Assembly: GCA_025774805.1 (NCBI GenBank)
Contig: JALGZR010000062.1
Location: 1 to 49,122 of the forward strand
DNA: 49,122 nucleotides
Source of the DNA: a bacterium
Lineage (GTDB): Bacteria > ARS69
Reading direction: 5' to 3'
Shown: piece after piece, positions 1 to 49,122 of the stretch
Numbering within the stretch: position 1 is the first letter of the stretch
Layout: the number at the start of each line of letters is the position of its first letter
Position numbers and translations under genes: made by a program
The notes under the pieces: generated by a model
Database searches by the model: none
Told to the model about the DNA's origin: nothing
The model's input: only the letters and a program-made list of their open reading frames with translations

Positions 1-944
1 CACCACGCAGGGCCCCTATGACGACGGGACCGGTGTCTGGACCGTGGGTTCCATGATCGCCGGCACATCGGACACGCTCGGCCTCACGGCTACGGTGGAC
101 CTGGGGACGGGTGGGCTGACCATCGTGAACAGCGCCGTCCTTACCGGGCACGCCGGTGACGTCGCGGACACCGTAGCGACGAACAACGAAGACGCCGCTT
201 CCATCGTCGTGCAGGCCACTCTGGCCGTCTCGTCCGCGGAGGACCAGTCGTTCCGGGTCGGCGACCCACCGGTCGCGATAAGCCCCATCACGATCACGGA
301 CGACGCCGTCACGCCGACGATCACGGCCGCGAACGATCTGAGGGTCCGCATTTCCCACGGGTTTCAACATGGATTGGGATACGGCCGACTTGACCGCGAC
401 GGTCACCGGTCCGGCCGCGGGCAAGGTGTCGGCTGCCGTCAGTTACGAGGATGGCGGGAATACCCTTCTCATCGACGTGACGACCGACTTCGTTGCGAAC
501 GACCGGATCACCGTCTCCGGATTGAGCTTCATGAACTTCACGGCGACATCCGCCGCCGACAGCCTGGAGCTCGAGGTGTACGCCGACGACGTGGTCACGG
601 CCTGGGACGACAAGGAGATCGAGATCCTCGAGTCGACCCCGGCCGAGGACTTGCGCGTCGTTCCCACGATCTTCGCTCTCGAGACGGGGTCGCCCAACCC
701 GTTCCGACGTGTGACGACGATCCGATACGACATTCCCGTGGCGGGAACGGCCCGACTGGCCGTCTACGACGTCGCCGGACGGCTCGTGAGGACGCTGCGC
801 CGTGACTCCGTGAGTCCGGGCCGGCACGTCTCCGTGTGGGACGGTCAGGATGCCCGAGGCGAGAGGGTCGCCGCGGGCGTCTACTTCGTCCGATTGGACT
901 CCGGGACATTCCGAGCCACGCGCAAGGTCGTTTATCTGCGCTAA
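1..944 (+). CDS. Secreted surface protein, C-terminal part, with apparent frameshift
   Basis: This is the 3' end of a larger extracellular beta-sandwich protein that begins before the window. The protein reads in frame 2 from the window edge to about base 350 and in frame 3 from about base 355 to the stop at 944. Deleting one T from the TTT at 351-353 joins the frames into a smooth NDLRVRIPTGFNMDWD-type sequence, so either the gene is broken or one base is surplus. The last ~90 residues (from TIFALETGSPNPF through WDGQDARGERVAAGVYF) form a FlgD-like Ig domain of the type used as a C-terminal sorting or anchoring module in FCB-group secreted proteins. The middle part (SAADSLELEVYADDVV) looks like Ig-like repeats. 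No enzyme motif is visible, and the substrate or role is unknown. Confidence 0.75.
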
Positions 945-1005
945 CCTGCGGTCGGGGCCTTCGGGCACCCGATCGTCGAGTCCGGGGGTCTCCGGGCCGC
1001 CGGAC

Positions 1006-1065
1006 TCATTCGTATCGGAGCGCCTCGATCGGATCGAGCTTCGCCGTCCGAGACGCTTGCCTTCT
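1006..1065 (-). pseudogene. Remnant of FtsX/MacB-type ABC permease C-terminus
   Basis: Read on the minus strand, this short stretch encodes QASRTAKLDPIEALRYE followed by TGA. The LDPIEALRYE tail is the hallmark last residues of FtsX/MacB-family permeases. Just upstream, a neighbouring frame gives LVLAYSPWEKAS, which resembles the end of the last membrane segment, so a frameshift near 1060 is likely. No permease body follows: the rest of the region to 1303 is non-coding or the 5' part of the next gene on the other strand. It is therefore a relic of a lost gene. The remainder of the 945-1303 gap shows nothing else I can support. Confidence 0.6.
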
Positions 1066-1303
1066 CCCAGGGAGAGTACGCAAGGACGAGCGCGGGCGGC
1101 GTGTCGAGCGATCTGGAGGCATCCGCGGCGGTCATGGGCCCTCTTCCGTCTCCGGACGACCGCCGATGGGTGCCCCGGGGAAGGGTTCGGCAAACGGGGC
1201 CTCCATGTGATAGAATCCGGTGCGAGTCGACACGACACGCCCCGATCGCGCTGCAGCCTCCAGCTCCGGTCCCCACGCCGGTGCTGGCGATGGGAGACTC
1301 CGC

Positions 1304-3934
1304 TTGGCCCTTGCTCCGCCCGCCCGGGATCGTTCGCCAGGCTCGGCGCCCCGCTTCCCGTTCGCCGTCTGCTCCTTCGTCTCCGCCTCCCTGTTGGCCC
1401 TCCAGACCTCTCCGGCGCGAGCCGGCTTCACCGAGGCGAGCGTCGCGTACGGTATCGCGAACGGCGACAGCATGAGCTACGCGGCCGGTTTCATCGATTA
1501 CGACGGCGATGCCGACGCCGACTTTTTCGTGAACGACCACTGGCAAAGTCCACAGTTTCTCTATCGTAACGAAGGGGGTCTCTCGTTCCTCGATCAGTCG
1601 GCGCACTATCTCGCGGGCGAGAACGACCGTCACGACCAGCTCTGGGGTGACCTCGACAACGACGGGGATCCCGATCAGTATATTAGCCACGGCCGCGAGC
1701 AGGACAATGAGCTCTATTGGAACAATGGAAACGGGACCTGGGTCGAAGGGGCTCTGGCGGCGGGAGTCGAGGACTTCGACGGGCGGGGGCGGGAGCTCAC
1801 CTTCGCCGACTTCGACCTTGATGGATTCCTGGACATGTTCCTGGTCAACGCCCTCCGGGTGGGATTCCCTCGCCCGAACGTCCTGTTCCGGAATGACGGA
1901 GACGGGACGTTTTCTCGGATGCCGAACGCCGATCCACTGTATGCGACCCGGCTCCATGCTTCGGGCGCGGATTACGACCAGGACGGCTACGCCGACATCC
2001 TGACCACGAATCCTCAGTATCAGCCGGGGGAGCTCTACCGGAACGATGGCGACCTCACGTTCACGGATGTCACCGCGACCGCGTTCGCGGGGATCGTCGA
2101 TCCTCTTCTGCACGCTCAGGGAATCGCGTGGGGCGATTACGACGATGACGGTGATCTCGACCTCTTCACGTCCTCGGGGAATCGCGGAATGTGGGACCAC
2201 GCCGTCGTCGAGAGCGACTCCCTGCGCTACTACGTCGAGGTGGATTCGACCAAGGCCAAGACCCTGTCGATCTGGACCTCCGCCGACAGCGTCACCCTGA
2301 GCTGCACGACGGCCGACTGGCAGCCGGTGATGTGCTGGTACGGAGCCGCGGGAGATTCCACGACGACGTTTCCGCTCACCGTTCGCCTCGACGACATTCT
2401 CGGGACACCGCCCGATCCCGCCGAGGGGGTCTCGGGCCTGCTCCTCTGGGCGCTTCCCGATTCCGGTGAATACGTGGTCAAGCTCAAGATCGTCGGGGGC
2501 GGAGAAAACGTCCTGAAGGTCGGGGGGGGAATGCGGCCCATCGGATCGACGGTCACCTCGTCGTCGGCGGAGAACTTCGATCCCCCGCCGGCGTACGCCA
2601 CCGCGAACTGGTCGAATCGTCTCTACCGGAACGAGGGAGACGGCACGTTCACCGAAGTGACCTCGGGGGCGTTCGCGATGAACGACTCCACGTTCAACAG
2701 CATGGGGGCCACTTGGGGCGACTACGACAATGACGGGTCTCTCGACCTCTATGTCTCGAACGGGGGTACCATCGTGACCGGGAATGAGCCCAACGTGCTC
2801 TACCGGAACAACGGCGACGGGACGTTCACCGACGTGGCGGCGGCGGAGGGAGTCCAGGGATCGACGCGGGGCATGACGGATGGCGCGGCCTGGGGGGACG
2901 TGGACGGAGACGGGTTTCTCGACCTCTACGTGGATCACGGAGCGGAACACCCCCCGTTCGGGGTCGGCCCCCGCGAGCTCTTCATGAACTCTCCGAACGG
3001 GAACCACTGGCTGAAGCTCGACCTCCGAGGTCTCGGTTCCGACAACGGGAGCGGTATCGGGGCGCGAGTGCGCGTCGTCACGGAGTCGGAAGAGCGGTGG
3101 CGCACCGTTCTGGGCGAGAGCGAGAATTGCTTCTCCGGCGGTACGACCGTTCACTTCGGTCTGGGGACGGACACGATCTGCCAGAGCGTTCGCGTGATCT
3201 GGCCATCCGGTGCGACTGACACGCACTTCTCGGTCGGGGTCGATCAGCATTATGTCGCCGTCAAGGGTAGGCTGCTCCGGCTGAGGCAGAATCCTCACCT
3301 GGAGATCGACCGGGGGCCGATCGCGGTCGAGTTGGCGCCGAACTCCTTGGCCTTCGAGCCCGTGCCGCTCGATAACCAGGGTGGACTGGCCTGCTATTAC
3401 ACCGTGCGGCTCGAGGACTGTTCCGGGGAGCCGGCCTCCTGGATGACGATGAGCGCCGACTCCGGGGGCGTGTGGCCGGGAGGGGACGGGGGCAACAGCC
3501 TCCAGCTGGCGATCAGCTCTACGGGGCTCGGGGTCGGCCTCTACTGTGGGCGCGTAATTTTCGAGTCCAACAGCACCCAGGGCCCCGACACTCTCGACGT
3601 TTCCCTCGAAGTGATCGACAGCGGTCTTGCCGTCGCCGGGCCGGTCGGCCTCCCGCTGCGGTTCGAACTCGGTCCGCCGCGGCCGAACCCGACCTCCCAG
3701 AGCACGGTCCTATCCCTCGCGCTGGCATCCGGGGGAGAGATCCGCGTGAGCGTCTACGACATCCAGGGCCGGACGATCGTGACCCTTCTCGACCGATGGC
3801 TTCCCGCCGGCTTCCACGAGGTCGTCTGGGACGGTCGGAACCCGTTCGGCCGCCGGGTGGCGTCTGGCGTCTACTTCCTCCGCGCGTCCCAGGACGGCAG
3901 TCAGGCCGTGCGTAAGGTTCTGATCCTGAATTGA
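1304..3934 (+). CDS. Secreted FG-GAP/ASPIC-UnbV repeat protein with FlgD-like C-terminus
   Basis: The product is an 876-residue extracellular protein. I chose the TTG at 1304 because GGGAG sits 7 bases upstream and it gives a normal signal peptide (hydrophobic core FAVCSFVSASLLAL, cleavage after SPARA); an in-frame GTG at 1220 would add 28 unlikely residues. The body has many FG-GAP/VCBS repeats with calcium-binding DxDxDG loops (DYDGDADADFF, DYDDDGDLDLF, DVDGDGFLDLY). An ASPIC/UnbV domain follows (NHWLKLDLRGLGSDNGSGIG, then VRVIWPSGATD). A BACON-like stretch and the FlgD-like Ig module (PNPTSQSTVLSL, VVWDGRNPFG, VASGVYFLRA) end the protein. An insert around residues 295-420 interrupts the repeat series. 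FG-GAP proteins of this kind are propeller-like binding proteins; the ligand is not predictable. Confidence 0.85.
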   Translation: MALAPPARDRSPGSAPRFPFAVCSFVSASLLALQTSPARAGFTEASVAYGIANGDSMSYAAGFIDYDGDADADFFVNDHWQSPQFLYRNEGGLSFLDQSAHYLAGENDRHDQLWGDLDNDGDPDQYISHGREQDNELYWNNGNGTWVEGALAAGVEDFDGRGRELTFADFDLDGFLDMFLVNALRVGFPRPNVLFRNDGDGTFSRMPNADPLYATRLHASGADYDQDGYADILTTNPQYQPGELYRNDGDLTFTDVTATAFAGIVDPLLHAQGIAWGDYDDDGDLDLFTSSGNRGMWDHAVVESDSLRYYVEVDSTKAKTLSIWTSADSVTLSCTTADWQPVMCWYGAAGDSTTTFPLTVRLDDILGTPPDPAEGVSGLLLWALPDSGEYVVKLKIVGGGENVLKVGGGMRPIGSTVTSSSAENFDPPPAYATANWSNRLYRNEGDGTFTEVTSGAFAMNDSTFNSMGATWGDYDNDGSLDLYVSNGGTIVTGNEPNVLYRNNGDGTFTDVAAAEGVQGSTRGMTDGAAWGDVDGDGFLDLYVDHGAEHPPFGVGPRELFMNSPNGNHWLKLDLRGLGSDNGSGIGARVRVVTESEERWRTVLGESENCFSGGTTVHFGLGTDTICQSVRVIWPSGATDTHFSVGVDQHYVAVKGRLLRLRQNPHLEIDRGPIAVELAPNSLAFEPVPLDNQGGLACYYTVRLEDCSGEPASWMTMSADSGGVWPGGDGGNSLQLAISSTGLGVGLYCGRVIFESNSTQGPDTLDVSLEVIDSGLAVAGPVGLPLRFELGPPRPNPTSQSTVLSLALASGGEIRVSVYDIQGRTIVTLLDRWLPAGFHEVVWDGRNPFGRRVASGVYFLRASQDGSQAVRKVLILN

Positions 3935-4098
3935 ACGGCGTGGAACTCACCCGCAGTTCATGAACCGTTCCCGGGCCGATCCCGGAGGGACTCCCGTCGA
4001 ACCGTCGACTCACCTGTACGCCGACTGAGGAGGGGACGGTGACGGCGAGGGACGGGGGGAGACCGGCCCGGTGAAAACACAATCTCCGAAGCACAACG

Positions 4099-4129
4099 AA
4101 AAGGGACGGCCCCGGGAGGGGCCGCCCCT
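4099..4129 (-). terminator. Rho-independent terminator of the gene at 4154-5068
   Basis: On the minus strand an 11-bp GC-rich stem (GGGGCGGCCCC paired with GGGGCCGTCCC, one wobble) with a TCCC-type loop is followed at once by TTTT. It lies 25 bases after the stop of the secreted-protein gene. This is the clearest intrinsic terminator in the window. Confidence 0.8.
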
Positions 4130-4153
4130 GTATGCATTCAGGAGTGGACTCGC

Positions 4154-5068
4154 TTAGCGATAGGCTGCCTTGAGATCTCCCCAGGAAACGTTCTCGTTCG
4201 CGACAGGCCCGCAGTAACCCGGCCCGATCAAGCCGTTGTTGTAGTCATCGAGGACCTGCGTAAGCGGGCTCGAGGTCCCGGGATGAATGTCCCCGCTCCC
4301 TACCGGAGGGACGACCTGCGAGCCGATCAGCGTGTGAGAATCATCCAGAACGGTGTCCACGTCGGACGGATCCGCGCCCTGCGCGATGTTCAGCTCGGCC
4401 GCGATCAACTGGTGCGCGATGATGATCAGCCCGTTTCCCCGTGCCGGCTCGGTCAGGATCGAGAGCAGCTCACTCTGGTCGTACGTGAGGGTACCGAGAG
4501 TCAGCGCGCCTACCGGCCAGAGGTCCGGATGGTTCTTCCAGAAGCCCTGACTAAACGTACAGTTCATGCTCATCTCGGTGGTGGCGAGCATGTCCGGGGA
4601 GAACGGACTGGGATCGTTCGTCGCATCTCCGTTCGCGCGAACCCGGAAAATGTACGTGGTGTTCACGTAGAGTTCGCTCGGAGAGTCGGTGTCCACGCCC
4701 GTCTCGTCGAAGAGGTCTCCGATCTCCACCACGGCGGACTCCCACGGATCGAGCGAGAAGTCCTCCAGCGTGCCGTCCCACGTGTTCAGCGTGGGCACTC
4801 CGTTGAAGTCGGCATCCGAGCGGAGAGGATCCACATCGTCCGGCCACTGCGATCCGTTGGCGAGGAAGTCGGAGTAATCCATCCACTGGATCGTGAAGCC
4901 AGCCGGCGCTCCGCTCCCCGCCGCCCCGACGACGACCGCGACCTTCGCCTGACCCTGGATCAGGCTACCGATGCCCGGGGTGTCGTACTGGGCACCGTTC
5001 GCGGCCGGCACGGACGCAAGGAAGAGGAGAGCAAGGGCGGATACGAACAAGCGGTAGTTATTAGCCAT
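4154..5068 (-). CDS. Secreted protein with fibronectin-like domain and GFWKNH motif
   Basis: The start at 5068 (MANNYRLF) is preferred because AGGAGTGGAGAC precedes it; an upstream in-frame ATG at 5092 lacks this. The 304-residue product has a signal peptide (LFVSALALLFLASVPAANG). An Ig/fibronectin-III-like region follows, with YVNTTYIFRVRANGD near residues 135-150. Then comes CTFSQGFWKNHPDLWPV, the C-T-x-G-x-W-K-N-H motif found in many bacterial cell-surface proteins of unknown function. The C-terminal third (SELLSILTEPARGNGLIIIA, LIAAELNIAQGAD) typically follows that motif. It is a single-gene unit with its own terminator. The function is unknown, but extracellular location is well supported. 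Confidence 0.8.
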   Translation of the reverse strand: MANNYRLFVSALALLFLASVPAANGAQYDTPGIGSLIQGQAKVAVVVGAAGSGAPAGFTIQWMDYSDFLANGSQWPDDVDPLRSDADFNGVPTLNTWDGTLEDFSLDPWESAVVEIGDLFDETGVDTDSPSELYVNTTYIFRVRANGDATNDPSPFSPDMLATTEMSMNCTFSQGFWKNHPDLWPVGALTLGTLTYDQSELLSILTEPARGNGLIIIAHQLIAAELNIAQGADPSDVDTVLDDSHTLIGSQVVPPVGSGDIHPGTSSPLTQVLDDYNNGLIGPGYCGPVANENVSWGDLKAAYR

Positions 5069-5308
5069 GTCTCCACTCCTGAAAACGGCCAACCGGAAAC
5101 GGCCCCGAGAGGGCTCTCAACGACATGAATCTATCACGAGTGACCGTCCCGAGGGAAGGGTCATGGGGCGGGCCGCCCCGGAGACCGGTCCTCCGGGCGG
5201 AAGGCGGCGCCCTGCGCCTTTTCCGGAAAATTCCGCAATCTTCGCGGTTACTGACATCCTTGGGCGAGGTCTCGCCGGATGATAGCCCGCCGCGAGCGGA
5301 TCGCTCGG

Positions 5309-6178
5309 TCAAGGGTCCGTCTGGCGCCACGCCGCGCGCCGTCTGACGGAGTGGGCGCCCTTGCGGACGATCGTTCTTCCTTCTTCGGGGAGGGGAGGGG
5401 GGACCGGCTCGCCGATGATCTTCCGAACGGCGTCGATGCGGCCGGGGCAGGCCTCGAAGCAGGTCCCGCAGCGGATGCACTTCTCCTGATCGATGACGTG
5501 AATCCGGTTCTTGCCGCCCGCGATGCCGTCCACCGGGCATCTCTTGCCGCAGATCATGCAGGCCTGGCACTTCTCCGGATCGATGTGATAGGAGACCACT
5601 TCCCGGAAGAGCCCGTCGATCTCTTCCCTCGTATAGAGATCGTCGTAGTCCTCCTCGCGATCGAGGCGGAGCGCCAGCTTGTCCTTCTTGATCAGCTTGA
5701 TGTAGGGAACGAGCTTCGCGACCTCCTCGAGACCGGCGGTCAGATCCCCGTTGCCCTCTTCTGCGCCGTTGCCGAGGGGGCCCAGCTCCCGCAGCTTCTC
5801 GGTGAAGTCGTTCATCACCTCGGCGAACCGGTTGCCCTCCGCGGCGGAGATCCACTCGATCCGGAGCCTTTCGGGGTTCACCCCCCTGTGCTCGAGCAGC
5901 CTCTTGCAGAGATGCATCAGGTTCAGAGCATCGTAGTTCCCTTCCGTCACGTAGTGGCACTCCCCGAGCCAGCAGCCGCCGACGATCACCCCGTCGGCGC
6001 CCTTCCGGAACGCGCGGAGCACGAAGGCCATGTCCACCCGGCCGGTGCACATCAGGCGGATGATCCGGATCTCCGGTGCATAGCTTTGTCTGGTAACTCC
6101 AGACAGGTCCGCAGCGGAGTACGCTCACCAGTTGCAGAGGAAAGCGACGATCCTCGGCGAGTGGCCGAGTCCGGTCAT
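5309..6178 (-). CDS. bamF: BamF/MvhD-like selenoprotein with C-terminal ferredoxin domain
   Basis: This 289-residue electron-transfer subunit would pass electrons between HdrA-like BamE and an external donor. The conventional reading starts only at MCTGRVDMAF (6052), but on the minus strand an ATG at 6178 with a strong GGAGGTGAGG site overlaps the bamE stop (ATGA). From it the reading runs MTGLGHSPRIVAFLCNW, an in-frame TGA at 6127-6125 (residue 18), then AYSAADLSGVTRQSYAPEIR straight into the conserved MCTGRVD. MvhD has Cys at the TGA position (CNWC), so TGA is read as selenocysteine. The MvhD part (GADGVIVGGCWLGECHY) is followed by two [4Fe-4S] motifs (CQACMICGKRCP, CIRCGTCFEACP) near residues 215-255. 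BamF of Geobacter is, from memory, also selenocysteine-containing. It is the last gene of the operon. Confidence 0.9.
6087..6105 (-). promoter_or_regulatory. SECIS-like hairpin in bamF
   Basis: Downstream of the TGA the minus-strand RNA folds as a perfect 7-bp stem, TGTCTGG/CCAGACA, closing a 5-base loop AGTTA. The loop starts 27 bases after the TGA and has G within its first two bases. Both properties match the known rules for bacterial SECIS elements, which lie inside the coding region just 3' of the UGA and bind SelB. The stem is also coding sequence (LSGVTRQ). Confidence 0.7.
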
Positions 6179-9100
6179 GTCCTCACCTCCTCTTTCGCCC
6201 GATTCTCTTCACCGGCGGAGCTCCACGACTCGGAGAGCGCCGCGTCGATCTGGTTGAAGACCTCCTCGTTCGTGAAGTGCCTCAGGACGATGGCGTCGGT
6301 CGGGCACTTGCTGCAGCAGAGGCCGTCCCCCTTGCAGAGGGCGGGATTCACTTCCGCCTTCTGGCCCCACTTCGTCTGGCGCGCGTGGATCGCGCCGTAC
6401 GTGCAGGCCTCGATGCAGGCCCCGCAGCCGATGCAGCGGGATTCCTCGACCTCGCAGACCGACCCGGATGCCGTGACCGTGTCGTGGGACAGGAGCGTGA
6501 CCGCCCGCCCGGCCGCGCCGAGGGCCTGGCTGATGGTCTCCGAGAGGTGCTTCGGATAGTGGTTCGTCCCGCACATGAAGACGCCGTCCGCGCCGAAGTC
6601 GACCGGCCGGAGCTTCACGTGGGCCTCCTGGAAGAACCCGTCCGGATTCACGGGCACCTTGAAGAGACGGGCGACCTCCGGGGTGCCGGCCGAGGGAACC
6701 ACCGCGGCCGAAAGGGCCACGAGGTCGGCGTCGATGGCCAGCCGCTGCCCGAGCACGGCGTCGGGAACGGTGACCTTGAGGACCGGCTTGCCCTCCTCGT
6801 CCTGGGCCGTCTCGACCTCGGGCCTGCCGTCCGGCTCCCACTGGACGAACCGGACACCCCGGTCCGCCGCCTCGAGGTAGTAGTCCTCCTTGAAGCCGTA
6901 CGTCCGCATGTCCCGGTAGAGAATGTAGAGGTCCAGGTCGGGGCTCCGCCTCTTGAGGGTGAGCGCGTTCTTGACGGCCTGACTGCAGCAGACCCGGGCG
7001 CAGTAGTCCCGGCCCTCCTGCCGACATCCCACGCACTGGATCATCACGACGCTTCGTGCCTTTTCGATCCGCTCGTCGCCCCCGTCGATCCGCTCCTCCA
7101 GCTCGAGCTGCGTCCACACCCTGTCGTCCTCGCCGTAGAGGTACTCGACAGGCCGGTGCTCGTCCGCGCCCGTGGCGAGGACGACGGCGCCGTGCTCGAT
7201 GACCTTGGTCTGTCCCTCCGACTCCACCGTGGTGACGAAGTTGCCCACGTACCCGGACGCGTCCGTGATGGTCGCCGCATGGGAGACGTGGATGAGCGGA
7301 TGTCGGTAGACCTGCTGGATCAAATCCCTCACGTAGGCCTGAACGTCCAGCCCTTCCAGCGTGGCTCGGATCCGCCGCGCCATGCCGCCCAGCTCCTTCT
7401 CCTTCTCCACGAGGTGGACGTCGAAGCCCTGATCCGCCAGGCCCAGCGCGCAGTTCATTCCGGCCACGCCCCCGCCGACCACCAGGGCCGTCTTGTTCAC
7501 GGGAAGCTCGAACTCCTGCAGCGGCTCCAGGCCGATCGTCCGGGCCACCGACATGCGGACGATGTCCTTGGCCTTCTGGGTGGCCTCCTCCTTCTGCTTG
7601 GAGTGCACCCAGGAGCAGTGCTCCCGGATGTTGGCCATATCGAAGAAGTACTGGTTGATGCCCCCTTCCCGGAGCGTGTCGCGGAAGAGCGGCTCGTGCG
7701 TGCGCGGTGTGCAGGCGGCGACCACCACGCGGTTGAGTCCCTTCTCCCGGATCGTGTTCGCGATCTGCTCCGCCGCGTCCGTGGAGCAGACGAAAAGACC
7801 CTCCTCCGCGTGGGCCACGTGCTCCAGGCCCTTCGAGTACTCGACCACGGAGGGAACGTCCACCACGCGGCCGATGTTCGCGCCGCAGTGACAGGCGAAG
7901 ACGCCGACCTTGAGCTCCTCTTCGGAGACGTCCCGCTCCTCGGGATACACCCTCTCCTTGTCCAACTGGCCTCGGCGGGACTTCAGCAGGGCCCCGGCGA
8001 GGGCGCTGGCTCCGCTGGCGCTCATCACCGACTCGGGAATGTCCATGGGGCCCTGGAACGCGCCGCTGACGAACACCCCGGGCCGGGTGGTCTCCATGGG
8101 ATTCACCGGGTTGGTCTTGCAGAACCCGTGCGCGTTCAGCTCGATGCCGAACTGCTCGGCGACCCGCTTCACGTTCGCGGGCGGGGCCAACCCGATGCCC
8201 AGGACCACCAGGTCGAACTCCTCCTCCTTCACGCCCTCCCCGTTCGTCGCGTAGCGGATCGTCACGTTCTTCGTTCCCGGAATCTCCCGCCCGATCTCCA
8301 CGTAGCTCCGGATGAACCGGACCCCGGGCATGTTCTCCGCCCGCCGGTAGAACCGTTCGAAGTCCTTGCCGAAGGAGCGGATGTCGTTGTGGAAGACGAC
8401 GGCCTCGGTTTCGGCGTCGTGGTCCTTCGCCAGGATCACCTGTTTCTGGACATACGAGCAGCAGACCGAGGAGCAGTAGCTGTGGCCGCCCTCGAGCACC
8501 TGTCGGGAGCCGACGCAGTGGATCCACGCGATCTTGTGGGGGTGTTTGCGGTCGGAGGGGCGCAGGATGTCGCCCTCGTGCGGTCCGGTCGCACACAGGA
8601 GCCGCTCGAAGTCGAGACTGGTCACGACGTTCTGCAGCGTCCCGTAGCCGTAATCGCCCCGCACCCGGGGATCGAACGCCGCGTAGCCGGGCGAAAGGAC
8701 GATCGCCCCTACCTTGACGACCTGCTTCCGCGCCTTCTGGCGGAGATCGATGGCCTTGTTCTTACAGACGCTCTCGCAGATCGTGCACTTCTCGTCCTCG
8801 AGGAAGCGGCAGCGGTCATCGATGTAGGGAACGAGCGGAACGGCCTGCGAGAAGTAGATGTGGATCGCCTTGTTGTCGGAGAGTTCCTGATTGAACGCGT
8901 CGGGGACGTGGATCGGGCAGTATTCGGAACAGGTGGTGCACCCGGTGCAGACGTCCTCGTTCACGCGCCGGGGCTTGCGAACCAGCGTGACCTCGAAGTC
9001 TCCGGCCTCGCCTTCGACCTTCTCGACCTCCGTGTAGGTGAGGATCTCGATGTTCGGATGCCGGTCGCACTCGATGAACTTCGGCGACTCGATGCACATC

Positions 9101-9279
9101 GAGCAGTCGTTGGTCGGGAACGTCTTGTCGAGCTGGGCCATCTTCCCGCCGATCGTGGGATCCCGCTCGACCAGGTAGACCTTGTAGCCCGACGTCGCCA
9201 GATCGAGGGCGGCCTGAATGCCGCTGATCCCGCCGCCGACGACCATGACGTCTCCGAGCCCGTTCTCGGACGCGCTCAT
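6175..9279 (-). CDS. bamE: BamE: double HdrA-like flavin/iron-sulfur electron-bifurcation-type subunit
   Basis: The product has 1034 residues, about 1.5 times a methanogen HdrA, because the flavoprotein module is present twice. The first FAD-binding site is VVGGGISGIQAALDLA (residues ~12-27). It is followed by ferredoxin-type clusters CTGCTTCSEYCP and CTICESVCKNKA. Next come the HdrA motifs CVGSRQ...YCSSVCCSYVQKQ and CHCGANIGR (Cys here, where some methanogen HdrA has Sec). A second FAD site (VVGGGVAGMNCALGLA) and a second CVGCRQ...YCARVCCSQAVKNA set follow. Two more [4Fe-4S] motifs (CIGCGACIEACTYGA, CKGDGLCCSKCP) end the protein. The start ATG at 9279 overlaps the bamD stop (ATGA) and its own stop overlaps bamF, indicating tight translational coupling. 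In Geobacter, BamE is the flavin subunit proposed to bifurcate electrons; the same role is inferred here. Confidence 0.9.
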   Translation of the reverse strand: MSASENGLGDVMVVGGGISGIQAALDLATSGYKVYLVERDPTIGGKMAQLDKTFPTNDCSMCIESPKFIECDRHPNIEILTYTEVEKVEGEAGDFEVTLVRKPRRVNEDVCTGCTTCSEYCPIHVPDAFNQELSDNKAIHIYFSQAVPLVPYIDDRCRFLEDEKCTICESVCKNKAIDLRQKARKQVVKVGAIVLSPGYAAFDPRVRGDYGYGTLQNVVTSLDFERLLCATGPHEGDILRPSDRKHPHKIAWIHCVGSRQVLEGGHSYCSSVCCSYVQKQVILAKDHDAETEAVVFHNDIRSFGKDFERFYRRAENMPGVRFIRSYVEIGREIPGTKNVTIRYATNGEGVKEEEFDLVVLGIGLAPPANVKRVAEQFGIELNAHGFCKTNPVNPMETTRPGVFVSGAFQGPMDIPESVMSASGASALAGALLKSRRGQLDKERVYPEERDVSEEELKVGVFACHCGANIGRVVDVPSVVEYSKGLEHVAHAEEGLFVCSTDAAEQIANTIREKGLNRVVVAACTPRTHEPLFRDTLREGGINQYFFDMANIREHCSWVHSKQKEEATQKAKDIVRMSVARTIGLEPLQEFELPVNKTALVVGGGVAGMNCALGLADQGFDVHLVEKEKELGGMARRIRATLEGLDVQAYVRDLIQQVYRHPLIHVSHAATITDASGYVGNFVTTVESEGQTKVIEHGAVVLATGADEHRPVEYLYGEDDRVWTQLELEERIDGGDERIEKARSVVMIQCVGCRQEGRDYCARVCCSQAVKNALTLKRRSPDLDLYILYRDMRTYGFKEDYYLEAADRGVRFVQWEPDGRPEVETAQDEEGKPVLKVTVPDAVLGQRLAIDADLVALSAAVVPSAGTPEVARLFKVPVNPDGFFQEAHVKLRPVDFGADGVFMCGTNHYPKHLSETISQALGAAGRAVTLLSHDTVTASGSVCEVEESRCIGCGACIEACTYGAIHARQTKWGQKAEVNPALCKGDGLCCSKCPTDAIVLRHFTNEEVFNQIDAALSESWSSAGEENRAKEEVRT

Positions 9280-10478
9280 GGCCTCTCTCCGCCTTCCCCG
9301 AACGACTCGAGGACGACCTCGGTGAGGTCCCGGATCTCGAGAACGGCGCCCTCGGGCGGACCCCCGTTCCCCGCGAGACCGAGCCGGCTCTCCTCGAAGT
9401 TGCTGATGCAGTAGGGGCAGGAGGTGACCAAGACCTCCGCGCCGACCTCCTGCGCCTGGGCCAGTCGGAGGTCGCCGAATCTCTCCTCCCTGTCCGTGTG
9501 CATCCAGATCCGGCCGCCCCCGCCGCCGCAGCAGAGGCTGTTCTGCCGCGTGTCGGGCAGCTCCACCAGCTCCAGGCCGGACAGCTTTCCCAGCACGTCC
9601 CGGGGCTCGTCGAAGACCCCGTTGTGGCGTCCCAGGTAGCACGGGTCGTGATACGCCACGCGTTTGTCGAATCGCCCGGTGAGCTCGAGCCGTCCCGCCT
9701 CGACGAGCTCCTGCAGATACTGCGCGATGTGCACGACCTCGAGGTTCACCATGAACTCGGAGTACTCGTTCTTGAACGTGTGGTAGCAGTGGGGAGATCC
9801 GACGAGGATCCGCTTCACTCCGTGGTCGATGAAGGCCTTGATGTTCTCCCGGGCCAGGGTCTTGAACTCCTCCTCGTTGCCCGCCTTGCGGATGCTCTCG
9901 CCGCAGCAGCTCTCCCGCGTGCCCAGGATTCCGAAGTCCACCCCGGCCCGCTCGAGGAGCTTGGCGGTGGCGGCCGCCACCTTCATGTTGCGCGGGTCGT
10001 AGCTGTAGTAGCACCCGACGAAGTACAGGATCTCCATGCCCTCGGTGAACGGCTTGACGGACAGGCCGTTCGCCCAGGCGGTCCGCTGGTCCCGCGCCTC
10101 CCCCAGCGGATTGCCTTCACTGACGATGCTGGTGCGGACGGCGCGCAGCGAGCTCGCCGCGCCGGAGAACACGTCGTAGCTCGCCGCGAGCTTGCGGATG
10201 GCGACCGCGACCTCGATCTGATCGACGCCCCGGGGACACTGCGACGGACATTCCCCGCACGTCGTGCACCGCCAGATGTCATCGACTTCGATCTCCGGCA
10301 GACCCAGAGCGGCCTGCCAGACGATTCGGCGCATGCTGAAGTTCGTCACGCGGTTCCAGGGGCAGACGACGTCGCACTTCCCGCACTGATAGCAGTACTT
10401 GAAGACCCCGCCGCCGGCGTCCTGGATCTCCCGGGCGATGTCGGCAAAAGGGGTGACGGTCTCCACGCTTCTCTCCAT
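9276..10478 (-). CDS. bamD: BamD: HdrC/HdrB-like iron-sulfur subunit
   Basis: The product is a 400-residue cytoplasmic electron-transfer protein. N-terminal HdrC-like part: two [4Fe-4S] motifs, CYQCGKCDVVCPW and CTTCGECPSQCPRG (residues ~28-90). The C-terminal HdrB/LldE-like part has two CCG domains, ESCCGESIRKAG and NSLCCGGGGGRIWM, plus DPCYLGRH and SCPYC, as needed for noncubane clusters. The start ATG at 10478 was chosen from the conserved N-terminus. The Shine-Dalgarno sequence is poor (ACGGAG directly abutting the ATG), and this is the only junction of the operon with a gap (23 bases) rather than an overlap. Its end overlaps bamE by 4 bases. The alternative name would be a generic heterodisulfide-reductase-like subunit; gene order favours BamD. 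Confidence 0.87.
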   Translation of the reverse strand: MERSVETVTPFADIAREIQDAGGGVFKYCYQCGKCDVVCPWNRVTNFSMRRIVWQAALGLPEIEVDDIWRCTTCGECPSQCPRGVDQIEVAVAIRKLAASYDVFSGAASSLRAVRTSIVSEGNPLGEARDQRTAWANGLSVKPFTEGMEILYFVGCYYSYDPRNMKVAAATAKLLERAGVDFGILGTRESCCGESIRKAGNEEEFKTLARENIKAFIDHGVKRILVGSPHCYHTFKNEYSEFMVNLEVVHIAQYLQELVEAGRLELTGRFDKRVAYHDPCYLGRHNGVFDEPRDVLGKLSGLELVELPDTRQNSLCCGGGGGRIWMHTDREERFGDLRLAQAQEVGAEVLVTSCPYCISNFEESRLGLAGNGGPPEGAVLEIRDLTEVVLESFGEGGERP

Positions 10479-10501
10479 CTCCGTTGAGTTTCTTGCCCGG
10501 G

Positions 10502-11056
10502 CTACGGCCCCTTCGACATCCGATCGATGGCGTCGCGCACCTTCGACCAGCCGTGCTTGTTGGCCAGGGCCTCGAGCCCCGCGTCCACCTCTTCCACGGT
10601 CTCCTCCTCTTCGACCTCCTCTTCCCGCTGCTCGAAGGTCAGCGCATCGGCCAGGCACCACTGCACGCACATGGGTTCCTCGAGCGACGGATCCGACTCA
10701 CACATGTCGCACTTCAGCGGCAGTCCCGAGTCCGGTTCCTTGAAGACGTCGCGGGAGGGACAGGAGGCCCGGCAGAAGGCACACTCCTCGTATTCCTTTC
10801 CGTCGATCCGGTACTTGTCCCGACCCGCGCACTCGGCCGCCGTGTACTCGCCCGCGTACACGGGGACGTAGATGTCCGAGAGCGGCTCCCGGATCACGCG
10901 GATGCGCGCTCTCGCCGGGTTCGTGCTGCTGTACTGGGGATGGGAGTGGAAGGCGGAGCAGATCACCTCACAGCCCCGGCAGCCGTTGCACTTGTCGACG
11001 TCGATGACGATTCGTTTGATGACTCGCGTTCTCTTCTTCTTCGCGGGGCCGCTCAC
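10502..11056 (-). CDS. bamC: BamC: ferredoxin-like iron-sulfur subunit
   Basis: The product is a 184-residue polyferredoxin that would connect the tungsten subunit to the Hdr-like components. It starts at a GTG (11056) that overlaps the bamB stop as GTGA. Cys motifs in order are CNGCRGCEVIC (residues ~22-32), CAFCRASCPSRD, then CDMCESDPSLEEPMCVQWC, consistent with several [4Fe-4S] clusters of the DMSO-reductase-electron-subunit type. A short acidic patch (EEEVEEEETVEEV) follows, and a basic stretch (KKKRTRVIKR) opens the protein. No signal or membrane segment is seen, so it is cytoplasmic. Position directly after the AOR-type gene is as in Geobacter bamBC. Confidence 0.85.
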   Translation of the reverse strand: MSGPAKKKRTRVIKRIVIDVDKCNGCRGCEVICSAFHSHPQYSSTNPARARIRVIREPLSDIYVPVYAGEYTAAECAGRDKYRIDGKEYEECAFCRASCPSRDVFKEPDSGLPLKCDMCESDPSLEEPMCVQWCLADALTFEQREEEVEEEETVEEVDAGLEALANKHGWSKVRDAIDRMSKGP

Positions 11057-12916
11057 GACTCGCTTCCTTCGCTGGTGGCGGCCTGGCCCACGACCTCTTC
11101 GTCCGCCTTCAGGATGCCGCGCTCCCGGAAGTCCTCGACCACGTATTCCAGACCGAGCTCGTGCAGGGACGTGCGGGTGGGGACCCCCTCGAGATTCCAC
11201 CCCTTGAACTCGTAGTAGGTGTCGAGCAGCTTCTCTTCGAGCTCGGGGAACCTTCTCTTCCAGTGATCCGCCGGGGGCGCCTCGTCGGCGCGCCGCATGC
11301 CCCTTCTGATGTTGTTGGCCCGGACCAGATCCCGGTTCCGTCTGGTGAGATGCGTCAGTGACTCCTCGTCCAGTTCGAGCCCGGCCCCCGCCGAGATCAG
11401 CTCGGGCAGATTGTGGATGTGGAACGGCGGCTTGTACGGGAAGGACGACAGCCCGGCGCACATCCCGGTGCTGTCGTCGATGTAGTGCATCTTCTCCTGC
11501 CAGTTCACGATCTCACAGCTCGCCTCGGCGGAGGGATAGTTCGGGATCGAGTTCTCTCCCCGGAGCTCCCAGTCCTCGAACCACTGCTTGAACCTCTCGT
11601 CCGGGACGTGGGGCCAGTTGCGGGTGAAGTCCTCGCGCTCCTCCCGGGTCGGGAAGGGGGCCTGGGGGAAGTTGCCCTCGATCTGGGTGATGTTGGCTTT
11701 CTCACCGGTGCAGTACATCAGGAAGTACATCTGGTTCAGCATGCCCAGCTTGAGCGGCAGCTGCTCGGTCTTCTTGATGCAGTTGTGTGCGTACTCCTCC
11801 GCGCCCTTGCCGATCCTCTCGGCCGCCCAGTACGTGCCGTCCGCCAGGACGTCGCCGATGCCCTCCCGCCGGACGATCCGGTCGAGCAGCCAGTAGAAGC
11901 GCCCTTCCTTGTCGGACGGCATTCCCGGGACGTCCTCGTCGGTCAGGATGCCGGCCTCGAGGAGCTCGATCGCGAACGCCATGGTCTGGGGAGCGCTGAA
12001 GGCGTCCACGCCGTGCTCCGTGGCCTTCTGCGCGATCCTCAAGCCGAACTCCAGATCGGAGAAGGCCGCCATCGTATACGTGAGCTTGGAGAAGCACTTC
12101 ATCATGTACGAGCACATTCTCGTATCGACGGAGATGGCCGCCCCGCACTTCATCGGGCAGTTGTAGCAGCTCAGGAGCCGGGTCCGCATCGACTCCATCG
12201 TGTTCGTCCACTGCTCGCTGACCTCTTCGGTCCAGAAGCCCTTTCTGCGCACGCGGGCGTTGCCCCAAACGAAGTTCTCCGTGTGCCACTGCTCGTCGTG
12301 GACGACCATCTCCTGCGGGGAGCCGAGGCCGGCCATGATCGGCATGACATTCTTGAGCGGGTTCTCGTTGCGGTGCTTGATGAACGCCAAAGGCGTAGAA
12401 CACCCGATTCTCGCCGGCCAGTCCGATGGAAGAGACCGCGGCGTCCGGCTGCTCCAGCTCCTGACGGATCACCTCGGCGCTCTCGAGCGTCCCCAGACCC
12501 ATGAGGTGCTTCGCGTCCTTGAGCTCCACCTTGTCGTCGTGAATCCAGAGGTAGACCGGTTCGGGAGACTTGCCGCGCAAGATGATCTTGTCGTACCCGG
12601 CTCGCTTCAGCTCGGGACCGAAGAACCCGCCCATCATCGAGAACCCGAAGAGCCGGGTCTGCGGGGAGATGGAGGACACGATGGTGCGATTGCATCCGGG
12701 AGCGGGGGTCCCCACCAGCAGACCGGTGCCGAAGATAAGGAGGTTTTCCGGATCGAAGTGGCCGACCTCCGGGGGAACCCGGTCCCAGAACAGCTTGGCG
12801 TTCGTGCCCAGTCCTCCGAGATGGAGCTCGGTGAGCCGCGGGTCCGTCGCCACCCGTTCGATGTTCCCCCGGGTCAGATCGATCTCCAAATTGAACCCGG
12901 TTTCCGCGTATCTCAT
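11053..12916 (-). pseudogene. bamB: BamB/AOR-family tungsten enzyme, internal deletion plus frameshift
   Basis: This gene should be the catalytic subunit (class II benzoyl-CoA reductase or a close AOR-family relative). The first 174 residues (MRYAETGFNLEIDL ... GLAGENRVFYA) read in one frame from the ATG at 12916. The remaining ~445 residues (FIKHRNENPLKNVMPI onward) read in another frame, switching at about 12390-12396. In homologs GENRV is followed by ~53 residues with the AVMGDKGxKAIAVRG pterin-binding motif; here they are absent, so about 160 bases are missing. The retained part has SPQEMVVHDEQWHTENF, whose E, H and H spacing fits the active-site residues reported for Geobacter BamB (from memory), and CYNCPMKCG for the [4Fe-4S] cluster. 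As given the gene cannot make a working enzyme; an assembly gap is equally possible. The ATG overlaps the tetR stop. Confidence 0.85.
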
Positions 12917-13554
12917 TCTTCTCCCCCGTCGGTTTCGCTGGAGGCGGAAGCGACGTAGCCGTCCAGAAAGAGGGCGGTCTGCTGCGCCGCGAGATCGTCG
13001 AGGCTCACCCGGGTCCGCTCCGGGTCGTACCACTGATAGAACCAGTTGAGCATGCCGAACAGGTTCGCGGTGGCGAGCCACGAACGGAGGGGTGCGCCCC
13101 GCCGGGGTTGGACCTCCTTGACGAGGTCGTGAACGGCCTCGAAGTAGGAGCGGCGGAGTTCGTAAACCTCGTCGTACGCTTCACCTTCGAGGGTCTCGAG
13201 CTCGCGGGCACAGACTTTGAGCTCGTTCATGTTCTCGCCGAAGTGGCGCACGTGATTGCGCACGGCCGCGGCGATCCGCTTCCGCGGATCGACGATCCCC
13301 TCGAGGCTGCTCCTCAGACCCCGGAGCAGCGAGTCGAACGTGTGGAGCTGGATGGAGTGGAGGATCTCTTCCTTGCTCGAGACGTAGTGGTAGATCCCCG
13401 CGAGGCTGGACCCGGCCTCGGCCGCGATGCGCCGCATCGAGGCCTTGTCGTAACCCACCGCACTGAAGACTCGTGCCGCCGCCGCCAGCACGTGGAGCCG
13501 CTTCCTGTCGAAGGTGGGAGGCCGCCGGCGGGTGGTCGCAAGTGCCATCGTCAT
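12913..13554 (-). CDS. TetR-family transcriptional regulator of the bam-type operon
   Basis: The product is a 213-residue repressor. The N-terminal helix-turn-helix is clear (KRLHVLAAAARVFSAVGYDK, ASMRRIAAEAGSSLAGIYHY, residues ~18-62). The C-terminal ligand domain ends with LAAQQTALFLDGYVAS. It is the first gene of the operon: its TGA overlaps the bamB ATG, so regulator and enzyme are co-translated. A palindrome lies between its promoter and start, so autorepression relieved by a ligand, probably an acyl- or aromatic-CoA, is inferred. The start could be the ATG at 13554 or the ATG two codons later at 13548. Confidence 0.88.
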   Translation of the reverse strand: MTMALATTRRRPPTFDRKRLHVLAAAARVFSAVGYDKASMRRIAAEAGSSLAGIYHYVSSKEEILHSIQLHTFDSLLRGLRSSLEGIVDPRKRIAAAVRNHVRHFGENMNELKVCARELETLEGEAYDEVYELRRSYFEAVHDLVKEVQPRRGAPLRSWLATANLFGMLNWFYQWYDPERTRVSLDDLAAQQTALFLDGYVASASSETDGGEE

Positions 13555-13560
13555 CGTCCG

Positions 13561-13578
13561 TTCGAACGTTCGTTCGAA
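13561..13578. promoter_or_regulatory. Palindromic operator, likely TetR site
   Basis: TTCGAAC-GTTC-GTTCGAA is a perfect 7-4-7 inverted repeat lying 6 bases upstream of the tetR ATG and just downstream of the predicted transcription start. The size and position are typical for an autoregulating TetR-family repressor. Binding itself is inferred. Confidence 0.7.
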
Positions 13579-13591
13579 AATGTCGGACCGA

Positions 13592-13620
13592 ACAGTAATG
13601 TATTGCCACCGCCCTGTCAA
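13592..13620 (-). promoter_or_regulatory. Sigma70-type promoter of the tetR-bam operon
   Basis: On the minus strand a consensus TTGACA (13620-13615) is followed after 17 bases by TACTGT (13597-13592), a moderate -10. Transcription would start near 13585 and run through the palindrome at 13561-13578 into tetR. Confidence 0.55.
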
Positions 13621-13683
13621 GGGCGGGCGGAGGAGGCTGCCCCGACTCCGGGGGGATGGACCTTGGCTCGGAGGCCCTGAACC

Positions 13684-13713
13684 CGCGCTCCGAACCGCGC
13701 GGTCCGGAGCGCG
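13684..13713 (-). terminator. Stem-loop after the subtilase gene
   Basis: A 9-bp perfect stem, CGCGCTCCG/CGGAGCGCG, encloses a 12-base loop that itself contains ACCGCGCGGT. It lies 24 bases after the subtilase stop on the minus strand and before the tetR promoter, so it probably separates the two units. There is no T-run. Confidence 0.5.
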
Positions 13714-13736
13714 CCGGAGGCTGCCCCGGGGGGGGG

Positions 13737-16061
13737 CTACCGCCGCACTCGGACCACTTTCTCCGTTCGCGTCTCGCCGCCGGCCGCGATGCGGATGAAG
13801 TAGACGCCGGAGGAGACCGGCCGTCCCGCCCGATCGACGCCGTTCCAGACCGCTGCGAACTCGCCCACCGGATACCGGCCTTCTACGAGTGTGGCGATCC
13901 TGCGGCCGGCGACGTCGTGGACGGTGAGCCGGACCGTCCCCGCCACGGGAAGGGCGAAGCGAATCGTCGCCGCGGAGCCGAACGGGTTCGGCGTGACCAC
14001 GAGTCGCCGGAAGCCGGCCGTGCCGCGATCGGACTCGGCGACCCGGGTGGCGACGTTTCCACGCGGGAGGGCGAGCGTATACTCCTGCGGGCCCTGGGGG
14101 ACCACGGAACCACGCACTTCGACGGTCCACACCCCCGTCTCGGGGCTGGTCAGCTCGAGAACCTCGACGTTGTCGACGTCATTGACACCCGTCGTCGCGA
14201 CGGCGGAGGGATCGTCCGGATCGAGCACGTACGGATGGTGCCAGAGGCCGCCCGGACTCCGTGCCACGAGATCGAGATCGTTCACGAGCTGCTTTCCCGC
14301 CCCGGGCGTTCCCCTGAAGTCGTCCCAGACGAGTGCGAGCCGGAGTGAGTCGGCGCCCGGCTCGATTTCCATCGAGTAGCGATCGGTCTCCGAGTCGGCG
14401 AGGCTGTCGACTCGGATGAGTTGGCCTTCCGGATGATTCGCGATGATGAAGTCGACGGCGGCCTGGATGTCGAGATGGCCGTGCCCGAAGGCGTAGTCCG
14501 GTCCCGGATTTCCCAGATCCTCGGCCGTCTCGATCAGCACGGCCTTGTACGTGTGAGGCGCGACCGGATCGTAGCCGAGAAGGCCGAACTGCTGTTTCAT
14601 GATGCCCAGCGCCCCGGTAACGGCGGGGGCGGAGTAGGATGTGCCGCAACCCCCGTCGGCGTAATCGTTCGGCCGCTGCGGCACGTAGACTCCGGTGTCG
14701 CCCTTGCACCCAGGTGCCATGAGATCCGGTTTGACCCGGCCGTCATCCACGGGACCCCAGCCGCTGAACGTCGTCATGGTCTTGTCGATGACGTTCACGC
14801 CGCCCACCCCGATGGTGTTCTTGGCCGACGCGCCTGGGGCGGAGACGGTGCCGTAGGGGAAGTGCGGCAGCGAGTCTTGGCACTCGAAGCAGCTCTGATC
14901 GTTGCCGGCCGCGAAGACCACGTTGATCGCCGCTCCCTGGGAGCCGCGAACGATTCGGTCGTACCGTTTGCTGAAATCGTCGTAATCGCCGAAGAAGCTG
15001 CAGAGGGAGCCACATACGAACCAGCCCCAGGAATTGCTTGACGCCATGATCCCGTACTCGGCGATGGCCTCTGCCGTCTCCTGGTTGAGCTCCCACACGT
15101 ACGAGGGCCAGCTGTAGGACACGATCTCCGCGGCCGTGGCGATCCCCCGCCACTGGTATGGAGTCCCACCCCAGCTTTCGCTTCGCGAGCCGTCCCCGGC
15201 CATGATCCCGGCGACGGCCGTGGCGTGGTCACCAGGCGGCGCGCCGTCGGCGATGGTGAGTCTCCCGAGAAAGTCCTCGTGGGTGGTCGCCGGCGATCCT
15301 CCTTCCCACTGGCCGAAGACCGCTCCCGAACCGTCCAGACCGTACGGAGGGGCCTGTACCGTATCGGCCTTGACCGTGGCCCGAAGGTCGTCGAGGAAAA
15401 CCTGCTTCGGTGGCGGCGCCTCTTCGATCCACTGGACCATCTCCTCGTCGGCGAGCGCGGCAATTCGATCGGCATCGACGTTCATCTCCAGCGTGCTCTC
15501 GTCGTGTCTTGTCGCCGTCACTTCCCCGAACGAGCGTGCGGTGACCAGTGCATCATCGATCCACACGTCACCGAAGAGAACCACGACGACGCGCGCCGTT
15601 CCGTCGTCGTTCCGTGCATGGTCGCTCGGGCCCCGGTTTCGGAGTCGAGCAAGCATCTTGTCTTCAGATCTGATCGGGAGGGCGGCCCGGAAGATGTCCG
15701 TCTCCGCGAGACGAGAGAGTGCGGCTTCGCTGACAAGCGCGAAGTAGGCATGGTTGGGCAGGTAGTCGAGAAGAATGACACCGTTACTCCTCATGAGGTC
15801 GATGTCGCTCTCGCCGGGGATCCGCTCGAACTGGATGACGACATGTCGTCGAGCGCCCGCCCCGAATGCCGCTCCCAGCTCCGGGGCGATTCCCTCATCG
15901 GGGGTGACGCGACCCGATCGGAGAACGAGTGTGTAGTCCCGGATCCGGTCGGGGGGGTCGGTCGACGGATCGCCGCCGCTGCCGGTTTCAGGGAATGCAG
16001 CGAACAGAGCGATCGCCAGGATCGGCGCCGCGAGTCGGGTGCAAGGTCTTACCGGATGCAT
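13737..16061 (-). CDS. Secreted subtilisin-like (S8) protease with FlgD-like C-terminus
   Basis: The product is a 774-residue extracellular serine protease. The start at 16061 has GGAGGAGGAAG upstream and gives a signal peptide (LAAPILAIALFAAFPETGSGG). An inhibitor-like propeptide region spans residues ~40-210. In the S8 domain the His is in GDHATAVAGIM (H279), the oxyanion Asn in VVFAAGN (N387) and the nucleophile in GCGTSYSAPA (S475). The position of the catalytic Asp reads GQWEGG (E253), where relatives have WDGG, so the triad is Glu/His/Ser and activity may be altered. A P-domain-like beta region follows (VWDDFRGTPGAG to GVWTVEVRGS, ~610-685). The last 90 residues are the FlgD-like Ig module (VTPNPFGSAATIRFALP, VWNGVDRAGRPVSSGVYF). 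It is probably exported and anchored at the surface. Confidence 0.88.
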   Translation of the reverse strand: MHPVRPCTRLAAPILAIALFAAFPETGSGGDPSTDPPDRIRDYTLVLRSGRVTPDEGIAPELGAAFGAGARRHVVIQFERIPGESDIDLMRSNGVILLDYLPNHAYFALVSEAALSRLAETDIFRAALPIRSEDKMLARLRNRGPSDHARNDDGTARVVVVLFGDVWIDDALVTARSFGEVTATRHDESTLEMNVDADRIAALADEEMVQWIEEAPPPKQVFLDDLRATVKADTVQAPPYGLDGSGAVFGQWEGGSPATTHEDFLGRLTIADGAPPGDHATAVAGIMAGDGSRSESWGGTPYQWRGIATAAEIVSYSWPSYVWELNQETAEAIAEYGIMASSNSWGWFVCGSLCSFFGDYDDFSKRYDRIVRGSQGAAINVVFAAGNDQSCFECQDSLPHFPYGTVSAPGASAKNTIGVGGVNVIDKTMTTFSGWGPVDDGRVKPDLMAPGCKGDTGVYVPQRPNDYADGGCGTSYSAPAVTGALGIMKQQFGLLGYDPVAPHTYKAVLIETAEDLGNPGPDYAFGHGHLDIQAAVDFIIANHPEGQLIRVDSLADSETDRYSMEIEPGADSLRLALVWDDFRGTPGAGKQLVNDLDLVARSPGGLWHHPYVLDPDDPSAVATTGVNDVDNVEVLELTSPETGVWTVEVRGSVVPQGPQEYTLALPRGNVATRVAESDRGTAGFRRLVVTPNPFGSAATIRFALPVAGTVRLTVHDVAGRRIATLVEGRYPVGEFAAVWNGVDRAGRPVSSGVYFIRIAAGGETRTEKVVRVRR

Positions 16062-16168
16062 GGTCTCTTCCTCCTCCGGGGGGGAGTCGAGAGTCGATCG
16101 GTTCCGGGACCACGCAGCCCACCTCCATCCCCGAGATCTGAAACGGCTCCCCATTGTCTGCGCAGTCT

Positions 16169-17419
16169 CTATTCTTCTTCCAACGTCGCTCGCAACGCCA
16201 CGGCGGGCGCGAACTCCGGGTTCAGATCCAATGCCATCTCGCAGTAGTCCAGCGCCAGCTCCTCCTTCCCGACCTTGTGATACGCGTCGGCCAGCTTGTA
16301 GGCCGTGTAGTAGCGGTATTTGGAGTCGGGTTGATCCGCGAGATCCGCTTCCAAGAACGGGATGGCCGCTTCCGTATGACCCCTTCGTGACAGCTTGTCA
16401 CCGATCTCGAGGAGGACGAACCCGCCGAATCCGTACTCCTCGGAGTGGTTCCTCTTCAGCGTGAAGTAATGCTCGACTGCCGACTCTGCGCCTTCGTGCT
16501 TCCATGTGCGGTAGATCGGCTCGAATACGGACTTCTTGGTTTCGTCCTTGCCCTCAATTCCCCTGGCCAGATACTTGATCCAATCATCGACGCTGACATA
16601 GCTTCCCGCGTATCGGCCCCATTCCCCGAGCACCTCCCGTTTCTGAAGTTCGATTACATCGTATCCCTCGGACAAACCGTCACGAACGATCTGCGTCGTC
16701 TGCACGAGCATCTGATGGTAGGCGCGCAAGTCCTCCCAGGTGCCGATGTCATTGTGCCCAGACACTATGGTCACATCCCTCGGGAGCATCTCCATCGCGC
16801 GCGCAACGAGCTCCGGGAACTTCAGCACGTCGCCATCGGAGTCGACGGAGGGGAAATTGAACCCATTGACCAGAGAGCTCAAATGAACCACCCGGGCCTT
16901 CGTGAAATGGACGATGATCTCGTTGTCATCGTGACTGCCGGCGAGCGCATGGAGCTCGATTCGCTCGTCGTTGAAGTGCAGAGTCAGTGAAGTGTCGAAC
17001 GTGATGTCGGGAAAGGTCGCATCGGGGAACTCGTCGAAGATGTGGCTTCCCGTCCTCAGCTTTTCGGGAACCAAGGAGTGAGCGATCACCACCGGCTCTT
17101 CACCGAAGATCGCGTTGCCGCCGATGTGCTCGACATGGCGGTGGGTATTGATGATGTACGCGGGGCGCGCCTTTCCGAGCTCCTCGACCGCTCTCTCGAG
17201 CTCCTCCGCATCGTCTTCCGACTGCGTGTCCACCAGGAGGAGTCCGTCCGCTCCGACGAAGAGGAGGGAATTGGTGGTATAGGATCCCTGGTCGGTGGCA
17301 AGGAGGTAGAGATCGTCGGTCAGCTCGGTGACCCGGATGGCAGGCGAATCCGAGGCGCGGGCGACGGGACTCGCGATCAGGATGAGAATGGAGAGCATCA
17401 GGGTGGAAGGGATTCTCAT
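16169..17419 (-). CDS. Secreted metallo-beta-lactamase-fold protein with atypical metal ligands
   Basis: The product has 416 residues, with a signal peptide (TLMLSILILIASPVARA) and a start ATG at 17419. The MBL fold is recognisable: NSLLFVGADGLLLVDTQ, then INTHRHVEHIGG where the normal motif is HxHxDH. H93, H95 and H98 are kept but Asp is replaced by E97. The next ligand regions are AGSHDDNEIIVHF (H163) and VTIVSGHND, while the usual GD loop is replaced by SSLVNGFNFPSVD. The C-terminal ~100 residues form TPR-like helices (YTAYKLADAYHKVGKEELAL, LDLNPEFAPAVAL). It is probably a periplasmic hydrolase relative; substrate unknown. It lies 107 bases upstream of the subtilase and downstream of the SDR pseudogene. 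Confidence 0.82.
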   Translation of the reverse strand: MRIPSTLMLSILILIASPVARASDSPAIRVTELTDDLYLLATDQGSYTTNSLLFVGADGLLLVDTQSEDDAEELERAVEELGKARPAYIINTHRHVEHIGGNAIFGEEPVVIAHSLVPEKLRTGSHIFDEFPDATFPDITFDTSLTLHFNDERIELHALAGSHDDNEIIVHFTKARVVHLSSLVNGFNFPSVDSDGDVLKFPELVARAMEMLPRDVTIVSGHNDIGTWEDLRAYHQMLVQTTQIVRDGLSEGYDVIELQKREVLGEWGRYAGSYVSVDDWIKYLARGIEGKDETKKSVFEPIYRTWKHEGAESAVEHYFTLKRNHSEEYGFGGFVLLEIGDKLSRRGHTEAAIPFLEADLADQPDSKYRYYTAYKLADAYHKVGKEELALDYCEMALDLNPEFAPAVALRATLEEE

Positions 17420-17514
17420 GTGATTCTCCCATGGGGGGTGTTCTCAACGGACGACGTTCGGCAACCGTCGCCCTCAATCGGGCGACGAGCGGCGGCAAGG
17501 ATTCCCATGACGGC

Positions 17515-18113
17515 TCACAACAGCGCCCGGACATGACCGCCGTCGATGACGATGCTTTTCCCCGTGATGTAGCCGGCCTGGGGTGAGCACGAGAAGGCAC
17601 ACAGTGCACCGAACTCCTCGATTGTGCCGAGCCGCCTCATCGGCACTCTCTCGGCGTAGAGTTGCACTGCCTCCTCCGAAGAAAGGCCTTCGCGCCCGAC
17701 CATGTGGGGAGCGAAGCGCCGCAGCAAGTCCGTAACGAACGGCCCCGGCGGAATGCTAGCACCGTGACTCCCGTTGCCGCGACTTCACGGGCGAGTGTCC
17801 CGAGGGCACCCGACAGACCGGGTTTGAGCCCGTTCGACAGCGGGGTCCCCGGGGTGGTCTCTTTCGCGGACGTCGAGCTGATATTGACTATTCGATCGTA
17901 TCCTCGATCCATCATCCCGGGGAGACACCGCTGGATCATATCCAGCGCGGAGAGCATGGTGAGATCGAACGCCGCTTGCCAGTCCTCGTTGCTCTTGCTC
18001 AGGAATATCCCCGGGGACGGTCCATCGACATTGGTCACCAGGATCGAGACCTCCCCGAGGCGGGTCCGGGCCTCCCGAAAGAGGCGCCTACGCTCCGCGG
18101 GACGAGTCGACGC
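17515..18113 (-). pseudogene. Short-chain dehydrogenase/reductase, truncated and frameshifted
   Basis: SDR sequence is recognisable in two frames. RRLFREARTRLGEVSILVTN through IVNISSTSAKETTPG and LAREVAATGVTV occupies about 18113-17755. After a frame change near 17750, PPGPFVTDLLRRFAP through the C-terminal AGYITGKSIVIDGGH runs to the TGA at 17515. The first ~65 residues, including the GxxxGxG nucleotide-binding loop, are missing because the next gene upstream ends at 18117. The YxxxK position reads SNGLK, as in some FabG-like proteins without the Tyr. It is non-functional as given. Confidence 0.8.
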
Positions 18114-18116
18114 ACA

Positions 18117-19568
18117 CTACTCCTCCGAATCGAGCCGTTCGAGCATGCGCCGGGCGTTCTCGTTCCCCGGGTCGAGCTCGAGCGAACGCCGGTAGCTGGC
18201 GATCGCCTCGTCGCGGCGACCCGCGGTCATGTACGCCTTCCCCAAGCTATCGTGGACGTTGGCCGACTCCGGATGGGTCTCCGCGTTGAGGAGGAAGACG
18301 AGCTCGGCCTCGGTCAGCCTGTTCTCGCCCAGCAGCCGGTATCCCAGGCGGTTCAGTTCGTGCTCGTCCAGGAACCACCGGTGCCGGGGATCGTCGCGCA
18401 TCTCCCGGAGGGCGGCTTCGACGTCGGGCGCGTCCTCGGTTTCGAGCATCTCCGCCAACCGCGAGGCCGCCGACGGGTGCAGCTGCCTCCAGTAGGCCAG
18501 CAGATGCGTCGCGTGATCTTCTCGCACGCACGATTCCTCGATCTCTCTCCAGATCTGCCACTGCCGCACATGGGGAAAGAGCGCATCCAGAGAGAGGCGT
18601 TCGCGGGCGGCCTCGAAGGGGAGGCCCTCGGCGGTGACTCGGTTCACGCCCTCCCAGAGAGCGTGAATGTACTCGCGCTGGTTCGCAAGCTCCTCCACGG
18701 GCACCAGGTCGGAGAAACCGCAAATCACGGTCCGGAGCGGGGGATCCGCGGCCAGCACCCCGTCCAAGCGGTCCAACCAGAGGGGCACGTCCAGAAGCCC
18801 GCCGGGTGCACGGGGGACCGGTGCCAGGTGCATGGGGCTGATCGGCGCCAGCACGAGGCCTTCCTCCGGCACGTGGACCATGATGTGATGACCGTGGGGA
18901 CCGGGGCCGAAGTCGGTGAGCACGAGGGTCTGGTTCCCCAGATCGAGGGTCAGCCGATCGGCGAACGTCACCGTGGGGAGCGTCGGCTCGTGGCCTCGCT
19001 TCAGACCGTCGGCGACGCGATCGCAGAATATCATCCAGTCGAAGTGGCTCTGGGCTTCCTGCGAGTCGGAAAGGCCGTCGTCCAGAAGCCGCCGCGAGCG
19101 CTCGGCCTTTCGCCGGAACACCTCGATCTCGCTCTGAATCACCTCATCCAGCCGGGGTGCGCGGTCGATCATCGTCTCGCGAACGCTCTGGTGAGCGATG
19201 AAGGTCGCACCGGCGAACGCCGCGGTGCCTCCGTTCGCCGTCGCGCGGGCCGAGGTGACCACCACGTAGGCGGCGCGGTCGTGGCCGAGCTCCTGCGCGA
19301 TCGCGCGGCGCCAACTCCGAGCCACCTCCGGCGACCAGAGCGTGCCGAATACGACGAAACCCTGCTGCGAGTCGAGAACGAGCTGATTCGGGTAGCCGGC
19401 GGGAGTCGTGAGCAGGAGGACGCCGTCGGCGAGTCGCGTCGCCTCGATCCGTGCGCTCCTGTCCTCCGGCTGGCAGTGGCCGACGGGAGCGAAGCCGAGA
19501 CAAGAAGCGAACGCGAGGAGCAGGGCCTGGGCCCGCCGGCTTCGACGGATCGCCGGGAACGCACTCAC
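18117..19568 (-). CDS. Secreted MBL-fold pseudoenzyme with C-terminal TPR
   Basis: The product has 483 residues. The GTG start at 19568 is chosen for the GGAGGAGGTCCAC site directly before it; the signal peptide is ALLLAFASCLGFAPVGHC. The layout parallels the neighbouring MBL protein: ANQLVLDSQQG-like opening, a strand ending YVVVTSARATANGGTAAF, then PGPHGHHIMVHVPEEGLVLA. The HxHxDH metal motif is replaced by TSARATANGG (residues 105-114), so metal binding by that site is lost. The last ~80 residues are TPRs (LGENRLTEAELVFLLNAETH, LGKAYMTAGRRDEAIASYRR). It is probably a divergent paralog of the protein at 16169-17419 kept for a non-hydrolytic role. No other assignment is supported. Confidence 0.75.
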   Translation of the reverse strand: MSAFPAIRRSRRAQALLLAFASCLGFAPVGHCQPEDRSARIEATRLADGVLLLTTPAGYPNQLVLDSQQGFVVFGTLWSPEVARSWRRAIAQELGHDRAAYVVVTSARATANGGTAAFAGATFIAHQSVRETMIDRAPRLDEVIQSEIEVFRRKAERSRRLLDDGLSDSQEAQSHFDWMIFCDRVADGLKRGHEPTLPTVTFADRLTLDLGNQTLVLTDFGPGPHGHHIMVHVPEEGLVLAPISPMHLAPVPRAPGGLLDVPLWLDRLDGVLAADPPLRTVICGFSDLVPVEELANQREYIHALWEGVNRVTAEGLPFEAARERLSLDALFPHVRQWQIWREIEESCVREDHATHLLAYWRQLHPSAASRLAEMLETEDAPDVEAALREMRDDPRHRWFLDEHELNRLGYRLLGENRLTEAELVFLLNAETHPESANVHDSLGKAYMTAGRRDEAIASYRRSLELDPGNENARRMLERLDSEE

Positions 19569-19973
19569 GTGGACCTCCTCCCGGGGCCTGGAGCGCAGAA
19601 TCGCGCAGAATCGGACCGTGAGCGGCACGCGCCGAAGGCGTGACCTGTCCTACCGGAGATCAGACGGCGCCGGAGACCGTCCTGTTCATCCGCCTTCAGA
19701 TCGGGGCCCTCGATCGTCCCGCCCCCGACGGTCTGCGGAGTCTGCCCGCTGAAGGGACACCCATGGCCCCCGGGAGCCTCACTTGCGGTTCGCGCTCGAG
19801 CCGGTTCGCGTGCCGGCCCGCTCTCCCGTGGTCTCCGGCTGCTCTGCGGTCCTGCCGTCCGTTACCCCCTGCAGCGCGACAGCTGTCCCGGGCTGCGCCT
19901 CAGTCACCAGTTGCCCACTGCCGCGCTGCAGTCCGAGAATAGCCGCGCCTGACACGTGCTTGAAATGAAATGA
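19569..19973. other. Intergenic region between divergent genes
   Basis: Between the minus-strand MBL-like gene and the LysR promoter there is no convincing coding sequence on either strand. GC content stays high until about 19960, where an AT-richer stretch begins that holds the LysR promoter. A direct T-G-A-A-A-T-G-A-A-A-T-G repeat at about 19960-19972 could be a regulator-binding site. Confidence 0.4.
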
Positions 19974-20003
19974 TTGGACGAAATGCATGCAGACTGCTAA
20001 TAT
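19974..20003 (+). promoter_or_regulatory. Promoter of the LysR-family gene
   Basis: TTGGAC (19974-19979) and TAATAT (19998-20003) are separated by 18 bases in an AT-rich island. Predicted transcription starts near 20010, 33 bases before the ATG. TGAAATGAAATGATT overlaps the -35 region and resembles part of the TGAA...TTCA boxes bound by MetR-like regulators. Confidence 0.55.
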
Positions 20004-20042
20004 ATCGGCTGGCCTGCGGGGCCGTCCGCCCGGGAGCGAGTC

Positions 20043-20930
20043 ATGGAGCTGCGTCACCTGAGGCTCATCCGGAGCCTCTCCGAGCGAGGCACGTTGACCA
20101 GCGCCGGCAAGGAGCTCTGCCTCTCCCAGTCCGCACTGAGTCACCAGCTGCGCGAGATCGAGCAGGAATGCGGCCTGCCCCTGTTCAAGCGCGCGGGAAG
20201 GCGCATGGTGATCACCCCCGCCGGCGAGCGCGTGCTGAAGTGCGCCGTGGCAGTTCTGGACGAGATTCGTCGGCTCGAGGTCGACATGGGGCACATGGCG
20301 TCCGGCAACAAGGGAATGCTGCGCGTCGCGTTCTGCCAACACGCTTGCTTCCACTGGCTGCCCGCCGTGCTGGCGTCGTTCCGAGAGACCCATCCCGGCG
20401 TTCGAGTGCAAGTCGTCACCGAGGCGACCTATGAGCCCGCTGTTCATCTGCTGAAAGGAGCCGTCGATCTGGCGATCGAGAACCTGAGAGAGAAAGACCC
20501 CAGGATCCTCCACGAGGAGCTCTTCCGGGACGAGATGATCGCCCTCGTTCACCGGGACCACCCGTGGGTGGGGAGAGACTACGTGGGGGCGACCGCTTTC
20601 GCCGAGGAGCACCTGATCAGCTACGATCGCCCCATCGAGGAGGTCGTCTTCTATCAGCGCGTGTTGCTCCCGACCGGCGTCACCCCGAAGTCGCTGACAC
20701 AGCTCTCCATGACGGAGGCGATCGTCGACATGGTGAAGGCGGGCATGGGTGTGGCCGTTCTCAACCGCTGGTCCGTCCGTCCCTACCTGGAATCGCCGGA
20801 CCTGAGGGCGCTCCGGATTACCAGGCAAGGCTTCAAGCGCGTGTGGTACGCGCTGAGTCGGAAGAGCGACTACCGGCCGGCGTACGTTGGGACCTTCGTC
20901 GATTTCCTCGCGCGCCAGGGCAACGCGTGA
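20043..20930 (+). CDS. LysR-family transcriptional regulator (MetR-like)
   Basis: The product is 295 residues. The N-terminal winged helix-turn-helix is typical (MELRHLRLIRSLSERGTLTS, QSALSHQLREIEQECGLPLF, residues 1-60). The effector domain (GMLRVAFCQHACFHWLPAVL onward) resembles MetR, which uses homocysteine, especially FCQHACFHWLPAVL and DLAIENL. A GGGAGCGAGTC site precedes the ATG. It is monocistronic and converges on the ankyrin/PD40 gene with only 8 bases between stops. No methionine gene is next to it, so its targets are unknown and MetR identity is inference. Confidence 0.85.
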   Translation: MELRHLRLIRSLSERGTLTSAGKELCLSQSALSHQLREIEQECGLPLFKRAGRRMVITPAGERVLKCAVAVLDEIRRLEVDMGHMASGNKGMLRVAFCQHACFHWLPAVLASFRETHPGVRVQVVTEATYEPAVHLLKGAVDLAIENLREKDPRILHEELFRDEMIALVHRDHPWVGRDYVGATAFAEEHLISYDRPIEEVVFYQRVLLPTGVTPKSLTQLSMTEAIVDMVKAGMGVAVLNRWSVRPYLESPDLRALRITRQGFKRVWYALSRKSDYRPAYVGTFVDFLARQGNA

Positions 20931-20938
20931 CACGCGGA

Positions 20939-22819
20939 CTACTGGTCCAGAATGCCTTTCTCGAGTCGGCTCAGGTGGCCCTCGATGGCCACCCAGTAGG
21001 GCCGCAGCCTGCCGTCTCGGGTGGTCAGGTAGATCATGTACCGCCCGTCGGGAGTGACGAGGGGGCAGAGGTCGTGGGTCGGTGAGTTGATCGTGTCCCC
21101 GAGGTTTTGGGCTTCGGTCCACGATCCGTCCGCCCGGCGGAACGTTATGTGCAGGTCGTCGTCCCGCGTGAAGATGAGATAGGATCCGTCGGGAGATACG
21201 TAGGGACAACCACCCTGGACCGAGTCGTTCCCGTACAGCTCGGAGAATTCGACCGGGTTCTCGTATCGCCCCTCGAGGTGCCGGGACACCAGGATTCTTC
21301 CGTCTCCGCTGCCCAGATAGAACGTCCCCTCCCGGTCCACGGAGAACTGCCAGTGCATGGGCGCTGCGTTGAGCACCGCGTCGAACGGCTCGGGCTCCGA
21401 CCAGCCGTCCTCCGTACGGCACACGACCCAGATCCTCTCCTTCCCGCCCTGACCGTCGATTGGCCGACGCGACAGGAAGTAGAGCTTCTCGCCATCGGGC
21501 GAGAAGAAGGGAACGTCGCCCCCTTCGAAGTCGGGCTGGGTCGGGTAGGTCCACCTCCCTGCCTCGACGGTCGTCCCGAGCATCCGGCCGGAGCCGTAGC
21601 CCGACTCCCTCGGCGGAATCGAGATTCGCCAGAAGGCGGTCTTGCCGTCGGGCGCGAACGCCACCGACGAGTGCAATGCGAAGTGTCCCATGACGATGCC
21701 AGGCGCAAACAGCTCCGGGACGTCCCCGGGGGGGTCTTGACCGAGATAGGCTCCCTGAAGTCCCGGGAAACGGGGCGCATCGGTCTCCGCGCCGGCGTTC
21801 CTCAGCAGAGCCGCGGTCTTCTCGTTCCCCTCCTCTTGCGCGATGTTGAACGGGGTCTGCCCCAGGACCGTCCGCGCATTGACGTCGGCACCGCCGTCCA
21901 ACAGGCGTCGGATGACGTCGTCCCGGCCGAACTCCGCGGCGCCGTGCAGCGGCGTCCATCCGGAGTCGTCCCGGAAGCGGGGATCGAAGCCTTTCTCGAC
22001 GAGCCTCCCGACAATTGCGCACGAGCCCCCTGATGCGGCTTCGAGGATCAGGTCCGGATGAGACGTCCGGACGTTTGTCAAATCCAGATCCGCAGCGACC
22101 AGTGCGTCGAGCAGATTGTCGAGCCTTCTCTTCACGCTGTGCCTGAGGAGGCTGATCCGCTTCGGCTCCGAGTCGGGAATCCTGGCCCCGCTCTCGAGAA
22201 GGAAGCTCAAAAACGCGTGGAAGCCCCGCCAGGCGGAAAGCTCGAGCGCGCCGTCTCCGCTCTCGTCCACCGAGTCCAGATCGGATCCCGCCGCGAGGAG
22301 GAGCCTCGCCAAGGGAACATCCCCGCTCTCCCGGGCGGTCAGAACGAATGGAGTCCTTCCGTGTGTGTTCCTGTGGTGAACATCGGCCCCCCTCTCGATC
22401 AGGACTCGCGCCGAGCGCACGCATGCGTTGTACGCTGTCTGGTGGAGCGGGGTCTCTCCCTCACGGTCGCTCGCTCCGACGTCGGCACCGTGGTCGATCA
22501 GCAGCGCGACCATTTCCGGTTGGTCCCGGGCCGCCGCGAAGTGCAGAGACGTGTGGTGGCCGGAGTTCCGCGCGTTGACGTCCGCCCCCTTCGACAGGAG
22601 GAACGCCACGATCCGAGGATCGTCGCCCAGACACGCGTAGTGGAGCGGTGTCGTGCCCCGGTCCGTCCTCGCCCCGACGCATCCGGGGTCCTCGGCGACC
22701 AGAACCTCCATCCGTTCGAGATCCCCTTCCCGGGCTGCCTCGTGGATTTCCGCCGCAAGCGCTTGGGTCGGCGCCCCGACGCCCACCAGAAGAGCGAGAC
22801 AGAAACGGAATCTGTGCAT
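20939..22819 (-). CDS. Secreted ankyrin-repeat/PD40 beta-propeller protein
   Basis: The product has 626 residues with a signal peptide (FRFCLALLVGVGAPTQALAA). The start at 22819 has GGAGG 8 bases upstream. Residues ~25-370 are ankyrin repeats (TPLHYACLGDDPRIVAFLLS, TPLHQTAYNACVRSARVLIE, TPLHGAAEFGRDDVIRRLLD). Residues ~390-626 are a PD40/WD40-like propeller (VAFAPDGKTAF, PFFSPDGEKLYFL, PYVSPDGSYLIFTRDDD, PLVTPDGRYMIYLTTRDG). Such propellers bind proteins or glycans; ankyrin fused to PD40 behind a signal peptide is uncommon. A decayed PD40 relative lies at 29814-30477. Confidence 0.87.
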   Translation of the reverse strand: MHRFRFCLALLVGVGAPTQALAAEIHEAAREGDLERMEVLVAEDPGCVGARTDRGTTPLHYACLGDDPRIVAFLLSKGADVNARNSGHHTSLHFAAARDQPEMVALLIDHGADVGASDREGETPLHQTAYNACVRSARVLIERGADVHHRNTHGRTPFVLTARESGDVPLARLLLAAGSDLDSVDESGDGALELSAWRGFHAFLSFLLESGARIPDSEPKRISLLRHSVKRRLDNLLDALVAADLDLTNVRTSHPDLILEAASGGSCAIVGRLVEKGFDPRFRDDSGWTPLHGAAEFGRDDVIRRLLDGGADVNARTVLGQTPFNIAQEEGNEKTAALLRNAGAETDAPRFPGLQGAYLGQDPPGDVPELFAPGIVMGHFALHSSVAFAPDGKTAFWRISIPPRESGYGSGRMLGTTVEAGRWTYPTQPDFEGGDVPFFSPDGEKLYFLSRRPIDGQGGKERIWVVCRTEDGWSEPEPFDAVLNAAPMHWQFSVDREGTFYLGSGDGRILVSRHLEGRYENPVEFSELYGNDSVQGGCPYVSPDGSYLIFTRDDDLHITFRRADGSWTEAQNLGDTINSPTHDLCPLVTPDGRYMIYLTTRDGRLRPYWVAIEGHLSRLEKGILDQ

Positions 22820-23550
22820 CGAGACATCCTCCGTCGGGCCTGACGGCGCGGAGCGCCACGGCTGCGGGCCGTGGGGGGACCGGACTGGGATGTCGCCCCC
22901 GGCGCCCGGGGCCAGTGGGCTCGGCTTCGCCAAGGAGCTCGCCGAGGACACCGCGCCGACGACGCCACCACTTTCTCCGTGGACTATCACAAAGCGTGCG
23001 CATGAGTGCACATGAATTGTCTTCACATGCGTCATCGATGCAGGGAATGACTCGCGGTCCGGCAGGGACACGTGCGAGTCTCTCCGGATCTGCCCGGCGG
23101 GTAGGGTAAGCAGTTTTCTTCCTATGGGGCGGGTCCATCGCTCGTCCGCGCGACACGGAAACCGCCCCAGCTGAAGGCCACCGTCGGCTTTCCCAGGCCG
23201 CGGCTGACGACACGCTCCGCCTCGATGGAGCAGGCGAATCCGGCGTCACGGCAGCAGCGCACTTGGTCTGACGCTGTCGTGTCGCGCCGTCCGATTCCAG
23301 AGTAGGATCAGGACTTCGTTTCCCATAATTAGAACCTCTGATACTGCTCATGCTGTAAATTCATAGTAAACACAGTTCATGCATCCATGAATGCGTCTTG
23401 AGGGGTCAACTGGCCCGACAGGAGCGCAATCTCCGAGGCTCGGTCCGTTCTTTACACAAGGAGTCCGCTCCCTGTTTCTATAGTTAGATTGGCCGTCCCC
23501 GCTCATGGAAACACCTTCCAGTAGCTGTTTCCTCCCCTGGAGCAATCCCG
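22820..23550. other. Intergenic region with a gene remnant and an AT-rich segment
   Basis: This 730-base gap contains the remnant at 23122-23283. After it lies an AT-rich part (about 23310-23500) with the perfect inverted repeat TTCATG-CATC-CATGAA at 23373-23388 and a TATAGT box at 23479-23484 that may serve the following gene, although no well-spaced -35 is seen. I see no other coding signal. Confidence 0.4.
23122..23283 (-). pseudogene. C-terminal remnant of an unidentified protein
   Basis: One minus-strand frame reads DTTASDQVRCCRDAGFACSI, continues through GLGKPTVAFSWGGFRVARTS and ends at a TAG at 23122. The FRVAR ending recalls the C-terminus of formylglycine-generating-enzyme-like (SUMF1/FGE) proteins, but the core motifs are absent and nothing upstream extends it. 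Assignment is weak; it may be a decayed gene end or chance. Confidence 0.25.
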
Positions 23551-26085
23551 ATGCGTATTCCGACTCTTGTCATTCTCGCGGGTCTCGTGACCGTCTGCCT
23601 CGGGCCGACGGTGGGCCCCGCGCACGCCGAGCCGTCCGGGCCGGCCCGCGCACTCCTCGATTGGTTCGACCACATGGATGGATTCTATGACGCGAACCCC
23701 GAACTCAAGAGGACCCCGGGCAGCGGCTGGAAGCCGTTCAACCGGGTCAGGTGGTTTCAGAAGCAACGCATGGTGAATGGTGAGCTGCCGCCCGTCGGCG
23801 CCCGCTGGCGCGCCTGGGAGGCTCGTCGGGCGCTGGAGGACCGCCGCGGCCGTTCCTCTCGCTCGATCTGGTTCTCCCTCGGCCCCGTGAACTTCGCGGG
23901 TCGCATGCTCGCCATCGACTTCGACCCGGTGGACCCGAGCATCCTCTACGCCGGCGCTGCCAGCGGGGGGGTCTGGCGATCCACGGACAGCGGGATCACG
24001 TGGATCCCGATCTCGGACGAGCTGCCCTCGCTCGCGATCGGAGGACTCGCCGTCAGCAAGACGAACCGAGACGTCATCGTGATCGGTACGGGCGAGGGCA
24101 CCATGAACATCGATCGCGTGACCGGGATCGGCATCCTCCGATCTACCGACCGCGGCGCTTCCTGGATTCCGACGAGCCTGTCGTACCCGGCCACCGGCCT
24201 ATTCGGCCACGGTTTCCACTTCCTGGAATCCGGTCCCGGCGGGACGTTCCTCGCGGGAGCGGTCGACGGTCTCTACCGATCCTCGGACGACGGCGCGACC
24301 TGGACGCAGGTTCGAGGGGTCACGCGCGAGGACTACCGCTGCGGCTACTACGACGCCAAATGGGACCCCGAGGATCCCTCGCGCGTGTACACGGTGAAGG
24401 GGAACGACACGTCCGGCAACAACGTGAAGGTGTCGACCGACGATGGGCTCACCTGGGCCAAGGCGGGCACGGGGCAGCCGCCGTCCTTCATGATCGGCAA
24501 GTCGAAGCTCGGAGTGAGCGGGAGCACCGTCTATGCGTTCTTCGGAGACCTGGGTGCCGGAACGACTCTGGGACTCTGGAAGTCCACCGACGACGGCGCG
24601 ACATGGGCGAACACGTCTGCCACCGGGCTTCCTGATTGGCAGAGTTGGTACAACCTCATCTGCGCCGCCGACCCGAACGACCCCGAAATCGTGATCACGG
24701 GAGCGGTGAATCTCACGCGATCCACCGATGGCGGGTCGACGTTCGTCCTGGTCGGATCGAACGTCCACGTGGATCACCATGCCGTCGCCTGGGAGCCGGG
24801 GAATCCCGAGGTCGTCTGGGTGGGCACCGACGGCGGAATCTGGGAATCGACGGACGATGGCGCCACGTGGACCGACCGGAACGTCGCATTGATCACCTAC
24901 CAGTTCTACGACATCTGTGTGGGGAACGGCCCCACTTACTACGTCATGGGAGGCACGCAAGACAACGGCACTGACAAGTGGTCCGGAACGACGACGTGGG
25001 CGGAGGGACTGGGAGGCGATGGAATGGTCTGCGACATCCCCTCCGTATCCGACAACGTGGTCTACGCCGAGGCCATCGACTGGCACTTCAAGAGCACCGA
25101 GTATGGAATCGAGGGCTCTTTCGTTCAGATCGACAACGGCATTCCGGGAGGAAACGCACAGTGGGTCGTCCCGACCGATGCAGCCGAGAGCGATGCCGAC
25201 TACGTGCTGACGAACCACTCGACGGCCGGGATCTTCCGTACCACGAACGGTGGGGATTTCTGGGTGAACGTTGCGGCCCACACGGCGACGTGGATCTCCA
25301 TCAGCGAGATGGACGCGGACGTCGCCTGGACGATCGACGGCAATACCGTCCATCGGACGACCGATCGAGGCGACACGTGGACGCAAGCCGCGGCCCTCGG
25401 ATTCGAGGCGGGGGCCGCTACAAAGATCCTCGCCCATCCCACCGATCTGAGCACGGCGGTCGTGACGTTTTCCGGCTACGAGGACCTCTGCCACGTGGCC
25501 TTCACGACGGACATGGGCGCGAGCTGGACGGACGCCACGGGAAACCTCCCGCCCCTTCCGGTCAGCGCGATCGCGATCGATCCGAGTAGACCGGGGGACT
25601 GGTACATCGGCACCGATCTCGGCGTGTGGTCGAGCGCGGACAGCGGGGCGACGTGGTCGCCGTTCGAGGAGGGGCTGCCCAACGTGGTCATCGCCGACCT
25701 CGAGATCGCGGATGCTCCTCGCAAGCTCGTGGCGGGTACGCACGGCCGTGGCGCCTGGGAGATTGCATTGCCGCCGCCCGGGGGCGTCGGCGTCACCGTG
25801 GCTGCGGATCGAGGGGCTCGGAACCTCATGCTCGATCCGCCTTACCCGAATCCGACGGCTGACCGTACGCTGCTTCGTTACGCGGCGCGGAGCGACGCTC
25901 CAGGGCACCTCCGCATCTACGACGTGAACGGTCGGGTCGTCGGTGATCTCGCGCAATTCGACCGCGGCGATGGGATCATACGCACGACGCCTTGGCTCAT
26001 CGATGAGCTCCCGAGCGGACTCTACTTCGCTGTGCTCGAGGCCGGCGGCGAACGGATCTCCAGAAAGATCACGGTTCTTCGCTGA
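23551..26085 (+). CDS. Secreted BNR/sialidase-like repeat protein with FlgD-like C-terminus
   Basis: The product has 844 residues, with a signal peptide (IPTLVILAGLVTVCLGPTVG, cleavage near AHA) and GGAG before the ATG. The body is a set of Asp-box/BNR repeats of sialidase or VPS10-type propellers (GGVWRSTDSGITW, GIGILRSTDRGASW, GLYRSSDDGATW, GLWKSTDDGATW, GIWESTDDGATW, VHRTTDRGDTW). No sialidase FRIP motif or Arg triad is seen, so catalysis is doubtful and carbohydrate binding more likely. The last ~85 residues are the FlgD-like module (LDPPYPNPTADRTLLRYA, LPSGLYFAVLEAGGE). GC-rich codon use matches its neighbours. Confidence 0.87.
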   Translation: MRIPTLVILAGLVTVCLGPTVGPAHAEPSGPARALLDWFDHMDGFYDANPELKRTPGSGWKPFNRVRWFQKQRMVNGELPPVGARWRAWEARRALEDRRGRSSRSIWFSLGPVNFAGRMLAIDFDPVDPSILYAGAASGGVWRSTDSGITWIPISDELPSLAIGGLAVSKTNRDVIVIGTGEGTMNIDRVTGIGILRSTDRGASWIPTSLSYPATGLFGHGFHFLESGPGGTFLAGAVDGLYRSSDDGATWTQVRGVTREDYRCGYYDAKWDPEDPSRVYTVKGNDTSGNNVKVSTDDGLTWAKAGTGQPPSFMIGKSKLGVSGSTVYAFFGDLGAGTTLGLWKSTDDGATWANTSATGLPDWQSWYNLICAADPNDPEIVITGAVNLTRSTDGGSTFVLVGSNVHVDHHAVAWEPGNPEVVWVGTDGGIWESTDDGATWTDRNVALITYQFYDICVGNGPTYYVMGGTQDNGTDKWSGTTTWAEGLGGDGMVCDIPSVSDNVVYAEAIDWHFKSTEYGIEGSFVQIDNGIPGGNAQWVVPTDAAESDADYVLTNHSTAGIFRTTNGGDFWVNVAAHTATWISISEMDADVAWTIDGNTVHRTTDRGDTWTQAAALGFEAGAATKILAHPTDLSTAVVTFSGYEDLCHVAFTTDMGASWTDATGNLPPLPVSAIAIDPSRPGDWYIGTDLGVWSSADSGATWSPFEEGLPNVVIADLEIADAPRKLVAGTHGRGAWEIALPPPGGVGVTVAADRGARNLMLDPPYPNPTADRTLLRYAARSDAPGHLRIYDVNGRVVGDLAQFDRGDGIIRTTPWLIDELPSGLYFAVLEAGGERISRKITVLR

Positions 26086-26101
26086 CAGGGCATCGTCCGA
26101 G

Positions 26102-26130
26102 GGCGGGCCGCTGATCGACGGTGGCCCGCC
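26102..26130. terminator. Stem-loop after the BNR gene
   Basis: An 8-bp perfect stem, GGCGGGCC/GGCCCGCC, with a 13-base loop starts 16 bases after the stop at 26085. There is no T-run, so termination is possible but unproven. Confidence 0.45.
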
Positions 26131-26139
26131 GCTCGGTCC

Positions 26140-26292
26140 CCATGGCGGCTAGCCCGGACTATTCATGAACGACCTGCTGCGATCGCGGATCCGCACCACC
26201 GGACGGACGTCCTCGCGTCTCGCACCCTGCGACGTATCGTTCAGATACGCCTCGGGTTCGCCTTCATGAATAGTCCGGGCTAGCCGCCATGG
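26140..26292. repeat. Foldback/MITE-like element, copy 1
   Basis: A perfect 30-bp terminal inverted repeat (26140-26169 and 26263-26292; inner core AGCCCGGACTATTCATGAA) flanks 93 bases. The interior contains CGTATC-GTTCA-GATACG, a second small hairpin. A related copy with the same terminal core and the shared segment CCCTGCGACGTATCG...AGATACGCCTCGG lies at 40930-41110. It carries no gene. CTAG occurs at both outer edges of the core and could be a target duplication. The minus-strand stop codon of the FG-GAP gene (TAG, 26282-26280) lies inside the right arm. This looks like a non-autonomous transposable element; the parent transposase is not in the window. Confidence 0.75.
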
Positions 26293-27119
26293 ACGATGGT
26301 CTGGTTGACGAGGATTCGATATCCTCCGGTGCCCTCCCGGGTTCCGAGCAGCAAGTCCAGATCGCCGTCACCGTCCACATCCGCCAAGGAAGGGATCCCC
26401 TTTCCGCCGATTGGTGAGCCCGTCCCGGTGAATCCCCCTCGACCATCGTTCAGCCAAAGGGCGACGTCCTGTTCCTTGCCGACGCCGGCCGTCAACATGT
26501 CCAGGTCGCCGTCCCCATCCAAGTCTCCGAGAGCTCCACGCGCGCCGGCTCCGAAGTAGTCGTCGGCAGGGGAGAAGATGTACTTGCCATTGTTGGCCCA
26601 GAGCCTGCCGGGCTTCTGGAAGACCGTCACGAACGCGTCGAGATCACTATCGCCGTCGACATCTCCCAAGGTGACGTTTGTACTCCAGTCCTGCGTATCA
26701 CCGCCCAGCTTCTGTCCGCTGTCGATCAGGTTGCCGGTGCCGTCATTGAGGAACACGAGGTCAGGACCGCCATTGTCGACCAAGAAGAGATCGAGATCGT
26801 GGCTCCCGTCGAGATCGCCGAGTGCGGCACCGTGACCTCCACGATTACCCAGACGCTGCCCGCTGTCTCGGAATCGGCCCCGCCCGTCGTTGATCCAGAC
26901 GTGGCTGGAATCGAGGAAGCTGAGCACGACGAGATCGATGTCGCCGTCACCATCCAGATCGCCGGGTGCGATCTGAAATGTCCGGCGGTCCCCCAGGTGC
27001 TGTCCGGATTCCTCGAACCGGACCCCGGTCGTCTGCGGTGAAACGAGTGATGGGGTCATCAGCAGCAGAAAGCCCGTAAACATGGACTGTGGAGTCCATC
27101 CGCGGCAGTTACCGTGCAT
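26280..27119 (-). CDS. Secreted FG-GAP/VCBS repeat protein
   Basis: The product has 279 residues. The ATG at 27119 has GGAGGAATCAAG upstream. The signal segment is SMFTGFLLLMTPSLVSPQ. It contains six calcium-binding FG-GAP loops (GDLDGDGDIDLVV, GDLDGSHDLDLFL, GDVDGDSDLDAFV, GDLDGDGDLDML, ADVDGDGDLDLLL) separated by strands ending in WxNDGRGxF. This is about the size of one small propeller. The gene's last codons run into the right arm of the foldback repeat, which supplies the stop, so the original C-terminus may have been longer. No FlgD-like module is present. Ligand unknown. Confidence 0.83.
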   Translation of the reverse strand: MHGNCRGWTPQSMFTGFLLLMTPSLVSPQTTGVRFEESGQHLGDRRTFQIAPGDLDGDGDIDLVVLSFLDSSHVWINDGRGRFRDSGQRLGNRGGHGAALGDLDGSHDLDLFLVDNGGPDLVFLNDGTGNLIDSGQKLGGDTQDWSTNVTLGDVDGDSDLDAFVTVFQKPGRLWANNGKYIFSPADDYFGAGARGALGDLDGDGDLDMLTAGVGKEQDVALWLNDGRGGFTGTGSPIGGKGIPSLADVDGDGDLDLLLGTREGTGGYRILVNQTIVHGG

Positions 27120-27346
27120 CTTGATTCCTCCGACGCTTGGAGTTCACTGGAGAACACGATGGGATCCGGCTACGCCGCTCTCCGGGATCTTCCCGGGGCG
27201 CCCGAACGTGGGCTGTCGGTGACCGGCGTGATCACGGTCCCGATGGAGACACATCTTGGTCCGCCGATCTCGACGAAGAGGGCTGATTCAGGCCTCTCGG
27301 GACCCCCGCCCCGGGTTCGTGGAACGAGTGCGCGGGTAGTGTCCGC

Positions 27347-29164
27347 TCACGGTCCTCTGACGTAGAACGCATCGGCCCATTTCCCCCGCCAGACGCGCGT
27401 CAGACCGACCGTTTCGGGCATCCGGGAGGTCAGGTTCTGGTCCAGGAGGACCAGCGTGCCGGCACGGTACATGGCGGGGTCGGCCGCCGCCCGCCTGGGC
27501 CGTCCCACCGCAACGATTTCCCCGGTCGCACCTCCCACCAAGTCGTAGATGTAGAAGAAGTCGGGCGGCGCGAGCGCTAGCGGAGAGATCCTGCGGCCGA
27601 GGAGGAGGACCCGCGAGGGCAGCAGCCCCTCCCGCCGAACCGCGTCGAAGCAGCTTGCGATCTCGCTGCGGTGAGCCGCGTGCCGCAGCGGCAGTGCGGC
27701 GTGGTACAGCCCGACGAACACGAAGGAGGCAAGAAGGACCCCGCAGGCGGTATGGGCCCGGTCGCCTACCCGGCGACGCATGGCCACGGTTGCGACGATG
27801 AAGACCACGGCGATCCCGAGCGTGACCCCGACCGGGACGAGCGATAGTGGGCTCGACACTCCCGCGAGCGGCGTGAGGTTCTGCTCGAACTCCGGCCAGA
27901 GCGGCGACATCCGGGAGTAGGGATCGTAGGTCGGCACCGGGACGTACAGGGCCGACAGCGTCAGGGTGATCGCGGCAACGATGCACACGACGCAGAATCC
28001 CGCCTCGTACAGGCGATGACAGAACACCGCGACCAAGAGCGCCAGGGGCGGGAGGATCGGAACTACATACCAAGGGAACTTGGTCCAGATTACGGTGATG
28101 GTCAGCCCGTAGGCGGCCGTCCACACCAGCAGAAGCCACGGACCACGATCCCGCGGCTTGCGGACCAGATTCCACAACAGGGAGACGAGGCCCGGGACGA
28201 TCAGGAGACTCCAAGGAAACATGGAGTAGAACACGACAAGCGGATAGAACGTCGCCGCCCGACCTGTCTTGATCGTCCGCACGGCAGGCAGCCCGTCGGC
28301 CGAGAGGCTGACGTCGGTCCCACCGGTGACGCGCCCCAGCATCTGGTTGTTGACGTACTCTCGGACGAAATCGTCACCGTGGGCGACGATCTGGTGGACG
28401 TGCCACGGGGCGACGATCACGAGAAAGAGCAGCGCGCCGAGCAGGCCTGTGCGAAGGGACATCGCTCGCCACGCCTTGGTGATCAGTGCGTACAACAGGA
28501 CGATGATGACCGCCGGCCCGACGATCGGCCCCTTGATCAGCACGAGAATTCCGAGGCTCGAGACCAACCCGCAGAACCAGCGCGCGTCGCGAGGGATTCG
28601 CCAGAGACTGAAGACCGTCAGAACGTAGAAGAAGGCGGTCTCCGGCTCCTGCTCGGCGGTCCGCGCGCAGTGCTCGTGGAGGAACTGAGTGGAGGACAGC
28701 AGAACGGCGGCGCCCAACAGGCCGACCGTCCATCCGAAGACGGCGCGTCCGAGAGCGAGCGTCATCGCGATCGTGCCGAGCGCGAAGAGGGCCGAGCTCA
28801 ACCGACCTCCCCACTCGTTGATTCCCAGCACCTTGTACCCCAGAGCGATGAGCCATATCTTCCCCGGCGGCTTGATGAGGAACGGTCGTCCATTGTAGCG
28901 AAGGGTAAGGTAGTCGCCGCTTTCCACCATCTCGCGCGCCGACTGCAAGTAGACGCCCTCGTCGCCGTTGTGCAAGCTGGTGGCCCCGAGATTCCAGAAG
29001 AGAAGGAGGGCGGCGATGCCAAGAAGGAGGAGGGCCGAACCGAAGCGAAGGACGCGCCGCGAGAGGGTGCCACCGTACCTGCCCGGAGCGAGCGCGGTCG
29101 GCACGATGTCTGCCCGCGCTACCGGCGCGCGCCGGGCGGCCGTCTGCTGACCGTCAACGCCCAT
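27347..29164 (-). CDS. GT39/ArnT-like membrane glycosyltransferase
   Basis: The product has 605 residues with about 11-13 membrane segments. The start at 29164 (MGVDGQQ) has AAGGAC upstream. After the first segment (LLLLGIAALLLFWNLG), the first periplasmic loop has HNGDEGVYLQSAREM, whose acidic pair is the catalytic feature of PMT/ArnT enzymes. It is followed by FLIKPPGKIWLIALGYKVLG and GGRLSSALFALGT, typical of the family that transfers a sugar from polyprenyl phosphate to lipid or protein acceptors in the periplasm. The acceptor cannot be predicted, and no lipid-A or glycan cluster is adjacent. The C-terminal ~150 residues form a soluble domain. Confidence 0.85.
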   Translation of the reverse strand: MGVDGQQTAARRAPVARADIVPTALAPGRYGGTLSRRVLRFGSALLLLGIAALLLFWNLGATSLHNGDEGVYLQSAREMVESGDYLTLRYNGRPFLIKPPGKIWLIALGYKVLGINEWGGRLSSALFALGTIAMTLALGRAVFGWTVGLLGAAVLLSSTQFLHEHCARTAEQEPETAFFYVLTVFSLWRIPRDARWFCGLVSSLGILVLIKGPIVGPAVIIVLLYALITKAWRAMSLRTGLLGALLFLVIVAPWHVHQIVAHGDDFVREYVNNQMLGRVTGGTDVSLSADGLPAVRTIKTGRAATFYPLVVFYSMFPWSLLIVPGLVSLLWNLVRKPRDRGPWLLLVWTAAYGLTITVIWTKFPWYVVPILPPLALLVAVFCHRLYEAGFCVVCIVAAITLTLSALYVPVPTYDPYSRMSPLWPEFEQNLTPLAGVSSPLSLVPVGVTLGIAVVFIVATVAMRRRVGDRAHTACGVLLASFVFVGLYHAALPLRHAAHRSEIASCFDAVRREGLLPSRVLLLGRRISPLALAPPDFFYIYDLVGGATGEIVAVGRPRRAAADPAMYRAGTLVLLDQNLTSRMPETVGLTRVWRGKWADAFYVRGP

Positions 29165-29608
29165 AACATTGGGTCCTTGAGGAATTGAGGATTCAGGACG
29201 GCATTCGACCCTTTGCCCACGATCCGAGCTCCGGTGCCCACCGGATCGGCACGGATCGCTCGGCGTCCCGGTCGGTGTGCTCCTGCGCATCCACGGCTTC
29301 CGGGGCGGCCGAGCTCAACGGGTGGTGTCGTCAGTGTCGTCGTCCAGCCGAGGCGAGCGGCCGAAGTCGACGCTCGCCTCAGCCGATCCTCTCCGCGGAG
29401 GTTGGCGAGGCCGGGGCACACGGTTCTCGTCGGGGCATCCGGGTCGGAGAGAGTCACGAGGGGGCCGCCGCCCTTCTGGGGAGACTTCCGTGCCTCCTGT
29501 CGCGAAATCCGCAGTCTCATCGAGCTCGTCGATTCCGAAGGACGTCACCGCGGCCGACCCGAAGATCGGCGGGCAAACCGAGCTGTATCTGGTCGATGCT
29601 TCGGCTCG
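29165..29608. other. Non-coding or decayed region
   Basis: No frame on either strand shows family motifs or a ribosome-binding site with a credible start. One minus-strand frame gives IDQIQLGLPADLRVGRGDVL around 29540-29600. It may be the shifted continuation of the lipoprotein fragment at 29609-29725. The region looks like eroded coding sequence. Confidence 0.35.
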
Positions 29609-29725
29609 TCACTCCCGGCTCATTGGCGTCGGGACGCGGGGGGCAATACGCGCCGTGCAACCCGCCGCAAGGACTATCGCAAAGAGCAGGTACAGGGATT
29701 GGTGAAACGTGTTCATGTGTTCCAT
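29609..29725 (-). pseudogene. N-terminus of a small lipoprotein, prematurely stopped
   Basis: On the minus strand MEHMNTFHQSLYLLFAIVLA is followed by AGC: a lipoprotein signal peptide with lipobox LAAGC. The frame stops after 38 residues. The +1 frame continues past the stop (TSRSIDQIQLGLPADL), vaguely like SmpA/OmlA-type small lipoproteins (a GxxxxxV-type repeat), so a frameshift is plausible. It is too short to assign and probably broken. Confidence 0.4.
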
Positions 29726-29813
29726 CGACTCGGCGAATGGAATCGGGGGCGAACTGCGTGAGCTGTTCGGACCGCGTGCCGGGGGGTCTGCTTCGAGAGA
29801 GGATCGTGCTCAT

Positions 29814-30477
29814 TCAAAGCCACGGTGCGTCGATGAACTCAGTCCTGACCCAGTAGATGTCCCGGTGGCTCGTGAAGAGCAGATACCGTCCATCGGGCGT
29901 GATGTGCGGGATCGACTCGACGTCGTGTGAAATGACCCTGTTGCCGAGATTGAGTGCTTGGCTCCACGAGCCGTCGGCATTTCGAAAGCACACGTACAGA
30001 TCGGTCAGGCCAAGACCACCGTCCCGCTCCGAATCGAAGACGATGCACCTCTCATCGGGTGCCACGGCCGGATGTCCTCCGGCATGCAGGCCCCGAGGAT
30101 CGTCTCTCTTGTCGGGTAGCTGCGGTCGATGCGCGGGAAGCGGGCCCTCCGGTGGCCGGCCAGGCAAGTCGTGTAGACGGTCAGTTCGGCGGTGGCCGAG
30201 ACGTGCATCCAGCTCTCACCCTCGGGGAATGGGCGTGGTTCTTTCCCCTTGCCTCGAGGATGTACATGCCGCCCCCTACTCGGACCCCGTTCGTGTCCTT
30301 CAGGACCCGTCCGAACCGCACCGATGCGCCGTCCGGCATGATGTGCGGCAAGTAGTCGACGTGCCCCTGCGAGAAGTCCGGTGTCCGCGGAGAGCCCCAG
30401 CCACCGGCTTCCCATCGACCGCGGAACCTCGCCGCGTGGTGCTTCCCGAGGTTCGCGCAGAAGTACATCTCCTAGGC
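29814..30477 (-). pseudogene. PD40 beta-propeller protein, multiply frameshifted
   Basis: PD40 motifs appear in three successive frames. VDYLPHIMPDGASVRFGRVL (about 30350) is followed by GESWMHVSATAELTVYTTCL (about 30190). Then come AVAPDERCIVFDSERDGG and LTDLYVCFRNADGSWSQALN, and the gene ends IPHITPDGRYLLFTSHRDIY at the stop at 29814. At least two indels (near 30225 and 30090) break it. The family is the same as the propeller half of the protein at 20939-22819 (compare LHITFRRADGSWTEAQNLGD). The true 5' part is missing: upstream sequence from 30478 belongs to a different protein family. Confidence 0.75.
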
Positions 30478-30796
30478 ACGGTTTCCGAGTCAACCGGTCT
30501 GCCCGTCTCCCGGTCTGCGATTCCATACCCCCCCGACCAAGCGAGCTCGCCGTCTTCGATGAGGGCGATGCCGACCCGGGGACGCCGTAGTGCTCCATTC
30601 TCTCCATCAGGGAGAAGCCGCCTCGCGGGCGACTCGTCACGACAACGAGGGGCAAGAGGTTGCTCTCGATCCTGACTTCTCTCTCATCGTCCGGGCTCGA
30701 CGGGCCGCGCTCCTCGGATCCTGCGGCGATCGCGGCCACGATGGACAAGACGAAGTACACGGCAGAGCGCGTCACCGTAGATGTTCGATTCCCCAC
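30478..30796 (-). pseudogene. 5' part of a serine beta-lactamase-like hydrolase, broken
   Basis: A GTG start at 30796 with a good GGAGGGAGCTC site begins a secreted protein (SAVYFVLSIVAAIAAGS). It continues with VRIESNLLPLVVV and SLMERMEHYGVPG. One base is then missing near 30575-30582 (a CCCGGGG run). The next frame reads VGIALIEDGELAWSGGYGIA and DRETGRPVDSETV, the classic N-terminus of class C beta-lactamase/esterase proteins just before the SxxK motif. Sequence homology stops there and PD40 sequence begins, so the catalytic domain is lost. The junction with the PD40 remnant looks like a deletion between two former genes. Confidence 0.7.
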
Positions 30797-30996
30797 GAGC
30801 TCCCTCCAGCCCACGCAACGCTCATCAGCAGGACGGGAAATACCCGGACAGCGCCCCGACCTTCCCCCCAGATCTTGTTCCACCCAACACGCAGCCGTTT
30901 CGAGCCTGCGGTCTTCTTCCTGCCACACGTCTTCTCGGGGGTATTCCGGAGACGGTCTCTTGTGGAGCCGTAAGCCTTTGATTTGACGAGAGATAG

Positions 30997-31024
30997 TGGT
31001 AGGGGCCGCGAGAATCGAACCCGC
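30997..31024 (-). other. tRNA 3'-end fragment (possible attachment-site remnant)
   Basis: On the minus strand GCGGG-TTCGATT-CTCGC forms a normal T-arm, followed by GGCCCCT, a discriminator A and CCA. That is the exact 3' third of a tRNA. The matching 5' acceptor strand, D-arm and anticodon arm are not found within the 120 bases upstream, so it is not a complete tRNA. It lies exactly where the decayed segment (29.6-30.9 kb) meets intact metabolic genes. The rest of 30797-31376 holds no supported gene. Confidence 0.5.
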
Positions 31025-31376
31025 GGCCCGGCGATTCCCCGAACCATCGAGCCCGTGGTCCGGTGACGACGGGCGATCACGCGACTCCCCGGCCGGCCGC
31101 CGATTCCCGGTCCTCCTGGGACCCCGCCCTCCTCTGCGTCCCGTAGCGCCGTCCCGGGCGGAAGCGGCCCCGGAGAGGAGCGCCCGGGGTCGGGAGCGGC
31201 CCCGCCTGGGGCCACCTCCGGTCCGGCGCTTGACCCTGTCACCACATCACGGGAGATTGGCGGGATGGTGCGTGCGCTCGAGCGGATTGCGGTGTCGATC
31301 CCCGCCGCTGTCCGGTCGAGCGCCGAGCCGCCGTTTTCCGCGTTTGGGACTTTTCCGGGTTGAAGGAGGAACACCG

Positions 31377-33344
<1,968 letters not shown>

Positions 33345-33356
33345 CGGGGGGACGTC

Positions 33357-34637
33357 ATGAGCAAGAACGGGTCCGTGATGATTCTCGACGGGGGACGCCG
33401 GACGCCCCGGCCGGACATCCTGATCGACAACCGGGAGCCGGGGCTGTTCTCCCGTTTCACCACCACGCAGCTCGGGGGAATGGCCATCCAGGCCACGCTC
33501 GAGAACACCGCCGTCGACAGGGACGCGATCGGGCACGTCGTCATGGGCATGGCGACGCACAGCCACCGCGACTCCATTTACGCGGCCCAGGGCATGGCGT
33601 GGCGCGGCGGTCTCGCCGCCGACGTTCCGGCCCTGACCGTCGCCCGGATCTGTGGGAGCGGGGCGGAGGCCGTGGCGGTCGGCGCGGAGATGATGCTCGC
33701 CGGAATCCGACACGATCAGAGCCGCCCCTTCACCGTCGTCGGCGGCGCGGAGAGCATGCAGTACCCCTTCATCGTCTACAACCTGAGGGGGAAGAAGGTG
33801 GGCACGGCGGTCCAGAAGTACGGGCCGGTGGACGCCAGGGCGCTTCCGCCCGGAACGCACCTACAGGACTCGCTCCTGATGGGCCTCTACGATCCGTCCG
33901 CCAACATGGCGATGGCGAACACGGCCGAGGAGCTGGGCCGCCGCTACAAGATCACGCGCGAGGAGGCCGACCGGTTCGGGTACCGCTCCCACACGAACGC
34001 GAAGAAGGCGCGGGACTCGGGTTGGTTCGACGAGGAGATCGAGCCCGTCATGGTCCAGAGGGACGGTGCCGAGGATCCCGTCGAGGTGAAGCACGACACT
34101 CACATTATGGACGACGTGACGCTCACGAAGATGGCCCGTCTGCCGGCGGCCTTCGAGCCCGGTGGGATCATCACGGCGGGCAACGCGAGCGCGGTGGTGG
34201 ACGGGGCGGCGGCCATGGTGATCGCCAAGGAGTCGGACGTCGAGAAGCACGGCCTCAAGCCCCTCGCCCGAGTCGCGGGAATGGGCGTGGCCGCCTGCGA
34301 TCCGCACATCATGGGTTGGGGTCCGGTTCCGGCCACGAAGAAGGCCCTCGAGAACGCCGGGCTCCGGGCGAGCGACCTCGATCACGTGGAGCTGAACGAA
34401 GCGTTCGCACCCCAGGCCCTGGCCTGCATCCGCGACTTCGGCGAGATGGGCATCGACCCCGAGAAGGTCAATCCCATGGGCAGTGCGATCGCCCTGGGTC
34501 ACCCCCTCGGGGCCACGGGGGCGATCCTGACTCTGACGTGCGCGTACGCGCTGCGCCGGAAGCAGGAGCGCTACGGTCTGGTCACGATGTGCATCGGCGG
34601 CGGACAGGGCGCGGCTCTGATTCTGGAGTCGATGTAG
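33357..34637 (+). CDS. Acetyl-CoA acyltransferase (thiolase)
   Basis: The product is a 426-residue thiolase that cleaves 3-ketoacyl-CoA or condenses acetyl-CoA. The nucleophile is in [14 protein letters not shown] (C99). The C-terminal catalytic motifs are present: [12 protein letters not shown] (His-region variant NEAFA), [15 protein letters not shown] and [13 protein letters not shown] (acid/base Cys). A GGGGGGAC site precedes the ATG, and the gene directly follows the dehydrogenase/hydratase fusion, so the pair covers the last three steps of beta-oxidation. An acyl-CoA dehydrogenase is not in the window. The long insertion around residues 150-175 is typical of FadI/MaoC-linked thiolases. 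Confidence 0.92.
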
Positions 34638-34862
34638 GGCACCGACCGGCGACGGAGGGACGCCGGGCGGCGTGTCACGCGACGCTCCGCTGTCCGTAGC
34701 AGGATCGAGCCGTTGACCCGGGTCCCCGCACCCCGCCCTGCTCTTCCCGCACTCTTCACCACCCGGGTCGTTCGTGTCGACGGGTCGAGGGAATCCCCCG
34801 CGCTCCCGGCGGCGATGATTCCCGGCCGCCCCGCTGGCCGACCAACCCGGGAGGACGACCTC

Positions 34863-36890
34863 ATGTGGCCGATTCGGTTCCGGCCGCCGCTTGTCGCGGC
34901 GGCGTTGCTCACGACAGTCTTCGCCACTCCCCCGATCTCCGCTCAGACCGGCGTGGACGGACTCCGCCTCGTCGGGACGAACCTGGATCAGTTCGCGCAC
35001 GTGATGTCCATCCGGGTCGTGGGCGACTACGCCTACGCCTCGATCGGGTTTCCGCCCGGCCTGGAGACCTACGACGTCTCCACACCCTCGAGCCCGGTTC
35101 GGGTGGCATTCATCGGCCGAGCGGCCTGGCGAACCTCCGTTTCGGGGGACACGCTGTTCAGCTACTGTCACTTCGACGGGGTCGAGTGGTACGACATCTC
35201 CTCGGGGATCCCCGTGGCCCTCGGCTCCTACGATCCTCCGAGCGCGACCACCGCCTACGAGGGGGGCGCCCGCGTGGGCGACTCCCTCTATGTAGCGGCC
35301 CTCCAGGCCGGGATCGAGATTGTCGACCTCGGAATGGCGCCGTCGCACACCGGGACGATTCCTCTGAGCGACGACGCCGCCTGGGACGTGGAGGCCTCCG
35401 GCGGGCACCTCTTCGTCGCGAACGGTCGTCACGGCCTGGCGGTCGTCAGCCTCTCGGGGACGCCTGCCGAGGTGGCCACGCTTCCGCTGCCCGGCCTGGC
35501 GAACGACATCGAGATCTCGGGAACCACCGCGCTCCTGGCCCTGGGCGCGGACGGCGTGGCTTCCGTCGACATCTCCAATCCCACGGCTCCGGCTCTCCTG
35601 GACGTTCATCCGACCTGGGGGAACGCGTTCTCCATGGGGCGGATCGGGGATCACCTGGCCGTGGGCGCCTATCCGTTCTTGGAGGAGTACGACGTCTCCG
35701 ATCCGATGAATCTCGTCCGTTCGGGTTGGGACCAGACCCGGACCTATGCGATGGGCGCGGGGGCGGGCGTAAACAGCGCGGGCGACACCCTCTACGCCGT
35801 CGCCGACTGGGAGGGAATGGCGGTCTATGTTCCCGAGGAGGATCCGGGGCCGGACATCGCGATTTACCCCACGCGACTCGACTTCGGCGCGGTCACCGCC
35901 AGCCGGGACACCACCGCCGAAGTCCGGAACAACGGAACGGATGCGCTCGACGTCTCCCTCATCACCGCACCGGCCGGATTCTCGGTCTCGCCGGCGACGT
36001 TCACGGTCCCGCCGGGGGGGGTCCAGAACGTCGTGGTCACCGCCACGAGCACTCCCGAGGTGCGGGGAGAGATCCGCTACTTCTACAGCGCCTCCCGCGG
36101 TCCGGGGGCCCCCTCCTTCGCCAACCAGTTCGTCTATCAGAACAACACGACCTTTCCCCAGGTGGGATCGGTCGCGCCGGACTTCGATCTGCCGGGCACC
36201 GACGGGAACAACCACCGGCTCTCCGACTATCGAGGGAGGGTGGTGTACCTGGAGTTCGGGGCGAACTGGTGACCCATCTGCCCGCTGCAGGCTGCAGCGA
36301 CGGATGCTTCGATCTACTCGCGCTATGATACGACCGAGGCGGTCGTCTTCGAGATCACCCAGTTCATCGACCAGTCCGAGGAGTTCCGGGACACGTTCGG
36401 CATGCGGTTCGTGGGCCTCGAGGACGCCGGGAGCGCGGTCTACTCGACGTATCGGACGCCCGATCCCTACGCGCCCTATCCCCAGGACTACATCATCGAT
36501 CCCGGCGGAGTCGTTCGGCACTGGTCGACGGAGTACGAGCCTCTGGAGGTCATCGCCGTGATCGACGAGCTTCTCGGAGCCACCCCGATCACCGAGAGCC
36601 CGACCGTCGCTTCCGGCCCCTGGCTCTCGACGCCCTCGCCCAATCCGTTCCTCGAGGGCACGACGTTTCGCTTCGGAGTCCCTCTCCGGGGCCGGGCCCG
36701 CGTCACCGTGCACGACATCGGGGGGCGCCGTCTCCGCGTGCTGGCGGACGGAACCTGGTCGGCCGGGGTGCACCGGGTGACCTGGGACGGACGCGACGCC
36801 TCGGGCCGCCGCGCGGCCCCGGGCGTGTACTACGTTCGTTTGGAGACCGACCGGGAGACGCGAACGACGCGGGCGACCCGGCTGCGGTGA
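34863..36890 (+). CDS. Secreted LVIVD-redoxin selenoprotein (Sec-x-x-Cys) with FlgD-like C-terminus
   Basis: The gene reads in one frame from the ATG at 34863 (GGGAGGACGACC upstream) to the TGA at 36890 if the internal TGA at 36270-36272 is decoded as selenocysteine (residue 470 of 675). A signal peptide ([20 protein letters not shown]) leads into LVIVD-type propeller repeats ([39 protein letters not shown]). An Ig-like choice-of-anchor region follows ([20 protein letters not shown]). Then comes a TlpA/AhpC-TSA redoxin domain: [23 protein letters not shown]-Sec-PIC-PLQ. Sec occupies the first Cys of the usual WCxxC motif. The redoxin continues past the TGA ([17 protein letters not shown]), which excludes a real stop. 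A FlgD-like module ([30 protein letters not shown]) ends it. It is a probable extracytoplasmic thiol-redox protein. Confidence 0.88.
36283..36299 (+). promoter_or_regulatory. SECIS-like hairpin in the redoxin selenoprotein gene
   Basis: A perfect 7-bp stem, CGCTGCA/TGCAGCG, with a GGC loop begins 11 bases after the in-frame TGA; the loop lies 18-20 bases from it. The G-rich apical loop and this spacing match bacterial SECIS rules. The stem overlaps the codons for PLQAAAT. Confidence 0.72.
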
Positions 36891-36897
36891 CGCGGGA

Positions 36898-36927
36898 GCG
36901 GCCGTCGCATCGGACAGCTACGGCCGC
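36898..36927. terminator. Stem-loop after the redoxin selenoprotein gene
   Basis: GCGGCCGT/ACGGCCGC pair perfectly over 8 bp with a 14-base loop, 7 bases after the stop. No T-run follows. The remaining bases to 37140 show nothing else. Confidence 0.45.
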
Positions 36928-37140
36928 AACTCGGCTTCAAATCACGACTTGAGAATCAGGAAGCCGGTCCGACGGCCCTCCGGACCCCCCACGGGGACGG
37001 AGCGGCCGTTCGTTGCCTCGGACTCCCCTTGATCCGGCGCGCCAAAGCGGGTAGCAAGCAAGGTGCGCGCGGTCGACCCGGGGCGTGACAAACCCGTTCC
37101 TCTCCACCGGCCGCGGGAAAGCCCCCAAACCTTGAGGAAG

Positions 37141-38454
37141 ATGATGAAGCGAATCCTGGTTCTCGGCGCCGGCCTCGTGTCCCGTCCTCTGGTTCACTAC
37201 CTGACCGACCGCGAGGGCTTCGAGGTCACCGTGGCATCCCGCACCGTAACCAAAGCCGAGGCGCTGGTCCGGGGCCGCGCGCGCGGCAAGGCGCTGGCTC
37301 TCAACGTCAAGGACGAGGGCGCCCTGGACGAGCTGATCGCCGGGCACGATCTGGCGATCTCCCTGCTCCCGGCCACGGAGCACCTCAAGGTCGCCAAGAT
37401 GTGCCTGAATCGGGGCAAGCACATGTCGACGACCTCGTACATCGTTCCGGAGATGCAGGCGCTCGACGCCGAGGCCAGGCGGGCCGGGCTCACGCTCATC
37501 AACGAGTGCGGGGTGGATCCGGGCATCGATCACATGTCGGCCATGCGCATCATTCACGGAGCCGCAGACCGGGGCGGCAAGGTCGTCGCCTTCCGCTCGT
37601 ACTGCGGGGGTCTGCCCGCGCCCGAGGCCAACACGAACCCCATCGGATACAAGTTCTCCTGGGCTCCGCGGGGCGTCCTGATCGCCGCGACCAACCCGGG
37701 CAAGTACCTCGACCGGGGGAAGGTCGTCGATGTCCCCGGAGACGAGCTGTTCGCCTCTCCCGAGATCGTGACCATCGAGAGCACCGGCGTTTTCGAGGGC
37801 TATCCGAACCGGGATTCGCTGCCCTACATGGACATGTACGGTCTCCGGGACGTCCGGACGATGTTCCGGGGCACTCTGCGGAATCAGGGACACTGCCAGT
37901 CCTGGTACCACTGGGTCAAGCTGGGCCTCTTCGACCCGACTCCGCGCCCGGACCTGCCCGGCCTGAGCTACGCCGGCTACATGAGAAGCGTGTCCGGAGC
38001 CAACGGAGATCCGAAGCGCACCCTCGCGGAGAAGATCGGCGTCCCGGACGACCACCCGGCCATTGCGAAGCTCGACTGGCTGGGGATGTTCGAGGAGGAG
38101 CCGATCCCGCTCTCCGAGGGAGGGAACGTCGACATCATGGCCGTCCGGATGCTCGAGCGCTGCTCCCTGGAGGAGGGCGAGCGGGACATGATCGCCCTGC
38201 AGCACGAGTTCGAGATCGAGTTTCCGGATCGGACGGAGAAGGTCTACTCCACGCTGGTCCAGTACGGCATTCCCGGCGGCGACAGCGCCATGGCCCGCAC
38301 AGTCTCCCTGCCGGTGGCCATCGCCAGCCGTCTCCTGTTGGAGGGTAAGATCACCCAGCGGGGCGTTGTCGCCCCGGTCGAGCCCGGTGTCTACAACCCG
38401 ATCCTCGACGAGCTCGAGACACTCGGGATTCGCTGCGAGGAGAGGATGGAGTAG
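37141..38454 (+). CDS. Saccharopine dehydrogenase-like oxidoreductase
   Basis: The product has 437 residues, with tandem ATGs at 37141 and 37144 after TTGAGGAAG. The N-terminal Rossmann fold is MKRILVLGAGLVSRPLVHYL (residues 2-21), followed by TVASRTVTKAEALV. The C-terminal domain has the glutamate-forming saccharopine dehydrogenase signatures ECGVDPGIDHMSA and SYCGGLPAPEANTNPIGYKF. The full family length is present. The usual role is the second enzyme of lysine breakdown through saccharopine (saccharopine to glutamate and aminoadipate semialdehyde), but related enzymes act on other amino-acid conjugates. The lysine-ketoglutarate reductase partner is not adjacent. The next gene starts 13 bases downstream. 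Confidence 0.88.
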   Translation: MMKRILVLGAGLVSRPLVHYLTDREGFEVTVASRTVTKAEALVRGRARGKALALNVKDEGALDELIAGHDLAISLLPATEHLKVAKMCLNRGKHMSTTSYIVPEMQALDAEARRAGLTLINECGVDPGIDHMSAMRIIHGAADRGGKVVAFRSYCGGLPAPEANTNPIGYKFSWAPRGVLIAATNPGKYLDRGKVVDVPGDELFASPEIVTIESTGVFEGYPNRDSLPYMDMYGLRDVRTMFRGTLRNQGHCQSWYHWVKLGLFDPTPRPDLPGLSYAGYMRSVSGANGDPKRTLAEKIGVPDDHPAIAKLDWLGMFEEEPIPLSEGGNVDIMAVRMLERCSLEEGERDMIALQHEFEIEFPDRTEKVYSTLVQYGIPGGDSAMARTVSLPVAIASRLLLEGKITQRGVVAPVEPGVYNPILDELETLGIRCEERME

Positions 38455-38467
38455 GATCGGGTCGCTC

Positions 38468-40951
38468 ATGCGATCCTACTTCCAGTTCGTCACCTCCCAC
38501 CCGATCGGGGTGCTCGCGGCCGCCGCGCTCCTCGCTCTGGGGGTGGGGAGCTTCCTCCTCGGGATCACCCGGGATCCCGATCCGGACGCGTTCATCCCTG
38601 CCGGTCACCCGGCTCTCGCCCGCAAGCATCAGGTCGAACGGGACTTCGGCCTGAAGGAGCCGATCGTGGTGGCGATCTTCCGGGATCGGCCCGGCGGCGT
38701 CTTTCATCCTCCCACGCTCCGCCGGATCCGGGAGCTCTCCCGCGCCATCCGGGAGCTTCCGCGCGTCGGGGAAGACGACGTCGTCAGCATCGCGACGGAA
38801 TCCGGCGTCTACTTCGAGGACGGCGTTCCGGGGTTCGAGCCGCTCATGCGGGAGATCCCCGAGACGCCCGAGGGGCTCCGGGCGCTCCGGGAGGACATCC
38901 TCGGGTACGAGCTCTACCGGGGGACTCTCGTCGCGGCGGACGGCTCCGCCGCCTGCATCATCGTCCGGACGGAGGGCGATCCGGAGGACGACGAGCTCTA
39001 CCGGGATCTCCAGCGCCTGGTCGACGGCTTCCCGTTCGAGGACGAGTGGGCGGTGGTGGCGGGAGAGGCCGCGGTGCGGGCCCACATGGGAGTCGCCGTC
39101 TCCGACGACGCGCTTCGCATGAACTTCGTCTGTCCGCTGGTCATGGCGCTGCTCATCGTGCTCGCCTACCGGACCGGTCGCGGCACTCTGCTTCCCCTCT
39201 CGGTCATCGGCGGCTCCTCGGCCCTCGCCCTGGGGCTGATGGCCGCCGCGGGGGTCCCGGTCTTCATCGTGACCAACGGGATCTTCGTGATCATCATGGC
39301 CCTCGGGGTGGCCGACTCCCTTCACCTGATCGGCCAGTACTACGAAGAGCAGCTCTCTCCCCGGGGACGCAGCAAGCAGGAGATAGTCGTCGATTCGTGC
39401 ATGGCGCTCTGGTATCCGCTGCTGGTCACGACGCTGACCGACGTCGTCGGGTTCTTCGCGCTGTATCTCGTCGGGATCATGCCCCCGATCCGGTACTTCG
39501 GACTCTTCACCTGTGTCGGGGTCGTCGGAGCGCTCCTCTACTCCTACACCGTCGTTCCCGCCGGCCTCATGATCCTGCCGTTGAAGATGAGCCGGGCGTT
39601 CCAGCACCGAAGGCTCGCGACGGGCGGAGCGGCCGCCGCCCCGTCGGGCGGAGCGGCCGCCGTCCCGTCGGGCGCCGCGCGGACCGGCGGCGCCGTCGAC
39701 GATCGGGAAGGCCCGTCCCGCGGTCCGGGCCCGTCCGATCCGGAGTCCCTGGACGCCATCGGGCGGTTCATGGCCGGAGTGGGGCGGGTGGTGTTCTTCC
39801 GGACCCGTCCGGTTCTCGTGCTCGCCGGAGTGATCGTCGTGATCGCCGGCTGGGGAGCGTCGAAGCTCGTGCTCAACGACGCGCGCATCCTCGCCTTCCG
39901 GGGAGACCACCCCCTGGTTCGGGCGACGGGGGAGATCAACGAGCGCTTCGACGGCACGAGTCATCTCGACGTCGTGGTCGAGGCCTCCGAGGAGCGGGCC
40001 CTGCTCCGCCCCGACATGCTGGGGAGGATCGAGACCCTCGAGCGGTACACCGAGACGCTGCCGCACGTCGGCGGCACGCACTCGCTGGCCGGCTGGGTGA
40101 AGCGGGCGCATCAGAAGTCGAACGACGAGGATCCCGCGTTCTACGTCATTCCCGAAGACGAATCGGACACGGAGTTCTACCTCGACGTCCTGAGTGCCCG
40201 AACGTCGCCGATGGCAAGGCTTCTGCTCGAGGTCACCGACCCGACCTACACCCGGGCGAATCTGATCGTGCGGATGACCAGCAGCGAGTTCGTCCATCAG
40301 CGGGAGGTGGTGAACCGCCTGCAGGACTACCTCGACGAGCACCTCGACGACGAGACGGTGAAGTCCCATCTCGCGGGCCGCGGAGACCTCGACTACCACT
40401 GGCTGCGAACCGTGCGCTCGAGCCACGTTCGGAGCGTCGTCTTCTCCCTTTTCTGCGTCGTGTTCCTCACCGGTCTCATGTTCCGCTCGCTCCTCGGCGG
40501 GCTCCTCTGCGGGGGGACGGTGGGATTCGCCGTGCTGGTGAACTACGCCGTCATGGGGTTGGGCGACATTCCCCTCGGCGTGGGGACGTCGATGTTCGCC
40601 AGCATCGGCATCGGCGCCGGGGTCGACTTTCCGATTCACATCCTGGATCGATTGCGGGTGAGCTTCCGCCGCGGCGAAGCCGATCCGGCGGAGAGCTTCC
40701 GCACCACGCTGGCGTTCACCGGCCGCGCGCTCTTTTTCACCGCCATGATCGTCACGATCGGCTTCCTGCTGCTGCTCGTCTCGGAGTTCCGAACGCTCAA
40801 CCGTTTCGGGTTGCTCATCGGTCTCGGCATGGCCGTGAGCTTCCTCACCAGCGTCACGGTCCTGCCCGCGGTCGTCGCCCGGCTGCGGCCGCGGTTCATT
40901 TGGGGCCCGGGAGGACGACCGGCGCCCTCAGCCCGGACGATTCATGAATGA
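38468..40951 (+). CDS. MMPL/RND-family membrane transporter
   Basis: The product has 827 residues with two six-helix halves. The first helix is IGVLAAAALLALGVGSFLLG. The first half has a periplasmic loop (DPDPDAFIPAGHPALARKHQ) and a helix cluster (LVMALLIVLAYRTGRGTLLP through FFALYLVGIMPPIRYFGLFT). The second half starts near residue 435 (RPVLVLAGVIVVIAGWG) and ends with SMFASIGIGAGVDFPIHILD and FLTSVTVLPAVVARL. This two-fold layout matches hopanoid/lipid exporters and RND permeases driven by proton flow. A low-complexity linker (APSGGAAAVPSG) joins the halves. The last 7 codons (SARTIHE) and the TGA lie inside the foldback repeat, so the native end was replaced. Cargo unknown. Confidence 0.88.
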   Translation: MRSYFQFVTSHPIGVLAAAALLALGVGSFLLGITRDPDPDAFIPAGHPALARKHQVERDFGLKEPIVVAIFRDRPGGVFHPPTLRRIRELSRAIRELPRVGEDDVVSIATESGVYFEDGVPGFEPLMREIPETPEGLRALREDILGYELYRGTLVAADGSAACIIVRTEGDPEDDELYRDLQRLVDGFPFEDEWAVVAGEAAVRAHMGVAVSDDALRMNFVCPLVMALLIVLAYRTGRGTLLPLSVIGGSSALALGLMAAAGVPVFIVTNGIFVIIMALGVADSLHLIGQYYEEQLSPRGRSKQEIVVDSCMALWYPLLVTTLTDVVGFFALYLVGIMPPIRYFGLFTCVGVVGALLYSYTVVPAGLMILPLKMSRAFQHRRLATGGAAAAPSGGAAAVPSGAARTGGAVDDREGPSRGPGPSDPESLDAIGRFMAGVGRVVFFRTRPVLVLAGVIVVIAGWGASKLVLNDARILAFRGDHPLVRATGEINERFDGTSHLDVVVEASEERALLRPDMLGRIETLERYTETLPHVGGTHSLAGWVKRAHQKSNDEDPAFYVIPEDESDTEFYLDVLSARTSPMARLLLEVTDPTYTRANLIVRMTSSEFVHQREVVNRLQDYLDEHLDDETVKSHLAGRGDLDYHWLRTVRSSHVRSVVFSLFCVVFLTGLMFRSLLGGLLCGGTVGFAVLVNYAVMGLGDIPLGVGTSMFASIGIGAGVDFPIHILDRLRVSFRRGEADPAESFRTTLAFTGRALFFTAMIVTIGFLLLLVSEFRTLNRFGLLIGLGMAVSFLTSVTVLPAVVARLRPRFIWGPGGRPAPSARTIHE
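39622..39669 (+). repeat. 24-bp tandem duplication in the transporter linker
   Basis: Two adjacent 24-base units (39622-39645, 39646-39669) starting GGGCGGAGCGGCCGCCG differ at one base. They encode the Gly/Ala/Pro-rich linker between the two halves, and the frame is preserved. Confidence 0.75.
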
Positions 40952-41110
40952 TCTACTACGATCGCCGACACGCTCCACCGGACGGGCGTCCTCGGTGTCC
41001 GTACCCTGCGACGTATCGTCGAGATACGCCTCGGATCCGAACCCCTGCGGGTGCCCGTCCGGTGGGCGTCTCCGCGATCTCGCGACGATCTTCACGAATC
41101 GTCCGGGCTT
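40930..41110. repeat. Foldback/MITE-like element, copy 2
   Basis: Terminal inverted repeats AGCCCGGACGATTCATGAA (left) and its near-complement TTCACGAATCGTCCGGGCT (right) enclose about 140 bases. The interior has a second perfect 12-bp inverted repeat, CACCGGACGGGC/GCCCGTCCGGTG, and the central CGTATC-GTCGA-GATACG hairpin shared with copy 1. The loop differs between copies while the stem is kept. Copy 2 is longer because copy 1 lacks the right middle arm. It carries no gene and sits between the transporter stop and the lipoprotein ribosome-binding site. Confidence 0.75.
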
Positions 41111-41123
41111 AGGAGGGAGTGCG

Positions 41124-41627
41124 ATGAAGAGGATCGGTTCTTGGCTCGGCTTCACGACCCTGGCGGCGATCGGCCTCACCGCCTGTCAGCCGGAGCCCCC
41201 GTTCGATCGCGCGGCGGAGGAGCGGGTCCTCCGCGCGATCATGGCGCGGGTCAACGAGGCGTGGGAGACCGAGAACCTGGAATCCTTCGGCGAGCTCGTC
41301 GCGCACGACGCGGACATGCTCAACTTCGGCGCGGACATCAACGAGCACTGGACGGGCTGGGACGCCCTCGTCGTGGGACTGAAGCGGCAGTTCGAGTCCT
41401 TCGACGAGACGAAGGTCACGCCCCACGAGCTCGTGGTCGAGCTCTCACCGTCGGGTGACGCCGCCTGGCTGGCCCAGACGATGAACATGCGCTCGATGAT
41501 GCTCGGAAGCCTGGTCTCCCTGGAGGCGCGGATCACGGCCGTGTTCGCGAAGCGGAACGGGGAGTGGAAGATGGTCCAGTTCCACTACTCCCTGCCCATC
41601 TCCGAGAGCGTTCGGTTGGGGTCGTAA
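41124..41627 (+). CDS. NTF2/SnoaL-like lipoprotein
   Basis: The product has 167 residues. AGGAGGGAG precedes ATG 41124. The signal peptide ends in a lipobox (FTTLAAIGLTAC, Cys at ~21), so it is a lipoprotein. The mature part is an NTF2-like (SnoaL/DUF4440) alpha+beta domain: VLRAIMARVNEAWETENLES, HDADMLNFGADINEHWTGWD, then the last strands AVFAKRNGEWKMVQFHYSLP. Such proteins bind or turn over small hydrophobic ligands, but many are non-enzymatic. A small TCTGAG-GCG-CTCAGA hairpin follows the stop (41631-41645). No function can be assigned. Confidence 0.83.
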   Translation: MKRIGSWLGFTTLAAIGLTACQPEPPFDRAAEERVLRAIMARVNEAWETENLESFGELVAHDADMLNFGADINEHWTGWDALVVGLKRQFESFDETKVTPHELVVELSPSGDAAWLAQTMNMRSMMLGSLVSLEARITAVFAKRNGEWKMVQFHYSLPISESVRLGS

Positions 41628-41847
41628 GGGTCTGAGGCGCTCAGAGCTTCAATTGGCCTCTCTCTGGCCTCTATGAGAGGAACGTGTCAACGAATTCCAG
41701 GACGAAAGGCAGGACATCCCTTTCTAACCGCCACCATGTAGCGCCCACCTGTCTTGTCCCCGAGTCGGCCGGGGAATCACGCGACACGTCACCCTCGATC
41801 TCGGGCAACCTGTAACGGCCTCAATGGGCCCCCCGGAGCGCCCTCCG

Positions 41848-44800
41848 TCACCTTCGGGACAGGACCCCCACCGTGGATCGATTGGGACGCGTGTTGTACG
41901 TGGCGAGGTAGTCCCGCAGGGCTTCGGTGTCGGGGTAGCTCTCGGACGCCGAGTAGGGATAGCCCGACATGCCGTGGAAGGGGAGGGGAGTGATCGTGTC
42001 GGAGTGCTTCGTGTTGAGATCGCCGTCCTTGACCCAGCCGTTCGCGTAGAAGACGTAGTCGCGGACCCAACCCGCCGGCAGGTCGGGGAGCGCGCGGGCC
42101 GGAAAGCGCATCGCGAGCTCGTCCCCCGGTCCGAAGATGACGTAGCGGTCGTCGGGATCGTCGAGGAGGGCAGCGACGTCCCCGTAGCGCGTGAGCCGGC
42201 CCGCCGGCGGACTCCAGGAGCCGGTGGGGCTCACGTCGGCGTAATCGAACCGCTCGTATCCCAGCGAGTCGCGCTCCAGGCGCGAGAAGCCGCGGTAGCG
42301 CAGATTGGCCTCGCTCACGGCGAGCTCGGTGATCCGACAACGGCGCGCCCCGTTCTCGGTCGCGACGAAGACCTGATCGAAATAAACGCAGAGATTCGTC
42401 CTCAATCGGACGTGGAAGTCGTTCGTCGGAAACCGGCCGGTCAGGTCGACGGGGACGATCGCTCCCTTGCTCGTGGGCAGACCCACGGAGGGAAGGGCGG
42501 TCCGCCAGCGACCCTCGGCGTCGCGCACCTCGAGGGAGAGCGGAGCCAGGGCGTAGCGGGGGTCCTGCGCGATGGCCATCACCGTGCTGGACTCGGGCCA
42601 GTAGATCCACCCGTCCAGGAAGAGAAGCACGGATTCGGCCTCCGCGAGATCGCCGAGGTCGACGATCAGGTCGTGGGACCGGGCGAGGCCGTCGTAGGGC
42701 GTCATGGGGAACGTCGGGAACCGCCCGTCGCGATCCCGCACCAGATCCAGCACGTCGTTCCCGCGCTCGTCGACCGCGGAGACGGGGGCGCGCCGCCGGG
42801 GCACCGCGTAGAGCTTGTCCTCGGGGAACGGGGGAGCGGTGAACATCTCGTTCGGGACGATCAGGAGCTCGCCGGGGTGATCCACGACGCGCAGCCGGAC
42901 CTGGTCGACGTAGGCGGTCTCTCGGAGCTCCTCGGTGAGGCGCAGATCGAAGAAGCCCTCGCGAGGCACGAGCTGATCGGCGGCAATCATGGTCAGCTCG
43001 GTGCAGTCCGGCCGGTGGTAGACCCCCGGCGCCATGGGCACGCCGAGGGGACCGATTCCCAGAATCTCGTTGACGAGCCGATGCCCCTCCCCGTCGTACG
43101 CGTACAGAAACGCGCACGAGGCCGAGACCTTGACCTGCTCCTCCACCGTGAGGGAGGTGTCGGCGGCGGCGCCGAGCACGTTCTGCGCGACCCCGTTCGG
43201 CCACGTCACGCGAATGACGTCGACGTGGTCCAGCTCGCCCAGCCCGAAGTGGAGCTCCCCGCGATCGTAGATCCGCCTCTGGTAGTGTCCCCCCGAGGCG
43301 ATCTCGACCTCGGCGCCGAAGCCGGCCCGATTCACTCGCTTCCCGGCGAGTCGAATCCGGAGCCAGTGCCGTCCGCGACTCGCATCGTTGCGAAGGAGCC
43401 GCACGCCGTGATCCCGGGTGAGCAGCACGAGGTCCTCGTCGCCGTCCGCGTCGAGGTCCCCGACGGCGAGATCGGCGATCTCGCCGAGCTCTCCGCCGAG
43501 ACCGGCGCCTTCCGTCACGTCCCGGAAACGGTTCGCGCCGGCCGCCGCCAGCAGGACGAGGGACCGGCCCTCCCCGGCCACGAGCAGGAGATCGCACCAA
43601 CCGTCGTTGTTGAGGTCGCCGACGCGAAGACGCTCGACCGCCGAATCGTCCGCGCCCGCGGGCAGCGGAATCGGCGTTCCCGCGAAGGAAGCGCCTCCCT
43701 CGTTTCGATAGACGTGGAGGCCCGCCGAGAGCCCCACCACCAGATCGTCGTCCCCGTCGTGGTCCGTGTCGACGACGGCCACGGACACGGCGCCGGAAGG
43801 GAGCGGGGGAGAGAACGTCCCGCCGCGGACGTACGCGCCGAAGCGCGCGTTGAGAAACAGCCGCGAATCGGCATCGGCGTTCACGACGAAGAGATCGGTG
43901 TCGTGATCGTCGTCGAAATCGGCGTACGCGGCGTCGAGCGTCTGCGCCAGCGCCACGAGGAGACCCGCCTCGTCGGATTCGTCCGCAAACGTGCCGTTTC
44001 CCAGGTTCCGCAACAGCGTGTTCGACTGCCCCTCGAAGTCGGAGGGAAAGCGCGGGGGGCTCGAGGCCGTCGCGAGGGGGGAGGCGAGGTCCGCTCCGTT
44101 CCCGATGAAGAGGTCGAGGTCGTTGTCGTGGTCGTAGTCCAGGAAGAGCGCCCGGCGTCCGAAGTGGGGCTCGTTCGCCTGGGCCGCTTCGGAGGCGTCC
44201 GCGAACGTTCCGTCCCCCGAGTTGCGGTAGAGCCGGTTCGGCCCGGCGTTGACGACGTAGAGGTCGGCGTGTCCGTCGTTGTCGTAGTCTCCGAAGACGA
44301 CGTCCATGGCGAGGCCGGCGTCCCCGACCCCCGCGTCCGCGGTCGCGTCCGCGAACGTGCCGTCCCCCCGATTTCGCCAGAGTCGGTTCACGGACGCGAC
44401 GGGGTCGACGGCGCAGTGAGCCACGTAGAGGTCGAGATCCCCGTCGCCGTCGACGTCGGAGAGCTCGACCGCTCCGCCGACCGCCGGGGCGTGGCGACGA
44501 CGCAGCGCCTCGACGGCCGCCCTCCCGTCGTCCCCGACCACCGGAGGCTCCTGCGGCGCCCGCTCCCGATCCGCCGGGCGGCCGTTCCCGGCCGGCCCCG
44601 AGGAGGCCGTCACGTCGACGAAGCGGCCGACGTCCTCCGGACGCGCGACCAGCTCCCCGGTCAATCGAGTGGCGGCCCGGACGGAGGAGTACTCGCTGCG
44701 CTCCAAGGCCTCGACGGTCTTCTCCGACTCGTCGACCGTGTCCTTGACGCGGGCGAAGATCTCCTTGTGCCGCTCCGCGTTCTCGACCTCGCCTCGGAGC

Positions 44801-45390
44801 ATGTACAGGCTGATGAGCTGGTAGTGGGTGCTCGGATCCTCCGGCGCGAGCTCCGCCTTGCGCCGGAAGCTGGCGATGGCCCGCCCGTAGTCCTGCACGG
44901 ACTTGTAACAGACTCCGAGATTGTAGTGGGCGCCCTGGCAGAGGGGATCGCGGGCGGTCACCCGCTCCAGGGAGGCGATCGCCTTCTCGAACTCGCCCCG
45001 GCGCTTGTGGATGATCCCGCGGAGGTAGTGGACCGCAAGGAGGTCGGGATCGCGGGCCTCGGCCTCGGCGAGCGACGCGAGGGCGGACTCGTAGGCCTTG
45101 CCGCGCATTTCGGCGAGCGCGAGGTTGAATCGGTCGGCCGCCTCGTCGGGAGCGAGCTCGATGCAGCGGCGGTATTCCGCCGCCGCCTCCCGGAAGTCGC
45201 CGTTCTCGTAGTGGGCGCGCGCCCGGAGCCGCCGCGTGTCCAGCTCGGCCGACGCCGGCTCCTCGCTCCACGGCGCCGGCTCACCGGATGCCGGAGCCGG
45301 CTCCGCGGCGCCGGCACCGGCGAAGCCCGCACCGACCATCACCGTCAGAGCGATCGCGGCGCGGGCGGTCCTTCGATTCGTCTCTCGCAT
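41848..45390 (-). CDS. CRTAC1-like secreted TPR/FG-GAP/ASPIC protein (1180 residues)
   Basis: The start at 45390 (MRETNRRTARAAIALTVMVG) gives a signal peptide. Residues ~50-220 are TPRs (ARAHYENGDFREAAAEYRRC, GIIHKRRGEFEKAIASLERV, NLGVCYKSVQDYGRAIASFR). FG-GAP/VCBS calcium-loop repeats follow to about residue 690 (SDVDGDGDLDLYVAH, GDYDNDGHADLYVVN, LDYDHDNDLDLFIGN, VDTDHDGDDDLVV). The ASPIC/UnbV domain comes next (RHWLRIRLAGKRVNRAGFGA, VDVIRVTWPNGVAQ), then ~400 residues without recognised motifs (DQVRLRVVDHPGELLIVPNE). It is the second gene of a two-gene unit with the CRTAC1-like gene at 45462-48359 (71-base gap). It probably acts at the cell surface; ligand unknown. The 41628-41847 gap holds no supported feature beyond small hairpins. 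Confidence 0.88.
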   Translation of the reverse strand: MRETNRRTARAAIALTVMVGAGFAGAGAAEPAPASGEPAPWSEEPASAELDTRRLRARAHYENGDFREAAAEYRRCIELAPDEAADRFNLALAEMRGKAYESALASLAEAEARDPDLLAVHYLRGIIHKRRGEFEKAIASLERVTARDPLCQGAHYNLGVCYKSVQDYGRAIASFRRKAELAPEDPSTHYQLISLYMLRGEVENAERHKEIFARVKDTVDESEKTVEALERSEYSSVRAATRLTGELVARPEDVGRFVDVTASSGPAGNGRPADRERAPQEPPVVGDDGRAAVEALRRRHAPAVGGAVELSDVDGDGDLDLYVAHCAVDPVASVNRLWRNRGDGTFADATADAGVGDAGLAMDVVFGDYDNDGHADLYVVNAGPNRLYRNSGDGTFADASEAAQANEPHFGRRALFLDYDHDNDLDLFIGNGADLASPLATASSPPRFPSDFEGQSNTLLRNLGNGTFADESDEAGLLVALAQTLDAAYADFDDDHDTDLFVVNADADSRLFLNARFGAYVRGGTFSPPLPSGAVSVAVVDTDHDGDDDLVVGLSAGLHVYRNEGGASFAGTPIPLPAGADDSAVERLRVGDLNNDGWCDLLLVAGEGRSLVLLAAAGANRFRDVTEGAGLGGELGEIADLAVGDLDADGDEDLVLLTRDHGVRLLRNDASRGRHWLRIRLAGKRVNRAGFGAEVEIASGGHYQRRIYDRGELHFGLGELDHVDVIRVTWPNGVAQNVLGAAADTSLTVEEQVKVSASCAFLYAYDGEGHRLVNEILGIGPLGVPMAPGVYHRPDCTELTMIAADQLVPREGFFDLRLTEELRETAYVDQVRLRVVDHPGELLIVPNEMFTAPPFPEDKLYAVPRRRAPVSAVDERGNDVLDLVRDRDGRFPTFPMTPYDGLARSHDLIVDLGDLAEAESVLLFLDGWIYWPESSTVMAIAQDPRYALAPLSLEVRDAEGRWRTALPSVGLPTSKGAIVPVDLTGRFPTNDFHVRLRTNLCVYFDQVFVATENGARRCRITELAVSEANLRYRGFSRLERDSLGYERFDYADVSPTGSWSPPAGRLTRYGDVAALLDDPDDRYVIFGPGDELAMRFPARALPDLPAGWVRDYVFYANGWVKDGDLNTKHSDTITPLPFHGMSGYPYSASESYPDTEALRDYLATYNTRPNRSTVGVLSRR

Positions 45391-45461
45391 CTCGTCACTC
45401 GCGGTGAGCGGGGCCTTGCCGCACTCCGAGGCTCGGGCGGGTTCCGCCCGTCCTCCTCGGC

Positions 45462-48359
45462 CTACTCCACCCAGACCCGGGCCAGGTCCGTGTCGACGGG
45501 ATCCTCGAGCCCCCGCAGCTCCTTGATGTAGGCGATCAGCTCGTCCTGCGATTCGTCCGCCAGCCGGAGGCGGAGCGCGAGCTCCGGAGAGTCGGGGTAC
45601 TCCTCGAGACCCCTCTCCCACGCCGTCCGCGCCCGCGCGAGGTTCTCCTCCAGTCCCTCCTCCCGGTTCTTGACGTAGCTGTCGCCCAGTCCCACGTAAC
45701 CCAGCGCGAAGTAGTCGCGCTGGCTCTCGGGGGGTAGGGTCTTCTGGAGCGCGATCAGCTCGGTGAAGTCCTGAATCGCCAGAGGGGCGTGGCCCAGCTT
45801 GCGCGGCCAGTGGAGGTGGTTCATCGCCCGGATGTACTTGGCCGACCAGCAGTTCGCGTCGAGGTTCAGGATGGCGTCGAGCTCCGCGAGGGATCGGTTC
45901 GACAGCTTGCCCTGGCTCACGATGCCGAGCTTCGGATAGGGCATCTTGTCCACGTAGGAGAGCGCCTTGTTGAGCCGGACCATGATCGACTCCGGGTGCT
46001 CCTCCACCATTGCCTCGAAGAAGCGAATCGAACGGTCGAAAAAGGCGTGGCCGTACCGGCGGATCAACTTCCGGTACTCGTTCGTGTACGTCAGAGAGTT
46101 CGGATCGAGTCGGATCGCCCTCTCCATCTCGTCGAGAGCGCTCTCCCGGCGGCCGCGGCGATCCAGGAGCATGGCGAAGTCAACGCGGAGCCGGGGGTTC
46201 TCCGGGTCGTCGGCGATCTCCTGCCGGAACTGCAGGAACTGTTTCTTGAAGTCCGCCACCTCTTCCCAGGCGAGCTCCGGCTTCTCCGCTTCACCGGTCT
46301 CGGCGACGACCGCCTTCGCCTCCCGCTGCGCCTCCCCCCGGCGCGCCTCGTGCTCTGCCTCCCGGAACCGCTTCCGCTCCTCGAGGAACGAAGCCGGCGT
46401 GCTCTCCGTGTAGCGGACGATCCGATCGGCCGCGACGTCGGTCCATCGCTCCACGTATCCGGTCGGCCAGCGGATCTCGAGCGTATCGACGACCGTTCGC
46501 TCTCCGAGCCCGAAGTGCAGACGATACGGACACTGGCTGTGGTCGCCGTTTCCCCCGTCGAGCTCCCGAATCTGGCGCAGGTCCCCCGCCACCGCCGCGA
46601 CCCGCGTCCCGATCGCGTCCCGGTTGCAGTTCGTCCCGGTCAGCTCCACCTGGAGCCAGTGGTTCCGGTTGCCGACGTCGTTCCGAAGGAGGACCCCGTT
46701 CTGTCCCTGGTTGGAGATGTAGACGTCGAGATCGCCGTCGTTGTCGAAGTCGGCCATCGCCAGCCCGCGGCCGTCCCCGATGTGGTCGAGCCCCAGCTTC
46801 GAGGCCACCTCGGTGAAGACCTCGCTGCCTTCGTTGCGCCAGACGCGCGAGGGCTCGTAACCGGCGAACGTCTTGTCGGCGAGCTCCGGCCACATCTGCG
46901 CGTCCCGGGGATTGAATCCGGGCATGGTCACGGCGGTGGCCAGATCGGTGAAGTACTCACCTTCCCCGGCGGAGATGTAGCCGTTCGCCACCATGATGTC
47001 TAGATCGCCGTCGTTGTCGAAGTCCCAGAATCTACCCGCCCAGCACCATCCCGCGTCGTAGACGTTCGTCTCGAACGAGACGTCGCTGAATCGGCCGTTT
47101 CCGATGTTGCGGTAGAGCTGGTTGCCCTCGCGGACGTACTCCTTGGTCCAGATGTTCGTGATGTAGAGGTCGAGCCAGCCATCGTTGTTGTAATCGCCGA
47201 AGTCGACGTTCATGCCCTTGTTCGTGTCCCAGCCGATGGCGTCGTCGGTGACGTTCGTGAACGTGCCGTCCGCGTTCGTGCGGAACACGCGGTCCTGACC
47301 GAAGTCGTTCGCGCAGACGAGATCCTGGTCGCCGTCGTTGTCGACGTCGGCCACTCCGACGTCAAGGGTCCAGCCCGTGTCGTCCAGATCCAGCTCCGCG
47401 CTGACGTCCGCGAACGTGCCGTCCCCGTTGTTCCGGTACATCACGTTGGGACCCCCGTCGCGCGCCGTCTCGAAGTCCTCGTGCATCTGATGGGCGTCGC
47501 GAAGACTCCACAGATGGACGTTCCGGAAGTAGTTGCCCACGTAGAGATCGAGGAAGCCGTCGCCGTCGAAGTCGAACCAGACCGCGGCGTTCCCGTTTCC
47601 GGGATCGCTTACCCCGGCCGCCTCGGTCACGTCCGTGAAGGTCCCGTCGCCGTTTGCGCGATAGAGGACGTTCCAGCCCCACTTCACTACGTAGAGGTCG
47701 AGCCAGCCGTCGTTGTCGTAGTCCCCCCAGACCGCGTCCATGCTCGTGCCGCGGTTCTGGTAGACCTGGATGCTTTCCGCCTCTCTCTTGAGGACGAAGA
47801 GCTGGCCCGGGTCGACGAGCTTCCAGGTCGTGCCGGAGTGCAGTACGGAGAGCGCCGCATCGCCGGAGAGCGGAAGGCCCCGGTCGGCGAACTCACGGCC
47901 CAGGGCCGGCGAGATCGTGCGCGCATCCAGATCGACTCCGTGAAACGGCTCCAGGGCGAAGAGAAAGGCCTCGTGGTTGGTCCGGGCCACCCCCGCGTCT
48001 TCGCCGACCTCGTCGAACGTCGCGTCCCCCCGGTTCCGGAAGAGACGGTTCGGGGTGCCGATCCGGGAGTTCGTGACGTAGAGATCGATGTCTCCGTCGC
48101 GATCGTAGTCGGCGGCGGCCACCGACGCCCCCACCGAGGCCATCCAGGCCATGATGCGGTTCAGCTTCTCGTCCATGACCGGCTTCTCGTGCCGGTGGAG
48201 CACGCCGGCCGCGGTCGTGATGTCCACGAACGCCGGACCGCCCGGACGGGGCTCCGTGTCGGGGTCGGCGGCATCGGCCGATCGACCGGTCGCCGGCAGC
48301 GTGAGCAGAAGAGCCGACGCCAGCAGAGCCGCCCGGCTCCACTCTCGGAATTCGCTCAT
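45462..48359 (-). CDS. CRTAC1-like secreted FG-GAP/ASPIC/TPR protein (965 residues)
   Basis: The start at 48359 has GAGAGGAGAGG upstream and a signal peptide (AALLASALLLTLPATGRSAD). The order of modules is the reverse of its partner: FG-GAP repeats first (ADYDRDGDIDLYVTN, GDYDNDGWLDLYVVK, FDFDGDGFLDLYVGN, GDYNNDGWLDLYITN, ADFDNDGDLDVYISN), then ASPIC/UnbV (NHWLQVELTGTNCNRDAIGT, VDTLEIRWPTGYVERW) near residues 550-650. A charged linker (EERKRFREAEHEARRGEAQR) follows, and C-terminal TPR-like helices (LRVDFAMLLDRRGRRESALD, AYIKELRGLEDPVD) end it. It leads the two-gene unit. The pair may form a complex at the surface; this is inference. Confidence 0.88.
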   Translation of the reverse strand: MSEFREWSRAALLASALLLTLPATGRSADAADPDTEPRPGGPAFVDITTAAGVLHRHEKPVMDEKLNRIMAWMASVGASVAAADYDRDGDIDLYVTNSRIGTPNRLFRNRGDATFDEVGEDAGVARTNHEAFLFALEPFHGVDLDARTISPALGREFADRGLPLSGDAALSVLHSGTTWKLVDPGQLFVLKREAESIQVYQNRGTSMDAVWGDYDNDGWLDLYVVKWGWNVLYRANGDGTFTDVTEAAGVSDPGNGNAAVWFDFDGDGFLDLYVGNYFRNVHLWSLRDAHQMHEDFETARDGGPNVMYRNNGDGTFADVSAELDLDDTGWTLDVGVADVDNDGDQDLVCANDFGQDRVFRTNADGTFTNVTDDAIGWDTNKGMNVDFGDYNNDGWLDLYITNIWTKEYVREGNQLYRNIGNGRFSDVSFETNVYDAGWCWAGRFWDFDNDGDLDIMVANGYISAGEGEYFTDLATAVTMPGFNPRDAQMWPELADKTFAGYEPSRVWRNEGSEVFTEVASKLGLDHIGDGRGLAMADFDNDGDLDVYISNQGQNGVLLRNDVGNRNHWLQVELTGTNCNRDAIGTRVAAVAGDLRQIRELDGGNGDHSQCPYRLHFGLGERTVVDTLEIRWPTGYVERWTDVAADRIVRYTESTPASFLEERKRFREAEHEARRGEAQREAKAVVAETGEAEKPELAWEEVADFKKQFLQFRQEIADDPENPRLRVDFAMLLDRRGRRESALDEMERAIRLDPNSLTYTNEYRKLIRRYGHAFFDRSIRFFEAMVEEHPESIMVRLNKALSYVDKMPYPKLGIVSQGKLSNRSLAELDAILNLDANCWSAKYIRAMNHLHWPRKLGHAPLAIQDFTELIALQKTLPPESQRDYFALGYVGLGDSYVKNREEGLEENLARARTAWERGLEEYPDSPELALRLRLADESQDELIAYIKELRGLEDPVDTDLARVWVE

Positions 48360-48436
48360 GCGCCCTCTCCTCTCGCACCTCGGTCCGGCTTCGGACCGCC
48401 GCCGCGGGGAGCCGATGATACCGCCTCGCCCGCGTT

Positions 48437-48495
48437 TCTCACCAGGCTCTGCTGCGGCAACGTCTCGCCGCAGCCTCGCGACGAGCCTGGTGAGA
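48437..48495. repeat. Nested-hairpin repeat (REP/REPIN-like)
   Basis: Outer arms TCTCACCAGGCTC (48437-48449) and GAGCCTGGTGAGA (48483-48495) are perfect 13-bp complements. Inside, CTGCGGC/GCCGCAG (48452-48458, 48467-48473) form a second stem. It lies between the CRTAC1-like start and the next plus-strand genes, resembling a REP-type palindromic pair, and is unrelated in sequence to the foldback elements. No second copy was seen in the window. Confidence 0.6.
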
Positions 48496-48502
48496 GACGT
48501 TC

Positions 48503-48715
48503 ATGTACACGCGCGCCCTGGCGGAGGGTCGTCGCTTCGTGCCGCGCGAGGCCCGGGCCGCCTCCCAACCGGAGCGGGGGGGGCCGTCCGCGGGGTCTCT
48601 CGTCTTCGACAAGGCCTCCCGCCTGGAGGCCCGCCAGAAGGCGCTCACCCGTTATGTCGAGTCCCTCGGCGCGGCGGTGCGGGAGTCGGACGAGGAGGCG
48701 TCCGGCCCGGGGTAG
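48503..48715 (+). CDS. Doubtful small ORF, unknown
   Basis: A 70-residue, charged, soluble product (MYTRALAEGRRFVPREARAA, ending EEASGPG) starts 8 bases after the nested hairpin. Its upstream sequence GAGAGACG is only a weak ribosome site. No motif is recognised. The GC-rich third positions fit coding, but antisense frames look the same here. The rest of the 48360-48871 gap shows only the repeat and a TAAATTAG-like AT patch near 48795 that could be a promoter for the next gene. Confidence 0.3.
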   Translation: MYTRALAEGRRFVPREARAASQPERGGPSAGSLVFDKASRLEARQKALTRYVESLGAAVRESDEEASGPG

Positions 48716-48871
48716 TGACCTCGCCCGCCTCGCCGCGAGCCCGGTGCCAAACCCGGCCCGACTCCCAAAGCTCCCCAGCCGGTCAGGTTTCCGGTAAATT
48801 AGCGCGGTTCCCGAAGCTAGATTGCGACGGCCCGACGCTTGGCCGCGGCAAGCACAAGAGGTGGACGCGGG

Positions 48872-49122
48872 TTGACGACTGATGTTCAGGTCCCGAACGC
48901 CGGGAGCAGGTCTCGACCGTCCGCCGCGAGCCTCCTTCGGCGCCTGCTGGCCGTCCCCGAGATCCGCTATCCGCTGAGCACCCGCCCGCTCCCGCTCCAG
49001 TCTCTTCCGAACCCCGCCTCGCTCAGCTTCTTCCTCGGGACCCGATCCGAGACCCGCCTCGCCCCGGCCGTCCAGATCGGGGACGAGATCCGCGCCGGGC
49101 AGCCGCTGGCCACCGACGGCAA
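48872..49122 (+). CDS. RnfC-like electron-transport subunit, N-terminal fragment
   Basis: A TTG start at 48872 after CAAGAGGTGG begins a protein that runs off the window (83 codons seen). The visible part (PLSTRPLPLQSLPNPASL, then APAVQIGDEIRAGQPLATDG) is the barrel-sandwich segment that opens RnfC and NqrA. RnfC is the NADH-binding subunit of the Na+/H+-pumping Rnf complex. PAVQIGDEIRAGQPLA fits the RnfC VxVGDxVxxGQxIA motif. NqrA is the alternative. The iron-sulfur motifs that would decide lie beyond the window. Confidence 0.5.
   Translation, partial: MTTDVQVPNAGSRSRPSAASLLRRLLAVPEIRYPLSTRPLPLQSLPNPASLSFFLGTRSETRLAPAVQIGDEIRAGQPLATDG

Follow-up and report, generated by a model that had tools for sequence, protein, structure and literature searches.

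A bamF-like gene with an in-frame TGA as a candidate selenoprotein gene in a class II benzoyl-CoA reductase cluster

Introduction

The FrhD/MvhD/VhuD family (PF02662) is listed as a selenoprotein family of the CxxU type (PMC13188914). Nineteen FrhD selenoproteins with Sec/Cys switches have been tabulated (PMC1794560), as have recoded delta subunits (PMC1242214). For Geobacter metallireducens the bamF gene carries the name 'hydrogenase, delta subunit' (PMC1924859), and a review that lists the parts of the BamBCDEFGHI complex of this organism gives BamC and BamF as hydrogenase-like electron transfer components (PMC12016498). BamF of G. daltonii appears in a 2026 paper as a predicted selenite-binding electron transfer protein (PMC13119186). 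In Desulfococcus multivorans UGA codons are described in hdrA, mvhD and bamE (PMC5109826).

Here we describe a bamF-like gene on a 49,122 nucleotide long stretch of bacterial DNA (GenBank assembly GCA_025774805.1, contig JALGZR010000062.1, lineage ARS69), which we call the window. The gene very probably encodes BamF of a class II benzoyl-CoA reductase that is made with Sec at residue 18. It is an added member of an already known selenoprotein family and of a known complex. With the FrhD/MvhD/VhuD selenoproteins it shares the domain and the Cys-x-x-Sec site, while it differs from them by its bam operon setting and by two C-terminal [4Fe-4S] motifs. The gene order bamBCDEF is common to the window and the Geobacter class II benzoyl-CoA reductase, and Geobacteraceae loci, e.g. 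that of Geobacter argillaceus (L076), have a TGA at the same bamF codon. The window differs from the Geobacter bam genes in that no bamG-like gene was identified adjoining bamF and in that the host lineage is small. As in the published description of D. multivorans, a single genome has several candidate Sec genes associated with these enzymes. In that description, however, bamE carries the UGA, whereas in the window bamE has Cys and bamF carries the UGA.

The bamF-like gene and its reading frame

The bamF-like gene extends over positions 5309 to 6178 on the minus strand and reads as a protein of 289 residues, including Sec at residue 18. Its ATG at 6178 overlaps the stop codon of the upstream bamE-like gene as ATGA, with a purine-rich Shine-Dalgarno-like stretch on its 5' side. 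The only stop within the frame before its end at 5309 is a TGA at 6127-6125 (codon 18) in the context LCNW-TGA-AYSAADLSG, which makes it a candidate selenocysteine codon (CNWU). An earlier note on this DNA had described this single stop, and a direct check of the sequence reproduced all of its coordinates for the start, the TGA and the hairpin discussed below.

Residues 10-133 of the product match the FlpD/MvhD domain with 170.8 bits (cut-off 22.3), and two [4Fe-4S] motifs lie in the C-terminal part at about residues 198-245. In a comparison with solved structures BamF matched MvhD chains, e.g. 5odc_D with 149.7 bits, and U18 aligned on the second Cys of CNWC in such chains. These matches are in agreement with the proposed membership in the MvhD/BamF family. 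The site thus has the CxxU form (C15-N-W-U18), with UGA at the position of the second Cys of CxxC. The CNWC motif is a putative cluster ligand. The best MvhD matches in the other genomes compared had 57% identity or lower and covered the MvhD part only.

We propose that BamF is the MvhD-type subunit that transfers electrons in a class II benzoyl-CoA reductase, the tungsten-type enzyme that works by electron bifurcation. Judged from MvhD/VhuD and from the BamBCDEFGHI complex, it would pass electrons between the input module and the FAD of the HdrA-like BamE, and Sec at the second Cys of CNWC would probably tune the cluster or the thiol there.

The open reading frame caller placed the bamF start at 6052, which yields 247 residues and a loss of 42, just as had been anticipated for simple gene calling. 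This shorter protein is what a gene caller would report, and it would be the actual product if the UGA were a true stop. The FlpD match, however, begins upstream of the TGA, the CNW(U/C) part is kept in homologues, and the lost residues include C15 and residue 18. Translation from 6052 in place of read-through is thus very improbable. Since gene callers start at 6052 and drop the key residue, Sec-BamF is easily mis-annotated.

Conservation of the TGA at codon 18

Codon 18 was compared in an alignment of 79 of 80 public genome loci, a second copy from L028 (which contributes two rows), the window and two paralogs from the source genome (G000). The remaining locus, L045, was dropped because its match begins past residue 18. 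Among the 83 rows that cover this residue, 64 have TGA, 18 have a Cys codon (TGT 10, TGC 8) and 1 has GAT, such that the alignment with MvhD/BamF homologues proposed in the earlier note came out in favour of Sec. The TGA form occurs in 62/79 scored public loci, from genomes labelled as many different phyla. Because the search patterns for bamF homologues were back-translated from Cys, any bias runs against TGA. When a tree was calculated with codon 18 masked, the Sec rows and the Cys rows fell into nearly single blocks and required only 2 changes, so the row counts do not represent independent events.

An ordinary Cys BamF, in which a sequencing or assembly error turned TGC into TGA, might be considered for a draft genome, in particular as bamB (see below) suggests that the contig may hold errors. 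However, TGA is present in each of the five nearest BamF proteins (L055, L061, L018, L019, L020; 71-76% identity), and the window has an intact SECIS hairpin together with its AGA codon. The conservation of the TGA already contradicts such an error, for which we see hardly any room.

A SECIS-like hairpin downstream of the UGA

The hairpin TGTCTGG-AGTTA-CCAGACA is found at 6087-6105 on the minus strand, exactly where a SECIS-like element had been claimed. Bacterial SECIS elements are modelled with a loop of 3-9 nt, a stem of 4-16 bp, a G in the first two loop positions, a distance of 16-37 nt from the UGA and an energy of -7.5 kcal/mol or lower, as given in PMC13188914. With a 5-nt loop (AGUUA, G at position 2), a 7-bp stem, 26 nt from UGA to loop and -9.1 kcal/mol for the bare hairpin, the bamF element satisfies this model.

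The fold of the bamF hairpin sequence alone (z -1.58; 16 of 200 shuffles equally stable) is too weak to decide. Codon shuffles of the hairpin region were equally good in 6 of 200 cases, a bare hairpin at -7.5 kcal/mol or lower formed in only 15 of the 64 TGA rows, and an Rfam scan of the bamF region gave one chance match and no match to a SECIS family. Stronger evidence than the window hairpin by itself comes from comparing TGA rows with Cys rows. The inner four stem pairs form in 64/64 TGA rows vs 1/18 Cys rows. The codon for Arg30, located in the 3' arm of the hairpin, is AGA or AGG in every TGA row but in 0/18 Cys rows, all of which use CGN. Elsewhere in the same stretch AGR accounts for 195 of 531 arginine codons in TGA genes and for 76 of 145 in Cys genes. 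Protein constraint alone leaves this fixed synonymous codon unexplained, while an RNA element would explain it. From the anatomy and the conservation of the site, SelB and Sec-tRNA(UCA) are predicted to bind the hairpin 26 nt past the UGA, such that Sec would be inserted.

Other UGA genes

A mini-scan for UGA codons with SECIS-like hairpins covered the window plus a further 122 kb of G000. It required 60 codons on both sides of the UGA, so that BamF itself was invisible to it. Hairpins of -7.5 kcal/mol or lower were found at 2/15 TGA sites vs 3/18 TAG/TAA control sites; a hairpin alone is therefore not specific, and the two TGA matches count because of their protein homology.

The first match lies in the window at 34713-36890 on the plus strand and encodes an LVIVD/Ig/AhpC-TSA/FlgD_ig protein with a TGA at 36270-36272 in GANW-U-PIC. 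Without read-through of this TGA the AhpC-TSA match scores 20.9 bits over 34 positions; with read-through it scores 56.2 bits over 123/124 positions. On the 3' side of the TGA a hairpin, CGCTGCA-GGC-TGCAGCG, is present at about 36283-36299 with a spacing of 17 and -9.6 kcal/mol. From these features the gene is likely the second selenoprotein gene in the window. The other match, on contig C124 of G000 at about 62600 (L138:12601, minus strand), is an HdrA-MvhD fusion with a TGA at 62600 in TMDCSI-U, which we take to be the CxxU of HdrA, and with an 8-bp SECIS-like hairpin of -12.4 kcal/mol. The MvhD part of this fusion has Cys.

The bam gene cluster

Homologues of BamCDEF are found in order, with the bamE-, bamD-, bamC- and bamB-like genes upstream of bamF and all genes on the minus strand. 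The bamE-like gene (6175-9279, start at MSASENG chosen by us) encodes an HdrA-type protein with two FAD/NAD domains and ferredoxin motifs, whose DCSMC motif has Cys and not Sec. It is preceded by a bamD-like gene (9276-10478, start inferred) for a protein with Fer4 and two CCG domains and by a bamC-like gene (10502-11059, start uncertain) for a 4Fe-4S protein.

The bamB-like gene is interrupted. Its 3' part (11053-12390) matches residues 227-652 of BamB (4z3w) with 706 bits, and its 5' part (12392-12916), in another frame, matches residues 1-175 with 282 bits; the next-best scores among aldehyde oxidoreductases (AOR) were 51 bits for the 3' part and 115 bits for the 5' part, which places both parts in the BamB clade of this family. 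Residues 176-226 (~51 codons) are missing at 12385-12391, where the frame changes. The junction holds 7 nt vs 153 expected, a net loss of ~146 bp. The missing stretch is present in L027, L065, L089, L091 and L093. A bamB match was also seen in 47/79 listed loci by hand count, and many of the remaining loci are short contigs.

Selenocysteine machinery and the selD locus

The source genome (G000) comprises 5.1 Mb in 284 contigs at 96.33% completeness and 5.06% contamination. The earlier note would have given up its reading if all selenocysteine machinery had been absent; selA (535.7 bits), selB (382.9 bits) and a tRNA-Sec (selC) with a TCA anticodon are all present in this genome. The search for selD, in contrast, found none over the cut-off of 125 bits in the assembly (best score 20.3 bits); only the remnant described below is left. 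The AIRS_C profile hit just two frames, one of 846 aa with two AIRS_C stretches and one of 348 aa, read as PurL and PurM.

In all 4 same-family genomes selD is present, each with one TGA, and there it is flanked by an unknown gene on one side and by a cyclophilin-FKBP gene on the other. On contig C95 of G000 these two flanking genes adjoin (26752-27624 and 25454-26548). Between them, at 26549-26751 (L156), the first neighbour gene continues in frame into ILGAIPEESGIRIES-stop, a fused SelD C-terminal remnant that resembles the SelD ends of relatives, e.g. VIGGITDSPGIRIEP in G004. The DNA of the remnant region matched that of G004 with a score of 66 (shuffle maximum 27), G001 with 58 (29) and G002 with 34 (28), while the score of 23 against G003 was not beyond chance (28). 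A SelD-like remnant at the ancestral locus indicates a deletion of selD there, which may have happened in the organism or arisen during assembly.

In a survey of 30 genomes, hand-chosen and reached through bamF homologue loci and thus not random, selD exceeded the cut-off in 20/20 sampled TGA-bamF genomes (of 62 such loci) and in 8/10 sampled Cys-bamF genomes (of 17 such loci).

These data bear on whether bamF is a former selenoprotein gene, i.e. whether the lineage is truly without selD, the bam operon is being lost and the UGA now terminates translation in a decaying region. The mere remnant of selD at its ancestral locus and the deletion with frameshift in bamB would be in agreement with such decay, and at 96% completeness one would not simply expect a gene to be missing. 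Against it, bamC, bamD, bamE, bamF, selA, selB and the tRNA-Sec look intact, the hairpins are kept in three UGA genes, every sampled TGA-bamF genome has selD, and misassembly of a draft genome could also produce two such clean internal deletions. Decay of the gene is therefore unlikely, although it is the most serious of the alternatives to a BamF made with Sec.

For the gaps at selD and bamB we rank an assembly fault as the likeliest cause and a real loss of selD and of the bamB parts next; a second, unassembled selD in the organism is possible. We consider it rather improbable that selD is truly gone from the ancestral locus of a bacterium which retains selA, selB, tRNA-Sec and three or more UGA/SECIS genes, with Sec decoding being lost or with a system for Sec (or for Cys at UGA) that runs without the usual SelD. 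According to PMC4561486, SelD is conserved in all genomes encoding selenoproteins, and the selD gap, if real, would bear on this statement. In summary of the earlier proposal, its selenoprotein, family, SECIS and Sec machinery parts hold, while a working Sec-dependent electron transfer in the organism does not follow, with selD missing from the assembly and bamB interrupted.

Genomic context of the window

The bamA model TIGR03200 matched with 574 bits (cut-off 464) on contig C270, elsewhere in the genome, which makes a benzoyl-CoA pathway in the source organism plausible as judged from its genes. An aldehyde oxidoreductase complex other than benzoyl-CoA reductase was judged less likely, with the 4z3w score and bamA against it. 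The bamA gene is a signature gene for a later stage of this pathway, and beside it contig C270 carries a zinc alcohol dehydrogenase-like gene.

Contamination of the genome by the window was also considered. In tetranucleotide composition the window correlated with six further stretches of G000 at 0.78-0.85, compared with 0.46-0.50 for two G002 stretches, 0.70 for G004 (L135) and 0.76-0.78 for L018 and L055 from other lineages. Since G004, L018 and L055 also reach 0.70-0.78, these values oppose contamination only mildly.

Two further observations concern the window itself. At 30996-34637 on the plus strand it encodes a 3-hydroxyacyl-CoA dehydrogenase/enoyl-CoA hydratase fusion and a thiolase, beta-oxidation functions that could serve a benzoyl-CoA pathway. 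Just before bamB, at about 12913-13398 on the minus strand, an open frame resembles by eye the C-terminal part of a TetR-type regulator.

What the first reader, a model, noticed from the sequence alone, without database searches (positions are those of the whole stretch)
5309..13620. TetR-led bamBCDEF-type operon with autoregulatory palindrome
Gene order and motifs match the class II benzoyl-CoA reductase core (BamB-F). The transport-type subunits BamG-I are not adjacent. All but one junction overlap by ATGA or GTGA, and a TetR repressor gene is fused to the operon by overlap with a promoter (TTGACA-17-TACTGT) and the palindrome TTCGAAC-GTTC-GTTCGAA in front. In an FCB-like lineage this suggests anaerobic aromatic or alicyclic acyl-CoA metabolism, or an unstudied AOR-Hdr complex with another substrate.
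Basis: partly seen in the sequence, partly recalled or inferred. Interest (0 to 1): 0.7.

Follow-up and report, generated by a model that had tools for sequence, protein, structure and literature searches.

The report
Benzoyl-CoA reductase operon, compact TetR-controlled variant
This is a real gene set for breaking open aromatic rings without oxygen, apparently carried between distant bacterial phyla with its own repressor and DNA switch, but its main catalytic gene is interrupted by a small deletion in this genome assembly.

Summary
The operon (minus strand, tetR-bamBCDEF) is a genuine class II benzoyl-CoA reductase locus. BamB matches the solved G. metallireducens BamB at 706 bits (C part), against at most 51 bits for aldehyde oxidoreductases, and keeps Glu251, His255, His260 and the W ligand Cys322. 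The same genome holds bamQ, bamA and bamR as a cluster on another contig, each over its curated cut-off.

(1) bamB lacks 146 nt (residues 176-224) that 79 of 79 relatives keep, so its frame is broken: a real deletion or an assembly error. (2) BamF starts upstream of an in-frame UGA (selenocysteine), followed by a SECIS-like hairpin; tRNA-Sec and SelB are present. (3) BamF carries a C-terminal ferredoxin domain 62% identical to the end of BamH. Among 43 scorable loci this tail occurs only where bamGH is not adjacent (14 of 14), and untailed BamF only where it is (29 of 29).

The promoter-operator is real: TCGAACGNNCGTTCGA occurs exactly six times in 1.19 Mb of related loci, always just upstream of tetR-bamB or bamB. 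The operon seems to have moved between phyla. Known kind, new variant. Effector and substrate are inferred.

The parts
13615..13620 (-). -35 element TTGACA
   Evidence: Exact TTGACA; with 17-nt spacer also upstream of tetR in L016, L019, L020, L021, L023 and upstream of bamB in L071 (read)
13592..13597 (-). -10-like element TACTGT (weak, 3 of 6)
   Evidence: not picked up by the consensus scan
13561..13578 (.). Operator: inverted repeat TTCGAACG-AA-CGTTCGAA (minus-strand reading), core TCGAACGNNCGTTCGA at 13562-13577
   Evidence: Unique exact match in the genome; 0.02 expected in window; core exact in 6 related loci, all upstream of tetR-bamB or bamB
12913..13554 (-). tetR: TetR/AcrR-family repressor, 213 aa
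   Evidence: PF00440 and TetR_C_24 over cut-off; 61-79% identical to tetR upstream of bamB in L016/L019/L020/L021, 42% in L023; fold neighbours PfmR, AibR, FadR
12392..12916 (-). bamB, first part (residues 1-175)
   Evidence: 281.8 bits to 4z3w_A residues 1-175
12391..12391 (-). Deletion junction: 1 nt where relatives have 147 (76 loci) or 150 (3 loci); net 146 nt missing, frame broken
11053..12390 (-). bamB, second part (Gmet residues 227-652 and a few before)
   Evidence: 706.4 bits to 4z3w_A; E251/H255/H260/C322 kept
10502..11056 (-). bamC, electron-transfer Fe-S subunit
   Evidence: 250.9 bits to 4z3w_E BamC
9276..10478 (-). bamD, HdrBC/CCG-type Fe-S protein
   Evidence: CCG and Fer4 domains; bamD orthologues in relatives
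6175..9279 (-). bamE, HdrA-type flavoprotein, 1034 aa
   Evidence: HdrA2 model 934 bits (below its cut-off of 1100); about 61-81% to relatives
5309..6178 (-). bamF, MvhD-type subunit with selenocysteine codon and C-terminal ferredoxin tail, 289 residues
   Evidence: FlpD 170.8 bits; start ATGA-coupled to bamE
6125..6127 (-). In-frame UGA, codon 18 of bamF (selenocysteine, CNWU)
   Evidence: TGA in 37 of 52 related bamF, Cys codon in the other 15
6087..6105 (-). SECIS-like hairpin UGUCUGG-AGUUA-CCAGACA
   Evidence: four-pair stem at this place in 34 of 37 UGA-bearing and 0 of 15 Cys-bearing bamF
5354..5605 (-). BamF ferredoxin tail (two CxxCxxCxxxC motifs), homologous to the C-terminus of BamH
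   Evidence: 62% identity over 84 residues to BamH 556-639 of L071

Best explanation
The locus is a horizontally acquired, TetR-controlled operon for a class II (tungsten) benzoyl-CoA reductase of a compact type. SHOWN by sequence: BamB and BamC are orthologues of the crystallised G. metallireducens pair; BamD, BamE and BamF are the HdrBC-, HdrA- and MvhD-like electron-transfer subunits; BamF has a UGA codon in the CxxC position; BamF has a C-terminal ferredoxin domain homologous to the end of BamH; bamGHI are not in the operon; bamQ-bamA-bamR are elsewhere in the genome; a conserved promoter-operator lies in front of tetR. INFERRED mechanism: TetR binds TCGAACG-NN-CGTTCGA at the start of the promoter's transcript and shuts off tetR-bamBCDEF; an aryl-CoA thioester (most likely benzoyl-CoA or a close product) releases it. 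Low-potential electrons enter at the BamF ferredoxin tail (in place of BamGHI), pass the cluster of the Sec/Cys site of BamF to the bifurcating flavin of BamE, and the low-potential branch goes through BamD and BamC to the tungsten site of BamB, which reduces benzoyl-CoA to the 1,5-dienoyl-CoA; BamR, BamQ and BamA then hydrate, oxidise and open the ring. In this assembly bamB is interrupted, so the enzyme works in this strain only if the deletion is an assembly error or is not fixed.
For: BamB 706.4 bits (C part) and 281.8 bits (N part) to 4z3w against at most 50.8 and 114.8 bits to any other chain; 69% identical to G. metallireducens BamB. E251, H260 and C322 kept in the window and in 77 of 77 relatives with those columns; these residues are described for the BCR site in PMC12096430 (passages). 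BamC 250.9 bits against 35.3. BamA, BamQ, BamR over curated cut-offs in one cluster C270:25889-28980; the same searches pass the cut-off in 0 of 14 control genomes. C261 and C270 share base composition and tetranucleotide signature (cosine 0.97; 0.96-0.97 to the other four own contigs tested; at most 0.80 to nine foreign loci). Sec machinery: SelB over cut-off, tRNA-Sec with anticodon tca. Operator. PaaR, a TetR repressor with phenylacetyl-CoA as effector, has the homology-derived site CNAACGNNCGTTNG (PMC6651687, passages and a reference title), which the present site fits at every specified base. The TetR model's nearest solved folds include AibR with isovaleryl-CoA, FadR with stearoyl-CoA and FasR with C20-CoA. 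Tail/GHI exclusion.
Against: bamB is broken as assembled and no second bamB is in the genome (one match each). No ligase over the benzoate-CoA ligase cut-off: best 230 of 375 bits. The operator is absent from in front of bamQ (no match within 3 mismatches near it), so the lower pathway is not under the same site. BamB of this clade lies apart from the clade of the characterised enzyme, so the substrate could differ. TetR is not a close homologue of any characterised aromatic-CoA repressor: about 30% identity or less to every listed chain of known structure, and c-di-AMP-binding DarR is also among its fold neighbours.
Confidence: 0.78

Rival explanations
1. A dying operon: the 146-nt deletion in bamB is real, BamB is truncated (175 native residues, then 229 out-of-frame ones, to the frame's stop at 11702), and the operon is a recent relic in this lineage.
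For: 79 of 79 relatives with both parts keep the segment, 147 nt in 76 and 150 in 3; it holds the conserved SASR-G-GAVMGDK stretch. No long direct repeat is seen at the junction when compared with relatives, so an assembler would need reads that span it. Four other species genomes of the same family have no bamB at all.
Against: bamB shows the strongest purifying selection of the operon against L071 (dN/dS 0.09 and 0.14; bamC-F 0.21-0.39), so any loss is recent. All other genes of the operon and bamQAR are intact. The genome is a 284-contig draft, 96% complete, 5% contamination.
Confidence: 0.4
2. Assembly or gap-closing error: the organism has an intact bamB.
For: Same selection argument; L020, a relative from a draft genome, also shows a bamE split in two frames at 14468/14474, as expected of draft errors.
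Against: No Ns, no flanking repeat, and no fragment of the missing piece came up in the genome-wide AFOR_N search, though a 49-residue piece alone might be missed.
Confidence: 0.5
3. The operon encodes a class II-type reductase for another aryl- or alicyclic-CoA (for example a substituted benzoyl-CoA), not benzoyl-CoA itself.
For: Window BamB sits in its own clade (SH-aLRT 100, 8 rows) outside the clade of G. metallireducens BamB; BamB paralogues of uncertain role are known in G. metallireducens and D. multivorans (PMC1924859, PMC5109826, passages). No benzoate-CoA ligase over cut-off.
Against: Signature residues kept, and the dedicated benzoyl-CoA lower pathway bamQAR is in the genome.
Confidence: 0.2
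4. BamGHI is replaced in trans by the unlinked NuoEF-fusion cluster on C124 rather than by the BamF tail.
For: C124 encodes an 807-aa NuoE-NuoF fusion 53% identical to BamH over 623 residues, with an 834-aa and a GltA-like partner. In NaphS2 bamB-F and bamG-I are separate clusters (PMC2988823, passages).
Against: The C124 partners look like an NADPH-linked (Nfn/GltA-type) enzyme, not BamI; the tail/GHI exclusion across loci needs no such partner.
Confidence: 0.25
5. Misbinned contig: the window is not from the organism that carries bamQAR.
For: 5% contamination; the operon is of foreign kinship.
Against: Tetranucleotide cosine 0.95-0.97 between the window outside the operon and five own contigs, 0.78 or less to nine foreign loci.
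Confidence: 0.05

Closest known systems
Class II benzoyl-CoA reductase BamBCDEFGHI of Geobacter metallireducens (BamBC structure 4z3w)
   Same: BamB-F orthologues, gene order, W-ligand Cys322, Glu251/His255/His260, BamBC pairing; BamF UGA shared with most relatives
   Different: No bamGHI in the operon; BamF carries a BamH-like ferredoxin tail; TetR and operator in front (Geobacter is reported to use BamVW or BgeR); bamB broken in this assembly
tetR-bamBCDEF loci of Planctomycetota (L019, L020) and tetR-bam loci of Myxococcota (L016, L021)
   Same: Same tetR (61-79%), same promoter-operator, BamB 77-81%; L019/L020 also lack GHI and have the tail
   Different: L016 has an untailed Cys-BamF plus bamGH; host phyla differ; bamB intact there
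PaaR / PfmR TetR repressors of Thermus thermophilus
   Same: TetR fold (PfmR 3vpr is the top solved match) and a site that fits the PaaR consensus CNAACGNNCGTTNG
   Different: PaaR controls phenylacetate genes; the TetR is only about 27% identical to PfmR; effector here untested
MbdR of Azoarcus sp. CIB (TetR, 3-methylbenzoyl-CoA)
   Same: TetR repressor of anaerobic aromatic catabolism released by an aryl-CoA
   Different: Operator ATACN10GTAT and another pathway (mbd)

Membership tests
Class II benzoyl-CoA reductase (Bam) | BamB belongs to the BamB branch of the AOR/WOR family | tested here: met
   706/282 bits to 4z3w against at most 51/115 to other AOR-family chains; tree with 78 relatives and Gmet BamB
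Class II benzoyl-CoA reductase (Bam) | Cys322 W ligand and Glu251/His260 substrate-site residues (PMC12096430) | tested here: met
   alignment
Class II benzoyl-CoA reductase (Bam) | BamB is an intact open frame | tested here: not met
   146-nt net deletion and frame break in this assembly; whether in the organism too is open
Class II benzoyl-CoA reductase (Bam) | BamC, D, E, F present and linked | tested here: met
Class II benzoyl-CoA reductase (Bam) | BamGHI present | tested here: not met
   Not in the window; genome has two Complex1_51K matches, one in an rnf cluster (RnfC) and one NuoEF fusion. Shared by other loci of the family, so the feature may not define it
Class II benzoyl-CoA reductase (Bam) | Downstream benzoyl-CoA pathway in the genome | tested here: met
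   bamQ, bamA, bamR over cut-offs
Class II benzoyl-CoA reductase (Bam) | Benzoyl-CoA reductase activity, tungsten content | not testable with these tools
   Needs protein
Selenoprotein (BamF) | In-frame UGA aligned with a conserved Cys, with Sec machinery in the genome | tested here: met
Selenoprotein (BamF) | SECIS hairpin just after the UGA | tested here: inconclusive
   Hairpin conserved in 34 of 37 UGA and 0 of 15 Cys genes, but fold z-score in the window only -0.8; no SelB-binding test
TetR-family repressor with linked operator | TetR_N plus C-terminal domain and a palindrome at its own promoter conserved with it | tested here: met
Aryl-CoA-responsive TetR (PaaR/MbdR kind) | Effector is an acyl- or aryl-CoA | not testable with these tools
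   Several fold neighbours bind acyl-CoA; no binding test

The most novel reading that the evidence does not exclude
There are two interchangeable designs of class II benzoyl-CoA reductase. In the second, seen here, the NAD(H)-linked BamGHI module is absent and the C-terminal ferredoxin domain of BamH has been transplanted onto the selenocysteine subunit BamF, giving a compact BamBCDEF machine fed directly by ferredoxin; the design has been swapped several times and travels between phyla, in part with a dedicated TetR switch.
Probability: 0.4. Interest if true: 0.75.

Novelty: new variant of a known kind. Interest (0 to 1): 0.56.

Why it matters
How class II benzoyl-CoA reductase drives a -622 mV reduction without ATP is an open question (PMC9304861 and PMC11971306, passages seen). 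A natural variant that lacks BamGHI and carries the BamH ferredoxin domain on BamF would separate the two proposed bifurcation modules and make the question testable with fewer subunits. The conserved tetR-operator unit is a candidate TetR switch for a class II reductase (MbdR is the TetR precedent for anaerobic aromatics) and a possible aryl-CoA biosensor. It also puts a benzoyl-CoA pathway in a small phylum-level lineage (5 genomes held) where none of the other four has bamB.

Tried and rejected
Aldehyde oxidoreductase or unknown AOR-Hdr complex: rejected. My recollection that 3vpr is PaaR was wrong: it is PfmR. One-base frameshift in bamB was my first reading; the alignments showed a 146-nt deletion. 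Operator shared with bamQAR: not found. First bamGHI count was spoiled because BamH hits fell on the BamF tail; that error revealed the homology, and the count was redone without such hits. In that count 52 loci have bamF and 43 were used. Dropped: L042, L050, L062 (frame breaks), L085 (cut off), L045, L063 (little room, untailed), L047, L051, L081 (tailed, no bamG/H in the 619 to 2,329 nt held). Loci with little room were kept if bamG/H was seen, a bias; by my own reading of the table, with at least 2.5 kb held downstream, it is 13 of 13 tailed without and 23 of 23 untailed with adjacent bamG/H. Two tailed loci (L049, L074) have bamGH 8.9 and 7.8 kb away. On the BamB tree only 5 independent pairs sit on supported branches (sign test 0.0625, cannot reach 0.05), all 5 in the same direction. 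The SECIS fold of single sequences is not exceptional (z -0.7 to -1.2). A fixed expression for the active-site motif gave only 40 of 78, because His255 and neighbours vary; columns were then read from the alignment. Rfam found nothing in the window. Papers: I saw passages of PMC6651687, PMC4424350, PMC5109826, PMC1924859, PMC7324539, PMC13119186, PMC11971306, PMC12096430, PMC12016498, PMC13101534, PMC9304861, PMC2988823, and search listings otherwise. That TetR control of bam genes or the BamF tail/GHI exclusion is not described rests only on searches in this open-access library; work on W/Se-containing class II reductases is recalled, not read.
Full report
WHAT IS THERE. The finding lies on the minus strand of a 49,122-base contig (C261) of a draft genome of 5.1 Mb in 284 contigs, 96% complete, 5% contamination. 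Reading from the promoter: tetR 13554-12913, bamB 12916-11053, bamC 11056-10502, bamD 10478-9276, bamE 9279-6175, bamF 6178-5309.

BAMB IS A BAMB. The C part scores 706.4 bits against the solved BamB (4z3w) and at most 50.8 against any other chain; the N part 281.8 against at most 114.8. Identity to G. metallireducens BamB is 69%. Glu251, His255, His260 and Cys322 are kept in the window; over 78 aligned relatives E251, H260 and C322 are kept in all 77 with those columns, His255 in 49. A review names Cys322 as a W ligand found only in BamB and YdhV, and Glu251, His255, Glu257 and His260 as the zinc/proton site (PMC12096430, passages). BamC scores 250.9 bits to the solved BamC, next best 35.3.

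BUT BAMB IS BROKEN HERE. Codon 175 ends at 12392 and the next conserved residues begin in another frame at 12390. Of 80 related loci, 79 have both parts; the stretch between is 147 nt in 76 and 150 in 3. The window has 1 nt. The lost piece is as conserved as the rest of the protein (top-residue mean 0.84 against 0.83) and begins with a well-conserved SASR-G-GAVMGDK stretch. Against the nearest relative, dN/dS of the two bamB parts is 0.09 and 0.14, the lowest of the operon, so if the deletion is real it is recent. I cannot decide between a true deletion and an assembly error. No other bamB was found in the genome.

THE PATHWAY IS IN THE GENOME. bamA (TIGR03200, 574 bits, cut-off 464), bamQ (TIGR03201, 461, cut-off 339) and bamR (TIGR03189, 302, cut-off 292.5) lie side by side on contig C270; none of 14 control genomes passes these cut-offs. 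Composition and tetranucleotide pattern of the window agree with five other own contigs and not with nine foreign loci. A benzoate-CoA ligase over its cut-off was not found. One AMP-ligase candidate sits at the end of C267 next to what looks like a branched-chain-type ABC transporter (labels from sequence, recalled).

BAMF IS A SELENOPROTEIN WITH A BORROWED TAIL. bamF starts at 6178; codon 18 is TGA, in the place of the second Cys of CNWC in MvhD. Among 52 related bamF genes the codon is TGA in 37, TGC in 10, TGT in 5. A four-pair hairpin stands at a fixed distance after it in 34 of 37 UGA genes and in 0 of 15 Cys genes. SelB and a tRNA-Sec with anticodon tca are in the genome. A UGA-containing Bam subunit is already on record: a D. 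multivorans genome paper lists a UGA-containing gene that it calls BamE (PMC5109826, passage), and Sec in class II reductases is known in outline (recalled). New to me is the tail: about the last 84 residues before BamF's end are 62% identical to the end of BamH of L071, linker included. Scoring 43 of 52 loci, the tail (two CxxCxxCxxxC motifs) occurs in 14, none with bamG/H within 1 kb, and is missing in 29, all with bamG/H adjacent (Fisher 1.3e-11). The trait changes at least 9 times on the BamB tree; 5 independent pairs on supported branches all agree. The genome of the window has only two Complex1_51K genes, an RnfC and a NuoE-NuoF fusion of another cluster, so BamGHI seems absent from it altogether. 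PMC9304861 (passage) proposes that BamGHI bifurcates NADH and ferredoxin to feed the HdrA module; the tailed form would skip that step.

THE SWITCH. The core operator TCGAACGNNCGTTCGA occurs without mismatch six times in 1,192,340 bases of the 80 related loci: upstream of tetR-bamB in L016, L019, L020, L021 and L023, and 119 nt upstream of bamB in L071, which has no tetR there. L017 and L018, in the same BamB clade, have neither tetR nor site there. In the window and in all six the site follows TTGACA, a 17-nt spacer and a -10-like hexamer (overlapping it in L021). The exact 18-bp form is unique in the genome. TetR is 61-79% identical between the window and four of these loci and 42% to L023. 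The site fits the PaaR consensus CNAACGNNCGTTNG (PMC6651687, passage). A model of TetR (mean pLDDT 82.5) has as nearest solved folds PfmR and AibR with isovaleryl-CoA, with FadR, FasR and KstR2 further down; DarR and PfiT are also among them. MbdR was described as the first TetR controlling anaerobic aromatic catabolism, with an aryl-CoA inducer (PMC4424350, passages); Geobacter uses BamVW or BgeR. So repression with release by an aryl-CoA is the best guess; it is untested.

KINSHIP AND TRANSFER. In the BamB tree the window groups with L071 (SH-aLRT 99) inside a clade of eight (100) from Planctomycetota, Myxococcota and an unclassified bacterium. A housekeeping protein (IMP dehydrogenase by its sequence, label recalled) of the window's genome is 78% identical in its own family but only 59-63% in nine of these hosts, whereas BamB is 75-88% and TetR up to 79%. 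One marker is thin evidence, but with foreign flanks (DNA similarity of the tetR-bearing loci begins at the operator and, for L019 and L020, ends in bamF) it points to transfer of the unit between phyla. The order and the phylum of the window are one and the same set of 5 held genomes; the other four have no bamB.

VERDICT. Reader right about the nature of the operon, its junctions and its switch; wrong that it is whole. Known kind of system in a new variant: TetR-switched, BamGHI-less, with a ferredoxin-tailed selenoprotein BamF.

Noticed in passing
L071:9210-9329: The tetR promoter-operator is kept in front of bamB although tetR itself is not at that place; the repressor may act in trans or have been lost.
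   Followed up: partly
window 5309-13554 against L071, L019, L020: Mosaic kinship inside the operon: BamB is closest to L071 (88%), while BamE, BamF and TetR are closest to Planctomycetota L019/L020; possible recombination within the operon.
   Followed up: no
L020:14468-14474: bamE of this Planctomycetota draft genome is split into two frames, another broken gene in a clade member.
   Followed up: no
L016:16154 onwards: BamF of L016 has Cys instead of Sec, and bamGH follow, although its tetR and BamB belong to the window's clade, whose other scored BamF are UGA-type; all 13 scored Cys-type BamF are untailed.
   Followed up: partly
L104 (own genome C124:26000-42000), 3487-9736 minus strand: NuoE-NuoF fusion (53% to BamH) with an 834-aa NuoG/FAD-NAD-binding fusion and a GltA-like protein, resembling a bifurcating Nfn-type enzyme.
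   Followed up: partly
L105 (own genome C267:14000-30000): rnf gene cluster beside a 1655-aa protein that looks like a pyruvate:ferredoxin oxidoreductase (labels from sequence, recalled): signs of ferredoxin-based anaerobic energy metabolism.
   Followed up: no
window 31377-34637: A fatty-acid-oxidation-type pair (3-hydroxyacyl-CoA dehydrogenase/enoyl-CoA hydratase and thiolase), unlinked to the bam operon, a candidate for the later steps.
   Followed up: no
window 1394-3934, 41848-45390, 45462-48359: Three large FG-GAP repeat proteins (two with UnbV/ASPIC, one with TPR) in one contig.
   Followed up: no

Follow-up and report, generated by a model that had tools for sequence, protein, structure and literature searches.

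The stretch of bacterial DNA analysed here (49,122 nucleotides, hereafter the window) carries a reading frame that stops at a TGA codon and then stays open, and the question raised by this locus is whether that codon ends one protein or is decoded as selenocysteine (Sec) within a longer one. On the forward strand, which also bears all other features of this gene given below, the frame starts at an ATG at 34863, runs for 469 codons to the TGA at 36270-36272 (context FGANW-TGA-PICPLQ) and continues for 205 sense codons up to a TGA stop at 36888-36890, in agreement with the original prediction in both codon counts. Read with the UGA as Sec, i.e. residue 470, it forms a selenoprotein gene of 675 codons (34863-36887). 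The coding signal is continuous, with GC contents at the three codon positions (0.65/0.52/0.87 before the TGA, 0.66/0.55/0.87 after it) that are unchanged across the codon. A reverse frame is also open, as are about 2 % of shuffles of this GC-rich DNA. Because an open frame by itself is only weak to modest evidence for read-through in GC-rich DNA, the case rests on comparison.

A second copy of the gene, 69 % identical, was found in the same genome (contig C262); its TGA occupies the equivalent codon and is followed by the same hairpin. TGA also occupies this codon in nine full-length relatives from eight other genomes of other phyla (e.g. 53 % identity over the aligned part for G121:C27 and 26 % for G059:C84). 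In all, the same TGA was seen in a dozen loci of ten genomes. Among 40 genomes searched in the G347 phylum, six provided seven full-architecture loci with one TGA each; the window's own small phylum gave no further member, the phylum of G331 no full-architecture member, and a related-locus search of genome contigs three weak matches only. A profile built on the Ig and redoxin domains and run against 384 genomes gave ten (near-)full-length matches, each with exactly one TGA; the best stop-free matches covered the redoxin part only, and no full-length relative with Cys at the site was found. Homologues had been expected to carry Cys or Sec at this position, and this held at both distances: the full-length relatives have TGA, and the more distant aligned redoxins TGA, TGC or TGT, with Thr in the PrxQ/Bcp-like ones. 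Each TGA inspected fell on the first Cys of a WCxxC motif, with conservation extending downstream to the catalytic Cys473 and to the C-terminal tail.

Selection was estimated separately on the two sides of the codon. Between the two paralogues, dN/dS was 0.30 before the TGA and 0.39 after it; against the G121 gene, the values were 0.28 and 0.37. Purifying selection thus acts on both sides, and with dN/dS of 0.37-0.39 the part downstream of the TGA must therefore be translated and constrained. The conservation of the TGA, the hairpin and the downstream protein across phyla is far beyond chance. That the TGA is a true stop, closing a 469-residue LVIVD-Ig product in front of a pseudogene remnant or a sequencing error, can practically be dismissed: TGA is indeed a common stop in this genome and composition leaves the frame open in the 2 % of shuffles mentioned above, but the same TGA recurs in a dozen loci of ten genomes, purifying selection persists behind it, Cys473 and the tail are conserved downstream, and other homologues have Cys codons at the site. 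None of the homologues found ends naturally before the motif, and a base-calling error hiding a TGC or TGT was excluded because the TGA is common to twelve separate loci; pseudogene, base-calling error and natural stop were all ruled out by conservation and dN/dS.

The genome that harbours the window encodes the Sec machinery, the check for sel genes having returned selA (535.7 bits, cut-off 267.9), selB (382.9 bits, cut-off 242.25) and tRNA-Sec (72.3 bits, cut-off 47), all above curated cut-offs; ARAGORN calls the tRNA SeC, with anticodon tca. Likewise, selA was present in all six of the TGA-bearing genomes first found (G121, G059, G347, G331, G055 and G328), versus 171 of 386 genomes overall. 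A bSECIS hairpin with the stem CGCUGCA/UGCAGCG and the loop GGC lies at 36283-36299, where a GGC-loop hairpin 11-27 nt downstream of the TGA had been predicted. It complies with the bacterial SECIS rule that we took from PMC13188914 for the scan (7 bp, loop GGC, 17 nt from the UGA to the loop, -9.6 kcal/mol), and only about 1 % of dinucleotide shuffles produced, at SECIS distance, an equally strong hairpin whose loop begins with G. The folding check gave a divided answer: the bSECIS rule was satisfied, but folding of the whole 60-nt stretch was unremarkable against shuffles (z = -0.76), a value uninformative as SECIS evidence. Instead of whole-segment folding, we used a scan by the SECIS rule, the Cys homologues serving as the control, in which the 31 TGA loci had a median of -7.5 kcal/mol versus 0 for the 22 Cys homologues (p ~1e-8, homologues not being independent of each other); -7.5 kcal/mol was reached by none of the 22.

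The stem also covaried. Among 12 sequences, ungapped from the UGA on, six stem pairs were 100 % paired and five of these had double-sided changes, while partners slid by 1-3 columns paired in at most 53 %; this covariation comes mainly from two clades plus one further change, i.e. from few independent events. The fragment L068 (G202) has no contiguous stem according to the SECIS rule. Nor does the rule yield a convincing hairpin for L060 (G121:C14), a redoxin with TGA in YW-U-GSC. Between the two paralogues, 13 of the 16 hairpin codons are identical versus 61 % overall (Fisher p=0.12), which is suggestive only of excess synonymous conservation.

The hairpin and the machinery also bear on which residue is inserted. 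The open frame alone demands nothing beyond read-through, which a near-cognate or mutant tRNA inserting Trp, Cys or Gly would equally provide; TGA, however, terminates other genes of the window, the homologues have Cys at the site and not Trp or Gly, the Sec machinery is present, and the SECIS hairpin is tied to TGA and not to Cys codons. We regard insertion of another residue as highly improbable; recoding as another amino acid was ruled out by the Cys homologues and the Sec machinery. With near certainty, the in-frame UGA encodes selenocysteine, which lies in the active site of a multidomain, probably exported thioredoxin-like protein.

The domains of this protein were delimited with Pfam and NCBIfam profiles and an AlphaFold model (mean pLDDT 82.7, 11-sequence alignment). 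A probable Sec-type signal peptide of 28 residues (34863-34946), read from the translation, corresponds to a low-confidence non-domain region of the model. It is followed by an LVIVD-repeat beta-propeller (about residues 35-324, 34965-35834), matched in three stretches by PF08309 (E=1.6e-12, 47 bits, cut-off 20.2), all-beta in the model and with propeller matches in Foldseek, and by a HYDIN/VesB-type Ig domain (residues 335-397, 35865-36053; PF22544, 26.4 bits, cut-off 25.5) that is conserved in relatives. The AhpC-TSA/Redoxin domain (residues 434-553, 36162-36521; PF00578, E=3.8e-15, 56.4 bits, cut-off 26) contains the motif U470-P-I-C473. A FlgD-like / T9SS type A-like domain (residues 612-663, 36696-36851; PF13860, 40.5 bits, cut-off 27; TIGR04183, 23.5 bits, cut-off 23) closes the chain, with a PNPF motif just upstream of it. 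Pfam matches above cut-offs bear out the predicted LVIVD-Ig-redoxin-FlgD order, and relatives have the same domains in the same order. The FlgD tail is missing from one relative (L058, from G121) and the LVIVD repeats from another (L059); therefore, neither part is indispensable.

Alignment with ResA/TlpA-type WCxxC proteins confirmed that the TGA sits at the first Cys of a thioredoxin-type motif: U470 aligns with the first Cys of WCxxC in ResA and in other thioredoxin-family PDB entries, the site falling in WCPYC and WCSIC in 3hdc and 4hqs. Sec at the first position of a UxxC motif is further supported by the TGC or TGT codons of homologues. In the model, a helix starts at or right after the motif, as in thioredoxin folds. 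Foldseek matches were mostly propellers, and no single protein matched the whole chain. Sec decoding, the redox fold and the domain architecture can, as a whole, be proposed with high confidence.

From these elements a mechanism can be proposed. The hairpin, 17 nt downstream of the UGA at 36270, would recruit SelB with its Sec-tRNA-Sec so that the codon is decoded as Sec, and the signal peptide would direct the product out of the cytoplasm. There, Sec470 would act as nucleophile on a disulfide, a peroxide or a similar substrate, and Cys473 would resolve the selenenylsulfide. Binding of a substrate, a partner or a surface is probably the task of the propeller and Ig domains, and the FlgD/T9SS-like tail probably sorts the protein to, or anchors it at, the outer surface. 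Most likely, the protein is a thiol-disulfide (or peroxide) oxidoreductase of the envelope or cell surface; a redox function outside the cytoplasm is likely, and we lean moderately towards the proposed export route and anchoring.

The UGA might in addition be a branch point, giving both a tail-less LVIVD-Ig protein, periplasmic or released, and the full-length sorted selenoprotein in a ratio set by selenium supply; this would add to the best explanation rather than compete with it. It would account for the place of the UGA, which separates the binding domains from the redox domain and tail in every full-length relative, and for an upstream ORF that, bounded by the UGA, is a complete LVIVD-Ig protein. 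Termination at a Sec UGA is nevertheless a general side effect that may lack function, and we consider such a regulated double product quite unlikely.

More weight has to be given to a Sec protein that remains periplasmic, acting as a disulfide reductase of the cytochrome-maturation-like or general type, with a FlgD-like tail that is a structural Ig domain instead of a signal for sorting. By sequence, the closest solved relatives are indeed ResA and thioredoxin-family proteins, and the tail in the window matches FlgD_ig better than the T9SS profile, TIGR04183 barely passing its cut-off. Against this, Por_Secre_tail/TIGR04183 is at or above cut-offs in relatives, with the PF18962 cut-off passed in G059 and in relatives of the G347 phylum, and other exported proteins of the window carry the same tail, e.g. 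a subtilase with PNPF...SGVY. A purely periplasmic protein therefore seems to us somewhat unlikely, and we infer surface anchoring from the tail alone. Tentatively, and at a little less than even chances, we extend the envelope or cell-surface oxidoreductase to a conserved surface-displayed selenoprotein family that would join a binding propeller to an obligate-Sec redoxin and cross the outer membrane by its T9SS-like tail, that would belong to a wider tail-bearing Sec-redoxin group in several phyla, and whose UGA could also give rise to two products, one a soluble binding form and the other a redox form at the surface.

Gene neighbourhoods were inspected around the relatives and in the window. 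In the G347 phylum, the Sec gene is immediately preceded on three contigs by the gene of a shorter Cys-redoxin whose tail is of the same type, with gaps of 6, 12 and 40 nt (gene pairs L099, L104 and L105), an arrangement that suggests a redox pair. A small CxxCxxCC protein (YkgJ-like by eye) comes after the pair in L104 and L105. The Cys-redoxin neighbour is absent from the window, where the flanking genes (thiolase, saccharopine dehydrogenase) give no functional lead. In L058 of G121 (1135-4596, forward strand), the LVIVD-Sec protein carries a NosD-like beta-helix as an N-terminal fusion, and beta-helix-like sequence also occurs upstream of the paralogue in the own genome (L020).

The contig itself is rich in exported repeat proteins. 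The window contains FG-GAP proteins at 1220-3934, 26280-27119, 41848-45621 and 45462-48359, three of them also with ASPIC/UnbV, and a Sortilin-Vps10 protein at 23551-26085. A FlpD/MvhD-like gene (PF02662; 5309-6178, reverse strand), adjoined by an HdrA-like gene (6175-10014), has an in-frame TGA at 6125-6127 in FLCNW-U-AYS, which is the known CxxU selenoprotein form; since the gene studied here was originally counted as a second selenoprotein, this one is probably the first.

In a phylogeny of 53 redoxin domains, the twelve LVIVD-type Sec proteins (including the fragment L068) and one LVIVD-less Ig-redoxin fell into a single clade (99/99). Another clade has the Cys proteins of one family among Sec proteins: the Cys forms L079, L077 and L091 of family f260 are nested among the short-redoxin Sec forms L063, L092, L075, L080, L082, L110, L114, L117 and L118. 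On the topology of the tree, this nesting is a natural Sec/Cys switch within a short redoxin. Numerous shorter proteins with a signal-peptide-like start and a redoxin whose first Cys is TGA, each with its own SECIS-like hairpin and most with a T9SS/FlgD-type tail, were noted in G347, G389, G393, G396, G397, G401, G331, G411, G417 and G420 (loci L063, L092, L075, L082, L080, L110, L114, L065, L116, L118 and L117), and together they make up a large group of probably secreted Sec-redoxins. L064 and L066 (G055 and G328) comprise two tandem multidomain genes per genome, each with a TWUPSC redoxin and an AGUUUC-loop hairpin, the stem of which has 10-11 bp in three of the four copies.

Most of the bacterial selenoproteins in the catalogues are enzymes of one or few domains. 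Gene callers that read UGA as a stop split a gene such as this one in two, whereby the redox half vanishes and the family is easily missed. If the tentative surface-displayed family is real, it and the wider tail-bearing group would together give bacteria a thiol redox system outside the cell that is based on selenium. All full-length relatives found have kept Sec, which suggests that selenium chemistry brings a real benefit in the envelope or extracellularly; the Sec and Cys forms within one subfamily make this benefit directly testable. The many tail-bearing Sec-redoxins also indicate that poorly cultured, tail-rich phyla have more selenoproteins than current lists show.

Compared with known systems, the redoxin is the most familiar part. 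A Prx-like thiol:disulfide oxidoreductase (PF00578, UxxC/UxxU) is a listed selenoprotein kind (PMC13188914, Table 1), and a Prx-like PF00578 redoxin with UxxC is a predicted one (PMC9312934). The window protein shares with Prx-like selenoproteins the AhpC-TSA domain, Sec at the first position of UxxC and a bSECIS inside the coding region, but its redoxin lies behind a signal peptide, LVIVD repeats and an Ig domain and is followed by the FlgD/T9SS-like tail. It resembles ResA/TlpA-like oxidoreductases in redox-domain sequence and predicted fold, with U aligned to the nucleophilic Cys, and differs from them in having Sec for Cys and several domains; since the NCBIfam ResA model scored 45.6 bits versus a cut-off of 170, it is not ResA itself. 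The families NF041054 (WAxxUGC_long) and NF053656 (redoxin_TUGYCR) are likewise ResA-like or thioredoxin-fold Sec redoxins, but their Sec motif differs from UPIC; NF041054 gave 13.3 bits on the window protein (cut-off 300), and for L080 the NCBIfam (seleno)redoxin score was 20.2 bits (cut-off 100).

Fusions of thioredoxin-fold selenoprotein domains have a precedent in the GOS survey (Prx with PP2C-like; Prx-like 2 with distant Secretin_N; Prx-like 3 and UGSC, both with unknown domains; PMC2398784), none of those named having LVIVD repeats, an Ig domain or a sorting tail. The LVIVD repeat has been described (PMC2447325), and LVIVD/choice-of-anchor B surface proteins (PF08309, TIGR04312) are alike in their N-terminal repeats and surface-protein context, TIGR04312 scoring 31 bits on the relatives scanned (cut-off 100). 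Our literature search, which covered papers outside subscription, found no description of LVIVD proteins as selenoproteins and nothing related to T9SS-linked selenoproteins, and among the 119 families and subfamilies of the 2026 catalogue none has, by name or domain entry, LVIVD repeats, an Ig domain together with a redoxin, or a sorting tail. The claim that this is not a described selenoprotein family stands for the architecture, which is absent from accessible reviews, and not for the redoxin domain, a long-known predicted kind. What is apparently new, then, is an exported multidomain architecture, with Sec that looks obligate across several phyla, built around a redoxin domain of an already known kind.
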